DNA of 64,000 nt, from NCBI GenBank assembly GCA_030248225.1, contig JASANE010005137.1, positions 53,452 through 117,451 on the forward strand, in the 5' to 3' direction. The stretch is from Trileptium ribeirensis. Its lineage: Eukaryota; Nematoda; Enoplea; Enoplida; Thoracostomopsidae. The translations under genes and the position numbers were made by a program. Shown piece after piece: positions 1 to 64,000 of the stretch. The notes beneath the pieces were generated by a model. The model was not told where the DNA came from and ran no database searches. It worked only from the letters and a program-made list of their open reading frames with translations. Numbering within the stretch: position 1 is the first letter of the stretch; every line of letters starts with the position of its first letter.

Positions 1-2
1 AA

Positions 3-965
3 CAACGCGTCGTTATACGAAACTCCTACTCTCCGTGGCAACCAGTTCGCAGCGGTGTTCATCAAGGTTCAGTATTGGGCCCGCTATTATTCCTTTTCTA
101 CGTCAATCACGCAGATAGTTACAGTAGCAGCAAACTACTAATGTTTGCTGACGATACTAAGATATTACGACGGCTCCACTCTACCTTTACATACCTTGAC
201 ACAAGCAGCTTGCAAAATGACATTGATACTACTGCAGATTGGGCTGCGGACGGCTATATGGAATTTAATGTTTCTAAATGTGTGTGTATTCATTTCGGCA
301 CTAACAATCCCCTTCAGACGTATACGCTTAATGATGTCAATATACCAAACGCTACGAGTGAGAAAGACCTTAGTGTTCGCATTAGTGACACTCTAAAATC
401 TTCAGATCACTGTGCTGAAGTTGTTCAAACTGCCAAGCGAGTGCTCTGGGTCATTAAGCATTCACTATGCTTCCTTAACAAGGCTACATTCCTGCCACTA
501 TATTTTTCTCTGGTACGCTCTCGTCTTGAATATGCCAGTTGCGTTTGGTGTCATCATTATCAAAGAGACATTAAATTAATCGAAGATGTGCAACGTCGTG
601 CCACTAAAATGATCCCAGATGTTCATCATTTGCACTATGAAGAGCGGCTAGTTGCATTGCAGTTACAGAAGCTAGAAACGCGAAGATTGCGAGCTGACAT
701 GATTTCTATCTACAAAATGTCACATGGTTTAGTTGATCTACCGCTATCACATTTTTTTGAAATCGTTCCATCAGGTCGCACTCGTCAAAGGCACCCTTAC
801 AAGCTGCGCGCAAAAATGACTCCGCGCCTTAACTGTGCACGATATAGTTTCGCATACCGAACAGTATCATTTTGGAACAGTCTTCCATGCGATGTGGTCA
901 CAGCGACGTCAGTTAACAGTTTTAAACGACTACTACACACTTCTGGATGGCTGCCACCAACTTGA
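3..965 (+). CDS. LINE reverse transcriptase, C-terminal part (CR1/Jockey-like)
   Basis: This is the open C-terminal part of a non-LTR retrotransposon reverse transcriptase. It copies element RNA into DNA at a nicked target. The frame is open from the window edge, so the N-terminus lies upstream. Visible motifs are SGVHQGSVLGPLLF (usual form SGVPQGS) near residue 18, the catalytic box FADD (a Y-to-F variant of YADD) near residue 50, and the typical LINE thumb/C-terminal signature RRATKM...YEERL..LQLQKLETRRLRAD. It ends at a TGA at 963-965 after the usual SFK..L motif. About 320 residues are present without internal stops. Any endonuclease and ORF1 would lie outside the window. The clade call (CR1/Jockey/Daphne-like) rests on the C-terminal signature only. 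Confidence 0.88.
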   Translation, partial: QRVVIRNSYSPWQPVRSGVHQGSVLGPLLFLFYVNHADSYSSSKLLMFADDTKILRRLHSTFTYLDTSSLQNDIDTTADWAADGYMEFNVSKCVCIHFGTNNPLQTYTLNDVNIPNATSEKDLSVRISDTLKSSDHCAEVVQTAKRVLWVIKHSLCFLNKATFLPLYFSLVRSRLEYASCVWCHHYQRDIKLIEDVQRRATKMIPDVHHLHYEERLVALQLQKLETRRLRADMISIYKMSHGLVDLPLSHFFEIVPSGRTRQRHPYKLRAKMTPRLNCARYSFAYRTVSFWNSLPCDVVTATSVNSFKRLLHTSGWLPPT

Positions 966-1380
966 CTGACGCTGGCTGCCGCTGCTGTTGCTGCCGATAT
1001 TGCTTCTTTTCAGCGACCACTTGCATCGAACACAAACAATCAATCGTTCCATTAGCCAACAAGTCAAACGATGAATCACACAATCAATACGTTTGCCGAA
1101 AGATCGGCATTGCTCTTTCCCAAAACTCGTTCTCCAAATCTCACCGGTATAGATATGCACCCCGGGGAAGAGCATATCTGGTCAGTAATCTGGTGAGTAA
1201 TATGCGTTTATTAGATGACTGCGTATGAATATCAGGTCTCTGTGCTTTCCCCCACCACCTGGAACGTTTTCCCCCATGCGTCTCTCAGGTAAACCGCTCT
1301 TCTAATCACCTAATCTGCTGTAACGACTGACTTAAGTTCCCCACCCGCCCTCATCCATTTGTAAACAGGTGCATGAGACA
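966..1380 (+). other. LINE 3' region and junction with LTR copy A
   Basis: No credible gene is seen. The first part is presumably the LINE 3' untranslated region. No clear poly-A tail or terminal microsatellite marks its end. By about 1,380 the sequence is recognisably LTR copy A, so the LINE appears to have landed in, or to truncate, the 5' part of that LTR. Confidence 0.4.
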
Positions 1381-4300
1381 CTTCATTTTGCTCGTCCCAC
1401 CTGGCAAATCCAACGACGTACGCCGAACCTCCGCCCGATTCCCCGCTAACCCGCAGTAGTCACTCAAAGAAGCCACGATTCCTGCGGCCAACCACTAGTG
1501 GGTACGAACTATCCGAGATTTTTCTCTCAATTCCAACACGGGCTAACCGCCCCTCATTGTGTTCGCCTCGTCGAGACATCTCCAAAAATACCCGGCGGGG
1601 TCAGCGCCAGTCGTCCCGTTGACTCGGGACGGCCAACGAAAGCGCCCCGCCACTCTCTCTAGTCGCGACGAATTTAGTGCCCCTTTGGCCTCTGTCGTTC
1701 GGGCAAGGGTATCACCCCTCGTTCAAATCGTCATCCAAAGGCGATCCCAACGATACCTGGTGGGCGTCGCTCCGCCCTACCGTCAAGGCGGGAGAGCCCG
1801 TTAAATCCCTACGCACTTATATACGTCGGAACCCATATTTGGGTTCCGACCCGATACTGCGTCCACCCCCCTCGTGGTTGGTATAATTCGGCCCCGTTCT
1901 TCGTCCTGGGATCGAATCTCACACCAGCCCCTCGGAAATCCCCCGGGATTCCCCTTGTCCCACTCCCCCACCCGCTTCCCTTTTCTCTTCTCTCCGTGTC
2001 CTCGCTGCCCTTTCGGTTTCTCTTTCCGCTCTCTCTAACCGACGTCTTTGGTCGGTTGTTGTTGTTGTGGTTGTTGTTGTGCTGTGTGTGTTGTGTGTGT
2101 ACTTGAGCGACCTTTCTGTCGCTGAGGTCGCCCATGTGTCTCGTGTGTATTGTTTGCGTGTTCATGTGTATTTACGTTTGTAGTGTAATTTTGTATTCAC
2201 AAATTACGTTGTATTATATATGGAGGACATGAAAAAACAAGGACGCACGAGGACAAGAAGTACAAATTTCCTTAAATTTGTACGTTTTACGGACAAACTG
2301 GACATGGATGTTCGTAAACGACGGGGTCGCGTTTAGGGCCTTCCCGTGGGTTCCTGGGGCCCCAGATTAGGGCCCCTGACCCGTTAGGAGTCCCCTTGGA
2401 TGGAGCTCTTCCTCCAGCCCCCAGATGCGCTCATTTTGTCATCCCCCTCCTGGGGCGGTCGAAAACCAGCTTGTCTAGCTAGAAATCGCATAGGAAGTGA
2501 TTCTTGCTCGACGTTCTGAGGTGTCCTCATGAAGAAGGATCACTTTTTGAGATGGATTAGCCGAATTTGACGGACGGCACATCAAGACCACAAAGACCAC
2601 GCAGCTCGCTGCCCTCCCAATTAAAGAAAAATAGATTAAACAATCCAAAAGAAGAGATAGATTGCAACTTTGAGTTGCAAGAAATTATGTGACCCGAAAT
2701 TCGCTGTTATTGATCCAAACATTATGGGACAGGATGTCATGCTAACAACGTGGGCGTTGGATCCAATTTCAACGAACATCTGGCGCTAATGGCAGGAAAT
2801 CGAAACTCTAGAGCTCAGATTTCATGGAAAATATGGGTTGAAACCGCAGATGGTCAACTTCCGATTATTCGGAGGGTTTAAATTAGATGTCGGCAAAATT
2901 AATTGAAGCCGACTCTCCCTAAATGGGGTCGACGGTTTACGGTAGCTGGGAGTTTCAAGCTACCGCAAGTGGTTTTAATTGGACCTCGGGGGTAAGGATG
3001 AAAAACAGTGGGCGTTCAGCAACCGAAAGCGATTGGGTGGCGACGAGATCGCTATCTCAAAGCACAGCCGAAGATTTTGAGGTTGCGAGCATCGCCACGA
3101 CTCATCGAATCAGTCTGACTTCGGCAGCGCGGAGTTCGGTCGACTTTACTGACCGGCTCCGACACAGGACTTTAATGTGTGTTGGCGTTTCTATGGTTTT
3201 CAATTTGCTCTGTGTTTTTATTGTCGCGCTTCTTTTTGGCTTCACGTCGGCGTCGATTGTTAAAGATTTCCGTGTAGGCATTAGCCCCGTGAAGGGGGTT
3301 CAGCGATTGCTGCCCCAAGGATCAAAGTATGTAAGTACGAGAAGGATCGGTGTCTGCAAGGATTTAGTTTCCCGCTAAACGAACAGTAACAGGCCATTCA
3401 TTTAGGTATCTCGTGAACATAGCGTTTTCCTCTCCCATAGACAGATTTACTAATGCTTGGGCTCGACCCACCCATTTCCTCCGAAACGCTACGCATCAAC
3501 CCAACTGGAATTAATTTCTAGTATCGATCTCCGATGTAGAGGCACAAAGCGACTTAGGATACGCAGGAACAGAGCACGGCGAAGACTAGCCAGCCAAGTC
3601 GAAGTCTTTCTGACTCCCCGTGGTCTTAGGTAAGACATCTCAAAACGGACGTTTCATTCGTCCAGGCTTTACATGACTCGCAGCTCCTGAGATAGAATGA
3701 TTGAATTTTCCCGAGCCGACCACGGTAAAATTTTCCAACCCTTGAGAGCTGAAACGATAGGGACTTACTTTATTTGCGTTTATGGTTTACAAATTTACAG
3801 CTTAGTGGTCCGTTCGACGTTCATGCCGTGTTTGTGCTCCAACAGACGTGTAGTTTAGGAATGGAGGACTAGCCTCCGTTGGGCTTTAGGAAACCCCAAA
3901 AATTCGTTTATCCGAATGAGCTAAGATAATTTGGGAATACAAAAGATTAAACAAATTCTAGGCACTCAAGCTTGAGCTAAGGTGTTTGCTATTCACGCGG
4001 AGAAATGTCAGTGGATTGTCTCGGTTTGGTTATCATGCTCTAGTTTTATAGCGGTTCTGTGTTCACCTCCTATTAAAAGCTGCCGCACTACTGTCTCAAT
4101 ATAGGCAAATTTGGTAGACATTTTAAACGAACACGAAATGCACTCGAACGACTGACGAAAATATATACTTACCAGACCAATAATGAAAATTCCCCCTTTT
4201 CGCTCCAGCCGTTTAGGCCCCAAGGCGAGCGAGTGCGAAACCCCTTTATTTCTTCGAAGCGACTTGATGGCTGAGTTTAGCTTGGTTCTACCATTTATCC

Positions 4301-6279
4301 CGAGATGCCCGTTAGGCTATGTATTGCGTATGCCCAAGTTCTAGTTTTTTTCTCAATTTCCTTTTTCTCCTTTTATCATTTTAGCAGATTCGATCCTGCA
4401 CGGCGAATTTAAGCCCGCTGCGGAATTGTCAGTACTAACCAGTCGACTACAGATACTTAGGAACATCGACTATTATGTCGATGATAACTCGATTGCACAA
4501 CAGTGCAGTCGAGACACTGCAGTACACTAAGGCAATAGGATAAGCGATAGAAAGAGTCAAAGCTAAAAACGACCAACAAGAGAAGGAAAGGGCGCAGATG
4601 CGTCAGGGGCAAACCGCCCCATGCCCCTTTTGTTTGGAACGACCCCAAGAGTAGGGAATAAGGCTAGGAAACCGATTGACCGGGGTCAGACCGCCCGTAT
4701 GCCGAGCCCCCTTTCCGCCCCCTATTAAATCGGCGCGGAGTCGAAGCAAATCTAAATAACCAGACTTTCCCCTAGGGGCGGCCCCGGAAAACGCCAGTGT
4801 CGTCTCGTGTCGTTCCGCACCACAATAACGCCCCACCATCCAGATCCTGATGACCTATTGTGCCCCCTCCCTTTTTCTTTGTTTTCTTGTCGGTCAGTCG
4901 TGTCGCTTGTTTGGTTGTACCCGGCTAGACAAATTTACCTAAATCGGTGAAATAAATCAACGTGTAGGCGTCGCCTTGAGTGATTCGTTAGGCTAAAATG
5001 ATCAAGGGCACTCAGGAGTACCTCACAGTCGGCTTCGCTTCGAATAGTGACCGAACTGTTAGCTCTTCGTGCTACTAGCGTGGAACCCACTTGGACAAGC
5101 CCCGTCGCCACCTTCCGCCACCGCGTGCAACGAGTCGTTGTTTAAAATGGCATTTTTGGAGCGTTTTTCCGAAGCACGCTAGGGCCCTTGCTTTTCGCCC
5201 CATAGCTGAGGGAAGTCCCTAAAATTGAGCAGAAGCAAGGATAACCGCCCCTAGTCCGCGAACACGCGGGTATCTGCACGCTCCGTCCCCCTCTTGTTCC
5301 GTCTTTGTCCAACACCCCGTGCCCCACAATCTACCGTATCGAAGCGACAGCAGTGATTTAGTATTAGGCTCTCCTGATTGACATACCGAGCCCGCACCGA
5401 TAGCCGACCGGGAACACTCGTCCCACCGATAATCGTTGATCAGACAAATAAACTTTGTATCATAGACACCGAGTATTGTGTTGATCAATACCGAGGCGAT
5501 AGGAATGCTTGGAGTTTGTCCGTTCGGACGAGTCGGCCCTGTTCGCCATGGCTTGTCGACGCGAATGTCCCAAGCACTGACAAGCACGGCCTTCTGTTGA
5601 CACTGTTTTGTTTACCGGAGCCTGAGGAGGTCACAGAAACAACTCCTCGACACTCAAAATTCTCCGCCAATTGAAACAAAAAGTTTACTAGGAACCTTTT
5701 TGTGGCACGCGCTCCAAAGTGAGCCTAAATTTTATAATCAAATTATCGCGTCCAAACTTGAATCATTAAGAGAATTCAGGCCAAGCTGTAAAACATCAGA
5801 CATTAAACAATCAGGGCTCGTCGGAACCCTGTGGAGGCCACGCAGGCTACTACGTTCTAAGAAAGGATCAAGAGATCCGACCTCCCGTAAGACAGAACGA
5901 GCCTCAAATTCCTAAGGCATTTTTCGACACTCGTTCTAATGCACACGCAAGCAAATTGAACTAAACAACTTCCGATGAGATTGCGATAGGGAACGACGGC
6001 CAAGCTCCATGACCTGTGAGCAGGTGTCGGTTCTAGCCTCGCTGGGGGACCTCGGAAATCATACCCTAAACTAGACACGTGCGCAACCAATCGGACGGGG
6101 TCCGAACACGCCCCGTGAAGCGCGCTTGCGGCCTGCTAAACTCCGTAGCTTCTTGGGCCTGACCAAGAACAAGGTCTAAATTTCGAAAATTTACGGTCCG
6201 CCCTTGAGGTTACGATAGCCGGGGTCGTATGGGCATGGTGTTAGGAAGTTGCGCCATGCAGCTGCGTCTCATTATTACA
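1381..6279 (+). mobile_element. long LTR copy A (5'-truncated, solo)
   Basis: This stretch aligns block by block with the LTRs at 13,110-18,711 and 35,212-40,457. Shared blocks are the entry block near 1,390, the TATA/palindrome block near 1,820, the splice-donor-like block near 3,630, and the terminal block ending GTATGGGCATGGTGTTAGG then ATTACA at 6,279. It is clearly more diverged than those two are from each other, so it is an older insertion. No gag leader follows the LTR end, so it is a solo LTR or a 3' LTR without its internal part. The first kilobase of the full LTR is missing, probably lost at the LINE junction. No coding region is supported; the short frames do not match between copies. 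Confidence 0.75.
1816..1905 (+). promoter_or_regulatory. LTR core promoter candidate (copy A)
   Basis: CTTATATA at 1,816-1,823 is followed at once by the inverted repeat GTCGGAACCCA/TGGGTTCCGAC (1,825-1,850). About 30 bp further is the box GGCCCCGTTCTTCGTCCTGG, present in copies A, C, D and E. The TATA, stem and box are kept in order in diverged copies, which suggests a U3/R promoter and start region. This is inference from conservation. Confidence 0.45.
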
Positions 6280-7061
6280 TTTATTTAGCATAGTTAGCAA
6301 TGCGCAAGTTCATTTAATTATAAATAGTGGCGAGATTGTTACAACTGCTTCGCATTATGATTAACCATACCGATACATTTATGGAACTAAATGTCAAAAG
6401 TGTTTACCTGTGCAGTATCTACGATAGGCGCTTCACAGATTGAGTATTGAAGTACTATTCAGTACTAAAGACGCGAGCAAGGTTCAGTTACTGATATATA
6501 GAAGTTGCTTGGACGGGGTGGACGTCTCATCAAATGTTTGAAATTAAAGGAATGGCTTTTGCGTTGCATGCATTATATCCCACGTGATCTGTATCTAACA
6601 GATTATGGTCTGTGATAACGAAATACTCGGAGATATGACCCTACAGTTGAAGACCGTCCAGCCGTATTTCTTCCTGTAAGCTTTCCTCGTGTGTATTATT
6701 TCCACAGTCAAGACACGTTAAGTTATATGCATTTACGGTAAAAACGTGCGTTAAATTGGTTAACCTGCAGCTGAGTTACATATGATAACACCGAAGTACG
6801 GGCTGATTTTAACCAATGCTAAACCTACATTTAATAATGTATATACGTCAGCGATGTACAATCTCAGTTCATGGTCTAGTTGTATTCAAACCAATATGAC
6901 GAAATTACATTAGATTTATTTTAAAAATCGATGAACTAACATGATTTACGTCAAACTGGGAAAACTAATTAACTCGTAAATCATCCATCACAATTTAAAT
7001 ACAAACCTGGATTTATTCATTTTATTAATACCTGACGCTTTTTCGTACACAAAGCTTCATA
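6280..7061. other. AT-rich gap between LTR copies A and B
   Basis: About 780 bp of AT-rich sequence between the TTACA end of copy A and the TGTAACAGG start of copy B. I see no open frame of substance, no RNA gene and no clear repeat. It may be the original host sequence. Confidence 0.4.
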
Positions 7062-9516
7062 TGTAACAGGACCTGTGTCGTGTGTTACTGCATGATTTCG
7101 GTGATAAATTCAGAAACGCCTTATTTGGGCCAGAATCTAATTACGATAATGATATTAAGATTTTTACGGTAGGATCTCGGTGTATTCAAACAAGGTTTGT
7201 GGGAGCGCGATTTACGATGGAAAAGCATGCCGCATGGTGCCATGGTCGTGCTAATAATTCTAATATCGCTTATAATTAACATTTTTTGTGCGTAGATTTT
7301 GATATTAACCTTGTACGTGTATACTTTGATCATATTATGAAGCGCCGTTGCATGTTCGTTTATGTTATGCTCTTGTTATGAAGCGCCCTTGTTTATGTTT
7401 TAACACCGGTATCTTAAGTGGATATAAACGGAGTAGCCAAATGTTTGAGTCGGGAAGCATCTCAATTGAAGCAACTAGGAGCTGTCGATTGTAACGAAGC
7501 TAGGGATAAACATTTGAAATTTTGGAAGACTGTTGCAATTTCATAGGAACTTGGCCAGCCGTCGCCGTTGCATCGTAAGGAGATCCAAAGCTACTAGTGT
7601 CCGGGAATAAGAGGCCATTGACCGTTCACTAGGAAGTGAACGGCGAATGTTCAAAAGTTCGGTGGGTTGTAACCAAAATTAAAAGTATCACCTTCACCTA
7701 GGCTGAACACCACACAAAACAATGGTAACGCGAAGAAACCGAAAATAACCAGATAGCGAAAGTAGTACGTTCCGACTATTCGGAAGCGACGGGTTCTGGG
7801 TTTGTTTGTCAGCCCGTAGCCGTTTAAGGTCGATATTTCGAGAAAAAGTCATGAGTACTTTTCGATACGGGATTTCACGGCCTTTCCAGTGAAATCAAAA
7901 TGGTCAAAATCGTATGGAGTTTAACGCAACAACTAAATGGTAATCTTACTAAAATTAAAGAAACAGCCGTTACTTACGCTAAGTCTGGCTGATGGTAGTG
8001 GTTCCGAATAGCCTTGCCTCCTGTCATGTTACACATATTATTAATATTTAACTTTAATATATTGGCATTCCCTTTCTCATCTTGCCGAATGAATCCCACT
8101 ACCGCCCACCTTTCTGGAAGAACCTATGGTACCCGGAAATATGATGCCTTACCAGCGATTTTGACCGACAATATCGAACCATCCTTTGTGATCTTTTATT
8201 CTCATAAACAAGGCGTCCCTCATGGGAGCTTCCTGAATTTTTAAATACATCATTCTATGGATAATTAACGAACACCATCGGGTTTTGTTGTGCCCTTTGG
8301 CCCGCTCACCCAAGAACAGCAGCTTAACTGTAGTTTTCATTTCATTGATATCTAAAATCGTTTGATCACCGCTGTTATAACCCTTCCTCCTTCTCACTGC
8401 AGTTTAATCAGCGGGAGTTTTATACGTCATTGGGTAGCCCACCCATTGGGGAATCTGACCATCCCAAGCGTGTCTGGATCCGCTCAACCGTTAAGTTAGT
8501 GTAATTGTATTAGCTCTGTATGTCCCTCCGTTTCGTATTTGCTTTATAGTACATATAACAGGAATTGACGTGAACTATCTCCTGTCTTGCAAAATCTTCG
8601 TAGTGGAACCGTCATCCTAACTGTAAACATGCGACACCGCATTTATACGTCATTTACCTTAAGATGTGTGCGGCAGCGTCGCATTTTGTCACACTCTGCT
8701 GCGGCTCTAAAGCCATGCTTGGCAAGTTGCGATTAGCCAGTGTGACAATTTTTGGGCCCAGCCAGACCCTACAAATATATTAGCTAATAGTAAAGCTAGG
8801 CTGACAAATTATCACAAAGGCCGGAATCGGCTCTAAAAGCCAGAAATATATCACGACGATGGAAAATTGTGAAAAAATGGAAATTGGTGATACATATGGT
8901 GATATTTTCGTAAAACATCTTTCCGGTTAGAGTAGCATAATCTTCATATCTTATATAGCTACTAGATTGGCTTCTAAAAGGATCTTATACAAAAATCTTG
9001 AAAATGGCGATATTTATGTATTTATTTTACCTCCATTTATGCGTCTTACTTTAATTACTACTAATCTTACCTTTTTGGGCCTAGAGCTAAATATTTTGCC
9101 TGTAACATAGTCTGCTAAACAGAATGTAACCAATATTTTTTCTGTAGTCCGTCCCGGCTATCAAACCCTGAGACATAGACACTCCCGGCTCGTAAAAACT
9201 TACTAGTTTAGCTTAGCTATTTATTTTATGTATGAAACGCTGGTTGTGGCCGTTCCTTCTTGCCATGACCCGGAATTGGTTCTGTGACACAATTCGGGCC
9301 TAGGTGCACACATCTTAACGTAAGTGGTGCATTGACTCGCCTGCCCCTGGTGAACACAACGATATACAGGTGGCCTCCATTCGACATTTAGTCCGGTTAG
9401 TCCGGTACAGCGCACGCTAAGGCGTCCCCAGTTCAGGTAATGACCGACAGCGGGTATAAACTAGTGAAGCTCGCTTGCGAGCAAGAATTCGAGTTGTGAG
9501 AACAATCCCCCGAAGC

Positions 9517-9835
9517 AGAAGTGTGAAAAATATCTGCCACACAATATTTTTGACACTCTCAATGAGCTTGTCGGCCCAGAAAACCCCAGATCTGACACTA
9601 AAACCAACCATAAACACACATTCAGGTGCTTTTCCCAAGACTTCTCACCAAAAATTGCGAAAACGTCATTTTTATGCCAAGTATGAACCAGAAGTGTAAA
9701 AAATATTTGCCCAACAATATTTTTAACACTTGCAATAAATTTATCTGCCCAGAAAACCCCATATAAGACACTAAAAGCAACAAAAAACACACATTTAGGT
9801 GCATTTCCCACGCTTTTCACCAAATATGAAATTTG
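9517..9835. repeat. tandem repeat, two units of about 173 bp
   Basis: The block beginning AGAAGTGT(G/A)AAAAATAT at 9,517 recurs at 9,690. Shared pieces are ACAATATTTTT.ACACT, CCCAGAAAACCCCA and AACACACATT.AGGTGC. The two units differ by many substitutions, so the duplication is not recent. Confidence 0.7.
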
Positions 9836-10055
9836 GCGCCAACTATAAGCTTATAGACTCCAGATTGGGAAGTAGTTGAAAAACTTGTTATATATCAGGA
9901 AAGCCTTGATAAAGCTACATGAAATAGGCCTATTAGCTTGCGGATACCTCGTGTACTTATTGACAAAAGTCGCAAAAACTGGAGGGGGTGCCCGAAAAAT
10001 GGGCCAAAATGACGTCATTATTCCCCAAAAATTCAAAAATCGGGCTCCGTCACTG

Positions 10056-10455
10056 CACCTAAATCGACCATTGCGGTTCGAATGAGCTATCGTACATCAA
10101 AATCCGCCTAACGGTTATCGAGATCCAGGTGCAACACACACAGACACACACAGACACACACAGACAGGACATCCTCAACCCCCCTCCAAAGCCAAAATTG
10201 AAAATTCTGGTTCCACTAGCTCGCTTCGTTCGATAGTGGAATGAGCTCGCTTACACCTAAATCGACCATTGCGGTTCGAATGAGCTATCGTGCATCAAAA
10301 TCCGCCTAACGGTTATCGAGATCCAGGTGCAACACACACAGACACACACACAGACACACACAGACAGGACATCCTCAACCCCCCTCCAAAGCCAAAATTG
10401 AAAATTCTCGTTCCACTAGCTCGCTTCGCTCGATAGTGGAATGAGCTCGCTTCGC
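10056..10455. repeat. tandem repeat, two units of about 199 bp, with CACACAGA microsatellite
   Basis: The unit starting CACCTAAATCGACCATTGCG at 10,056 repeats at 10,255 with few changes. Each unit contains an ACACACAGAC run of slightly different length and ends in the CTCGCTTCG(T/C)TCG palindromic motif. High similarity implies a recent duplication or copying between units. Confidence 0.8.
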
Positions 10456-10469
10456 TAGCTCATTCCACT
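10435..10469. other. perfect hairpin at the right end of the composite insert
   Basis: AGTGGAATGAGCT and AGCTCATTCCACT are perfect 13-bp inverted copies separated by 9 bases. A strong stem near one end is typical of Helitron or foldback termini, but no CTRR end or matching rolling-circle start is established here. Confidence 0.55.
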
Positions 10470-11683
10470 CGAATTCAAATACTTGAAATTTGATTCTTAA
10501 CTCAACAGTGGACAAATCCCTCATTGTTTTCCCTCTGTCTCTAAATATACCCAGCGGGTCTCTGACCGCCTCCCCGTTAATCATGTTCAGCCGATAACAA
10601 CGCCCCCGCCTTAGTCAAAACTTTCTCTATTTTAGTCATTTTAACACTGTTCTAATTTCTCCCCGTGGGACCGGGATATTACCCCTCACTCAAATCGCTT
10701 TTCGATTGTGCGTACAACAATCTAATCGGGGCATCGATGCGCCCGGCCGCTAGGTCAAGGAAGTCCGCCAAAGCTTCCTACACTAATGTATATCAATTAA
10801 TATGAGTGGGTAAGCTCCTATTTTTCCGTCTACCCCTTTGTGTGCGGTGTCGTTCGAACTCGTTATTCGGCCTGGTCCTGAATTTGCCCGTTACCCAGCC
10901 AAATTCCCAAACGAACCCCTCGGCCGCATACCCTCCCCGTGCGCCTTGCTCTCTCTTGTCTCACTTTTTCCTTCTCTTTTCTTTTCTTTCCTCCTTTCTC
11001 TGTTCTTTATTCCATCCTCTTCGTCTCTCTCTGTCTCAAAATCTTTTACATTGTTTAATTAAAACTCGATTATTAATGGTAATAATATTAGTAGTAAAAT
11101 ATCGAATTATTTCTATTTCGACAGCACGGAATTCAATTTATTAAATTGTCTTCGCACGATCGGAAACTCGGCTTTGGTTTTGGCTTCGACTTAGTGGTCA
11201 TGGTGCATAACGTCGGGATGGGGTATGAGTGCTAGGTCGTGGGATTTCGGGCTTCTCAGAGACGAAATAGCTAGAGGAAAACGCTGAATTATGAGTCGGT
11301 GTATCGAAACACAAAATTTCGTAGATGATAGTTGCCCATTCTCTTAGAGTGGATTTTCCGCTTCTGGGGCACACCCGCCCTATCCCTGAATACTACTTAC
11401 AGTGTTGTCTGGAATATGAAATACCAGGTCGAGTTCCGATGCAGGCGAGTATAGCGCACACCTGTCGAAGTCCTTCTGGTTGTCCGCGGTCCTAGGTAGA
11501 ACTTCAAACTATTTCAGCATGGTGGGTCCTGGTTTTGCATGAATTAATGAGCTCAGTTAGGCTTGGAAAATTTTTCTTGAGGCGACCGCTGTTAAAATTG
11601 TCTGGAAGTAGTACGGGATTGATCAAATTTAAGTGCTGTTCTGGGTTCATTATTTGTTGACTTGTTCGCGAATTTGTAGTTTA

Positions 11684-11952
11684 TGCGCGAATAAACTTAT
11701 GATGATTTCACCAACCATCCTATTTTGTAATTTTGAATAAAAATTGTTGCGAAACGCTTTTTAGGCGATTGGAATTCGGTTCAAAACTGTTAGTGAACAC
11801 ATTGATCGCGATCTAAAACTAGTCATTTTGTGTTCGGAAAATTCAAGCAAAATAACCTAAATTTTTCTGAACATAAATCTGTCGAATTACAGTTACCAGT
11901 GTTGTTTGCGAACAGCAACAGCTTAACTACAGTATCTATTTGCTTGTGAATT
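11684..11952. mobile_element. PIF/Harbinger-type MITE, left half
   Basis: It begins TGCGCGAATAAACTTATG and is preceded by TTA (11,681-11,683). Its partner end, the reverse complement of TGCGTGAGTAAACTT, is at 40,730 and is followed by TTA. Both halves together make about 538 bp. The terminal repeats match the MITE at 17,180-17,659. The 3-bp TTA duplication is the PIF/Harbinger signature. The giant retroelement inserted into its middle, splitting it. Confidence 0.8.
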
Positions 11953-13518
11953 TGTAACAGGCCCGTTCCGGCCCGTTACGTGTCTTTTACATGATTTCGA
12001 CGTTAAAATTGCCTAAACGCGTGTCGAATTGAACCAGACAGAGTTTACGGGAATAAAGCTTTCATGTGTCGCATGGTGCCATGGTTATCGATAAATGTGT
12101 TGCCTACTGTTATGCGTTTTGCCTTTGGCATATTTATGCCGCTTTGCGTAACCTTTGCCATTGCATGATCTATTGTATATTTGTATATTTGGACGGGCTC
12201 AGGTGAGCCCAGAGAAAACTGGCTTCGCTCATTTGGTTAAACTCAGAAAGACAAAAATGTAGGAGAGTATTTAACTGGCTAGGACAGAAAATCCTAACGG
12301 AACTCGACCAATAGCCCATGTCTCTCCATTGAAGTTTCAAATTTCTGACCGTCCGGGAATAGGAGACCTTTGACAATCTAAGGGGATGGGAAGTGATCAA
12401 AATCAAGACTATGAATTTTACCTGGTTCAAGCAAACTATAGCTTAATGGTCGCAAAAGTAAGCTGAAACAAATGGGTTACGGTAGTTTCCGATTATTCGG
12501 AAATATGGGCATCGGGCCTGTTTGTCGGCCCGTAACCGTCCAACGGTTGGTATTTCCCGGAAACGTCCCGAGTACTTTCCGGTAGAGAATTCTTATGGCT
12601 CTCGAATGCGCTCAAAAGATCACAAATCGCTGGGCGATTTCCTGAAATATTCTAGGGACGAGCAGGCGAAAGTCCAAGTAACAGCCAATACGCTAGGTTT
12701 GGCTGGTGACCATGGTTCCGAGTAGATATGACCTAAATATATATGTGAACATATAGCGGTATATACGTGTGTGTGTACATGTGTGCTACTTGATCTTCCC
12801 GTCCCGATACTTCTACTTTCCCGCCCCCACCGGACGAATCCTCCCTTTTCATAGCACCTTGAACACCCCAAAATCGCTTGATCAGCGCTCTAGCGGCGGG
12901 TATCTCTTTTGCCGTCGAATCATTGATCGGAATTGTGAGTGCTTCCAAGTAAATTACCCATTGAAATATCTAAAAAGACGCGACGGATCTCGACCTGACG
13001 TATCAATCCGTTGTTATATGGATTGTTTTTCTGTTCCCAATGCATCACGAAAATTGAAAATAAAATTCCGTCAGTTTGCACCAACCCCGTACCTGACACT
13101 AATTTCGCCCATGCGACCCCTCATTCTACTCGCCTGTTTTTGGCAAACACAACGATATATGGCGGGTCTCCGCGCGACTCCTCACCAGCTCGCTATAACC
13201 CGTTAAAGTGCTCCCAATTCAGCACACCGACTGACAGTGGGTACAAACCAACCGAAAATTTATCACTAACTCGAAAGTAGGCAAATCGCCCATCATCGCG
13301 TTCATCACGTCGAGACATCTTCAAAGATGCCCGGCGGGCCTCCATCCGTTGTCCCGTTAACCCGGGACAGCCGACAAAAGCGCCCCACCACTATCGACAC
13401 TCTCTCTATCCGTAGCGATTTTAGTGCCCCTCTAATCGCTTTATAAGGCGAGTCCAACGGTACCTAGCGGGCGTCGCTCCGACTAACTGTTAGCGCGGGA
13501 AAGCCCGCTGAAACCCTG

Positions 13519-13620
13519 TATACTTATATATGTCGGAACCCAAAACTGGGTCCCGACCCACCACTACGTATAACCCCCTCGTGTTTGGTATCATTCTGCC
13601 CCGTTCTTCGTCCTGGGACC
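13519..13620 (+). promoter_or_regulatory. LTR core promoter candidate (5' LTR)
   Basis: TATACTTATATA (13,519-13,531) abuts the imperfect inverted repeat GTCGGAACCCA/TGGGTCCCGAC (13,532-13,557). The conserved box GCCCCGTTCTTCGTCCTGG follows near 13,598. The same trio occurs at 35,618-35,720 and 1,816-1,905. The likely role is TATA box, start-proximal stem and downstream promoter element. A C+T-rich tract then follows. Confidence 0.45.
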
Positions 13621-15370
13621 GAATTTCACCCCAGCCCCTCGAAAATCCCTTGGGAGCCCCTGTCCCGCCTCCCTTCCCGTGCCCCTTCTTTTCCGTTTTG
13701 CGTCCTCGCTTTTCTTTTCTTTTCTCTCTCTAACCGACTTCTTTGGTCGGTTGTCGTTGCTGTCGTCGCGGTGGCTGTGTTGTATTTGTTGTTGTTGTTG
13801 TGGTTGCTGTCTGGTTGTTGTTGTTGTTGTTCTGCGTGTTTCTGGTGTGAACTTGAGCGACCTTTCTGTCGCTCAGGCCGCCAGGGTGTCTCATCTGTAG
13901 TATGTGTTTATGTGTTCATGAGTATTGTATATATGTATGTATGTGTGTATGTATTTAGAGATATATATGTATATATATAGTATATAAGGACATGACCAAA
14001 AATAGGACATACAGGGACAAAACGTACAAAACGACGTTAAATCTGTAAGTTTTACGGACGGACTAGACAAGAAGGACTAGGAAGGACGGGTGTATGTTTA
14101 GGGCCCTCCCGTGGGTTCCTGAGGCCCCTGACTAGGGTCCTCGCGACGGATATAGGTACAAGGGAAGGTGCCGCGTCCCCAACTACAAAATAAGCTCATT
14201 CCCGCCATCGGTTCCCCCCTTTCGGGACGTCTATGCTTGCACGTTTAGCCGTGGATTTGATCGTAAGATCTAGCCCCACATGGACTTTTAAGAAGCTTAC
14301 GTAGGTGATGGATGGGGATGCTAACTCGCCAAATAGCAGAAATTTGGCCTTAAATCGACGAGTTAGCCGACGGAGATTTGATGAATGAGGACAAGAAGAC
14401 CAATCTGTCCGAAATGAGGACAGATTTCTAGCTTACTCCAAGCATCTTTAGGTAGACAAGTAGATTTTAAAATTTTAAAATTGACGGGTGATCTAACCAT
14501 TTTGTGGGACAGTTGGGGGATAACGGATAATTTAGGATTAGGTAAGAGATTTAAGAGATCTGAGTAATGATCTTTGGATCAAATTTTGACATAAATTTAA
14601 AAACAACGATGGATGAAATTCAAGATTTCGCTAGAATTTGGGCTAAATTCACAGATGTTCGACCTCCGAGCATTCCGAGGGTTCAAATTTGATGTCGGCG
14701 ATTTCGATTGAAGCCGACTCTCTCTAAAGGGGACCCAGCGTTTACGATAGCTGTCAAAAATAAAATTTTGGGAATTTTTTGATTGGGCGCCTGGGTTTGA
14801 ACTCGAAAAGTGGGCGTTAAAAGATCATCGCCGACTGGATGGCGACAAAATTGCTATCTTTCAATATAGGCGAAAATTTTGTCGTCTCTTGGAATCAGTT
14901 CGACTTCGGCAGCGCGGAGTTCGGTCGACTCTACTGACCGGCCCGACGCTTGAGTTTTCTAGTGCAGTTTCGTAATGTTTGCTCGCTTTCTTGTGCTTTT
15001 TGTTCTTCGAGTTTGGAATGGAATTCGACGACTGGAGGCCCCACGCAGACATCTTTCGTCTCGCGGAAGGGGACTATCAATTGCTGTCCCGGATCGACTG
15101 CTTAAAGTTAGGAGGAGAACCGAAAACATGGGGGTTTATTTTCCCCAGATGTAACAGTGACCGATCGTTCAAAAGAAAAAACAAATTTAGTCGATCATGG
15201 CTCGACCTTGCATTTGACAGGTTGAATCGGCGCCCGTCGTTGGAAGTCTCACCTCCCCCCGCTGATTTTCTACTCTTTTGCATGTCATTTCACAAACCAC
15301 CTCAAGTCGAGTTCCGTTTTGGGCATCTTCAGCGATTGCATGGAAGGTACTAAATTGTAGGCACCACAGT

Positions 15371-15410
15371 CGAAGTCCTTCTGATTCCCCGTGGTATTAG
15401 GTAGGATGAA
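15371..15410 (+). promoter_or_regulatory. conserved splice-donor-like block in the LTR
   Basis: The block GAAGTCCTTCTGATTCCCCG then GTGGTATTAG|GTAGGA is one of the best conserved in all LTR copies (3,601, 11,468, 37,521 and 53,070). Copy A reads AG|GTAAGA, a near-perfect splice donor. In the 3' LTR the GT has become AT. A donor here could produce spliced mRNAs for downstream genes such as NADAR. This is inferred from conservation only. Confidence 0.4.
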
Positions 15411-17179
15411 TCAAAATGGACGCTTCTCGTCCATATTTTACATGATGTATTGCTCTTGAGTTAGGACTAATGAATTTTCCTGAGTAGACCACGGTAAAAA
15501 AATTTCCTGACGAGATACTAGGGATTTGTTTCGTTGTTTACGATTTCGATTTACAAATTTACAGTTAGTGGACCGTTCGACGCTCATGCCGCTGTTTGAG
15601 CTCGAACCGACTTTGCAGTTAGGAACGGGGGACTAGCCTCCGTTGGGCTGTAAGAAGCCTCAAAATTCCGTTTACTCGAACGAGCTAAGAAAATTTGGGA
15701 GCATAAAAGATTAAACAAATTTTTCAGCTTCAGCATAAGGTATTAGCACTCCGTGAGGAGCGATTTTTGTACAGTCTTTGCACGATTTTGCCCGTATTCA
15801 TTTCGTTCATTATTAAAACGGTCATTACTAGCATTGTATAGGGACCTACCCCTGACTACTCGAGTCCTTGACCGTCCTATGACTCTACTCGCTATGAACT
15901 CACAAAGGATACTGCCCTATAATGCTTACTCCGAAACTGTCAAGATCAGGCTATTAAGTTCACCTAAGTTTGTTGTGACACGCACACGTGGTCAAGCTTA
16001 ATAGTTATAGGTAGGAAAAGAGCTTTCCACTAAAGTGAGCTGACAACCCAGTCAGTTGGACCCCAAACCGAGTAAGTGCAGAACCCCGTTTTCTTTTTGG
16101 AGCGACTCGATCGCTGAGTTTAGGCATTTTACTATTTTATCTCTGGTTGCCCGTTAGGCTATGTACTACGTATGGCCTTGCTTTGATTTGTGCCGTTTTT
16201 CTCTCTCCTTTTTCAATTTCCCGTTTTAAGTTTCGATCCTGCACTGGGATTTGATGCCCGCAGCAGATTTTTCGGTACTAACCACTCGACTATCGAGTTC
16301 TGAAAAATTTCGGTAAAATTCTAGTAATAACTCAACTGCACAATTTCGATAGTGCAGTTGAGACACTGTACAATTCCAATGAGTACAGTGTATTAAGGCA
16401 ATAGGATGAGCGATAGAGAGAGGACAGAAAAGAGAACAACGACAAAGGAATCAAAAGAAACAAAGGAAAAGAAATGAAAGGAACCAACCAAAACAACCCA
16501 CAAAAACAACCCACAAAAAGGAAAATACCCGGACCCCGTAGGGCGCAAACTAGTCCCAGTTGTGGGACGGGCACGACAATCCGTCAGAACAGTTAAAAGT
16601 GCGGCATCGGTCGCCTAGGAAATCGCCAAAGACAACCACTGCTCGTGCCCCATCTATTTAGGTTGTCGAAATAGTAACCAGGGGCGACCTTTCAAAATGA
16701 GTAAAACTCCGTCCCCTGCCGACATAACGCAGTTCACTTGATAGTCAACCACCAAAATCCACCGCATTACCACCGGCCTACCGGTTGGACTCGGGATAAT
16801 CAAACTCCCGGCTGGACTACTCAAAATGCTGAGACAACGGCTATTTGAAGATTAGAGTAAAACCTGGCCTCGGGACTAAACTAAGTGACTCGATAGGGAC
16901 GCTAGGCAGCGTTTGCAGGACAGGGAATGCACACGGACCGCGTTTTAACATCTGACTGCTATTTAGGCGCCTCGTTTGTTGTACCATGATTAGTAGCGTG
17001 TACTCGCTGGTGTAATAAGTAATCAGTTGTTCTTACAATGTAATGATTTGTACCATAGTTGATGTTATCAATATGATTAAGTTTTATCTTGTACGGTAGG
17101 TCTATGCTTGTCTCGTACCCGGATTCATGCCCTTTCTCTGCTGTAACGAATCCCCTCCCTTCCCCGCATAGTCCTCTAA

Positions 17180-17659
17180 TGCGCGAGTAAACTTAAGATG
17201 CGCCCATCGACTATCCTATTTTGTAAAAGCCGATAGCGAAGCGCAAACCATTGTTGCGGAACAAATGTGGAAATTTCATCGACTTTTCGAAAACAAAAAA
17301 TTGGCAAAATCAGAAACAAGCACCTAAAATTACAGTTTGTGTTCGAACAGAATTTTGACAATTTTGAATTTGCAGTGAAAACTGTTATCGAACGCCTATC
17401 AGCTTCTGATTCGTATTTGTCTGTGTTCGCGAACAAATTTAACGCAATACTGACGTCACAAATCAATCGTTCATGTTGTTTACGTTACAGTGTTCGCGAA
17501 CAATTTCTGCGAATCCAAATCCATTACTATCACAGAGTTTTGTGTTCGCGAACAGTTTTGCGGCGCATCATGGTTTACCAAAAAACGTTCAGTAACAGAT
17601 TTTTAACCGAAATAGCAAAATAGGATTATTGATGGGCGTGGGTTAAGTTTACTCTCGCA
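17180..17659. mobile_element. PIF/Harbinger-type MITE (480 bp) inside the 5' LTR
   Basis: Its terminal inverted repeats extend about 44 bp, starting TGCGCGAGTAAACTTAA on the left and TGCGAGAGTAAACTTAA on the right (reverse complement), both reaching CCTATTTTG. A TAA duplication flanks it (17,177-17,179 and 17,660-17,662). The 3' LTR has the empty site CCTCTAATTGCATAC at about 39,410, which proves insertion after the two LTRs formed. The interior has GTTCGCGAACA palindromes repeated at about 17,423, 17,490 and 17,540. No transposase. Confidence 0.9.
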
Positions 17660-18711
17660 TAATTGCATACACCGCCGCGCGTTATTAAGAGCGAACTTCG
17701 AAGCACGTCAGACACATAACCCGAGCTATAGCGAGCCTAGTTGAACGTCTCGGGTATAGATTTTGATCCGGTACTACCGGGAAGGACTTCGCTCGCGCCA
17801 CCCCTTACTCTTTTTGCATTAGACAATGGTACCAATGGCCGCATCGGTAGATTATTGCTGTCTTAGTTCTTATTTACTCGTGTACCGTACCGAATGCCCA
17901 TTATTAAGTGACACTGTACATAACTTTAAATAAACTCTTGAAAATCACTTGACGTGTCCCGTGTTGTTGAACTCTCAGCGTGATAAGGACGTCCAAATGG
18001 ACGGGCCGGCCCTTCGTGCCACGGCTTGCGGACGCGAATACCCCAAGCCCTGACACGAGCGGTCCGCCACCAATATCGACTTAGTTGTGCAATGGTCTTG
18101 TAGCGAAAGTGGTCCACAAAAGGGTAACTAGCGAACCCACTTGGAAAATCCGCACACGCAAATAAAGGTAAAATTTGTTAGGAAAACGTTATCACTCAAT
18201 TCTAACACAGTCAAAATTATCACGTTACAAAATAGATAGTCCGACGCTAAACGTTTCAGGGCATGTCGGAACCCTGTGAGGGCCACGTGGCTACAGCGGA
18301 TAAAGTGTTCGGCTAAGGATAAACTCAGCGGAACTCAAAATTTACATAGCAAACCTAAATTTTCACGCGTTTTACCTTAAGTCGAGTCAGACAAAACAAC
18401 TTCCGTTAGCTTAGCATAGGGAATACTGGTTTGACATTATGACCTGTGAGCAGGTTTCGATGTCAACCTCCCTGGGGGACCTCAGCAATCATGCCAAGAT
18501 ACTAGACACGTGCGCAACCAATCGGGGGGGGGGTCCGAACACACCTCGTGAAGCGCACCTGCGGCCTGCTAAGCCCCATAGCTTCTTGGGTCTGAGCAAG
18601 AAAAGTGGCTAAATCGTAAAACCTATGATCTGCCTTTGAGGTTATGATAGCCGGGGTCGTATGTGCATGGTGTTAGGAAGTTGCGCCATGCAGCTGCGTC
18701 CCGTTACTACA

Positions 18712-20113
18712 TCGTTGGGGGCTACGCCGTGAGGCGTCCATAATTTTGTTTAACTCGACGGGGTGAGTTTAAATTTTTTTCTCTCTCGCCCAATTCATAT
18801 GTCGCGAGGCGTCTATTTTGTCCCGGTGATCGCAACGATCGTAACGGGAAAATTTTTACAAATAGAATTTATCTTGGTTTTAGTTTTGCTTAGACCTCTC
18901 GCATAATGGATGTTCCAACACGCAGTAGCGACTGACAATTGTTGAGTTTGCCCGAATATGCCTTATTACATGTGCTTGCCTTGTACTTGCATAAATCGTG
19001 TTATTTTGTTCCCTTGCCTAATCGATGGTCGTAGTTACCTAGTAGTGTCAGGACTTAGTCTGTTGGATTAACTATCGGGTAGAAGCAGCGACCCGTGTTG
19101 CGGTCTGTGAGTCCGGCGAGCGTCTTGCACCACAAGTGCAGCAAACAGTAGGGCTCTATTTCAGGAACTTTGTACTTAAAGACGCGTTTGATTAATTAAC
19201 TAGCCTACTATTTTATCACTGTGTACTAAGCGGCCAATTTATTCGTGGAATTAACACTGCTTCGTATTCTCGTGCAACAATTCAGCTTGTTTGTTCTCAC
19301 CGGGACGTATACTCCCAACCGTCAACGCATTTACTAACTCGGCTTTGGTCCGCGCATCAGCCTCGGTCAGGCAATCGTATCGTTTGTTCAGCGTCGATTG
19401 GATCGCGGACACCTGCTATTTCGGGACGAACGGACATTCAATTTGTTATCCGCCGCATTTTCATATAATCGTCACTGTCACCGCCGGGACGTTACGATTT
19501 TCGACAACGTGAATCCTGACAATAGCGCACTCTGCAATATCGTTTGCTCGCTCGGACCTTGTGGACCGCTCTACGGACGCTGTGCTACAGTCGAATAATT
19601 TATTGTTACACCGCTGGATTGACTCTTGCCTGGTGGACGATTGGTCTGGAAGATACGTGGATACCGTTTTTTTGAAACATTGTAATTCACATTTATATTT
19701 TGTTATATTTTCTTTTTGCTTATTCTCATTCACTTAATAACATTTTGTGTAACGTGCGCCGACTGTCGTTCAGGTCATTTTGGAGGTCACTGTTTATTCA
19801 GTAATTCGTGTTGCATAATTGAATCGCTGTCTTCGTCTGGCTGTTTAGTTTGCTGACTGGGACCGTTGAGTTGTTCTGACATCAGTGAAGGTACGGTCGA
19901 GGGAATTGCAAGCTTGCGGGCCGATTAAGGTTTTGTGGCTATTAAAATCTGGTAGAGCTAGCTTTTGTGCTCCTGATAAATTCGTAACCGAACGTGTGTA
20001 AATAGTAACCGCTTTCGATAATCCATGCCCTAACCATTCGCCTTACTATCGACTTAAAGCACGTGTTTTCATTTAGCTGAGCACCCTAGTGTTCACCGAT
20101 TGTGACTAAGACT
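18712..20113 (+). other. untranslated leader between 5' LTR and gag
   Basis: A 1.4-kb leader without a supported gene. It begins TCGTTGGGGGCTACGCCGTG; ACGCC-GTGA-GGCGT at 18,723 forms a small stem with a GNRA loop. A TGG lies five bases after the LTR, where a tRNA primer site would be expected, but I could not match it to a tRNA 3' end. The leader presumably carries the primer site and packaging signals. Confidence 0.5.
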
Positions 20114-22321
20114 ATGGCTTCCCACGCTAATCATAACGGAGACCTGGAAACCGACGACTTTCTTGGCTGGACTGACGGACATACGGAGGACAACATACAT
20201 CCTAGATCCCGAACTGCCGCTCGCACCGGTGAGCGACCGCTCACACCTCCGCCCCGACCCCCTGGAAAACTCCGTCGAGGGGAAACATCCGAGTCACCTG
20301 GACTGGATACAAATACTGCCAGCGCCATCCTGCACCACCTGACTACCCAACCAGCGGGTCCTGCCATGATCCCTTTGAGGGTTATGCCTACTTTTGATGG
20401 GAAACCGGGAGGCCAGGACTTCGAAGATTGGGTTCGAATGTATAATCGTCTCGCCAACGCCAATGGTTGGGACGATCGTCGAAAATTAATTTGCGTTCCA
20501 CCACTCCTGCGTGGACCGGCAAGAGAGGCTTTCGAGGGCCTTCCACCGGGAAAACGCCAAAGTTTTCTAGGATTAGTTGCCAACTTACGATTTTTATTCT
20601 CGTCTTCTCGCCGTCCAGGGAAATCATTATCAGGACTGTGCACCCGACAACAAGGAGCAAATGAGCCAGTAGCAATGTACGGTTTAGAATTGAAGAAGTT
20701 GCGTGATCGCGCTTTTCCCGACATGGAAGATGAGCAGAGGGACACCATGCTTCGCATGCTTTTCCAGAGGGGTTTACGACCTGCGGTGCGTAGGCAGGTT
20801 CTCAACCAGATTCATGAGTGTGAGATGTTTCGAGATATCGTGGGTGTTGCTAAGCGATACGAGGACGCTAGCGCTGCGTGCCCTGACCCGGACGCGCCTG
20901 TCGCTGGTAAGCCTCGCGCCAAAACCTTGAATTCTTTACTTGAGAAAGGAGGTGAAGGCCTGATCACACAGCTTCAAAATATGATGGAGGAGCATCGCAA
21001 AGCGAAGAATAGTAACAGCGATATAATCAGCCGGTTGCTGGATGTAATTGATATAAGGGTCGAGAACCCGCGCCAGCTTAACGCTCTCGCGCCGTCGTTT
21101 GTGCCTGGCTCACCCGCTGCGCCACCGTGTTTGCCGATGCCGCATATTACTTACTACCGCTGCGGAGAACCAGGACACGTCATGCAGGAATGCCCGTATA
21201 ACGTGCGCTACCCGCCTGCTGCCGTAAATGGTGCGCCGCGCAATGTCGAGCCAGCCCCAGTTTACGCATTTGGAGCCGCGCGCCGAGAGCCAGGGCAGCA
21301 AGGACCACGAAATGGTGTGGGCGCATACCCACGAAACGATAACTATAGTGCGGGCCGAGGAGGCCTCCCGCCCCAATTTCAGCGAGCTGAGAACAGAAAC
21401 GGATATCGGAATAATTCCGGGTGGAACAATCCACCCAACGCTGCAATGCGGGCTAGCGGCCCGCATCAAGCGGGACCGCAATATGGCCGACCACCGCTGG
21501 GATTCGCTAATAATAATAATAATAATAATCGCGGAAATGGAGAATATACCGCCATTCGCCCAGCTGATAACTACAACAACCGGCCGGCACCGGCCTATGG
21601 ATACCAACGGGCCCAAAGCGAACGACCCCAACCTAACCGAGGCATGGGTACACAGCAGCAGCCTGGTCGATTTTACCCCCCGGACGACGGTAACCGCAAC
21701 AGCGGTGCTGTACCGCGCCGGCGGTACCAATTAAATTGTAGCGCATCGCAAGGTAACGGAAATAGAGAACCAAGCCCAGCTACCGCTCATCGGTTAGAAG
21801 TGCTTAGTCGTGAACTCGGTATGATCCAAGGCAAACTAGGGTGTAGTGAACCGACCGGACGAGTGAACGCTATCGCGAGTACAGACGAACCGCAGTACGA
21901 CGATGACGGATATTTGATAAATCGACATGACGACCGGGACGACTTTGAGATGATGGACGGACTAGTTAAGAGACACCTGAACGTGATCACGACACCTTCA
22001 TGGACTGATGCCGCGCGTCTTCCTCGGAGCCGTGATCTAGTTCAGGTATGGACAGCCCCGGACTTATGGAATTTGGTCCTAGGGACTTGGACGACGAACA
22101 ATACGGCAATGAGCTCACTAGCACAGTATATAGTAAAGAAAATACAAAATACCAAAAAGAGGGATATTTGGGAGAGGGATTGTATATGTCGTGTGTGGAT
22201 GCACCCAGCGCGGGTGTTGATCCACGTGTACATATGTTTGCGAGCGAGCGAAATGGCGAGCAGCGAGGCGAGCGACAGACCGGTCAATCGAACTATCTGG
22301 CCATGCGAGGGCTCGGAATGA
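20114..22321 (+). CDS. gag: Gag polyprotein
   Basis: An intact frame of about 735 residues from ATGGCTTCCC. Gag forms the particle shell and binds the RNA. The retrotrans_gag capsid domain is visible at about residues 90-255, with FDGKPGGQDFEDWVRMYNRL at its start. A zinc knuckle near residue 345 reads YYRCGEPGHVMQEC: the pattern C-x2-C-x4-H-x4-C has Tyr instead of its first Cys (codon TAC, one base from TGC). A low-complexity Asn/Gly/Arg/Pro-rich stretch with AAT repeats follows (21,500-21,720). The last 90 residues overlap the acidic ORF and look unnatural in this frame, so the true Gag may end or shift frame near 22,040. Confidence 0.9.
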   Translation: MASHANHNGDLETDDFLGWTDGHTEDNIHPRSRTAARTGERPLTPPPRPPGKLRRGETSESPGLDTNTASAILHHLTTQPAGPAMIPLRVMPTFDGKPGGQDFEDWVRMYNRLANANGWDDRRKLICVPPLLRGPAREAFEGLPPGKRQSFLGLVANLRFLFSSSRRPGKSLSGLCTRQQGANEPVAMYGLELKKLRDRAFPDMEDEQRDTMLRMLFQRGLRPAVRRQVLNQIHECEMFRDIVGVAKRYEDASAACPDPDAPVAGKPRAKTLNSLLEKGGEGLITQLQNMMEEHRKAKNSNSDIISRLLDVIDIRVENPRQLNALAPSFVPGSPAAPPCLPMPHITYYRCGEPGHVMQECPYNVRYPPAAVNGAPRNVEPAPVYAFGAARREPGQQGPRNGVGAYPRNDNYSAGRGGLPPQFQRAENRNGYRNNSGWNNPPNAAMRASGPHQAGPQYGRPPLGFANNNNNNNRGNGEYTAIRPADNYNNRPAPAYGYQRAQSERPQPNRGMGTQQQPGRFYPPDDGNRNSGAVPRRRYQLNCSASQGNGNREPSPATAHRLEVLSRELGMIQGKLGCSEPTGRVNAIASTDEPQYDDDGYLINRHDDRDDFEMMDGLVKRHLNVITTPSWTDAARLPRSRDLVQVWTAPDLWNLVLGTWTTNNTAMSSLAQYIVKKIQNTKKRDIWERDCICRVWMHPARVLIHVYICLRASEMASSEASDRPVNRTIWPCEGSE

Positions 22322-23844
22322 ACGAACGAACTTTAACTGCAAGCGAAGATAGCAATGGTAGTATGGAGATTTTCGAGGAAATGGAAGATGGTTGTGTTCA
22401 AAATCATAGGTTGAGAGATTATAAGGGAAGTGTTGATTTTATTACCGGTAGTCCCCAGGGAATCGCCTCAAGGGGGAATTCCGGAACCCCCAGCTCTTTG
22501 GAGATGACTGCAGAGATTGCGAGTGAAGATGATGTTGTTGTTTTTGAAGAGCCATTGTTATTATTTTCCTCCTCTGTGGCTGGCCATCCGTGTGTTGAAG
22601 GTGTTGATGTTGATGATTCCGGCAGGGAAGCCGATGATGTTGATATGGCTCAGGAAGAATTGGATTTATTCGGGTCGCCGTGTGAGGCACCCATGGAGCT
22701 TTTAGAGGTCGGCGGACGACCAGGAATGAGGGAGGCTAGGTTGGATGATGATGGCACCTCATTAAGGCCGCCTGGCCCTAGTTCCGTTCTAAATTATAGG
22801 TCGTATGATGTAGTATGTGGGCCGGACCGCTGCGCGGGTCGTCCCTTGTGTGATGATGATAATTGTGTGTCGTATGAGTGTGCCGATTTGCCTAAGTTAG
22901 GACGCGCTTGTAGCCTTAGTGAATTCTTGGAACATGATAATGGAAGTGATGTTGATGTAATTGAATGCTACTTCGAACCGGCGAAGTATGCTATTGATGG
23001 ACTTGAGGTGACTTTCCCGACCTCATTGGCAAGGGGTTCCGCGGTCATTGGGTCCTTCCTTGATGCTGACCGGAGCCGCCCTTATCACCCGTACCCAAGC
23101 GGAGGTAGCGACAGGTTCGCGGCCGATTGCGCCAATGAAGCGGGTATGATCGTTGGGGCTGAAAGTATTGTCCGGGGCCTGCCCAGGTACGGGGATGTAG
23201 ATGGCAGGGTGGCGAATGAAGACTGTCCATCGCATTGTGAGGGTCCTATTGTGGCCCCCATCGTTGAAGCGCGCAGCGACGTTACTTGCACTGAGTTAAG
23301 TTTTTTCAATGAACCTGGTAGTGAAGTCAGCGTGAAGGATAAAGCTGAGTTTGTTGAATTGGTTGAACTGAGTGATTCGAAGGAGTCGGTGGAACTCCTA
23401 TTTGAACGAAGCGGATCCGTAGCGAGCGATGCGAACTGTTTAAGCGAAGCGAAAGTGTATAGTCTAAGTCAGGGTACCCCACAGGAATGCAATAATGGCG
23501 GGAATGACCCAGCGAATGAGCCTGAGCTCGAAGTGACTGTTGCGCCAGGCGAACTCGACGATAGTTACGACAAGTGCAACGATAGTGAGATAGACGAGGA
23601 ACGTATGCTGGACGACGAAGACTTCTGTACCAATTGGGTGGATCCAGATGCCGAATGGTACCGACGCGAACCCAGCCCTGATGCACTAGAGTGGCATGGT
23701 GAAGGGGTGTGGGAAGTGCGTCGTGAACTTAACAACGAACTAACGCGAGTACCATCAGATGACGGCATTGATTTAAGCTTGCGAGCCAGCCAATTGTCTA
23801 TCTGTTCTAGGAAGGAAATGATGCCGCAGGAGAAAACAATCTGA
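22048..23844 (+). CDS. large acidic ORF between gag and env, unknown function
   Basis: About 598 residues, rich in Asp, Glu, Gly and Ser, with no domain I recognise. It lies in the -1 frame relative to gag and overlaps its end by about 270 bases. The frame is closed by a TGA just before the ATG at 22,048, so a frameshift would have to occur within the overlap. Clusters such as EDDVVVFEEPLLLF and a Cys/Asp stretch near 22,850 stand out. Its C-terminal 15 residues (SRKEMMPQEKTI) are out of character and the downstream frame resumes acidic sequence, so a frameshift probably separates it from the next ORF. It may be a Gag-linked spacer, a scaffold or a separate accessory protein. It is not an Env or Pol part. 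Confidence 0.7.
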   Translation: MDSPGLMEFGPRDLDDEQYGNELTSTVYSKENTKYQKEGYLGEGLYMSCVDAPSAGVDPRVHMFASERNGEQRGERQTGQSNYLAMRGLGMNERTLTASEDSNGSMEIFEEMEDGCVQNHRLRDYKGSVDFITGSPQGIASRGNSGTPSSLEMTAEIASEDDVVVFEEPLLLFSSSVAGHPCVEGVDVDDSGREADDVDMAQEELDLFGSPCEAPMELLEVGGRPGMREARLDDDGTSLRPPGPSSVLNYRSYDVVCGPDRCAGRPLCDDDNCVSYECADLPKLGRACSLSEFLEHDNGSDVDVIECYFEPAKYAIDGLEVTFPTSLARGSAVIGSFLDADRSRPYHPYPSGGSDRFAADCANEAGMIVGAESIVRGLPRYGDVDGRVANEDCPSHCEGPIVAPIVEARSDVTCTELSFFNEPGSEVSVKDKAEFVELVELSDSKESVELLFERSGSVASDANCLSEAKVYSLSQGTPQECNNGGNDPANEPELEVTVAPGELDDSYDKCNDSEIDEERMLDDEDFCTNWVDPDAEWYRREPSPDALEWHGEGVWEVRRELNNELTRVPSDDGIDLSLRASQLSICSRKEMMPQEKTI

Positions 23845-23891
23845 GTGAGGGAGGCGATAGTGGCAGTGTCGCTGCAGGAAGTGTTAACAAG

Positions 23892-24611
23892 ATGAGTTCA
23901 GATCCACCAGTCGAGAACGTTCATGGAGACCCTATCCAAGGGACGCCTCGTATGCGCCTGGGTAATTTAGGTAGCTCCACTGATACGTTGGTCGACATCT
24001 CCAGCGGTATATTGGGACCCGTCGAAGAGGTGCCTGGTATGCCCTCGGGTAATTCGGGTAACCCAAATGAAACAGGTACTACCGCTGAGGAATCCGTCGA
24101 AGGGAGACCAAGTATGTCCCCGGGTAATTCGGAAGAATCAGTGAACTTGACTAGTGAGGAATCGGACACGTGTATGGGACAAGAGAATTTGCTTAACTTT
24201 ATACGAGAAGCTAACGATAAACGGGTACACCGACTTGACGAACAATTACTGGACATGTCTGGACTTTGTCTTCCCAATGATATGCCAATTGACATTGGAC
24301 GAGTTAGAGCAGTAACGGACAAGGAACGAAACCGAATTCTTGGGACTGACACACTGTTCACTATGTCTGCGGATCATACTGAGACTGCAGCCTATCAATA
24401 CCATCGTATCGAACTGACCGATCATGCGCATAACGAATTATCTGAGGGACTTATACCAATTAATTTTAGGGCTAGTGAGATTAATGCTGAATTCGGACAA
24501 CCTTTGACATTGCTACCGCAGGCTCTCTTTTATCTTAGAGTAATACTTGTAATGGAACAGCTAAATAATTTGAGCCGACTCTTTGAGCTCCGTTTCGAAG
24601 TTAGCACCTGA
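23892..24611 (+). pseudogene. continuation of the acidic ORF (frame-shifted)
   Basis: About 239 residues, Ser/Glu/Pro-rich at first, with a repeated motif of the type GTPRMRLGNLG / EVPGMPSGNSG / GRPSMSPGNSE (spacing about 30 residues). A more ordered segment follows, with helical-looking stretches near the end. The frame is open upstream of this ATG and joins the preceding acidic ORF after one frame change near 23,810. After the TGA at 24,609 the same frame continues open to 24,752 with a hydrophobic MLSSILGIISPIG segment, so the stop may be a mutation. Function unknown. Confidence 0.55.
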
Positions 24612-25141
24612 GCCACCTTACAGCGAGACGCCGCCATGCTAAGCAGTATATTAGGCATTATTTCTCCAATTGGGCATTGCATGACTGGAATGTACCTCGG
24701 CCCTGTAACTCTTGCTTCGTTGGAATCTTTCATAGAACTGGTGGCCAATGCGTGAATGGCCACACGCTCCAGCAGGTCATTGAGAGAGAATGCGAGATAG
24801 AGCTAAGCAGGGATCTGGTATGTCGCCAGTGCCAGAAGAGCCATACGAGAGATACGCGGGATATAGGTTTAAGATGCTACTTTTTCGGTCAACGAGGAAA
24901 GTGGAATTATGACGGTACGCTGAGTAACGCTTGCGCGTCCATCCTCCCGGATGGATACGTTGCACCTCATTGGCCCTACTGTAATGTTGGAATTCAGTCT
25001 ACCAGAATGCAGAAAACTTTTCGCGAGGCGAATCTCGAGTTACATGACCTCTTGTGCGAGGCGCCCTATCTGGTCGAATTCATTTATCGGAATCAAGAGA
25101 CACACGGTGTTCCGATCAACCTCTTTGTTGACCAGGAATGA
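24612..25141 (+). pseudogene. Cys-rich ORF upstream of env, unknown
   Basis: From about 24,640 to 25,141 one frame encodes a Cys-rich protein with CxxC pairs (CNSC, CRQC) and further single cysteines. The segment before the first TTG is also open, so the real start is unclear. It could be a zinc-binding accessory protein or an extracellular domain. No signal peptide is visible, so I do not call it the envelope surface subunit. It overlaps the next ORF by four bases (ATGA-type overlap), which suggests coupled translation or a common ancestor frame. Confidence 0.5.
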
Positions 25142-25701
25142 GTAATATGGAGTTTGACGACGAAACCCACCGACTTGCTCGACTAGTACTGTTAAGCGCA
25201 CGCTTGAGACTTTTACGGCGTCCCGACATTGCCAAATTGCTTGAGACAGAGGGGGACACGTCTGCTGGAATAAAATTGGACAGGGATTACTTAATTTCGG
25301 AACTGTGCTTGTTTCCGTACGACGGCTCCAGCTGTCCCGTCCCAAACTTGGACGAACAGTTAACCACGGCATTAGCCGCTAACCTCGACTCATCTGAGGG
25401 TGAATCGGAGGACAACTCCGACAGTGTCTCCGTCCAGCAGGAATGCGTAACCGAGTCGAGTGCCACGGAAACGAGTGACGGGGAAACTAAAAGCGAAACT
25501 ACGGGAAAAGCTGCGAATAACGAGACAAAAAGGAACCCAATCGAAATGGGATACGATCCTCTTCGCCGAGCCTTAATAATGGCCTCGGACATCCTTCAGG
25601 CATGTGGAGGGTATGTACAGTTGTGTTGTTGCTTTGGCTCTCAGCGCTTAGCTCTACACGCGCAACGCTTTCGCCATTTAGCGATTCAATCTCGCCATTA
25701 G
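25138..25701 (+). CDS. acidic ORF overlapping the env start, unknown
   Basis: About 187 residues starting MSNMEFDDETHRLARLV. It has an N-terminal basic/helical part, then a strongly acidic Ser/Glu region (SEGESEDNSDSVS), then a short ordered tail. Its last 100 bases overlap the env signal peptide in another frame. No domain is recognised. Confidence 0.5.
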   Translation: MSNMEFDDETHRLARLVLLSARLRLLRRPDIAKLLETEGDTSAGIKLDRDYLISELCLFPYDGSSCPVPNLDEQLTTALAANLDSSEGESEDNSDSVSVQQECVTESSATETSDGETKSETTGKAANNETKRNPIEMGYDPLRRALIMASDILQACGGYVQLCCCFGSQRLALHAQRFRHLAIQSRH

Positions 25702-27500
25702 GTGCTTTTGTCAATCGACAGGTAGGAGTGGTCATCGAGCCACAGGGTTTGGTGGTCACCTCTGACCAGACAACGCATTTGCCAGTGGTATTGCAGTTAT
25801 CACTCCGAGATTAGGAACGTAAGTCCGATCCTTATGTGAGTAAATTCTGTCCACATTATGAAGCGAACGGATCATGTCGCGCTGACTGCTGCCGAAAGGT
25901 TAACTGTACCGAATATCCACAGCTGCATAAGACATTAAGCGCTTTGGAACGCGAGCTAGATGACGCTTATCATGGAGTACTAGACACTAACTATTACTCG
26001 CTACTGGTGCATTGTTTTTGCATCGCAAACGAGCAACTATGTGACCTCACGAATCGCAGAGAAAAGCGTTTTGCTAGCTTGATTGCCGCCGCCGCTGCAG
26101 GTGCCGTCTCAGGCTTCTTAGGCCTGGGAATGGCTTTTGCCAATGAAGTACATATTAACAACGTTCGTCAGCAGGTAACTGTCCTCGAAAAATTCATGCG
26201 TGAGACTAACGATGTCTCCTTTCGAAATACTAAAGCCATAAGGCAACTGACCCGAGCAAATGAGGACATTTACGCATTTCTACACCATAGCATGCAAGAG
26301 GTAGTCTCTATGATAGAACAGGTTAGGTGCGCCGATCAGAAAGAGATGCGCACCATCAGTTAATAGATCACATCCTTCGAGCCAATATGCGCTCGTCGGT
26401 ACAGGCTATAATGGAATCCATGCTCAACGGCGAATTATCTCCCGCCATCATCGATGTCGTTATGTTACGACAGTTATTTTCCATGGATCCACGCATTTAT
26501 AAGACTATCCTCATGCGGGAGCCTAGCCTAGCCTATCAGTTCGGTCGTGTTATGCCCGTAAGTGTGGACCTGACAGCGTTCCGCTTTGGATTTATTTTGC
26601 AATTACCATTGCTTAAACGCAGCGATGTCCGACCTTATTTTCGGATCTATAACACCGGGTGGAACGCACCTGCCACGGTGACGCAACTGAGACTGCCGTT
26701 ACCCCAATACGCCGCCCGCTTGGGACATATTCGCTTCGAATCAGTTAATTTGGGAGCATGCAAGCAAAGACCCGGAATTGCTTTCTGTGAACCACACGCG
26801 CTGATAACCGATCATAGTACCAACTGCTTGGAATGGATTATTGCAGGTGAACACGTGCCTGAGACCATTAAACATACATGCAGCAACCACTCGCTTATAG
26901 GCCCACTTGCCAATGACACGTCTGTACACACGACTATACAAGAGTGTTAATCCGGACTAGTGAACCCGAGGTCATCTTGACAAATCGGAGACAACTAGCT
27001 CACGTTACATTGCGTAAGACGTAAGGTACCGCCTAATGGAGTCTTGTGGTTTCCACACGGAAACTACACCCAGTTAGTTATAGAGTCAATTGTACTGACC
27101 AGCATGTTGAAACCCGAGAAAATTACAATAAAATTCGGACCAAACATTACCATTGTCCGGCTATCCGGTATCAAACTAAGACCTTTGACATGGGACTCAC
27201 TCGACAACGCTAAGGCTATAAATTTGCAGGTAGCCCAAATAGCCAAAGAACAAGTACGCAAAGTGGTTAAATTCCCTGCGGCCGAAAATAAAGCAGGATT
27301 CTTGCTTTATTTTCTCATAACCGTTATTGTCGGGATAGTCAGTCTAATCTACTGTATGACCAAATGCAAGATTCCGCCTAAGTGCGGGTACTATATTACC
27401 CGATGGTTCCCATGTCGTGGACGACTAATTAAGTCTGATTGTAAGCATAAGAAAGAAATTCGCTGGATTAGAACAAAACACCGATTACCGAGTGCCCCAC
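25602..27500 (+). pseudogene. env: envelope glycoprotein, baculovirus F-like (broken)
   Basis: A class I fusion-type envelope that would sit in the particle membrane. It begins with a clear signal peptide, MWRVCTVVLLLWLSALSSTRA (25,602). A cysteine-rich short subunit follows. A furin-type site RREKR (about 26,060) precedes a hydrophobic Ala/Gly-rich fusion peptide starting FASLIAAAAAGAVSGF. Next come a heptad-type helical region, a larger ectodomain with paired cysteines, a membrane anchor (FLLYFLITVIVGIVSLIYC, about 27,301) and a basic, Cys-containing tail. Breaks are an in-frame TAG at 25,812, a frame change near 26,330-26,360, and further disruptions between 26,948 and 27,044. The tail continues without a stop into the protease. 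Its place before pol is highly unusual. Confidence 0.82.
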
Positions 27501-28073
27501 CCGCGGAAGACAACTTCCCTCATACAGACAGAACTTCGCCTACTGAGGTCACGGTTGGGCCTACGGGAACGCTGCGCGTGTCCGTCGCGTCTAGCCGTGC
27601 ACCACGTCGCTCGAATAGACTATTAACATCACGTAACTCATCCGAGGAGGAATTTGTTTTCATTGAGGACGACGAACTATTTGTCGCTCCCACTAGTGAT
27701 TCACGCCGTGGACCTCGTCAAGGTGTGTTCACTAGACAGTTAAACACCATGAATGCAGGCAACACTCCATTACTTATAAATGCAACCATACTTGGTATCC
27801 CAGTCACAACGCTTGTAGATACTGGAGCCTACGTCTCAATCATGTCCCAAGCCCTAGCTGCTTGTTTGGTTTAGTCCGTCGTGAACCGAGCACTACTCGT
27901 ATAGTATAAGCTACACAACAAGAATTGACGATCAGCGGAGTAGTGAAGGCACCAATTACAATAGGATCACTGAGCACACCATGCGATTTTCAAGTAACAA
28001 CCGACACTCCGTATGAGTGCATCTTAGGTACTGACTTCATGGCATTACTACCATATGTAGCCACAAATTTCTA
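27501..28073 (+). pseudogene. pro: retroviral aspartic protease, in frame with Env tail
   Basis: It cleaves polyproteins during maturation. The active-site loop LVDTGAYVSIMS is at about 27,811. A second conserved element, CILGTDFM, is at about 28,018, typical of Ty3/Gypsy proteases. Between them the frame changes after 27,870 and a TAG lies near 27,900. The upstream part of this frame is the Env cytoplasmic tail plus a Ser/Arg-rich and acidic linker (27,590-27,690), so Env and protease are encoded in one frame. A TAA follows at about 28,072. Confidence 0.8.
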
Positions 28074-28163
28074 AGACCGCTGCTTGGATCTATCTAACGG
28101 GCTGAGAACTGCTCGGCACCTTTCGCCGACCAAGGGGACTACCGTCCCCCAGTCATCAACGTA

Positions 28164-30594
28164 ATGACTAGAAAATACACTCAAATACCACCAAATACAG
28201 AGTTGTTCATCAACGCCGTCCCGGAAATTACTCAACCACCGACAGGTCAAGCTTTATTTGTGGCTGACCCCTTTATTAGGGACATTGCTATTGCCCACTC
28301 TCTGGTACTTACTAGCCAACGTATGATCCCTTTAGCACTGATGAATTTTGGGAACCTTCCCGTCGCCATACACGCCGGCCAGACAATAGGACATATTGAG
28401 ATGCTTGATAATAATGAGGTCGAGTTTTTATATGACAGCAACAAGCGTTTGCTACAGTTTGACCCTCCGAGACGCACTAAGCAATGTAACAATATCGGAG
28501 TCACAATATACAACGTTGTACAAATCATAAGTGAACAAAAGAAGACAATTGACACCGAACGATCTATACAAGTTTTGAGTAAAATTGACTTCGGACAAAC
28601 GACCCTTAACCCTTACGAGCTCAAACAACTGAAGACAACCACCTCTGAAAACGCAGATATATTTAGTGTACACCCATTCGATCTAGGAAGGTGTGGTGTA
28701 CGCCAACATAGAATAGTCACTGGAGACGCAAGGCCTATTAAACAGGTACCCTACCGCCTAGCACATTCATTGCGAGAGCCCTTGCGTGAGGAATTAAACA
28801 ATATGGTAGAAGCAGGTCTCATAACGCCATCCGATTCACCTTGGGGTTCCCCATAGTTTACGTCACTAAGAGTGACGGCACCTTGCGGTTGTGTGTCGAC
28901 CTTCGTAAACTTAATGTAGTTGCAGAACGCGACTTATACCCGCTCCCCCGCATAGATGACATATTGGGTTGCCTTAGGAACACCAAATTCATGTCTACCT
29001 TAGATCTTAATAAATGTTTCTGGCAACTAGAACTGAACCCCGAGACCAAGGAGAAAACCTCCTTCGTCACTGTCCACGGACAGTACGAATACAACGTTTT
29101 GCCATTCGGACTGAATTCTTCACCAGGCTACTTTCAAAGGTGCATGTCAATCATATTAAAGGGCTTAAAATGGCAACGATGCCTCATCTACATCGATGAC
29201 ATATTAGTCTTCTCACCTACATTCGATCAACACCTAGCGGACCTAATTATGCGGCGTTCACGTTATAATGTCCCCAACGTTTGGAACCTATGTACCCCAC
29301 ACAGTGTCAGACACACTGTTGACAACAGGGTGTCTTAGACACCCCCATGTTTTTAATAAATTTTTTCAACGGTAGCTAGTTACGCGTATTACCACTTGCC
29401 GACAGTGTCAGGCACACCGTGTCTTCTGGCAGTTTTATTGACACTGTTCGGAATTATTTGAGCAATGTTCATATGGGCTAGATACAAATATCGAGAATTT
29501 AGGAAAAACTCCACAGGACAGTTGACTAATAAACCGCATTCGCTACAGACGGTGTCCGTTATAGTTAATTCGCGCCAAATTGGTAGCTAAGGGTGTGTAC
29601 GACACTGTCTAGAAAAAATTTAGTAGCTAAGGGTGTGTCGTACACCCTCGGCATTTGATTTACAGTATGGGTGTCACCCTGACTGTCTATACGGTAGGGT
29701 CGCGACTACAGGGGGTCAAAAGTTCCAAACAGCGGGGACATTATAACGTGAACGCCGCATTACTGTATTTGATAGGTTCCGTAAGGCCAATGTTAAATTA
29801 AAACCTTCCAAGTGTCAATTTGAGCAGAAACAATTAAAATACCTCGGACATATTATTAGTTCAGCGGGAGTCAAACCCGATCCCGAGAAAACCGCTACTA
29901 TAGACAATTACAAACGACCGGAGACCCTCAAAATTTACAAAGTTTCCTAGGACTTGAAGGGTACTATCACAAATTTAGACCACACTACTCAGACATTTGT
30001 GAACCGCTCAACGCCCTTCGGCGAAAGGACAGTGAATTTAAGTGGACCCCGCAATATGAGGAAGCATTCGGAAAGCTACGTAAGGCCTTGTTCCAAGAAC
30101 CATTACTTATATACCCGGACTTTTCTAAACCTTTCATACTCCAAACGGACGCTTCTGGATATGCCTTAGGAGCCGTTCTTTCACAAAAGACCGATAAAGG
30201 GACATTGCCTATCGCCTACGCGAGCAAGTCACTTGTGGATTACCAACGCCGATATCCTGCCGTAGAGACTGAGGCTCTTGCCATACGATGGGCCGCCTTA
30301 CACTTCAGGCACAATCTACTTGGACACGAATTCCATGTTGAAACTGACCAAAAGCCTCTCAAGGCACTGTTCGAGAGACCATCGCGAAATTCGCGACTAG
30401 CTCAATGGCGTAACGAATTACTGATGGAATTCGGTGGTTTCAACATCGAATATAGGCCAGGTAAGGCAAACTCCAACGCAGACGGACTTTCACGCGATCC
30501 CCGACACGATGTGGAATTTTCTTACTCTTCGGACGAAGCTGAACCGGACGAACAGGACCATCCTCGAATAGTTGCTGTAGCTGTTAAAGGATAG
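28164..30594 (+). pseudogene. pol: Pol: reverse transcriptase and RNase H (broken by a MITE)
   Basis: Ty3/Gypsy-type RT and RNase H, which make cDNA and remove the RNA template. The N-terminal frame (28,164) holds RPIKQVPYRL and ITPSDSPWGSP, then stops at 28,855. The next frame (28,841) carries LRLCVDLRKLN, STLDLNKCFWQLEL, LPFGLNSSPGYFQRCM and the catalytic YIDD at about 29,193. A 510-bp MITE interrupts at 29,250. Beyond it are the thumb (KPSKCQF, YLGHIIS) and, after another frame change near 29,945, RNase H with the acidic motifs QTDASG, ETEALAI and ETDQKPL. The terminal NSNADGLSR motif is present. A TAG ends the frame at 30,592. Confidence 0.9.
29250..29759. mobile_element. PIF/Harbinger-type MITE (510 bp) inside the RT gene
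   Basis: Terminal inverted repeats of about 38 bp start TGCGGCGTTCACGTTATAAT. A TTA duplication flanks both sides (29,247-29,249 and 29,760-29,762). It belongs to a different family from the MITE at 17,180, although both begin TGCG. The interior is full of short palindromes built from GTGTC...GACAC and GGGTGTGT(C/A)(G)TACAC. No coding capacity. Confidence 0.9.
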
Positions 30595-31291
30595 AATAGT
30601 GGTAAAGGCAAAGCTCCAGCTAAGCCGTCTCGACGACTTCCCACCGAAGAAGCTTGGAAACGACTTACTCGACAACTCATGGGGCTTCCCCCGGATGCTC
30701 CCGTCAACCTACCGCCTGAGTACGTTCGAGAACGCTTCTATCGTATGTTTGGAGGACCTGGTTATGATCCCCTACCAGATCCAACGCGTTTCGTCTTCTG
30801 TGTTCCTGTGGAGACATAGACGACCCATGGCCTGAAGGAGTTGAGGTACTTTGAAGACGGACGACTGCCCCAGGACCGCCAGAACCCACTGGTGAACCGA
30901 CCCGCGGACCCTCGTCAGCACCCGATCCTTCCGTTAGGCCTACGTTGCCTCAAGAACCCCCGACCGCTCCGACACCGCCTGCTCCTTTTTGGCGAGTGAA
31001 AGCTCGACCCGCGCCACGGCTGGCACACCTGAGCCATCTAGACCATGCACCCTACCGACAAATGCTAGATAGAGGTATGGTGGTTTGCCAGAAGTAGAGG
31101 AATTTGACACCTTGATTAGGGTTGCGTACGCATGCGGACCACGAATACAATTACAACGTCCTGAACAGGTCTACGACACAGGTGAACACATATACTTACC
31201 ACATTTTCAGCAATACGAGGGAAGGAATCTCGTTAATTACTTACCCTATATTCAGCGTTGAGATAAACATTTTGGCCCCATTTGGTGGTAT
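30595..31291 (+). pseudogene. Pol linker between RNase H and integrase (degraded)
   Basis: Stretches of plausible Pol protein lie in changing frames here. Near 30,601 one frame reads a Lys/Pro-rich segment then PPDAPVNLPPEYVRERFYRM, followed by stops. No domain is recognised. The number of frame changes suggests several indels in 700 bases. Confidence 0.45.
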
Positions 31292-32728
31292 TTGCACACA
31301 CGACAGTCGCCAGCCGACGAAAAGGCAGCGACCGCCCTCAAGCTAGAAGCCCACCATTACAGACTCTGCCGCTACACTGCCATTTTATACCTACATCCCT
31401 TAATGCCAAACGACCATAGACCTAAACTATGCGTACCCAGACTGCTCATACGACAAATACTCAAGCATGAACACGACACCTTATTCGGTGGACATCCTGG
31501 TAGGGACCGACTACTGGGCAAACTTAAACAGTTCTATTACTGGAAAACCATGGGTAAGGACGTAGACGAATATGCTAAACGGTGCGTACTCAGCCATCGA
31601 TCAAGGAGCCTACCCCAGAATGCGCGAGCCGCGCTCGGAGAGAACCCGTTGGCCAGTGCACCCATGCATCGCATGTTTGTCGACATATTGGACACTCGAG
31701 TGTTTTCCCGAAACGGAAATAGGTACGTAATTGCCTTTATCGACCAGTTCACGAAACTAGTAGTTGCCGCTGCCTTGCCGGACCAAACCGCTAAGATCGT
31801 AGCCAAGCTCTTTATCGAGGACGTGGTGCGCCGTTACGGCGCACCCGAGGAATTGGTCTCAGACCGAGGCGGGTGTTTCGTCTCAGAAGTAATAGGGGCC
31901 TTGTGCGCTAGACTACATACATTTAAACGCGAAACGCTCAGCTATAACCCGAAGGCAAACGGAGAAATTGAACGTTTTAACCGCACTCTACTATTTCTCC
32001 TAAGAGTAGCACTGCCTGAAAAGGACCATACTACATGGGATGAAGTTCTGCCGTATTGCATCATGTCCTACAACTCAGCCGTACACGCTTCCACGCACTA
32101 TCCACCATTTATGCTCATGCACGGATTCCAACCCCGAGTGCCGGGTGGAATCGAAACACAAACTGATTGGGGACGCTACCCCGGAGCCGAAGCATATCGC
32201 GCTAATGTGCAACGGTGGTTAGCCACCATCAGGGATAGGGCCTATCGGTCCATGAAATCCGCTCGGGAATATAGAAAAAGGTATTACAATCGTAAGATCA
32301 AGGTTCCCTACTACCGAGTTAATGACCATGTATGGGTATACCGATACTACACTACACCTGGCTTATCTCGCAAGCTAGAACGTAGGTGGTGTGGACCATA
32401 TCAGATCACCAAAATAATGCTCCCTTGCATTTGCGTTAAACTCCCCGGCCAACGTAATGCTTCCGATCATGTCGTTCACATAAATCGCACCAAACCATGC
32501 TATCGTCCGCTAAGCAGTTTACCCTACTTGGCTGATTTACTCAAAACAGTCCCTCCCGCATATATCGAGGCTGCCCTACAGGAACCCGGAGAAACTATCC
32601 TCGCCGATAAATATTTCGCTAGGGAATTACAGGCTGAGGATCCGGAAGCAGTCGACCGGTTGCGCCAGGATATTGATGGTGCATCCGACGTCGCTAGTGT
32701 AGAGATTGGAGAACCTAACCTAGAATAG
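31292..32728 (+). CDS. pol: Pol: integrase
   Basis: The longest intact pol piece, about 478 residues. It inserts the cDNA into host DNA. The N-terminal zinc domain has HEHDTLFGGHPGRDRL, then RCVLSHRS, where the second Cys of the expected CxxC is Ser (AGC, one base from TGC). The catalytic core has Asp in MFVDILDTR, Asp in VSDRGGCF and Glu in NPKANGEIERFNRTL, so DDE is complete. A GPY/F-type C-terminal module is visible as RRWCGPYQI (about 32,388), followed by DHVVHINRTKPC. The protein then continues into a charged tail and stops at TAG 32,726. No chromodomain is seen. Confidence 0.92.
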   Translation: MHTRQSPADEKAATALKLEAHHYRLCRYTAILYLHPLMPNDHRPKLCVPRLLIRQILKHEHDTLFGGHPGRDRLLGKLKQFYYWKTMGKDVDEYAKRCVLSHRSRSLPQNARAALGENPLASAPMHRMFVDILDTRVFSRNGNRYVIAFIDQFTKLVVAAALPDQTAKIVAKLFIEDVVRRYGAPEELVSDRGGCFVSEVIGALCARLHTFKRETLSYNPKANGEIERFNRTLLFLLRVALPEKDHTTWDEVLPYCIMSYNSAVHASTHYPPFMLMHGFQPRVPGGIETQTDWGRYPGAEAYRANVQRWLATIRDRAYRSMKSAREYRKRYYNRKIKVPYYRVNDHVWVYRYYTTPGLSRKLERRWCGPYQITKIMLPCICVKLPGQRNASDHVVHINRTKPCYRPLSSLPYLADLLKTVPPAYIEAALQEPGETILADKYFARELQAEDPEAVDRLRQDIDGASDVASVEIGEPNLE

Positions 32729-34800
32729 CCGCAAGCGCAGGCAGACATACACCGCGCCGCAGCAGAACAGCTGAGCATTCAGGCTCAAGACACATCCGGA
32801 GCCCCGCAACAAAACAGACTTCCCCTTTGTGATCCCGACAGAACTCCAGACACCGAATGGCCAACCATATCGCAGGAACTCGCTACACGAGACCCCGCTA
32901 AGTTACCTTACGCGCTTGATAAACCCCCTGGTACTTTCTCGCCTGAGTATGGACAACACACTGCCCCTGTAACTCTACGAGAACAGCAACGAGCAGTTCG
33001 GGCTGACGAGCCTACAAGACCTCTAACGGTAAAACGCTCCGGTAACGGTCGCGCAATACGACCATTCGACGTTAATGACTTAGGTCTCGTGGAATTACTC
33101 GCTTCGCAGGACCCGGACGAGCACTCGCCCCATACTCCAGAACAAGCTGCATCTCCAACTTCAGCAGTTGAACATGCTGTTCAAACTCGCCGCTTACACC
33201 CGCCCAACGTCGAGCCGCTATCGCTACCCAAACATCCCGCATCCCCCAGACACAACGCTTAGTGACTGAGTCAGATCAGCCATTGACGCCATACCATACC
33301 TATCGCGAACCTATAGCGTCTAACGAGCAACAATCCCTCAGACCTCGTCAGGCAAACTCCGCCCCATCTACCCCACTTCCACACTCATCCCTAATGCCAC
33401 TAGGATTCGAAGCCACGTTAGAGGACTACGTCCCAGACGAATGGCTCATGCCATATTATACCCCTCCTAGACCACAACCCGCACAATCCGCTCCAGTAAA
33501 TAGCCAACCTCCACTGGAACCTGCACCAACACCGAAACCTAAACCTAAACAACGGCGGAAGCCAGCTAAAACTCCCACACCGACTAGTGAACCAGTATCA
33601 TCCATAGGCTCGGAGACCACCTCACCTGAAACAATCGATTCCACGACACCACCTTACCAGTGGGCAATGCCACCCTTATTGTCGCCCCTAAAGGAACAAG
33701 GAATCGAGGTTCCACAGGTGCCATCCTTTGGTCGATGGACCACCCGAAGACAAAATGAGCTAGCACAATGGGAATTGGAAATGCAAGAAATAAGTAGGAC
33801 TAGAGAGGACGCCGCCTATGCCCGAGGTGAAATACAGGATGCAACTGAACTAATAGAATACTTAAGGGGGTCACCCGTACAATACACCCCTCGGAAGCTC
33901 AAATAGCAGCCGACGGGATTGTAGGAGAATTTATTGAGAGCTTAGCTCGACAACGCGAAGCTGGTAAGCCAAGCACAAGTGAACAAAGCCGACCTTCCGA
34001 GTCTTCGGAGGGCGGTCGACCCAAACGATCGCGACCACGGACCGCAGAAAAGGACAATGAGACAACATCAACCATTGGCGAATCAACCAAGGGCTCCTCT
34101 ACCAGGAGGAAGGGAAGAGCGCCGCCGCGCAGCGCACCCTCTGCCCAAAAGGGAGTTCTAACTCAACCAACACGCACTAAACCACGTGGACAAACCGCAG
34201 CCAGAGCCCAATCACACGTTAGTCGGGAAGATGAGGAGGATGAGGCACCTCTTAGTCAACTTTTACCGGGACTCCGCCGAAGGCCCCACTTTGAACTCGA
34301 CCCTCCAGCGGAGGAGAGTGAGGGATCTCCAGAGATGGGACCCTCTTCATGCCAAGTCAAGGAGATGGAAGAACCCCCTCAACCTATTCGCTGACAGCCA
34401 CATAGACAAGCCAGGGACCGTTGTCGTTGCTACGACAAGTATATACTACACGGAGAAGAAGCTCGAGTCATAATACCAGGTCTCGACACCCGAAGTTTGG
34501 AACACCGAACTACTGCACCAGCTCGACGGACTATACCGCTCGCTCCACCGACTCGTCACCGCGACCCTGTTATGCCGATGGACTACCCATCTGGCAGTGC
34601 TCGTGCTCGGCGCGACATGTTTGAACCTTTTAGGGACATATTTGACGAACAGGACATCGAGGACATGTTATCCGCACATCCGGACTTGCAACCAGACAAG
34701 GACAACGGACAACAACAAATACACGAAGATCTTGGATTGGAGGTGGTCCGGCCTCCTAGACAACCGCCTCGCGGGAGACGGTTGTAACGTTTGAATCATT
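32729..34800 (+). pseudogene. Pro/Thr/Gln-rich region after integrase (broken frames)
   Basis: Two kilobases with coding character but no ordered domain. From 32,729 one frame continues the integrase frame after a single TAG as a Gln/Pro/Asp-rich chain to about 33,260. A 214-residue frame (33,262-33,906) follows, rich in Pro, Thr and Ser with a PKPKPKQRRKPAKTPT segment and an acidic helical C-terminus. Shorter frames to 34,787 keep the same composition. It may be a disordered Pol tail or a separate structural protein. No homologue recognised. Confidence 0.5.
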
Positions 34801-34912
34801 CAAGAAGCACCACCCCGAAAACTCGAGCTCCCACCACCAATCTCCCTCAAGAACCGCCACTAATGGCGATCAATACTATTGCAGGAATCACCAATTCAAA
34901 GAACTCAACAAC
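34800..34912 (+). promoter_or_regulatory. splice-acceptor candidate before the NADAR gene
   Basis: The sequence ACTATTGCAG|GAATCACC at about 34,876-34,893 precedes the NADAR start ATG at 34,913. The second genomic copy has TATTATTGCAG|GAAACATA at the same distance (47,819-47,836), although other upstream sequence differs. A conserved pyrimidine-AG site suggests the gene is expressed from a spliced mRNA, perhaps from the donor in the LTR. Confidence 0.4.
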
Positions 34913-35211
34913 ATGGAACAACTTCCGCAACCTCTTGTGCCGTATTACACCATCAACTATGGTGGTGCGATCGAAACGTTCCTATCCAAAGGCAGACGAT
35001 GGCCGGAACTCTCAAATATGGCTCCATTGGGCCAAACAATACAACAGTACCCCACCCAATACGCTTCGACGGAGCAAGGGTACCAACTCCTCGTCAGGTA
35101 CCTATTCGACGAGGAACAGGCGAAACAGGACATATCAGACTTGAAACTGGGAGCTCGAGATGTCACGGCCAACTCCCGTAGGAACAAACAAAAGTTCCTC
35201 GACCCCGAGAC
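34913..35211 (+). pseudogene. NADAR-domain protein, truncated by 3' LTR
   Basis: The first about 100 residues of a NADAR (YbiA/DUF1768-like) domain. NADAR enzymes act on ADP-ribose-linked or related N-glycosidic substrates. Visible parts are FLSKGRRWPELSNMAPLGQ, then YASTEQGYQLLVRYLFDEEQ, where the Glu of the S-x-E-Q/H core motif is kept. Next is ISDLKLGARDV. It is collinear with the copy at 47,861. After FLDPE the sequence jumps directly into LTR sequence, so the rest of NADAR and the SGNH part are deleted. The open frame runs on into the LTR to 35,341 by chance. Confidence 0.8.
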
Positions 35212-38200
35212 AACGATATATGGCGGGTCTCCGCCCGACTCCTCGCCAGCTCGCTATAACCCGTTAAAGTGCTCCCAATTCGGCACACCGATTGACAGTG
35301 GGTACAAACCAACCGAAAATTTATCCCTAACTCGAAAGTAGGCAAATCGCCCCTCATCGTGTTCATCACGTCGATACATCTTCAAAGATGCCCGGCGGGT
35401 CTCCGTCCGTTGTCCCGTTAACCCGGGACAGCCGACAAAAGCGCCCCACCACTATCGACACTCTCTCTATCCGTAGCGATTTTAGTGCCTCTCTAATCGC
35501 TGCTGTTAGGGCAGGGAAAACACCTCATTTGAATCGCCTTTACAAGGCGAGTCCAACGGTACCTAGCGGGCGTGGCTCCGCCTAATCGTTAGCGCGGGAA
35601 AGCCCGCTGAATCCCTGTATACTTATATATGTCGGAACCCAAAACTGGGTCCCGACCCACCACTACGTCTAACCCCCTCGTGTTTGGTATCATTCTGCCC
35701 CGTTCTTCGTCCTGGAACCGAATTTCACCCCAGCCCCTCGAAAATCCCTTGGGAACCCCCTGTCCCGCCTCCCTTCCCGTGCCCCTTCTTTTCCGTTTTG
35801 CGTCCTCGCTTTTCTTTTCTTTTCTTTCTCTAACCGACTTCTTTGTCGCTGTCGTCGCGGTGGCAGTGTTGTATTTGTTGTTGTTGTTGTGGTTGCTGTG
35901 TGGTTGTTGTTGTTGTTGTTGTTCTGCGTGTTTCTGGTGTGAACTTGAGCGACCTTTCCTTCGCTCAGGCCGCCAGTGTGTCTCATGTGTAGTATGTGTT
36001 TATGTGTTCATGAGTATTGTATATATGTATGTATGTGTGTATGTATATAGAGATATATGTATATATATAGTATATAAGGACATGACAAAAAATAGGACAT
36101 ACAGGGACAAAACGTACAAAACGACGTTAAATCCGTAAGTTTTACGGACGGACTGGGCAAGAACGACTAGGAAGGACGGGGGTATGTTTAGGGCCCTCCC
36201 GTGGGTTCCTGAGGCCCCTGACTAGGGCCTTCGCGACGGATATAGGTACAAGGGAAGGTGCCGCGTCCTCAACTACAAAATAAGCTCATTCCCGCCATCG
36301 GTCCCCCCTTTCGGGACTTCTGAAGACGCCCTATTAGGATATTTGCAGAGCTGTCAGATAGGAATGTTTGGCTTTATCCCATAAGCCGACATGTAAACGT
36401 GCAATGCTTGCACGTTTACCCGTGGATTTGATCGTAAGATCTAGCCCCAGATGGACTTTTAAGAAGCTTACGTAGCTGATGGATGGGGATGCTAACTCGA
36501 CAAATAGCAGAAATTTGGCCTTAAATCGGCGAGTTAGCCGACGGAGATTTGATGAATGAGGACAAGAAGACCAATCTGTCCCGAAATGAGGACAGATTTC
36601 TAGCTTACTCCAAGCATCTTTAGGTAGAAAAGTAGATTTTAAAATTTTAAAATTGACGGGTGATCTTACCATTTTGTGGGACAGTTGGGGGATAACGGAT
36701 AATTTAGGATTAGGTAAGAGATTTAAGAGATCTGAGTAATGATCTTTGGATCAAATTTTGACATAAATTTAAAAACAACGATGGATGAAGTTCAAGATTT
36801 CGCTAGAATTTGGGCTAAATTCACAGGTGTTCGACCTCCGAGTATTCGGAGGGTTCAAATTTGATGTCGGCGATTTCGATTGAAGCCGACTCTCTAAAGG
36901 AGACCCAGGGTTTACGATAGCTGTCAAAAATAAAATTTTCGGAATTTTTCGATTGGGCGCCTGGGTTTGAACTCGAAAAGTGGGCGTTAAAAGATCATCG
37001 CCGATTGGATGGCGACAAAATCGCTATCCTTCAATATTGGCGAAAATTTTGAGGCGACGACTACCGAGTCGTCTCTTGGAATCAGTTCGACTTCGGCAGC
37101 GCGGTGTTCGGTCGACTTTACTGACCGGCTCCGACGCTTGAGTTTTCTAGTGCAGTTTCGTAATGTTTGCTCGCTTTCTTGTGGAGGCCCACGCAGACAT
37201 CTTTCGTCTCGCGGAAGGGGACTAGCAATTGCTGTCCCGGATCGACTGCTGAAAGTTAGGAGGAGAATCGAAAACATGGGGGTTTATTTTCTCCAGATGT
37301 AACAGTGACCGATCATTCAAAAGAAAAAAAACAAATTTATTTGATCATGGCTCGACCTTGCATTTGACAGGTTGAATCGGCGCCCGTCGTTGGAAGTCTC
37401 ACCTCCCCCCCCGCTGATTTTCTACTCTTTTACATGTCATTTGACAGACCTCCTCAAGTCGAGTTCCGTTTTGGGCATCTTGAGCGATTGCATGGAAGGT
37501 ACTAAATTGTAGGCACCAAAGTCGAAGTCCTTCTGATTCCCCGTGGTCTTAGATAGGACGAATCAAAATGGACGCTTCTCGTCCATATTTTACATGATGT
37601 GTTGCTCTTGAGTTAGGACTAATGAATTTTCTTGAGTAGACCACGGTAAAAAAATTTCCTGACGAGATAGTAGGGATTTGTTTCGTTGTTTACGATTTCG
37701 GTTTACAAATTTACAGTTAGTGGACCGTTCGACGCTCATGCCGCTGTTTGAGCTCGAACCGACTTTGCAGTTAGGAACGGGGGACTAGCCTCCGTTGGGC
37801 TTTAGGAAGCCCCAAAATTCCGTTTACTCGAACGAGCTAAGAAAATTTGGGAGCATAAAAGATTAAACAAATTTTAAGTGTTTCAGCTTGAGTATAAGGT
37901 ATTAGCACTCCGTGAGCAGCGATTTTTGTACAGTCTTTGCACGATTTTGTCCGTATTCATTTAGTTCATTATTAAAACGGTCATTACTAGCATTGTATAG
38001 GGACCTACCCCTGACTACTCGAGTCCTCGACTCCTTGTGACTCTACTCGCTGGGAACTCACAAAGGATACTGCCCTATAATGCTTACTCCGAAACTGTCA
38101 CGATCAGGCTATTAAGTTCACCTAAGTTTGTTGTGACATGCACACGTGGTCAAGCTTAATAGTTATAGCTAGGAAAATAGCTTTCCACTAAAGTGAGCTG

Positions 38201-40457
38201 ACAACCCAGTCAGTTGCCGTTTCCAGTTAAGGTTAATTCTTTGGAGGTACTCTACGGTACCCCCATGCTAAAAATAAAATCACAATATCCTAACTTAAAT
38301 AAAAGAAAAACGCGACCTCTCGCGATTCGTTTGGACCCCAAACCGAGTAAGTGCAAAACCCAGTTTTCTTTTTGGAGCGACTCGATCGCTGAGTTTAAGC
38401 ATTTTACTATTTTATCTCTGGTTGCCCGTTAGGCTATGTACTACGTATGCCCTTGCTTTGATTTGTGCCGTTTTCTCTCTCTCCTTTTTCAATTTCCCGT
38501 TTTAAGTTTCGATCCTGCACGGGGATTTTATGCCCGCCGCAGATTTTTCGGTACTAACCACTCGACTATCGAGTTCTGAAAAATTTCGGTAAAATTCTAG
38601 TAATAACTCAACTGCACAATTTCGATAGTGCAGTTGAGACACTGTACAATTCCAAAGAGTACAGTGTATTAAGGCAATAGGATGAGCGATAGAGAGAGGA
38701 CAGAAAAGAGGACAACGACAAAGGAAACAAAAGAAACAAAGAAAAAGAAAGGAAAGTAACCAACCAAAACAACCCCCAGGAAAATACCCGGATCCCGTAG
38801 GGCGCAAACTAGTCCCAGTGCGGCAGCGGTCGCCTAGGAAATACCCAAAGACAACCACTGCTCGTGCCACCATCTATTTAGGCTGTCGAAATAGTAACCA
38901 GGGGCGACCTTTCAAAATGAGTAAAACTCCGTCCCCTGCCGACATAATGCAGTTCACTTGATACTCCACCACCAAAAGCCACCGCATTGCCACCGGCCTA
39001 CCGGTTACGAATTTTAGGACTCGGGATAATCAAACTCCCGGCTGGACTACTAAAAATGCTGAGACAACGGCTATTTGAAGATTAGAGTAAAACCTGGCCT
39101 CGGGACGGGATGGGATAAGTGACTCGATAGGGACGCTAGGCAGCGTTTGCAGGACAGGGAATGCACACGGACCGCGTTTTAACATCTGACTGCTATTTAG
39201 GCGCCTCGTTTGTTGTACCATGATTAGTAGCGTGTACTCGCTGGTGTAATAAGTAATCAGTTGTTCTTACAATGTAATGATTTGTACCATAGTTGATGTT
39301 ATCAATATGATTAAGTTTTATCTTGTACGGTAGGTCTATGCTTGTCTCGTACCCGGATTCATGCCCTTTCTCTGCTGTAACGAATCTCCTCCCTTCCCCG
39401 CATAGTCCTCTAATTGCATACACCGCCGCACTGTTATTAAGAGCGAACTTCGAAGCACGCCAGACACATAACCCGAGCTATAGCGGGCCTAGTTGAACGT
39501 CTCTCGTATAGATTTTGTCCGATACTACCGGGAACGACTTCGCTCGCGCCACCTTTCTCTTTTTGCATTAGACAAGGGTACGAATGCCCGGATCGGTAGA
39601 TTATTGCTGTCTTAGTTCGTATTTACTCGTGTACCTTACCGAAAGCCCATTATTAACTGACACTGCACATAACTTTAAATAAACTCTTGAAAATCACTTG
39701 AAGTGTCCCGTGTTGTTGAACTCTCAGCGTGATAAGGACGTCCAAATGAACGGGCCGACCCTTCATGCCACGGCTTGCGGACGCGAATACCCCAAGCCCT
39801 GACACGAGCGGTCCGCCGCCAATATCGACTTAGTTGTGCAATGGTCTTGTAGCGAGGGTGGTCCACAAAAGGGTAACTAGCGAACCCACTTGGGAAATCC
39901 GCACACGCAAATAGAGGTAAAATTTATTAGGAAAGCGTTATCACTCGATTCTAACACAGTCAAAATTATCACGTTACAAAATAGATAGTCCGACGCTAAA
40001 CGTCTCAGGGCCTGTCGGAACCCTGTGGGGGCCACGTGGCTACAGCGGATAAAGTGTTCGGCTAAGGATAAACTCAGCGGAACTCAAAATTTACATAGCA
40101 AACCTAAATTTTCACGCGTTTTACCTTAAGCCGAGTCAAACAAAACAACCTCCGTTAGCTTAGCATAGGGAATACTGGTTTGACATTATGACCTGAGAGC
40201 AGGTTTCGATGTCAACCTCCCTGGGGACCTCAGCAATCATGCCAAGATACTAGACACGTGCGCAACCAATCGGGCGGGATCCGAGCACACCTCGTGAAGC
40301 GCGCCTGCGGCCTGCTAAGCTCCATAGCTTCTTGGGTCTGACCAAGAAAAGTGGCTAAATCGTAAAACCTATGGTCCGCCCTTGAGGTTATGATAGCCGG
40401 GGTCGTATGGGCATGGTATTAGGAACTTGCACCATGCAGCTGCGTCCCGTTATTACA
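35212..40457 (+). repeat. 3' LTR of the giant element (5'-truncated)
   Basis: Collinear with 13,149-18,711 but lacking the first about 1.2 kb of the LTR, including TGTAAC. It ends ATTACA at 40,457, next to the AATT duplication. Relative to the 5' LTR it lacks the MITE. It has extra blocks at about 36,322-36,395 (with the 11-bp inverted repeat TAAACGTGCAA/TTGCACGTTTA) and at 38,217-38,333 (117 bp). The truncation removes the start of U3, so this copy could not make a normal next-generation LTR. No gene is supported within it. Confidence 0.88.
35618..35720 (+). promoter_or_regulatory. LTR core promoter candidate (3' LTR)
   Basis: Same arrangement as in the 5' LTR: TATACTTATATA, then GTCGGAACCCA/TGGGTCCCGAC (35,631-35,656), then GCCCCGTTCTTCGTCCTGG. 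In a 3' LTR such a promoter could drive flanking sequence. Confidence 0.4.
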
Positions 40458-40461
40458 AATT

Positions 40462-40730
40462 CACTTTCACATTAAATTTGTTAGCGAATATTGAATAATC
40501 CAAATTTAAATGCTTAGGCATTAGGAAACCGAATTTCTGAAATTTTAAAACACCAAAATTCTGTTCAAACACAAGTTATAATTTCTGGCACTTAGATTTG
40601 ATTTTGCCAATTTTGGGTTAGCGAAAAACAGAATGAAATTCAGCATTTTTTCCGTAACAAGGGTTTGCGATTCGATATCGGTTGTTACAAAATATGATGG
40701 CAGGCAAGGTATTTTAAGTTTACTCACGCA
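40462..40730. mobile_element. PIF/Harbinger-type MITE, right half
   Basis: Continues the MITE begun at 11,684, after the AATT duplication of the giant element. It ends GTTTACTCACGCA, the inverted copy of the left end, followed by the TTA duplication (40,731-40,733). Half lengths are equal (269 bp each), so the giant element landed in the exact middle. Confidence 0.8.
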
Positions 40731-40733
40731 TTA

Positions 40734-41000
40734 TTAGTAGAAGGTTCGGTGCTCATGTCGCTCTTGATGCGAACAGATTTGAGACGTAACATAGAGGATG
40801 TATGCTCCCTGGGCATCATCGAATTTTCGGGATAAATAAGAATTTTTGTTTACATCTTGAGTTAAGAAAATTTGGGAGTTGAAGAATAGAAAACAAATTT
40901 TTAGGACTTGAATCAGATGAGTTTAGGGAATATTATTTAAGGAAGAGTGAAATTTTGCTTAGCTTCATCTTTTCTTTTTGTGCATTGCTTAGTTTTCATA
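40734..41000 (+). mobile_element. LTR copy B, right part
   Basis: The sequence after the MITE, AAGGTTCGGTGCTCATGTCG, then a C-rich block and TTAAGAAAATTTGGGAG, aligns with LTR positions 15,570-15,730 (GACCGTTCGACGCTCATGCC, then CTAAGAAAATTTGGGAG). Thus the left part at 7,062-11,680 resumes here. Homology fades beyond about 41,000; the terminal part of this old copy is not recognisable. Confidence 0.6.
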
Positions 41001-42297
41001 TTGCTCTTGTGATTTGTGTTGCTTTCCCTAATTAGTGTACTTCTGGAGTTTGTATAATAACCTATGCATAATGTCTCAGTATATCATATACATCTTGATT
41101 TTGGTAACCCTTTTGGGTTTTGAGTCATATAACGTTTAATTAACGTAATGATAGGGTCTAGGTTGCGGAGGTACACCTGCGAGACTCTGCGATATGTTTC
41201 CTTTAGCAGAATCTTTGAAGAATAGTAGTACTGACCCGTCGACAAAGACTTTTGCAACCAACATATTTTTGATTATAAAAACGCGGTTTCGTGCAGAGTT
41301 TAAAATCATGCAGACTTGGAGTTATACAGTGTTGTACAGAGATAAAGTCAGAACGGAAACAAGAGAATAATGCTTGTAACGTGTGTATAAATAACGCGAG
41401 TTCCAATTATTCCCACCGTCTGCCTGCATCATTAGGTGGCTGCTTGACAAACTAGCAAATTAACAAATCAAAACAACCACTTCCATCATGTTTTTGGCAT
41501 AACTGGATTAAGACATACTCCACGTCGGACCGACAAACCGTTGGTTGTGAAAATTTAGTGGTTTGGCGTTGCCGCCGCCCCTCCCCCGCGGAGTCAAACA
41601 CAAAAGGCCATGGTCAACCCCTCGCTTTGAGATGAGGGTGTCTCAGGGTTATTTAACGAAGTGTGCAGGGACGGATGGTTTCACCGGAAAACCCTTCCGA
41701 CCCTCATGTTTCTTCCCACGTCCGTAAGCTTAAGATATAGGGTACAAACCACGTTACTAAAGCAGGACCGAAGGAACACTCGGAACGGAACTTCAAACAA
41801 GTCAAGCACTCCGGACATGTGGAAATGTGTCTAGTCAGGAAAGAGCGAACCTGAGTGTGATATTATTGTACCAAAAAAGGCTCGTGTTTATTCTTAATTT
41901 TGTTGACTGCATCAAAATTTTACAGGATTATCCGGGATGAAACCGTTTAAAACTATACATTCAAACAGTCATAGAGTAACCCGAACGAAATTTATCCTGT
42001 ATGTTGCGTCTAAAATTTTTAGAATGGATTGGGCGAAAACTAACCTGGATTTAAACTTGGTGATGACACTTAGGCCGAAGTTTTAGGTGCATACATCCTG
42101 AAGTTTATGGAACATGAATGGCTCGTTTACGTTAATTTTTATGCACCGCAGCTTACCTTAGCATGCGACAGTCTGCCATGACTGTGTGGATTTTTTATCA
42201 GTCAGCGCTGACCATGTAATATATCCTTAATAGCCCAAAAAGACAGTATAGGATATCGGTCGCACATATCTCAATGTATAAACGATGTTAAAGAGCA
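41001..42297. other. unassigned, probably decayed LTR copy B and host sequence
   Basis: No gene or clear repeat. A G+C-rich patch at 41,560-41,700 contrasts with AT-rich surroundings. The expected end of LTR copy B should lie in this area if it survives, but the terminal GGGGTCGTATG block is not visible. Confidence 0.35.
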
Positions 42298-42520
42298 AAT
42301 TTTGGCAGCTGTTCAAGACTGTAAATATAAATTTTGGCAGCCATCCATCGCAGAAAATTAAAATTTTGGCAGCTGTCCAACGCTGTATATTTAAATTTTA
42401 GCGGCTGTCTAGCGCCAGAAATTCAAATTTCGGCACTTGTCCAGGGCTTCAAATTCAAGTTTTGGCAGCTGTCCAACGCTGAAAAATTCAAATTTTGCCA
42501 GATGTCCAGTGCGGTAATGC
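42298..42520. repeat. tandem repeat, seven units of about 32 bp
   Basis: Units starting AAATTTTGGCAGCTGTCCA begin at 42,298, 42,329, 42,361, 42,393, 42,425, 42,457 and 42,490. Each has a conserved GGCAGCTGTCCA.CGCTG core, and units differ at several positions. A minisatellite. The regular spacing resembles a CRISPR repeat length, but there are no spacers. Confidence 0.85.
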
Positions 42521-44787
42521 ATGACTAAACTTATGGTTCGCCCAGTGCCATCCCTATTTGTCAGTAGCGATTGATGATCGCTTGCTCGGCGTACCATCCA
42601 TCCGTCAACATAACGGAGAATATAAAATTGGGGTTTTTTTGCAACGCATCGAAAACGTTAACACAAAATTGCCCTATTAGCAGTTAATTCAAAAACATAA
42701 AGTAACTGATTTATGACCGTTTAGCATATGAGATAGAAATTTTTTATTTTATTAACGAAAGAAAATTTCTCCGTTTAATATTTTAAGATCAGCACATCAC
42801 ATTTTAAGGATCGGCTTCGGCTTCCCAGCGACAGGGTCACCTGGTCGGCATATAGGGGTCCGATGCTTCTCGAGGTAGTAACCGCTTACCCTCCATGAGC
42901 ATGTAAAATTTAACAGAGTGTAGGTAATTATCGATGTGAGTGTGGAATTTGATATTGCTTGAATTACAATTTAAGTGTCATTTCGTCATTTTCTAACTGT
43001 GTACGACATTACTTCGTGCCGAATTGCTCTTACCGAATAGAATAGATCTGTGATCGAATTCAAAAATCTGGAAAATCTATGGAACCCAATTCCAATAAAA
43101 GTTAAAAACGCTAAAATTTAAACAATTTTGTTGTCATAGTTTGATGTGTCTCAACTAGACATCCAGCGCGGGTAACAAAATACCTTATATAGTTTTGAAT
43201 TAATAAAACCAATGTGTTTAACTGGTTAAATAATGATGTATGCTCATCGTTTATCGCTAGAAACTCGCTTACTCGAAGTTTTGAGAATTTAGCTTTTGGT
43301 GTTTTCAAGTTGGCTGCTCGACAACGATTTGACCAAAGTGCCATTAAGCAATGTTGTAGCTCTCGATAACAAATATCTGCTCGAAAACAGTTTGACAAAA
43401 GTGTTATAAAGCAAAGTTGTAGCACTGGATAAGAGAAATCAGTGCACAAATATATCTTCCTAAACATAAGTTTTTCTATATACAAAAAAAATAATTTTTT
43501 GTTCTTGTCTTCTAGCGAAAAAATCCTCCACCTATTTCGCTGACTCAGTGTCAGTTAAACCGAAATAACCAGCTAGCATGGTGTCACTCATTATCTTGCT
43601 CGACCTTAGCTTTAATTTTAATTAAACAAAAGAAGGAAAGTTTGTTAGTAAATATTCGACAAACGAGGAACAAAGCAAATTTTATTCACGCATGTTTGAT
43701 TTCTGTGTTTATGAATTATGTATGTCGACCAAATTATGTATTGGTATTTAATACCTAGTGCTGATGTCAAGTTCTGTGCACACCATATAATGATACCTGT
43801 ACACCGATTAACAAGATACCCCTCCGCAAGAATATAGTGTTCGTGCCCAATTTTTACTGTGGTCTTAAAACGATTTTAAGAAAAGCGAGTTTGCCGTTGT
43901 CAACTCTATATTCAAAAGAACGTTAAATGTTTCAATATTTTATAAGTCATAAGGATTGATATCTGGATCGTGTCAACTCTTGATGGCAAGAGCTGCTTGC
44001 AAATGCAAATCTTTTTATCAGCGATGAATTTTTATGGAATAGAGTTCTGTTACTAAGGTTGACATGAAAGACACACATCTCTCAACGCTGCAGTAGAATT
44101 AATCAGTAAGAACAGACACTAATCAACTGAACTCAAAGGTTTACTAACAAACAGCACATGCTAATAAATATTAAAAGTACCAAACGTTACTGGCTTCTGC
44201 ATTCTACTAAAAATTATACTGTGGGGCATGGCCTACACGAATAACGGGTGCTTCGAAAGACTTCTGTCTCCCCAGGGGATCAACTGGTCGGCACGGGGGG
44301 CTGGAGGTGGGAAAGTGAAAACAAATAATCCAAAACATTTCCAGCTAAAATATTTTTCTAACATTTGCCAATTTGCGGTACCTTCGTGAGATCAAGCTAC
44401 CTAACGGGTTGATGCCTGGACTCTTCATACCTGGGGAGGAGAGTTGCCAAGTCTCGAGAGGGGTTTCGGCTTTCCCAGGGGTGAGACGGTCGACGGAAAT
44501 GGAAGGGAGTGGTGCGGCCCGTTCAGCGTCTATGTGGTGTGATGTCATCAAGAGATTTTTGGACAACCTGTCAGGGGATATAGTCGAGACCTCGAGTGGA
44601 GGTCGGAGCCTAATGGGAGGGGGGTAATGGACTACCTTCCCCTACCATAACTGTGTATGAAGCTCTTATTGCTATACCGATTGTTGTGATGACCGTGCAC
44701 TTTCTACAAATTGTGTAGCAATAATACCAACTATTGTTACAAAACCAATTGATAATTGTAGCAATAACCTGCATTATTCCTACAAGA
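42521..44787. other. AT-rich unassigned region
   Basis: No supported gene. Open frames (for example 43,111-43,485 minus) have no recognisable domain and atypical composition. A G-rich segment at 44,220-44,640 has open frames on both strands but no match I recognise. This is probably decayed repeat or host intergenic DNA. Confidence 0.35.
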
Positions 44788-45800
44788 ATCGTGTACATTG
44801 TACTAGCACCAGTTCTGGCCCTAAGGGATCCCAGCTGCACCACTCTCAATTTTCACTGTGGTGTCCGGACAACCCCGGCTTACACGATTGCTCGGTGGAC
44901 CCTGGTCAGATCGATGGGAACCGCTTAGCTTAGCAGGCTGCCGGCGGGTTTACCAGGGTGTTCGGCCTGGCCCCTATAGTGGCCCACGTGTCTAATGGTA
45001 TGGAGGTCCCCTGAGGCAGGGTCATCCCCTAAGCCTGCGCACAGGTAATGAGGCTGACCCGCTATTCCCTCTTTTGATTTCAAGCCCCATGAAAATGCAC
45101 AAGGGGTGGGACATAACTTATGGGGATCACCAGATTAAAGGATAAGGGTGATAAATTTTAGTCTGGACGTTGAATTGTAATTGATCCAACGGGACGTATA
45201 TTTAAGTTTACCTGATTGGGCCTGAGCGGTACATATCGGGTCAGTTAGTTTAAGTTGGGTGATAAAATATTTGGTGTGAAATTCCGTTCAGATATTTATG
45301 TCTGACAATTAATAGCGGGCGCAGGGTGGTACGGAAATACACCCAGGCGAACACGTGAGTGAGCAGAAGTTCCGAGACGTGTTGAGCTAAAAGGGCGCTT
45401 GCGGGCTTGACGGAAGTTCAAGTTGCGTGGACTCGGTACGAATTCAAGCACCGGTGGCATACACTAGTAATCCTTAGGTACGCGGTTCATAGTAACAATC
45501 ACCCCGCTTAAGGTTGCCGGGCCTCGCTGGGTCAGACAGTATCCTATATGAATCTAACAAAACCAAATCGCTTGAATACTAGAAACACTTCGATGATTTA
45601 CTGTTCCTTTTCTTTTATTTGCACAAAATTTCTATAAACCACCCTAATGGGTGTACGATAAAATATAAAACTATATACATACATATACCACCCAATCGGG
45701 GTGTACACTACAGTTTACATTTCACCCGTTCGGGTGTACATGAGCATTCCCCGAGGGGATTTCGTACGGTCGATTTCTATGGTTTCGTCCTACCATTTGG
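44788..45800 (-). mobile_element. LTR copy F, reverse orientation (old)
   Basis: Read on the minus strand, 44,820-45,090 aligns with the last 300 bp of the long LTR: GACCTGTGAGCAGG, GGGGACCTC, TAGACACGTG..CC, GAACAC.CC, GCCTGCTAA, GCCGGGGT and CAGCTG occur in the same order. Its LTR end is near 44,788 (TGTAC on the plus strand). The other boundary is unclear; similarity fades past 45.8 kb. So members of this family sit here in both orientations. Confidence 0.6.
45640..45758. other. cluster of four short hairpins
   Basis: CACCCTAATGGGTG (45,640), CCACCCAATCGGGGTG (45,688), CACCCGTTCGGGTG (45,723) and CCCCGAGGGG (45,749) are perfect or near-perfect stems. Three are followed by GTAC. Stems are conserved in type while loops vary, which suggests structure rather than chance. 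Confidence 0.6.
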
Positions 45801-47817
45801 CCGTTGATAAGTTTTAACGAAAACTTTTGATGCCGTGGAAAACATTAAAATCTGCCCTGCCGTTAGTAAATACTAAAATTTTCACAAAACCGGCGCTGCC
45901 ATCCAGACACCCCGAGGCGCCCCTTCCCACGACTGCATGGCAAAAGTTCCCCGGCGCAAACGGATGACCCAACTAGAACGTTGACTGATCAAAACTGGTT
46001 CGAATAATTGGGCAAAATTTTGATCCCGCTTTGAATGTTGGAAACGGCACCCACAAGGGGTAAAGTCTTATGCGCAACTGAAGAACTGACAAGACGGTGC
46101 GCCCGCGTAGGTCGTAGTTTTAACTCCAAGCTAAAACAAAAGCGGGGTAAAAATTTAGTCGAGCCCGAATAAGGGCTAGGTAAAATTCTAACTGGACCGA
46201 AGTAATGGCAAGGTAAAATCCAGTTGACCCTAAATAGATGTTAGGTAATCGTTTGATTCATCCTACATAATTGTCCGATTGACCTTTGATTTAACCTACC
46301 TCAGCGTCAGGTAAAGTTTCAATTGACGCTGAGTAAGTTTTAACTGCATCTTAGGCAGAGCTCTAATTAACCTGGATAAACACTAAGTAATCCCTTGGTT
46401 ATCTTTGAATAAATAAATTTTCGTCTGAAGACCTTAAGTTGCAAACGTAAATTTGCCCTGCGCTAACATATTATAACTTTAGCGCACTCACAATTATAAA
46501 CTTGCTAACACTCCCAGGACCGGCCCAAAATGGCCCTGGGAGTGGGGAACCAGTCGAGCGTGAACCAGCTTTTGATTCGAAATTATCCGAAGTCTATCAG
46601 TTCTGAATTTTCGTGCGCGGGAGCGACACTTGCGGGGGCCCGGGGCATCCATCAGACGCCCCAGCGCCCGCAAGGGCCGTGCCTTGGTCGAAATAGAAAC
46701 TACAAAACTCCCAAATTGAAAGGCCTCGGGTGGAGCTATTCCGCACGTCTGCATACCGAAGAGTCCACCCGGGCGAGCAATACATCAAGAAAGCTAAAAT
46801 AAAACGAAAAACACGAGCAAAAGCTAAATGGCGACAACCGCCGAAAAGCCCGACCAATTTTGACTACCAACCTCTCGACTGATCCCATTTCTCCAGCGAG
46901 TCAGCTTCTTTTATACGCAGTTTCCACCCCTGACTGCCCAAGGCCCTTCAAAACATAACCGATTTGAAATTTTAAAACAATTTGTCGGATACACATACAT
47001 ATGATATAAACAACTCGTCGAGACTCAAAAAACAATATGCCGCGGCAGCTAAAGCAATAATACAGTGTAACATCAAACAGCCCCTCGCCCAGCGCTTATC
47101 AATGCATTGGTCAACAACAACCGGCAACTTGGCCGAAACAAGCCAAAAGAGCAAAACCGTGCGCTGGTAGGCGCGACGAAAAATTTAAGAGGAAATTATA
47201 ACTGCGCTCAGGGCGCTGTTGGCTCACAGGGATATCGGCACATTTTTGCCGATATCTCATGAACGAAAAGCATCAGGCGGTCGGGGGCAGGACCAGAATC
47301 ATGCCCTGGCAGGCCGGCTGCTGAACAAATTGAATTTTTAGACGTATCTCCACGAGAGGCCCGTTGCAGGCCGTTTTAGATGAGCAAAGCCCAAAATTTG
47401 GTATCCCACTTGGATTTAGAGGATCCTGTGCAGACCCGTGGGGGTGGGCGGCCCCGGTTTTCAGCTAAACGGTTAGGGTAGGACCCGATAAGTGTTCCGG
47501 GATCCAAAAATCAGGAACTTTTTTAACGACTGCCGTCTAGAGGGGGAATATTGTAGGAACTATATCATCTCGTTTTCATGCTAACTGAATTTTAACACAT
47601 GAAAATGATGGAATACTTTGTCGCGTGAATATAGCAGCGAACACGTAGCATTCATAATTTTGCATATTGTATATTTTATTTTGCATATTATTTATTTTGC
47701 ATATTCATAATTTTGTATATACAGCAGATGCAATACTTTCCTTGTTTTACTGTATATAAACAGTTTCCTCTTTGTAATAAATCACCCTTTGCTCATTAGT
47801 TGCTTGTACCGCTTCAA
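45801..47817. other. unassigned region before the second NADAR gene
   Basis: No gene is supported. Stretch 46,100-46,400 repeats AGGTAAA-type phrases at irregular spacing. Notable stems are CTCCCAGG/CCTGGGAG (46,512-46,543) and GATATCGGCA/TGCCGATATC (47,231-47,256). 47,640-47,830 is very AT-rich with repeated TTTTGCATATT and a TGTATATAAAC box. It probably includes decayed LTR copy F and a decayed internal part of the second giant element. Confidence 0.35.
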
Positions 47818-47860
47818 ATATTATTGCAGGAAACATAACCGCATCACAGAAATAACATCA

Positions 47861-48957
47861 TGGAACGATTTCCACAACCACGTGTGCCATATTATACCAT
47901 CAACTATGCCGCCCTGATCGAGATATTCCTGTCCAAAGGCTCGCGATGGCCAGAACGTTCAAACATGGCTCCGTTGGGCCAATCAAACAATACCCGATAG
48001 AATATGCTTCAACGGATCAAGGATACCAACTCCTCGTCATCTATTTATTCGATGAGGAGCAAGCGAAACAGGAAATATCCGACCTTAAAATTGGAGCTCG
48101 AGACGTCAAGGCCATCTCGCGTAGAAACAAACAACAATTCCTCGATCAGGAAACATCGGAGCGCCTTCGCTCAGTTCTCCCGCACCTCATGCGAACGGTG
48201 CTCCTTGAAAAATTCAAAATTCCCCAATTCCAACACGCTCTGCTCGCCACAGGCTATGCCCAATTACTCGAGGCAAAGCGCTCAGACTCGTTCTGGGGAA
48301 TTTCGGACCAGAGGACATTACCTTCAGCCGACGACCGCGACTATGCCATAATGTCATGGGCCGTTTAATAGAGGAAATTCGTACACTCCTTTATCGTGGC
48401 GTCGCCACTTGGCCGACCATACTTATCCTAGGTGATTCGCTGGCGGCAGCACTGGTCAACATGGCCGCCTCAAAAGGATGGTTTGCCATGTCATGGCCAG
48501 GTGCTACCATGCAATTTTTGGTCCGGTTGGCTACGTGTATCGCGACGCCCCAAACCAAGACCATCTTGATTCTTGGCGGGTATAAGGCCGCATTGCGATC
48601 CAAACCGCATGAAGGCCGCCCCCAGGATACGCCGCGTAAATTCATACGCCGTGTGCGCCGATACATTTGCTCATTCGACTACCTACTCAGGGACGGAGCT
48701 CGAGCGATCATCGCACCACCCCATCACATTGTGACGTCGGACCGGATGATATGGCTAGGTGGTACGACGAATTTACCACGACATTCCAGGACATTAAACT
48801 ACAATTCCCTAATAGGATGCAGAATTCTTCAATGCCCAGCTATCCTAGGGAATTGGAAAAACCAGGGGCTTGGGAGACCAATGCTAGCGATGTCAACATC
48901 TCGGAGCCTCACGTTACAGAACCATATATTGGGTTTTTTCTTAAGTGGGCACAATGA
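47861..48957 (+). pseudogene. NADAR-SGNH fusion protein, 3'-terminal gene of the giant element (second copy)
   Basis: Homologous to the truncated gene at 34,913 but reaching its 3' end. The NADAR part contains FLSKGSRWPERSNMAPLGQ, YASTDQGYQLL (Asp where the other copy has Glu), KFKIPQFQHALLATG, SFWGIS, and the C-terminal GRLIEEIRTLL. It is followed without a gap by ILILGDSLAAAL, block I of an SGNH/GDSL hydrolase. A Gly of block II (WPGATMQFL) and LILGGYKAAL, in the place of block III with its Asn lost, come next. Frame changes lie near 47,985, 48,340 and 48,745. SGNH enzymes hydrolyse esters. It ends 137 bp before LTR copy E, so it is the last gene of the element. Confidence 0.72.
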
Positions 48958-49094
48958 CACCTGGCCGATGACGGTTGAATGACGGGGTGTCAGGGCGTCG
49001 CTGTGAACATCGCATTTAGGCCTAATGACAGAGACCACCTCAAGGTTACCTAGAAACAACGAATACAGAAAAGGCGGTCAGAATGGTATATTAT
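48958..49094 (+). other. short spacer before LTR copy E
   Basis: Expected to hold the polypurine tract that primes plus-strand synthesis. A weak purine-rich stretch, AATACAGAAAAGGCGG, is at about 49,062. No stronger tract abuts the LTR. Confidence 0.35.
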
Positions 49095-52000
49095 TGTAAC
49101 AATTCTATTGTACCTTATTTGGTTTGTTTGTCATATTTATACCGTATTTTAATCATCGAAATTCTATTGTGAATGCGACTGTATGCTTTAACTATCTTGC
49201 TTATTCATAAATTGTTGCCATAACACCGGTTACCTGAGTGAAGAAATTTGTGAAGATTCGAAACTCGCACAGCTATCGAAACATCATTTCTTCTTTCAAA
49301 TTGTAGTGCAAAGTTCTTTTCGCCCCCTTAAACCTATAAGAGGGGGATTTTTAGGATCTCTGGAGGATTTGTTAGAATTTGTCTTGGTTTGCTTAAGTAC
49401 TAGGACTTGCAAGTTTAGGATACCCGGCTATGTCTAAGGCTATGGTAAAATAACGTATTTCTAAACGATCTTAGGAGACCCGGCTATGTCTAAGGCTAGG
49501 GTAAAATAACGTATTTCTAAACGATCTTAACACAATTATTAGGCTCGGACCATAATGTGCGGCTAACATCAACACCCGTAAATAAAATATTCAGATTACG
49601 AGATAAATTAAACAATGAAGTTTGTTTTCCTGTACCATATTGTACCATAACGTTTCGTTTGTTAACTTAATAATTGCCGCTAAACCATTGCTAATCAGTA
49701 TCTGTCGTTCCAATATACTTGTTATGTTTGCAGTTGCATGTTTTCATTGTATGATATGTTGACTTAACGTGGACCTCCAGTTGGATAGCTTTATGAAGGG
49801 AATGGGAGGCCATCGATTGTTTAGCCTGGACAATTGGCTCAGTAGTATTTAGAATCTAAAGTATCAACTTTACTTGGGATAAATAATATATCGGACCATG
49901 GTCGCGAGTAATACATGTAGCCGTGGTCACGTAAACAACGAAAGCTACAAGTTTAAATTAATTGAGATCATGGGTACGGTAGTTTCGGTATTACGGTAGT
50001 TACGGTATTTCGGTAGTTACGGTAGTTACGAGTATTTGGTCTGTTTGTCGGCCCGTAGCCGCTTACCGGTTCAGAGTTCGGGCAACCGGCCCGAATACTT
50101 TTTGATAGGGCTTTTTACGAGCTTTCTGATAAGGCCAAAATACCACAAATCGCACGCGGATCTAACCGTAACATTAAGCAGCGAAACATGTCGAAATTGA
50201 ACCAACAACGTTACTTACGCTAAGACTGGTTGTTGCCAGTGATTTGGGTTAGGCGTATTTATGTATATATGTATACGTAGGTATATAGCTGATTTCAATG
50301 CCCCCTGAGCCTTTTCTCGCCCAATCGACCGAGTCTCCTAATTTGTGTCCCCTTTGTCAACCCCAATGTGCGAAACCTCCATGTCTGGTCAGCGGTTTCA
50401 ACCGATTTCGTTGAATCGTCGCTTTTGGGACCGTTTATTGTTGCGAACCAGGCCACCCCCGACGGAACCGGCTATCTCGATAAACATCATGTGCCACCGT
50501 ACAACCAAAGAACACCGATGAGTTTAACTGTGCCTCTCGATCCGCCGGAGGACGGCCGCGGAAAGTTCCGTTCTCGCGTCATCAGCATCAGCGGTCAATC
50601 GATTGGTGCGATCGCAACCGGTCTTTCTTCCGATCACAGAACCGCCGACAGGAGTCAGGTCCATCATTACGTAGTCCACCCATTAGGGCATCCAACGAGC
50701 CCAAACGAGTCTCGATCCGACAAGTCACCACGCTGTTATACGGGTCGCCTATCTGTTCTGCGACCATTTCATCAGATATTACAAATTGACATGAATTCCC
50801 GTCGGTGTTGCATCCTTCTAGTACCAGATCCCTGATTCCAAATGTCTATATGCGACCCCTCATTCCACTCGCCTACTGTCGACGAGTACAACGATATACG
50901 GCGGGCCTCCACCAGACCTCCCGCTAACTTGCTATGACCCACTAAGGTGCACCTAGTTTGAAAGACTGACTAATGGTGGGTACAAACACATGAAATTTTA
51001 TTCTCAACTCAAAGGTGGGCAAATCGCCCCTCATTACGTTCTCCAAATATACCCGGTGGGCCTCCGTCTTCCCACCCGTTAACTTGGGACAGCCTGCGAA
51101 AACGGTCCCACCGTCGCCAACGCTCTCTTTAAGTACGTTGTTTTACCAGTGCTGCAAATTTTTCCAGAGGGACAGGGAACAGAACGACGCCCGCCTAAGG
51201 GTGGCGACTCTAACGATGCCTGGCGGGCGTCGTTCTGCCCAGCCGTTTGCCCGGGAGAGGTCGCCAAAATTCCCTATATTAATACACACACATTGGCCCG
51301 GCTGGGTCTCGTCCCGATGTTGCGTCTGCCACCCTTGTGTTTGGTATCGTTCGGCCCCGTTCTTCGTCCTGGGCCCAAATTTGACTCTTGCTCGCCGATA
51401 TTCCCCTGGGAACCCTTGCCCCTACCCTCTCCCGTGTCCCTGTCTTTTCCCTCTCTTTTCTTCTTTTGTTTTTGTTGTTTTATTTCTGCGCTCGCTCTCT
51501 CCTCGACTGACCTTTCGGTCGTCGTTTGTTGCGTTCGTCGTGCTGCCATTTCCGCAGTGAACTCATTGCTCTGTCGCTCTTGTCGTGTCCTCGTCGAATT
51601 GAAGGACGATGCCGGAAACGGCGACGAGGACACAAAAGAATGAACTATATATATTTATATATATTTTATATATCAAATTTTACTAAATTTTATAGTTTTA
51701 TACGATATATAACGTATACGTATATAAGACTGGACGCAGAGCCGGGGTGGGGAAAAATGGGGTAGGTTTGGAGACCGGCAGTGGCCCCGAGACCCGGTCG
51801 GGGTGCCCGCCCGGCAGACACTTCCAGAGTGGATGCCACGCCCCCTGCCCCCGTATGGGTCCCATCCGATGTCCCACGCCCCCCTGGGACGCTGCGAAGA
51901 CGACATTGAAAGTTAGGAATGATTAGGAATGACAAAAAGATGCGATTTTGCTCGACAACATCCGTTGTCCTCATGTTTAAGTATCATCTTTTATATCGCA

Positions 52001-54310
52001 GTTAGCTGGGCGGCGTACCAAAGCAGCAAACGCGGCGAAAGCAGCATATGGTGCTTGGACAACGTGTAAGCAGGATGTGACAAGCTGATTATGTGACTGA
52101 TCGCGGTAACGTGGATGATTAGTGCCTAAATTCTGCATTACTTTTCGGTCATTATGCGCGACGCTAAGCGGATGACGTAAAACGACGAGGAAACCATTGA
52201 GCAATCCAGTAAACAACGGATTTTAGTTTGACCCCAAACTACACGAGTTGCGAGTTATTGCGACTAGTTTTGATCGTCTTCAACGGCTTAAACGATTGCT
52301 AACATTTCAATGCTTAATGTTTTAGAGGTAATTCAACAAACATCAGACACTAATGGGGTGATCGATGCTGCCCATATACGGGAAATCGAGGCTTCAGAGT
52401 TAACGCTTGCAGAAAATTCGGGGTTGAGAGCACAGATGTTCGACATCCGACTGTTCGGAGGGTTCAAATTTGATGTCGGCAATTTCGATTGAAGACGACT
52501 TTCTTTAAGGCCAACGCCGGCTACGGTAGCTGTCAACTTTAAGCTTCCGAAAAAATCTCTAATTGGACACCGAGTGTAAATCCGAAAAAAGTGGGCGTTC
52601 AGCAACCTACGGCGATTGGCGAAAATTTCGAGCTTGCCAGCGACACTCTGAATCGAGGAATCCGTCTGACTTCGGCAGCGCGGATTTCATTCGACTTTAC
52701 TGACCGGCTCCGACGCTTACTCTTTTCATTGTTTTTACGCGGTTTTCGCGTGGATTGCAGCTCGGTCCGCTTTCCTTTCTCTTTTGATTTGGCGGCTCAG
52801 TCGTATTGGGTTATAGGACGCATCTATTTAGAGACTTGGGCGACTTAGTCCCTAAATGTCGAATTAAAGGTAGATCAAGGTTCGGTTGCATATTGGCAGG
52901 TGCCCATTAAATTTAATAGTCGATGGCAGCCTACCGCCCGTACCCCTGTCGAGTAGATTTTTCCGTCCGCCTTTTGGCAAAAACCCTCTCCCTGATGAGC
53001 TAAGCATAGTGTTACCTGGAATCTATTACCAAGGTCGAGTTCCGATTCAGGCGATGAAGAAACATTGTTAGCCGGCGTCTTTCTGATTCCCCGTGGTCAT
53101 AGGTAGATCACACCACAATTTTGACCGGATGTAATCGATCCTCTGTTTACATGACTTCTTAAATTGAGATAGGCTTGGAAGATTTCCCTGAGACGACAAT
53201 GGTTAAAAGTTTCTGAAATAATGGATTAATTGGCTGAATCTCAGAAATTCTTTGGGGCTCTTCGTTTATTGACTTGTTTTCAAAGTTGGCAGGTTACAGG
53301 AAAGTTCGGCGCCCATGCTGCTTTCGGGGTCGAACGAGTTTTGAATGTCGAAACAAGGATTTAGGCCGTTGCTGGCTCAGCTACGTCCACAGGGTAGGCA
53401 GCCAAATTTCCATTGGACAGGGATTTATATGGAGTAACGTAACTTCGGGAACTAGGCCCGGCGCAGCAGCCGAAGCTCGGCCCCGTCCAGGGCGACTGGT
53501 ATAGAAGCAAAATTCTAGGACAGTAACGACTTGAGCTTCGGGAACCTTACTTTGTTTCAGGCTATTTATTTGTGTTTTACGGTGGTTTTCTTGCTTACTA
53601 ACCTTGCTTTATTAATATTGTATGTCCCGACATTCATTGGTTCTGTGCGCATTACAAATATTCATTGCTTGGAAAAGCCAGCACACCTCATCTGGTACGA
53701 TGGTGTACTAATCTGAAAGCCCGTTTCAGCCCCTACATTCTATTAGGAGGTTTTAAAGGACAAAAGCGCTGACCGGTCGACAAAATTCCAGTGCCCCGCC
53801 ACATGACCTGAACATTAAGGATCTGTTCTTAAATTTCCTAGGATACTGTGGAATGAAATTGGCCGTATTCGGTGCTTGAAGCCAATGTAAACCAGAACCG
53901 CACTCCCGCAACCGCCGATTTGGTAGAGTGTTCGCCACATATTCTATCAGTAAAAGCGTTATGGTAGTTTACGTGAACACAGTAATATCAGATTTACCGA
54001 GTTTTTAACAAGTGTCAGCTCATAGATCGGGACTAGAGCCGGCCATCCCATGACTTATTCATCATGAAATGATTTGTACTATATTTGACTGTGTAAGCGT
54101 ATCCATATATCAATCCTTGGCACGTGGCAGACCCTGTGAGCCCGGCAGGGTTTCCCCGCAATTTCGTTGAATGTTGGTAGCGCCGCGCGTTACCGGGAAC
54201 GAACTTCGAAGCACGCCAGAGCCCATTATCGACACATTGCTGAATCAGATATCGCTAAAATTGGGTGCCCGGTTTGACATTTTCCGGGACCACACTCGCT
54301 CGTGATTGCG
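49095..54310 (+). mobile_element. long LTR copy E (3' LTR of a second giant element)
   Basis: Begins TGTAAC like the other LTRs and follows the NADAR-SGNH gene directly, which fixes the true LTR start. Shared blocks are GTCGGCCCGTAGCCG (50,046), the ACAACGATATACGGCGGG block (50,890), GCCCCGTTCTTCGTCCTGG (51,354), the donor-like block CCCCGTGGTCATAGGTAG (53,090), and GAACGAACTTCGAAGCACGCC (54,200). More diverged than the 11,953 and 35,212 pair. The terminal kilobase and TTACA end are not recognised. Contains TA microsatellite (51,640-51,720) and a 51,280-51,600 T-rich tract. Open frames such as 51,015-51,560 are not conserved. Confidence 0.7.
49416..49529. repeat. tandem repeat, two units of 56 bp
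   Basis: ACCCGGCTATGTCTAAGGCT starts at 49,422 and again at 49,478, with GTAAAATAACGTATTTCTAA in each unit. Nearly identical units, thus a recent duplication inside LTR copy E. Confidence 0.85.
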
Positions 54311-54899
54311 TCGTGTTTCGCTAGAAGCGCTAACTCGTCGAATCAAAGCGGTGACAGGCCGAACTGAAGTCACGCAGATATCAAAGCGCCTTTGCGCCAC
54401 TTTATTCCAACCTATCAGCTATAGTACCACAAAGCGAAACTGGGCCTATACTTCCTAGTAAAACAAAATTTTATGAATTAGTTGAAGAACTACAATAAAA
54501 CCGATATACCAGAGCAAACGCAAACCTTTTACTCGAACGAACCATCAAGCCAAGTGAACACAAAACTAACTCAACATCAAGAAATTTGCAACTTTATATA
54601 TGATTTTACAAAACGTCATATTAAAATTTATAAACACCTTCAAACACTTTTTAAACCTCTGTCTTATAATTTTAATTGCGCATCAGACAAAACATCATTT
54701 TCAACCAAAGTTCAGCTCATGCTAACCTCCACCTACGCAGCCCGCATAACTGCAAACAGCAACCAGCCGAAAAATGCTAGACTCCATATCACTTTCCCGG
54801 AATGATTGGCGTGTCTCACGCGGCACTGACACTCCCAACATAATCAAAGCAACTGAACTGTTTGAAAAGTTCGTATTAATATAGTCGTGAACATGACCC
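54311..54899. other. junction between LTR copy E and the Polinton
   Basis: Contains an open frame at 54,482-54,805 (107 residues, Asn/Thr/Lys-rich) with no recognisable domain; I do not trust it as a gene. The boundary to the Polinton must lie here or just after. Confidence 0.35.
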
Positions 54900-54904
54900 G
54901 GACA

Positions 54905-55240
54905 TATTGTAAGTAGTAGGAAAAAAGAGGGTTCTGCGTCAAATGATTAATGACCTGTCAGATTTTTAGGGAAAATAATGATTAATGACCCTGGGTCACG
55001 TGACCTGTCAAAAACGATTAATTACCCTAAATACATATACATATATATGTAATACATATAATAATAGTCCCCCTCCGCCCACGCATTTATATGATAAATA
55101 ATGATACACCTTCGTCCACACATATATGTTCATATAAACTCTACTATCCGCTATATAATATAACATTGATGACTCATCACTTTGGAATGTTCTAGAAGCT
55201 TCCATTGGCACAATTCCATAAATTCAACCAATCAGCGTCA
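54905..55240. repeat. candidate Polinton terminal region
   Basis: GATTAATGACC-type phrases occur three times between 54,943 and 55,027, along with TGACCTGTCA twice and GGGTCACGTGACC (a near-palindrome). Polintons have terminal inverted repeats with AG ends and internal short repeats. The partner end is outside the window, so this is only a candidate. Two ATATATGT microsatellite patches follow. Confidence 0.35.
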
Positions 55241-55248
55241 GCAAAGAA

Positions 55249-55260
55249 TACATGAAAAGG
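55249..55260 (+). promoter_or_regulatory. TACATGAAAAGG motif upstream of polB
   Basis: Full motif, immediately followed by GTATAAAAGC (a TATA-like box), 41 bp before the polymerase ATG at 55,302. Confidence 0.65.
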
Positions 55261-55301
55261 GTATAAAAGCTCATGTACTTCAGATTTTCAATCAGTTTGC
55301 A

Positions 55302-58300
55302 ATGGCTTTCGTTTCTGAAATGGTCGGTTTTGTGCTTACGCTGCTCTCCAAACCACTTCGCGGTTTTTTGGAGAGCTATCAAATTACGTCACGTCATAAT
55401 GTGGTGGACCCTGCTGTATTCCTCAATCACAGCTGACGACAACTGAAGAGCGTAATAAAGGAATGGCTGTCTACATGGAATGGACTCAAGGCGTATGTAG
55501 GAATGAAGGTTACGTTCGAGAAGGATATGGATCCTAATACGATAATCAGCGCAACCTGCTCTGGCAAATTACAGCGGATACTCAATTCTTCAACCGTCAA
55601 TCAACATACTTCAGTGATTTTTGATGACATTTTAAAGAACATTGACACTTTTGTTCAACGTGGATCGGGCTGGATAGTCAAACAAGTGGAACATTTGGAT
55701 GTCCACTTGGCTCGATACGTTGGTTTACGAGGGGCAACATACAAACCTCTCCCAAAAACAATTCAATCGAAAAAGGCTGTCGTCAACGTACAAAACACGG
55801 ACAACAAATGTTTTCAATGGGCAATATTGTCTGCGCTGTATCCAGATATTACTGGAAATCGAAACTATTGTCAAGTCTACTATGAACAATTTCAAGATAC
55901 ACTTAATTTTGAAGGAATTAACTTCCCGGTTCAAGTCGGCGACATCAGCAAGTTAGAGAAGCTTAACAATTTTGGCGTCAGCGTGATATTGTATGATGAA
56001 GGCAAATTAATACCTCTTCGTATATACGACGGACCCTATGAATGAGTGGTTAATTTGCTGTTATACAAAGGATATTTTTGCTGGATCAAGGATTTGGATA
56101 AACTACTACATAATCAGCGCGGGGGACAACGAAAGTTGTTTTTTGTCAACGATGTCTTCTTCCTCAATATTCCCAAGCAAAGTTGGATCTACATACGGAA
56201 ATGTGTAAAAACAATGAATATACTCGAATAACGTTCCCCAAAGACGTCATTCTACAATTTCGAAACACCCATAAAATGCTTTGAGCTCCATATACCATTT
56301 ACGCTGATTTTGAAACCCTTCTTCTCCCAATCGATTCTTGTAAACCATGTCCATCAACTTCATACACCGAAGCTTATCAAAAACATCAAGTGTGAGGATA
56401 TGGGATGATTGATTTTTCAATGCTGTGGAGACGATACAAAAGAGATGGGGAAACCCGTGGTATATCGCGGTAAAACTTTTTACTCAATGTAATTGAATTG
56501 GGTAACAAGTACCAAGAGCGCGTCAATAATCAAATACCGCTGAAGATGACTAAAGACGATTGGTTTCAGTACAACTATGCGAAAGACTGCTTCATTTGTA
56601 GTAAACAACTACTGTATGACCGTGTCAGAGACCACTGTCATCTTTGTGGTCGATTCCGCGGTGCAGTCCACAATGAATGCAACATTAGCTACAAGATAAA
56701 CCGGGATGTCAATATATCTTTCCACAACTTGCGAAAGTATGATGGTCATCTCATCATGCAAGAGATTGGTAAATTAACCAATCAACTTAAGATGGAGCTT
56801 GACTGTATACCCAAAGGTGCTGAGGATTATCTGTCCTTTAGCATCAAACTTCAACTTCAAATTGTGGAACCGCAACAACGATCTGCAACACATGACCCGA
56901 ATGGATACCTCGCTCATCTCTTTGCTATACACAACTCAATGCAACCAAACATTCAAACTCATCTAGAAGTTAACGAAGACGATTTATCTGATGTGATTTC
57001 TCTTGATCAACAAGGTGAGGGTGAAGATAGCGATATGGAGGATAACGAACTTTTGGATAATATTGCGGCTGAAGATACTACAGCAGCGGAACAAAGTCCA
57101 AAGCCGAAAAATATACTTGGTCTCTCAAATTTAAAGACAGTTTTCAATTTCTATCGTCTTCGCTTCAAGCGTTGGTGGACAATTTAAAGAAGGATGGAAA
57201 TTTCCGGAAATGACGGAGGAGTTTGGTGACAATATAGAACTATTGCTACGAAAGGGGCTGTACTCCTATGATTATATGGACTCTTGGGAACGCTTTGATG
57301 ATACGCAGATACCGTCTATCAATGTGTTCTACAATAAACTGAATGATCAAAATATAACTGAAGATGATTATAAACATGCGGAAAAAGCATGGAATGAACT
57401 AAATTTAGAGAACATGGGACAATACCATGATCTTTATGTGAAGACTGATGTTTTATTATTAAGTGACGTATTTGAAAGTTTTAGAAATTTTGGTATTGAT
57501 AATTATAAGTTGGACCCGATACATTATATAACACTCCCAAGTTTTGGATGGGATGCTTGTTTAAAGTTGACAGGCGTGCGGTTACAATTGTTGAAAGACT
57601 CTAATATGTATATGTTTTTTGAACATGGCATACGAGAGGTATCACAATGATTTCACACCGCTATGCCAAAGCCAACAACAAGTATCTTGAAAATTTTGAC
57701 CCAAGTAAGGAGTCGAACTATATAATGTACTTGGATGCTAATAATTTATATGGATGGCCTATGGTTCAGAAGTTATCCGTAGATAGATTTAAATGGGTTG
57801 AAGGGAGTCGGTTGTCAAAGATAAATTGAGAAAATGATGGGGATATTGGTTACGTGCTTGAAGTTGATCTGGAATATCCAGATTATTTACACACCTTACA
57901 CAGTGATTACCCACTTGCTCCCGAGTCTATGAAAATTGAAGACTCGATGTTGTCCCCATATTGCCTCCAGGTAAATGAGGATTTTAGAATGAAATATACC
58001 CCAATCAGAAAACTTGTTCCTAACCTTAACAATAAGGTTAAATATATCATACATGCAAGAAATTTGAAACTGTACACCGAATTGGGTCTCAAGGTAACTA
58101 AAATTCATAGGGCAATTCAGTTTAACCAGCGAGATTGGATGAAACCCTATATTTTGTTTAATACCGAAAAACGCCAAGGGGCAAAGAGTGATTTTGAAAA
58201 GGATTTATTTAAACTGCTAAATAACGCAGTCTTTGGAAAAACTATGGAAAATGTACGGATTTATAAGGACATTAAACTTATAAATTGTCCGAAAAAGTTT

Positions 58301-58991
58301 CAAAAGTTGGTATCAAACCCTCGTTACAGTGGCAGTGCAATCTTTGATGAAAATTTAGTGGCGGTTTCAATGAAAAACCTAGTGTTTGTTTATGCAAACC
58401 AGTTTACGTGGGTTTTACTGTTCTTGAGCTTTCCAAAATGTTAATGTACGATTTCCACTACAAATATATCAAGAGCAGATATGATTGTCATCTGCTATTT
58501 ACCGATACCGACAGTCTCTGCTATGATATATACGCAGAGGATATCGCGGTGACATGAAGGAGGACATAGAATATTTTGACACCAGTGACTATTCACCCGA
58601 CCACTTCCTATACTCTACCACAAACAAATAAGTTTTGGGTAAAAAGAAAGACGAAACTGCTGGGATTCCTATTGAAGAGTTTTGCGGATTGAATCCAAAA
58701 ATGCACTCCTTGAAATGCGGAGGTCTTGAGAAAAAGAGAGCAAAGGGAGTTAAAAAACAAACCCTCAAAAAAGCTATACATATGGATGATTACATCCAGA
58801 CTCTCAGGAATACCACTAGACTAAGACATTTAATGAAAAAGATTTCAAACAATAAACATCAACTGTATACGGTTGAGCAGAATAAGATTAGTTTGATTAG
58901 TTAGATTAGTAAGATTAGTTAGATTAGATTATGACGATAAGCGGTATATTTTACTAGATGGGGTAACTTCTATTCCATACGGACATTGTGA
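55302..58991 (+). pseudogene. polB: Polinton family B DNA polymerase (broken)
   Basis: Replicates the element, probably protein-primed. The N-terminal extension has GSGW and LDVHLARYVGLRG, then NTDNKCFQWAILSALYP. Exo I DFET is at 56,305. An endonuclease VII-like segment with C.IC...RDHCH..G..RGA.HN.CN is at 56,590-56,700. Exo III QFLSSSL is near 57,140. Palm motif A LDANNLYG (57,731), motif B LLNNAVFGK (58,214) and motif C DTDS (58,504) are present. Breaks: in-frame TGA at 55,434, 56,043 and 57,827; a TAA near 58,630; several frame changes (near 56,231, 57,120, 57,187, 57,645, 58,400, 58,545); and a TTAGATTAG repeat expansion near 58,890. The ATG at 55,302 is chosen because the frame continues through the first stop into recognisable polymerase sequence. 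Confidence 0.88.
58884..58930. repeat. TTAGATTAG microsatellite interrupting polB
   Basis: Five or so variants of GATTAGTTAGATTAG follow each other and close the polymerase frame. Beyond it, YDDKRYILLDG continues the polymerase C-terminus in another frame. Confidence 0.7.
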
Positions 58992-59082
58992 TATTATGGA
59001 TTGTTCTGATTGATATTTATACTTTGTATTTATATATGTATTTTGTTGTATTTATAATAAAATTTAAAAAATTAGTATGAAA

Positions 59083-59094
59083 TACATGAAAAGG
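59083..59094 (+). promoter_or_regulatory. TACATGAAAAGG motif, Polinton ORF A
   Basis: Full motif, 28 bp before the ATG at 59,123. Confidence 0.7.
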
Positions 59095-59122
59095 ATGCAT
59101 ATCCTATACATTACAAGTTAAT

Positions 59123-59551
59123 ATGGCTAACAAATTTGTTTCGTTTTCTGAATTTGAACCGGAAATATATCAGAAGCAGCAAAATTTTTGGGGCAAAAGA
59201 ATCAATTTGAAAAAAGATATTGCAATAGTCGTTACCCTGCTTACAACAATCGCAATAGAGACCGGTTTTCTGGTTAACAAGCATGAAAAGAAGTCCTGTG
59301 TTGAAGGAATATCACTCAATGGACCGTTATGTTTCGAAGATTGGACAAAGCCTCGAATTGAATCTTGGTTTCCAGCTCGTGGTTACAACATTCATTGGGT
59401 CAATCGAGCAAGTGATAATCTACAATTTGAGATAATACTACACCCTCCTCGTTCCATCAAACTGCGGAGTGAAAAATCGTCTATCTATTTGATGTATCTG
59501 AACATCTATTTCAAAGGTTTGTCGTACCGTATAAGAATCTCCTCGTGCTGA
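59123..59551 (+). CDS. Polinton ORF A, unknown, one membrane segment
   Basis: 142 residues starting MANKFVSFSEFEPEIYQ. A hydrophobic segment, IAIVVTLLTTIAIETGFLV, at residues about 34-52 follows a basic stretch, so it may be a single-pass membrane protein with a short N-terminal domain. The C-terminal part has paired Cys and aromatic residues. Not recognised. It has its own upstream motif and good spacing, which supports it as a real gene. Confidence 0.6.
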   Translation: MANKFVSFSEFEPEIYQKQQNFWGKRINLKKDIAIVVTLLTTIAIETGFLVNKHEKKSCVEGISLNGPLCFEDWTKPRIESWFPARGYNIHWVNRASDNLQFEIILHPPRSIKLRSEKSSIYLMYLNIYFKGLSYRIRISSC

Positions 59552-59709
59552 TTCAAACAGACGATACATACAATGGATTTTATCGTTTTAATCGTTTAAT
59601 ACCATTGTTTTAATAAATTGCATCGTGGAATACTCCTTCATCGCGAAATTGTCAACCTTCAATCTGCAACGGGTCTTTGAAAAACGACTGTTTAGAGTAA
59701 ACATTAGAA

Positions 59710-60000
59710 ATGCTGACCTATTCCTATCACGCGCAAACGAAACATTTGGAGTATGAAAATAGCAATACGTCTTGGTTTGTTGTGACGGAAGAATCGAGAC
59801 AATGGATGATTGAAAAATGTTTGACTGAATTTGATTATATAAAGTATATTGGAAACAATGAATATATAATGGAGAAACAATTTGATGATATTGTTGGTAT
59901 TGTTATGCCAAGTGGTATGCTAACGCGTACAGTGAGGATTGTGTATGATATTTTAAAGGATAAAATTGTAACCAGTTACCCAATAAACATGAAAAGATAA
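59710..60000 (+). CDS. Polinton ORF B, small unknown protein
   Basis: 96 residues, MLTYSYHAQTKHLEYENSNT at the start. The C-terminal stretch RTVRIVYDILKDKIVTSYPI faintly resembles the last strands of BECR-fold nucleases found in polymorphic toxins (pattern ending in I.T.YP). This is weak and no catalytic residue is assigned. There is no motif before it. Its last codons (NMKR) lie within the motif that serves the integrase gene. Confidence 0.5.
   Translation: MLTYSYHAQTKHLEYENSNTSWFVVTEESRQWMIEKCLTEFDYIKYIGNNEYIMEKQFDDIVGIVMPSGMLTRTVRIVYDILKDKIVTSYPINMKR
59986..59996 (+). promoter_or_regulatory. AACATGAAAAG motif upstream of integrase
   Basis: Motif with A instead of T at the first place, 26 bp before ATG 60,023. 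It overlaps the end of ORF B, and TATATATTAA lies between motif and start. Confidence 0.7.
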
Positions 60001-60022
60001 TAGCATCTTGTATATATTAATC

Positions 60023-61076
60023 ATGAAGCTGGAAGATTTATATTACAACTTGAAAAGCCCTGCCGCCTTTTCAGGGATAAACAAACTATTGCAACATGCT
60101 AAAAAATATGGTTATTCCAAGCAGCAAGTTAAAGAGTGGCTACAAGGTCAAGATACATATACACTTCATAAACCCAAAAGGAGGAGGTTTCGAAGGGTAA
60201 AAACAGTCACCAAAGGTCTCAATGATTTATGGCAGGTTGATCTTGCAGATATGACTCGATTGTCTAGGTATAATGACGGCAACAAATATGTACTGGTGGT
60301 TATAGATGTGCTGTCTAAATTTGTCAGAGTTGCCCCCTTAAAGTCTAAAAACTCAAAATTAGTATGCGAAGCCTTGGAAACCATGTTTCGCATTAACCGT
60401 CCAAATCATATTTTCTCGGATCGTGGCGCTGAATTTACAAATATCACCTTCAAAAATCTCTGTCAAAAGTACGAAATAATTTGCTACACTGCTCAGAATG
60501 TTGAAACCAAGGCTGCAGTTGCGGAAAGGTGCATCCGTACTTTGAAATCCAAAATATATCGATACCTTACCAAACACAATACGTATCGCTATATCGACAT
60601 TTTACAAGACATTGTTGATAACTACAATCACACAAAGAATCGCTATGGTTTCCGTCCAGTGGATGTAACTGTTGAAAATGAATCTGATATTTTAAACATT
60701 TTGTACCCTCCTCGAGGACACAGAGTTCTTTCATACAAGTTTAAGCTTAATGATGCTGTAAGGGTTGCAAGCGCCCAGTTTATCTTCGACAAGGGATACA
60801 AACCGCAATGGTCTCAAGAAGTATTTTATATTACAAGACGAATACATTCAGATCCTCCTCGTTATAAAATTAGCGATTACGGAAATGAAGATATCTTGGG
60901 AACATGGTACGAGCATGAGCTTCAAAAGGTGCGTGTAGGGGATACCTTTAAGATTGAAAAAAATATTGAAAAAACGTAGAACGAAAGATGATACTCGTCA
61001 ATATTTAGTAAAATGGATTGGATATCCTGAAAAATTCAAGAGCTGGGTAGATGAGCAAGACATGAAAAGAGTATGA
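60023..61076 (+). pseudogene. int: Polinton integrase with C-terminal chromodomain (one frame change)
   Basis: Retrovirus-type integrase that inserts the Polinton. The catalytic triad is visible: Asp in LWQVDLADM, Asp in IFSDRGAEF, Glu in AAVAERCIRTLKSK. A basic segment KPKRRRFRR precedes the core. After the stop at 60,979 another frame, starting within the A-run at 60,957-60,975, encodes a chromodomain (RQYLVKWIGYP..F.SWVDEQDM) ending at TGA 61,076. A single indel in the A-run explains the split. Chromodomains target insertion to modified chromatin. The start at 60,023 is preferred because it follows the motif at the usual distance. Confidence 0.9.
61059..61069 (+). promoter_or_regulatory. 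GACATGAAAAG motif upstream of ATPase
   Basis: Lies in the last codons of the chromodomain, 25 bp before the ATPase ATG at 61,095. Confidence 0.65.
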
Positions 61077-61094
61077 CCGGCTTATCGATTAAAA

Positions 61095-61706
61095 ATGGAG
61101 TCAATACCGTTAGAAGTACCATTTACCTGTATTATGTCAGGCGCAACAGGGAAAACTCATCTTGTGGTTCAACTGTTGCGTAAAAATCTATTTGATAAGA
61201 AATTTTAAAAGATTTTCTGGTGTTATGGAATGATGCAACCTATGTATCATCAATTGTCAGAGGAAATGGATAATTTAACGTTTGAAGAAGGATTCCCGAC
61301 CTTTGTTGAAAGGAATGAAGGACAAACACTCTACATTCTTGATGATTTAATGGAGTACTCAAATGACAAAACATTAGCAAACATGTTTACCCGAATGCGA
61401 CATGCAAATATTAGTACTATATTTATAGTGCAAAACTTTTATCATTCTGGAAAGTACATGACAGAAATTTCTAGAAACGCTCAGTATTTATTTCTATTTC
61501 CAAATCCTCGTTCGAAATCAATGATTGCAACATTAGGAAGACAAATGTGGCCTCATAAACCCAACTTTTTATCTACAGCGTTTGAAATGGCAACCAATGG
61601 GAAGCCATACAGCTATCTGATGATCGATCTGAAACCTAATACACCTGAGGATTTACGTGTTAGGGAAAATATTTTTGATCAAACTGCAGTATACAAACCT
61701 ACATGA
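61095..61706 (+). pseudogene. atp: Polinton packaging ATPase (FtsK/HerA type), damaged
   Basis: Would power genome packaging into the capsid. The Walker A region reads MSGATGKTHLV, two residues shorter than GxxxxGKT. Walker B is TLYILDDLMEY. A sensor-like IVQNFYH and the C-terminal SYLMIDLKP are typical of the family. One in-frame TAA interrupts at 61,206 (after KKF). The frame ends with a TGA that lies inside the next copy of the ATGAAAAG motif. Confidence 0.87.
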
Positions 61707-61710
61707 AAAG
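61700..61710 (+). promoter_or_regulatory. TACATGAAAAG motif, small conserved gene
   Basis: The TGA in the motif is the stop codon of the ATPase. ATTTATATAAAAG follows, and the next ATG is at 61,739 (28 bp). Confidence 0.7.
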
Positions 61711-61738
61711 ACACGTTATCGTGATTTATATAAAAGAT

Positions 61739-62041
61739 ATGGAACGTCATTCCGCAACAATATCTCTGTCCTGTGCCTTGGTTAAAACTGACAAGAAATG
61801 TGTTAAAAGTTTTATGAAGTCTGCTCCCGTATCGGTAATCAAGTCTTTGAGTGAAATTTGTTATAATATTTTATATGGAAACATTCCTCTTACTGAGCAA
61901 CAGATTAAGCTGCTACGCAAGCAACGTTCTACAATTTACAAACTATCGTCTTTGAAGTTGTCTGATAACATGAAAAGACAACATGTTACAATGGATCTTT
62001 TAAAAACATTGATTGCAGTATGGCCAAACGATATCTGTTAG
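61739..62041 (+). CDS. small conserved Polinton protein (helical, Lys/Leu-rich)
   Basis: About 100 residues from MERHSATISLS. The pattern SVIKSLSEICYNILYGNIPLT, then a Lys-rich LRKQRSTIYKL, matches a short protein common in animal Polintons and related viruses, of unknown function. The ATG at 61,739 is preferred over the upstream one because it follows the motif at the standard distance. It overlaps the next gene by 22 bp. Confidence 0.7.
   Translation: MERHSATISLSCALVKTDKKCVKSFMKSAPVSVIKSLSEICYNILYGNIPLTEQQIKLLRKQRSTIYKLSSLKLSDNMKRQHVTMDLLKTLIAVWPNDIC
61967..61977 (+). promoter_or_regulatory. AACATGAAAAG motif, next small gene
   Basis: Inside the coding region of the preceding gene (NMKR codons), 42 bp before the ATG at 62,020. 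Confidence 0.65.
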
Positions 62042-62319
62042 TGTCTCCCAGCTGGTTAGAGAAACAAACTCAAACTAATGGAGAACCAGTGAAAGTAAGC
62101 GTAGATACACTTGAGGACAAGCCAAAGGAAGATATTTCAAGTCTATTTTCCAAGCGCCTACAGTCCAAGGTCAAACTCCTTTCCAGTCATTTGAAAACCG
62201 TAAAGCAAGATGCAAACAATCGTGTTGAGTATAATGACGGAACTGTGGGATCAACACTTTACGATATAGTAAAGTATTTGGTAACTGACAGCGGAAAATT
62301 TTCAGCTCCCGTCCAATAG
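62020..62319 (+). CDS. small conserved Polinton protein
   Basis: 99 residues starting MAKRYLLVSPSWLEKQ. The middle is helical and Ser/Lys-rich. The C-terminal segment NNRVEYNDGTVGSTLYDIV fits a W..dG...GS.I.DLI pattern seen in a conserved Polinton protein of unknown role. Intact. Confidence 0.6.
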   Translation: MAKRYLLVSPSWLEKQTQTNGEPVKVSVDTLEDKPKEDISSLFSKRLQSKVKLLSSHLKTVKQDANNRVEYNDGTVGSTLYDIVKYLVTDSGKFSAPVQ

Positions 62320-62388
62320 ACATTGACCAATTTCGAACCGAGTATATGCAGGGGGTACCGATTGGGGCTCTAGGGAGAGGCAAGGAAG

Positions 62389-62399
62389 TACATGAAAAG
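62389..62399 (+). promoter_or_regulatory. TACATGAAAAG motif upstream of NADAR
   Basis: 35 bp before the NADAR ATG at 62,435. Confidence 0.7.
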
Positions 62400-62434
62400 A
62401 AAAGTATCGACTGGAAACGTTTATATTGAACAAT

Positions 62435-62974
62435 ATGTCAACATCAACTACGTTTAAGATTTGTGAATCGAAAGACGGTCGAGCCTTGGCGCTATTTGCT
62501 ACAGGCTATTGTCCGTTGAGCAGCGTACATGTCGCTGACTTCAAAGTTGATGATATGACGTATAGTAGTATTCAGCAATATTATGAATCGGAAAAGGCAA
62601 ACTACTTCAACTGCTATGAAGCAAGATATGAAATATTGATGGAACGCTCTCCCAAGAAGATAATAAATATTGGGGAAAATTTAAAATTTTTCGACCAACC
62701 AGAATGGGACAAGGTCAAGTATGACGTCGTTCTGAAAGCAATGGAGTCTAAAGCCAATCAACATAACCCCACCTACGACTTGTTAATGTCTACAAAAAAT
62801 GCTGTGATTGCAGAGGCAAGCAAATTTGGTAACGGGATTGGGCTATATATAGAAGACGCAAACGTCAACGATATCAGTCTTTGGACTAAAGACAACTGGT
62901 ACGGTCGTCTTTGGATGTCAGTTCGCTATGGACTTCAAAATAACCAACTTAGTGGTAAAGACTACAACCAGTAA
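62435..62974 (+). CDS. NADAR-domain protein of the Polinton
   Basis: 179 residues, intact. NADAR (YbiA-like) family: FATGYCPLSSVHVADFKVDD (the FSNF-type opening), YSSIQQYYESEKANYF (the S-V-E-x-Y-Y core with Gln in place of Glu), then SPKKIINIGENL, EWDKVKYDVVLKAMESKANQ and the C-terminal WYGRLWMSVRYGL. The family handles ADP-ribose-type N-glycosides. The Glu-to-Gln change may reduce activity. ATG at 62,435 is the first in frame; a TTG lies three codons before it. The 3' end overlaps the TBP-like gene by 47 bp. Confidence 0.8.
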   Translation: MSTSTTFKICESKDGRALALFATGYCPLSSVHVADFKVDDMTYSSIQQYYESEKANYFNCYEARYEILMERSPKKIINIGENLKFFDQPEWDKVKYDVVLKAMESKANQHNPTYDLLMSTKNAVIAEASKFGNGIGLYIEDANVNDISLWTKDNWYGRLWMSVRYGLQNNQLSGKDYNQ

Positions 62975-63447
62975 TAACATTAACTTGCTACAACTCAGCA
63001 GTGTTCTACAGCGATTACGATACAACCCACTACGTTTTCGTGCTGGAACTTTAAAGTTATCAAGCGGAAGTCTGATGGATTGGTCAAATGGCAAACTATT
63101 GTTTCTGGGATACAAATCAATGGATGACCTGCGTTCGGATGCGAAGAATTTTAAGATAATTTTGAAAACTTTTGGATACTGGACTGATGAATTTGAATTT
63201 GAAATTTGTTCAGTAACTGATGTGTGTAACTGTAATGCTGCTATTGATTTAAATGTTTTTTTATGAAAAGCTGAGAGGCGATTACACTATAACATACCTA
63301 CCGGAATGATTTCCAAGTTTGAGTTTTAGATATAAGAGTGGGACATTGTCCGTCTTTGGAACAGGGAAAATTGTAATAACAGGTGTAAAGTCTCTTGGTG
63401 ATATGTATGATATTGTATATGATGTAGGTAACTTAATTTTGAAATAA
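62928..63447 (+). pseudogene. TATA-binding-protein (TBP) homologue in the Polinton (broken)
   Basis: Two TBP-like repeats in about 171 residues, near the size of the TBP core. Repeat 1 has FKITNLVV at the start, LRYNPLRFRAGTLKL, then SNGKLLFLGYKS, matching the YNP.RF...I...F.SGK...TGAKS pattern. Repeat 2 has LPE*FPSLSFRY, then FGTGKIVITGVKS, matching PELFPGLIYR...F.SGK.V.TGAK. A 1-base indel in a T-run (63,255-63,261) separates the repeats, and a TGA sits at 63,307. It starts inside the NADAR gene and has no own motif, so it may be expressed with NADAR. TBP recruits RNA polymerase to promoters. Confidence 0.8.
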
Positions 63448-63466
63448 GGAGAAAAAACAACAGCAC

Positions 63467-63478
63467 TACATGAAAAGG
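63467..63478 (+). promoter_or_regulatory. TACATGAAAAGG motif, Polinton ORF C
   Basis: 27 bp before the ATG at 63,506. Confidence 0.7.
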
Positions 63479-63505
63479 CTATAATGCTATTTATAAACAG
63501 CTGAA

Positions 63506-63850
63506 ATGGAGATTATTGTTGTGAGAAAGTTAAATGATTTGACAGTACAGCTTCCTATACCAATTGAAGCTGATTACGTCCTTGTGTTGGGTTACAAGTT
63601 ATTTGGATCCATAGATAAAAATAAAATGCCTTATATGATAAAGGCAAATTTTATTGAACTTAAAATTTTAAATTGTGGTTTTCCAGAAACCTTTTGTGTT
63701 TTAACTGGACAAAAAGTGGACACTTGCTCCAAATTGAAGAATAAATTTACTTCAGACCTAGTTTCTGAGGTTACAGACAATGTAGGAAATGCGATTTCCT
63801 TGTTCGCAGATAAAGTTTTGTACTTACATTTAATGTTTATAAAAACATGA
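63506..63850 (+). CDS. Polinton ORF C, unknown
   Basis: 114 residues from MEIIVVRKLNDLTVQLP. Mostly beta-like hydrophobic/polar pattern, with four Cys in the second half. No family recognised. The stop codon TGA is the TGA of the next motif, a tight arrangement that supports it as a real gene. Confidence 0.55.
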   Translation: MEIIVVRKLNDLTVQLPIPIEADYVLVLGYKLFGSIDKNKMPYMIKANFIELKILNCGFPETFCVLTGQKVDTCSKLKNKFTSDLVSEVTDNVGNAISLFADKVLYLHLMFIKT

Positions 63851-63855
63851 AAAGG
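63844..63855 (+). promoter_or_regulatory. AACATGAAAAGG motif, basic core-like gene
   Basis: 27 bp before the ATG at 63,883; its TGA ends ORF C. Confidence 0.7.
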
Positions 63856-63882
63856 ATTTATGTTTGTTAATATTTGAAACAA

Positions 63883-64000
63883 TGTCTATTACTGTGAAGA
63901 TCAACCCAGTGTTTCAAGGACAGAGGTGCAAACCCAAAAGGAAAACCCTGAAACTCAAACGAAAATCCCTCAAAACTAGGAGAAAAACTTTAAAGCGTAA
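63883..64000 (+). CDS. Lys/Arg-rich core-like protein (partial)
   Basis: Begins MSITVKINPVFQ and becomes almost purely basic, with PKRKTLKLKRKSLKTRRK. It runs off the window. Such composition fits a DNA-condensing virion core protein as in adenovirus-like elements. Not proven. Confidence 0.6.

What the first reader, a model, noticed from the sequence alone, without database searches (positions are those of the whole stretch)
25602..28073. Envelope gene lies between gag and pol, and its tail is in frame with the protease
In the giant retroelement the F-like Env (signal peptide, RREKR cleavage site, fusion peptide, membrane anchor) comes before the protease, RT and integrase. From 27,044 to 27,874 one open frame contains the membrane anchor, the cytoplasmic tail and the DTG protease motif. 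Known env-bearing retroelements place env after pol. If ancestral, Pol would be made as a membrane-tethered Env-Pol fusion, an assembly mode I have not seen described.
Basis: partly seen in the sequence, partly recalled or inferred. Interest (0 to 1): 0.92.

Follow-up and report, generated by a model that had tools for sequence, protein, structure and literature searches.

The report
Retroelement with envelope inside its polyprotein

Summary
The window copy is a decayed ~27-kb Ty3/gypsy element. Its Env-anchor/tail/protease stretch (26,999-27,871) has 133 further scored matches in the same genome, all spanning the junction, 81-88% identical, in open frames up to 4,749 aa. In 21 loci (window included) gag, Env signal peptide, Env-PR and integrase lie in that order; in 10 of 21 all four report one frame of the same length; no scored pair lies in reverse order. 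Among 10 sibling stretches Env and the tail-protease linker show strong purifying selection.

New here, as far as ten paper searches show: in the same genome other families keep an unrelated class III (Monjiviricetes-type) fusogen, or a superfamily-1 helicase, in the same gag-protease slot. The slot looks like a reusable cargo site.

Most likely mechanism, inferred: an internal signal sequence threads Env through the ER membrane mid-polyprotein, and the Env anchor returns Pol to the cytosol, membrane-tethered until the protease cuts. No transcripts or proteins were tested.

The parts
13112..18711 (+). 5' LTR, TG...CA, about 5.6 kb
   Evidence: LTR-LTR match; 5' edge from homology with another LTR at 1372
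20103..22045 (+). gag, with a CCHC-like knuckle whose first Cys seems lost (by eye)
   Evidence: ORF 20090-22321, zf-CCHC E 0.0011 just below cut-off, codon-frame path, siblings 84-88%
22046..25602 (+). gag-env spacer/accessory coding region, four frame pieces, no Pfam family above cut-off
25602..25814 (+). Env signal peptide and start of ectodomain
   Evidence: 150 scored rows in own genome, self included
25815..26363 (+). Env: furin-type site RREKR 26055-26069, fusion-peptide-like stretch from 26070
   Evidence: 92% to three siblings
26327..26950 (+). Env ectodomain, later part
   Evidence: 94-95% to three siblings
26999..27874 (+). Env stem, membrane anchor 27284-27373, cytoplasmic tail/linker, protease start with DTG 27818
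27875..28097 (+). rest of protease, other frame, ILGTD motif at 28021
28098..28856 (+). PR-RT spacer and start of RT
   Evidence: weak match (E 0.018) of its end to solved peptidase A9/RT/RNase H chains; no Pfam hit
28790..29335 (+). reverse transcriptase piece
   Evidence: RVT_1 E 5.6e-22
29860..30591 (+). RNase H
   Evidence: RT_RNaseH_2 E 4.9e-34
31262..32725 (+). integrase
   Evidence: Integrase_H2C2 E 1.3e-15, rve E 6.2e-11; siblings 92-94%
32729..34391 (+). Pro-rich coding region after integrase
   Evidence: no Pfam hit
34760..35209 (+). start of a further reading frame, truncated counterpart of the NADAR frame at 47856-48365
   Evidence: 80% over 59 aa to 47982-48158; no Pfam hit of its own
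35210..40457 (+). 3' LTR, first about 37 bases and about 2.7 kb of preceding internal DNA missing by comparison with the relative

Best explanation
[quoted passage not shown] Shown: the order, the single frame in other copies, selection on the protein across the Env-protease junction. Inferred: the polyprotein starts in the cytosol with Gag; an internal signal sequence in front of Env opens an ER passage and is cut by signal peptidase, which frees Gag; the Env ectodomain lies in the lumen and is cut by a furin-type protease; the Env anchor brings the chain back to the cytosol so that protease-RT-integrase emerge there tethered to the membrane by the Env tail; the protease then cuts the tail. 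Env and Pol would be made and packaged one to one at the membrane.
For: Order gag-SP-Env/PR-IN in 21 loci, one frame length for all four in 10 of 21, zero reverse-order pairs among the scored rows; frames of 4,705-4,749 aa; spacings in those 10 loci are multiples of 3. dN/dS among 8 near siblings (28 non-independent pairs): ectodomain 0.023, anchor 0.047, tail+linker 0.092, PR start 0. In 10 of 10 siblings the linker has no stop in the coding frame and 4-10 in each other frame. The hydrophobic map fits one fusion peptide and one anchor above threshold, and a signal-like stretch at a laxer one. Cys are denser in the part taken as lumenal (12 in 539 aa) than in the tail (1 in 132). In two other gag-env-pol frames of this genome (L011, L020) no Met lies within 60 residues before the signal, so there the signal is internal unless a splice supplies a start.
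Against: No RNA or protein data. An ATG with a purine at -3 sits at the Env signal in 10 of 10 siblings although the stretch before it evolves fast, and L009 has a Met 4 residues before its signal: both hint at separate initiation. N-glycosylation motifs are about as dense in the tail (1 in 132 aa) as in the ectodomain (5 in 539) and do not discriminate. A 1:1 Gag:Pol ratio would be unusual among retroviruses (recalled). Env matches no known family.
Confidence: 0.65

Rival explanations
1. Order and frame as found, but two products are made: Gag from full-length RNA with early termination or excision of env by splicing, and Env-Pol (or Env) from a second start at the conserved ATG on a spliced or subgenomic RNA. 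The continuous frame then serves Env-Pol only.
For: ATG with purine at -3 conserved in 10 of 10 siblings inside a fast-evolving stretch (pN/pS 0.46-0.52 before the signal); a Met just before the signal in L009.
Against: No splice donor with 7 or more of 9 consensus positions is conserved in all 10 of the 2.5-kb stretches examined, and no acceptor of the scanned kind lies in the tail-linker (gag, accessory region and leader not examined). No such Met in L011 and L020. In 10 of 21 loci gag and Env report the same open frame.
Confidence: 0.25
2. The env is a foreign insertion or a rearranged fragment that landed between gag and pol in this one copy.
For: The window copy is broken into many frame pieces and lies in a cluster of related fragments.
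Against: 133 other scored matches run through the junction and 21 loci keep the order.
Confidence: 0.01
3. The Env-like domain is kept as a membrane anchor for assembly and no longer fuses membranes.
For: Anchor and tail evolve under constraint; no fusion was or could be tested here.
Against: The ectodomain is the most constrained long part (dN/dS 0.02), and the furin-type site and fusion-peptide-like stretch are present in 10 of 10 siblings.
Confidence: 0.09

Closest known systems
Burro giant Ty3/gypsy elements of planarians (PMC6431247, section 7 read)
   Same: Giant LTR element; one very long ORF1 (4,873 and 5,140 aa there, 4,705-4,749 aa in the longest frames here) that starts with Gag and has Env in frame before PR-RT-RH-IN; extra coding region between Gag and Env.
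   Different: Their MATH/BIR/ankyrin/BCL2 and dUTPase-like motifs were not found by Pfam in the window's broken pieces; a NADAR frame lies near the 3' end of a relative here; direct sequence comparison was not possible.
Gypsy/errantivirus-type Env elements
   Same: Class I-like layout: signal, furin-type site, fusion peptide, anchor (layout of the family recalled).
   Different: There env is a separate ORF (PMC6431247) after pol (recalled); here it is inside the polyprotein before PR.
Bdelloid TelKA elements (PMC5408684, passages)
   Same: Retroelement with a captured fusion glycoprotein; GDSL esterase ORFs in related elements.
   Different: The glycoprotein is an ORF3, apart from gag and pol.
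Anakin BEL-Pao elements with chuvirus glycoprotein (PMC7642597, passages)
   Same: A glycoprotein of the kind found in the L009 family here.
   Different: BEL-Pao, not Ty3/gypsy; no glycoprotein inside a gag-pol frame in the passages seen.
Alphavirus-type structural polyproteins (recalled)
   Same: Capsid followed in one chain by internal signal sequences and membrane glycoproteins.
   Different: No replicase follows the glycoproteins in that chain.

Membership tests
Ty3/gypsy LTR element | LTRs and PR-RT-RH-IN order | tested here: met
Burro | env in frame between gag and pol in one giant ORF | tested here: met
Burro | total length over 30 kb, internal region up to 25 kb | tested here: inconclusive
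   27.3 kb in the window, about 30 kb if the roughly 2.7 kb lost at the 3' side are counted; internal region about 16.5 kb as it stands
Burro | dUTPase-like domain between PR and RT | tested here: inconclusive
   no Pfam hit in 28098-28853; single-sequence fold too poor (pLDDT 31)
Burro | MATH/BIR/ankyrin/BCL2 motifs between gag and env | tested here: inconclusive
   no such Pfam hit in the window's broken pieces; the intact sibling stretch could not be fetched
Burro | sequence kinship with Burro; planarian host | not testable with these tools
   no Burro sequence or host name held; the COX1 search for the host did not complete
Errantivirus-type env element | env as separate ORF after pol | tested here: not met
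   no anchor-like segment after integrase in the window
Class I fusion glycoprotein | cleavage site directly before a hydrophobic fusion peptide, and a C-terminal anchor | tested here: met
Class I fusion glycoprotein | heptad-repeat helices | tested here: inconclusive
   weak single-sequence model with long helices, pLDDT 54, not relied on
Class I fusion glycoprotein | sequence match to a known family | tested here: not met

The most novel reading that the evidence does not exclude
In this genome the place between gag and protease is a reusable cargo site of single-frame Ty3/gypsy elements: one family carries a class I-like Env, others an unrelated class III Monjiviricetes-type fusogen, others an SF1 helicase, fused in frame. 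For the two fusogens this gives a polyprotein that crosses the membrane twice, with Pol made as a membrane-tethered Env-Pol chain; the same solution would have been reached with two unrelated fusogens.
Probability: 0.55. Interest if true: 0.85.

Novelty: new variant of a known kind. Interest (0 to 1): 0.74.

Why it matters
Retroviruses are taught as gag-pol-env with Env made from its own RNA. A replicating lineage with Env in the middle of one polyprotein, kept under strong selection, and neighbours with unrelated fusogens in the same place, makes testable how Env, Gag and Pol can be made one to one and sorted across a membrane, and how retroelements turn into virus-like agents by capturing fusogens.

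Tried and rejected
Insertion or rearrangement artefact: rejected. Sequencing-error explanation of the frame breaks: LTR copies differ by 183 mismatches in 4,960 aligned columns and 29 indel events (taken with the LTR start at 13149), so decay after insertion is enough, though errors are not excluded. Homologues in the 5.8-billion protein set: none for the Env-PR piece, 8 distant ones for integrase, best 33%, none for a sibling Env stretch (7,991 candidates scored). Viral contigs and genome contigs: no relative. Rfam at gathering scores and a tRNA scan: nothing. Folds of two single pieces were too poor to use. RT and IN trees do not resolve whether the window's family groups with the other env-bearing families: no starred set holds it. 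A SIAH-like RING in 24605-25141 was suspected by eye and not supported. Host: not found. Papers: 'gag-env-pol' as a phrase 0 hits; other searches. In the listings and passages of these ten searches I saw no report of a class III fusogen or a helicase between gag and protease of a Ty3/gypsy element; most subscription papers are not held there.

Full report
What the window holds. A Ty3/gypsy element runs from about 13,112 to 40,457. Its 5' LTR (about 5.6 kb, TG...CA) and 3' LTR match over about 5 kb with 183 mismatches in 4,960 aligned columns and 29 indel events. The internal region holds frame pieces in the order gag, an accessory stretch without Pfam family, Env, protease, RT, RNase H, integrase and a Pro-rich end. 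A codon-usage path gives coding signal over most of 20,103-35,300 with many frame changes, as expected of a decayed copy; at two of its three settings it leaves 26,795-28,113 and 29,246-29,869 without signal.

The observation. The Env signal peptide begins at 25,602, the furin-type site RREKR lies at 26,055-26,069 directly before a hydrophobic stretch, the anchor at 27,284-27,373 and DTG at 27,818; one open frame of 291 codons holds anchor, tail and DTG. The linker 27,437-27,760 is open in a given frame in 0.99% of simulations, the whole stretch in 0 of 20,000. The frame breaks inside the protease, whose ILGTD motif is in another frame.

Sibling copies. The window's genome (687,459,628 bases, 20,229 contigs, host not named) was searched piece by piece. 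Env-anchor/tail/PR: 134 rows scored of 1,780 candidates; the 133 that are not the window all cover at least query residues 13-278, are 81-88% identical, and 119 of 133 have no stop inside; open frames reach 1,000 aa in 87, 2,000 in 56, 4,000 in 12 and 4,700 in 8 of 133. Env signal piece: 150 rows scored of 1,108. Integrase: 88 rows of 5,403 candidates, 92-94% apart from the window itself. Gag: 70 rows of 2,577 candidates, 84-88% apart from the window. Only best candidates are scored, so these are lower bounds. Compiled from 69 gag, 150, 134 and 88 rows (one of the two half-gag rows of contig C13130 was left out), 21 loci including the window hold all four pieces in order on one strand; in 10 of 21 all four report the same open-frame length (4,082-4,749 aa), and one more (C15157) reports 4,725 for gag and 4,711 for the rest; the other 10 have unequal frames, the window among them. 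Of the 10, five gag rows show one TAA inside the match; since the same frame is reported for them, I take it to lie near the 5' edge of the match, which I did not check base by base. Pairs in reverse order: 0 in four tests within 9-12 kb. In the 10 loci the spacings are almost constant and multiples of three.

Window break between accessory region and Env. Window pieces on either side align to adjoining parts of one unbroken sibling frame, so the break is decay of this copy. Intact copies exist.

Selection. Ten 2.5-kb sibling stretches, chosen from long-frame copies (eight near ones, two from a subfamily at about 74-75% DNA identity), were compared: nine of ten have no stop, one has one. All ten have the furin-type site, fusion-peptide-like stretch, anchor and DTG. 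Among the eight, dN/dS is 0.445 before the signal, 0.023 in the ectodomain, 0.047 in the anchor, 0.092 in tail plus linker and 0 in the start of PR (28 pairs that are not independent). Between subfamilies synonymous change is saturated in the first two parts, so pN/pS is given (0.079 ectodomain, 0.195 linker). The coding frame of the linker has no stop in 10 of 10, the other two frames 4-10 each. Choosing long frames favours copies without stops, so stop counts are biased; dN/dS is less so.

Other families in the genome. L009 has a 2,368-aa frame with CCHC, signal, 'Monjiviricetes_fusion' PF24664 at E 9e-21, anchor, PR and RT; one search lists seven RT rows with the score of this family in frames of 839-2,368 aa. 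L011 and L020 have the same layout with an Env of no Pfam family; it resembles that of L009 weakly (pairwise BLAST 20% identity, E 2e-11; profile comparison 55% probability) and the window's Env not at all. L015/L014 and L022 carry an SF1 helicase before PR (AAA_12 E 3e-50 and 5.6e-45); for L015/L014 the frame was seen as two adjoining stretches that one search reports as one frame of 2,327 aa, and the gag of L022 lay outside its frame. Distance from CCHC to DTG is 818, 833, 840 and 886 aa in L009, L011, L020 and L015, against 147-148 aa in L016, L018, L021, L024 and L026, and 130 in L028 and L032, which have no segment above hydropathy 1.5 in between. Trees of IN and RT do not settle how often the slot was filled.

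Mechanism. The layout suggests that the chain crosses the membrane at the Env signal and returns at the anchor, which puts Gag and Pol on the cytosolic side. In L011 and L020 no Met lies within 60 residues before the signal, so the signal is most simply internal; in L009 there is one 4 residues before it. In the window's family an ATG with purine at -3 is conserved in 10 of 10, so a second start is a live rival. No conserved donor site was found in the stretches examined. Cys density fits a lumenal ectodomain, N-glycosylation density does not discriminate.

Prior art. PMC6431247 (2019; [quoted passage not shown] The architecture is therefore known. Whether this family is a Burro cannot be tested here. 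NADAR domains in retroelements are also in print (PMC12477816, passages), as are GDSL ORFs (PMC5408684, passages) and chuvirus glycoproteins in BEL-Pao elements (PMC7642597, passages).

Verdict. Order and frame: confirmed and ancestral. Membrane-tethered Pol: likely but inferred. New variant of a known kind, because of the unrelated fusogens and helicase in the same slot.

Noticed in passing
window 47856-48982: 3' end of a related element holds a NADAR domain (PF08719 E 6.4e-11) followed by a frame that looks GDSL/SGNH-like by eye (no Pfam hit); the main copy keeps only the start of the NADAR part.
   Followed up: partly
L014:5131-6465 (-): Intact 445-aa frame just downstream of a helicase-bearing gag-pol frame, weak GDSL match (E 0.031), NADAR-like by eye only.
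   Followed up: partly
L015:130-2262 (-) and L022:4099-5592 (+): SF1 helicase (AAA_11/AAA_12) in frame ahead of the protease of Ty3/gypsy elements.
   Followed up: partly
window 55437-62974: Polinton/Maverick-like genes (name recalled): rve integrase 59993-60976, Pox_A32-type ATPase 61209-61703, and a NADAR frame 62396-62971 (E 2.8e-22).
   Followed up: partly
window 7781-8643, 12476-13111 and 1372-6280: Further pieces of related elements, including a near-complete LTR; DNA just upstream of the main 5' LTR resembles the internal 3' end of the relative at 50 kb, so the 5' LTR may belong to a tandem.
   Followed up: partly
L037, L038: Second subfamily with about 75% DNA identity but the same Env-PR layout and frames of 4,733 and 4,732 aa, suggesting long replication under selection.
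   Followed up: partly
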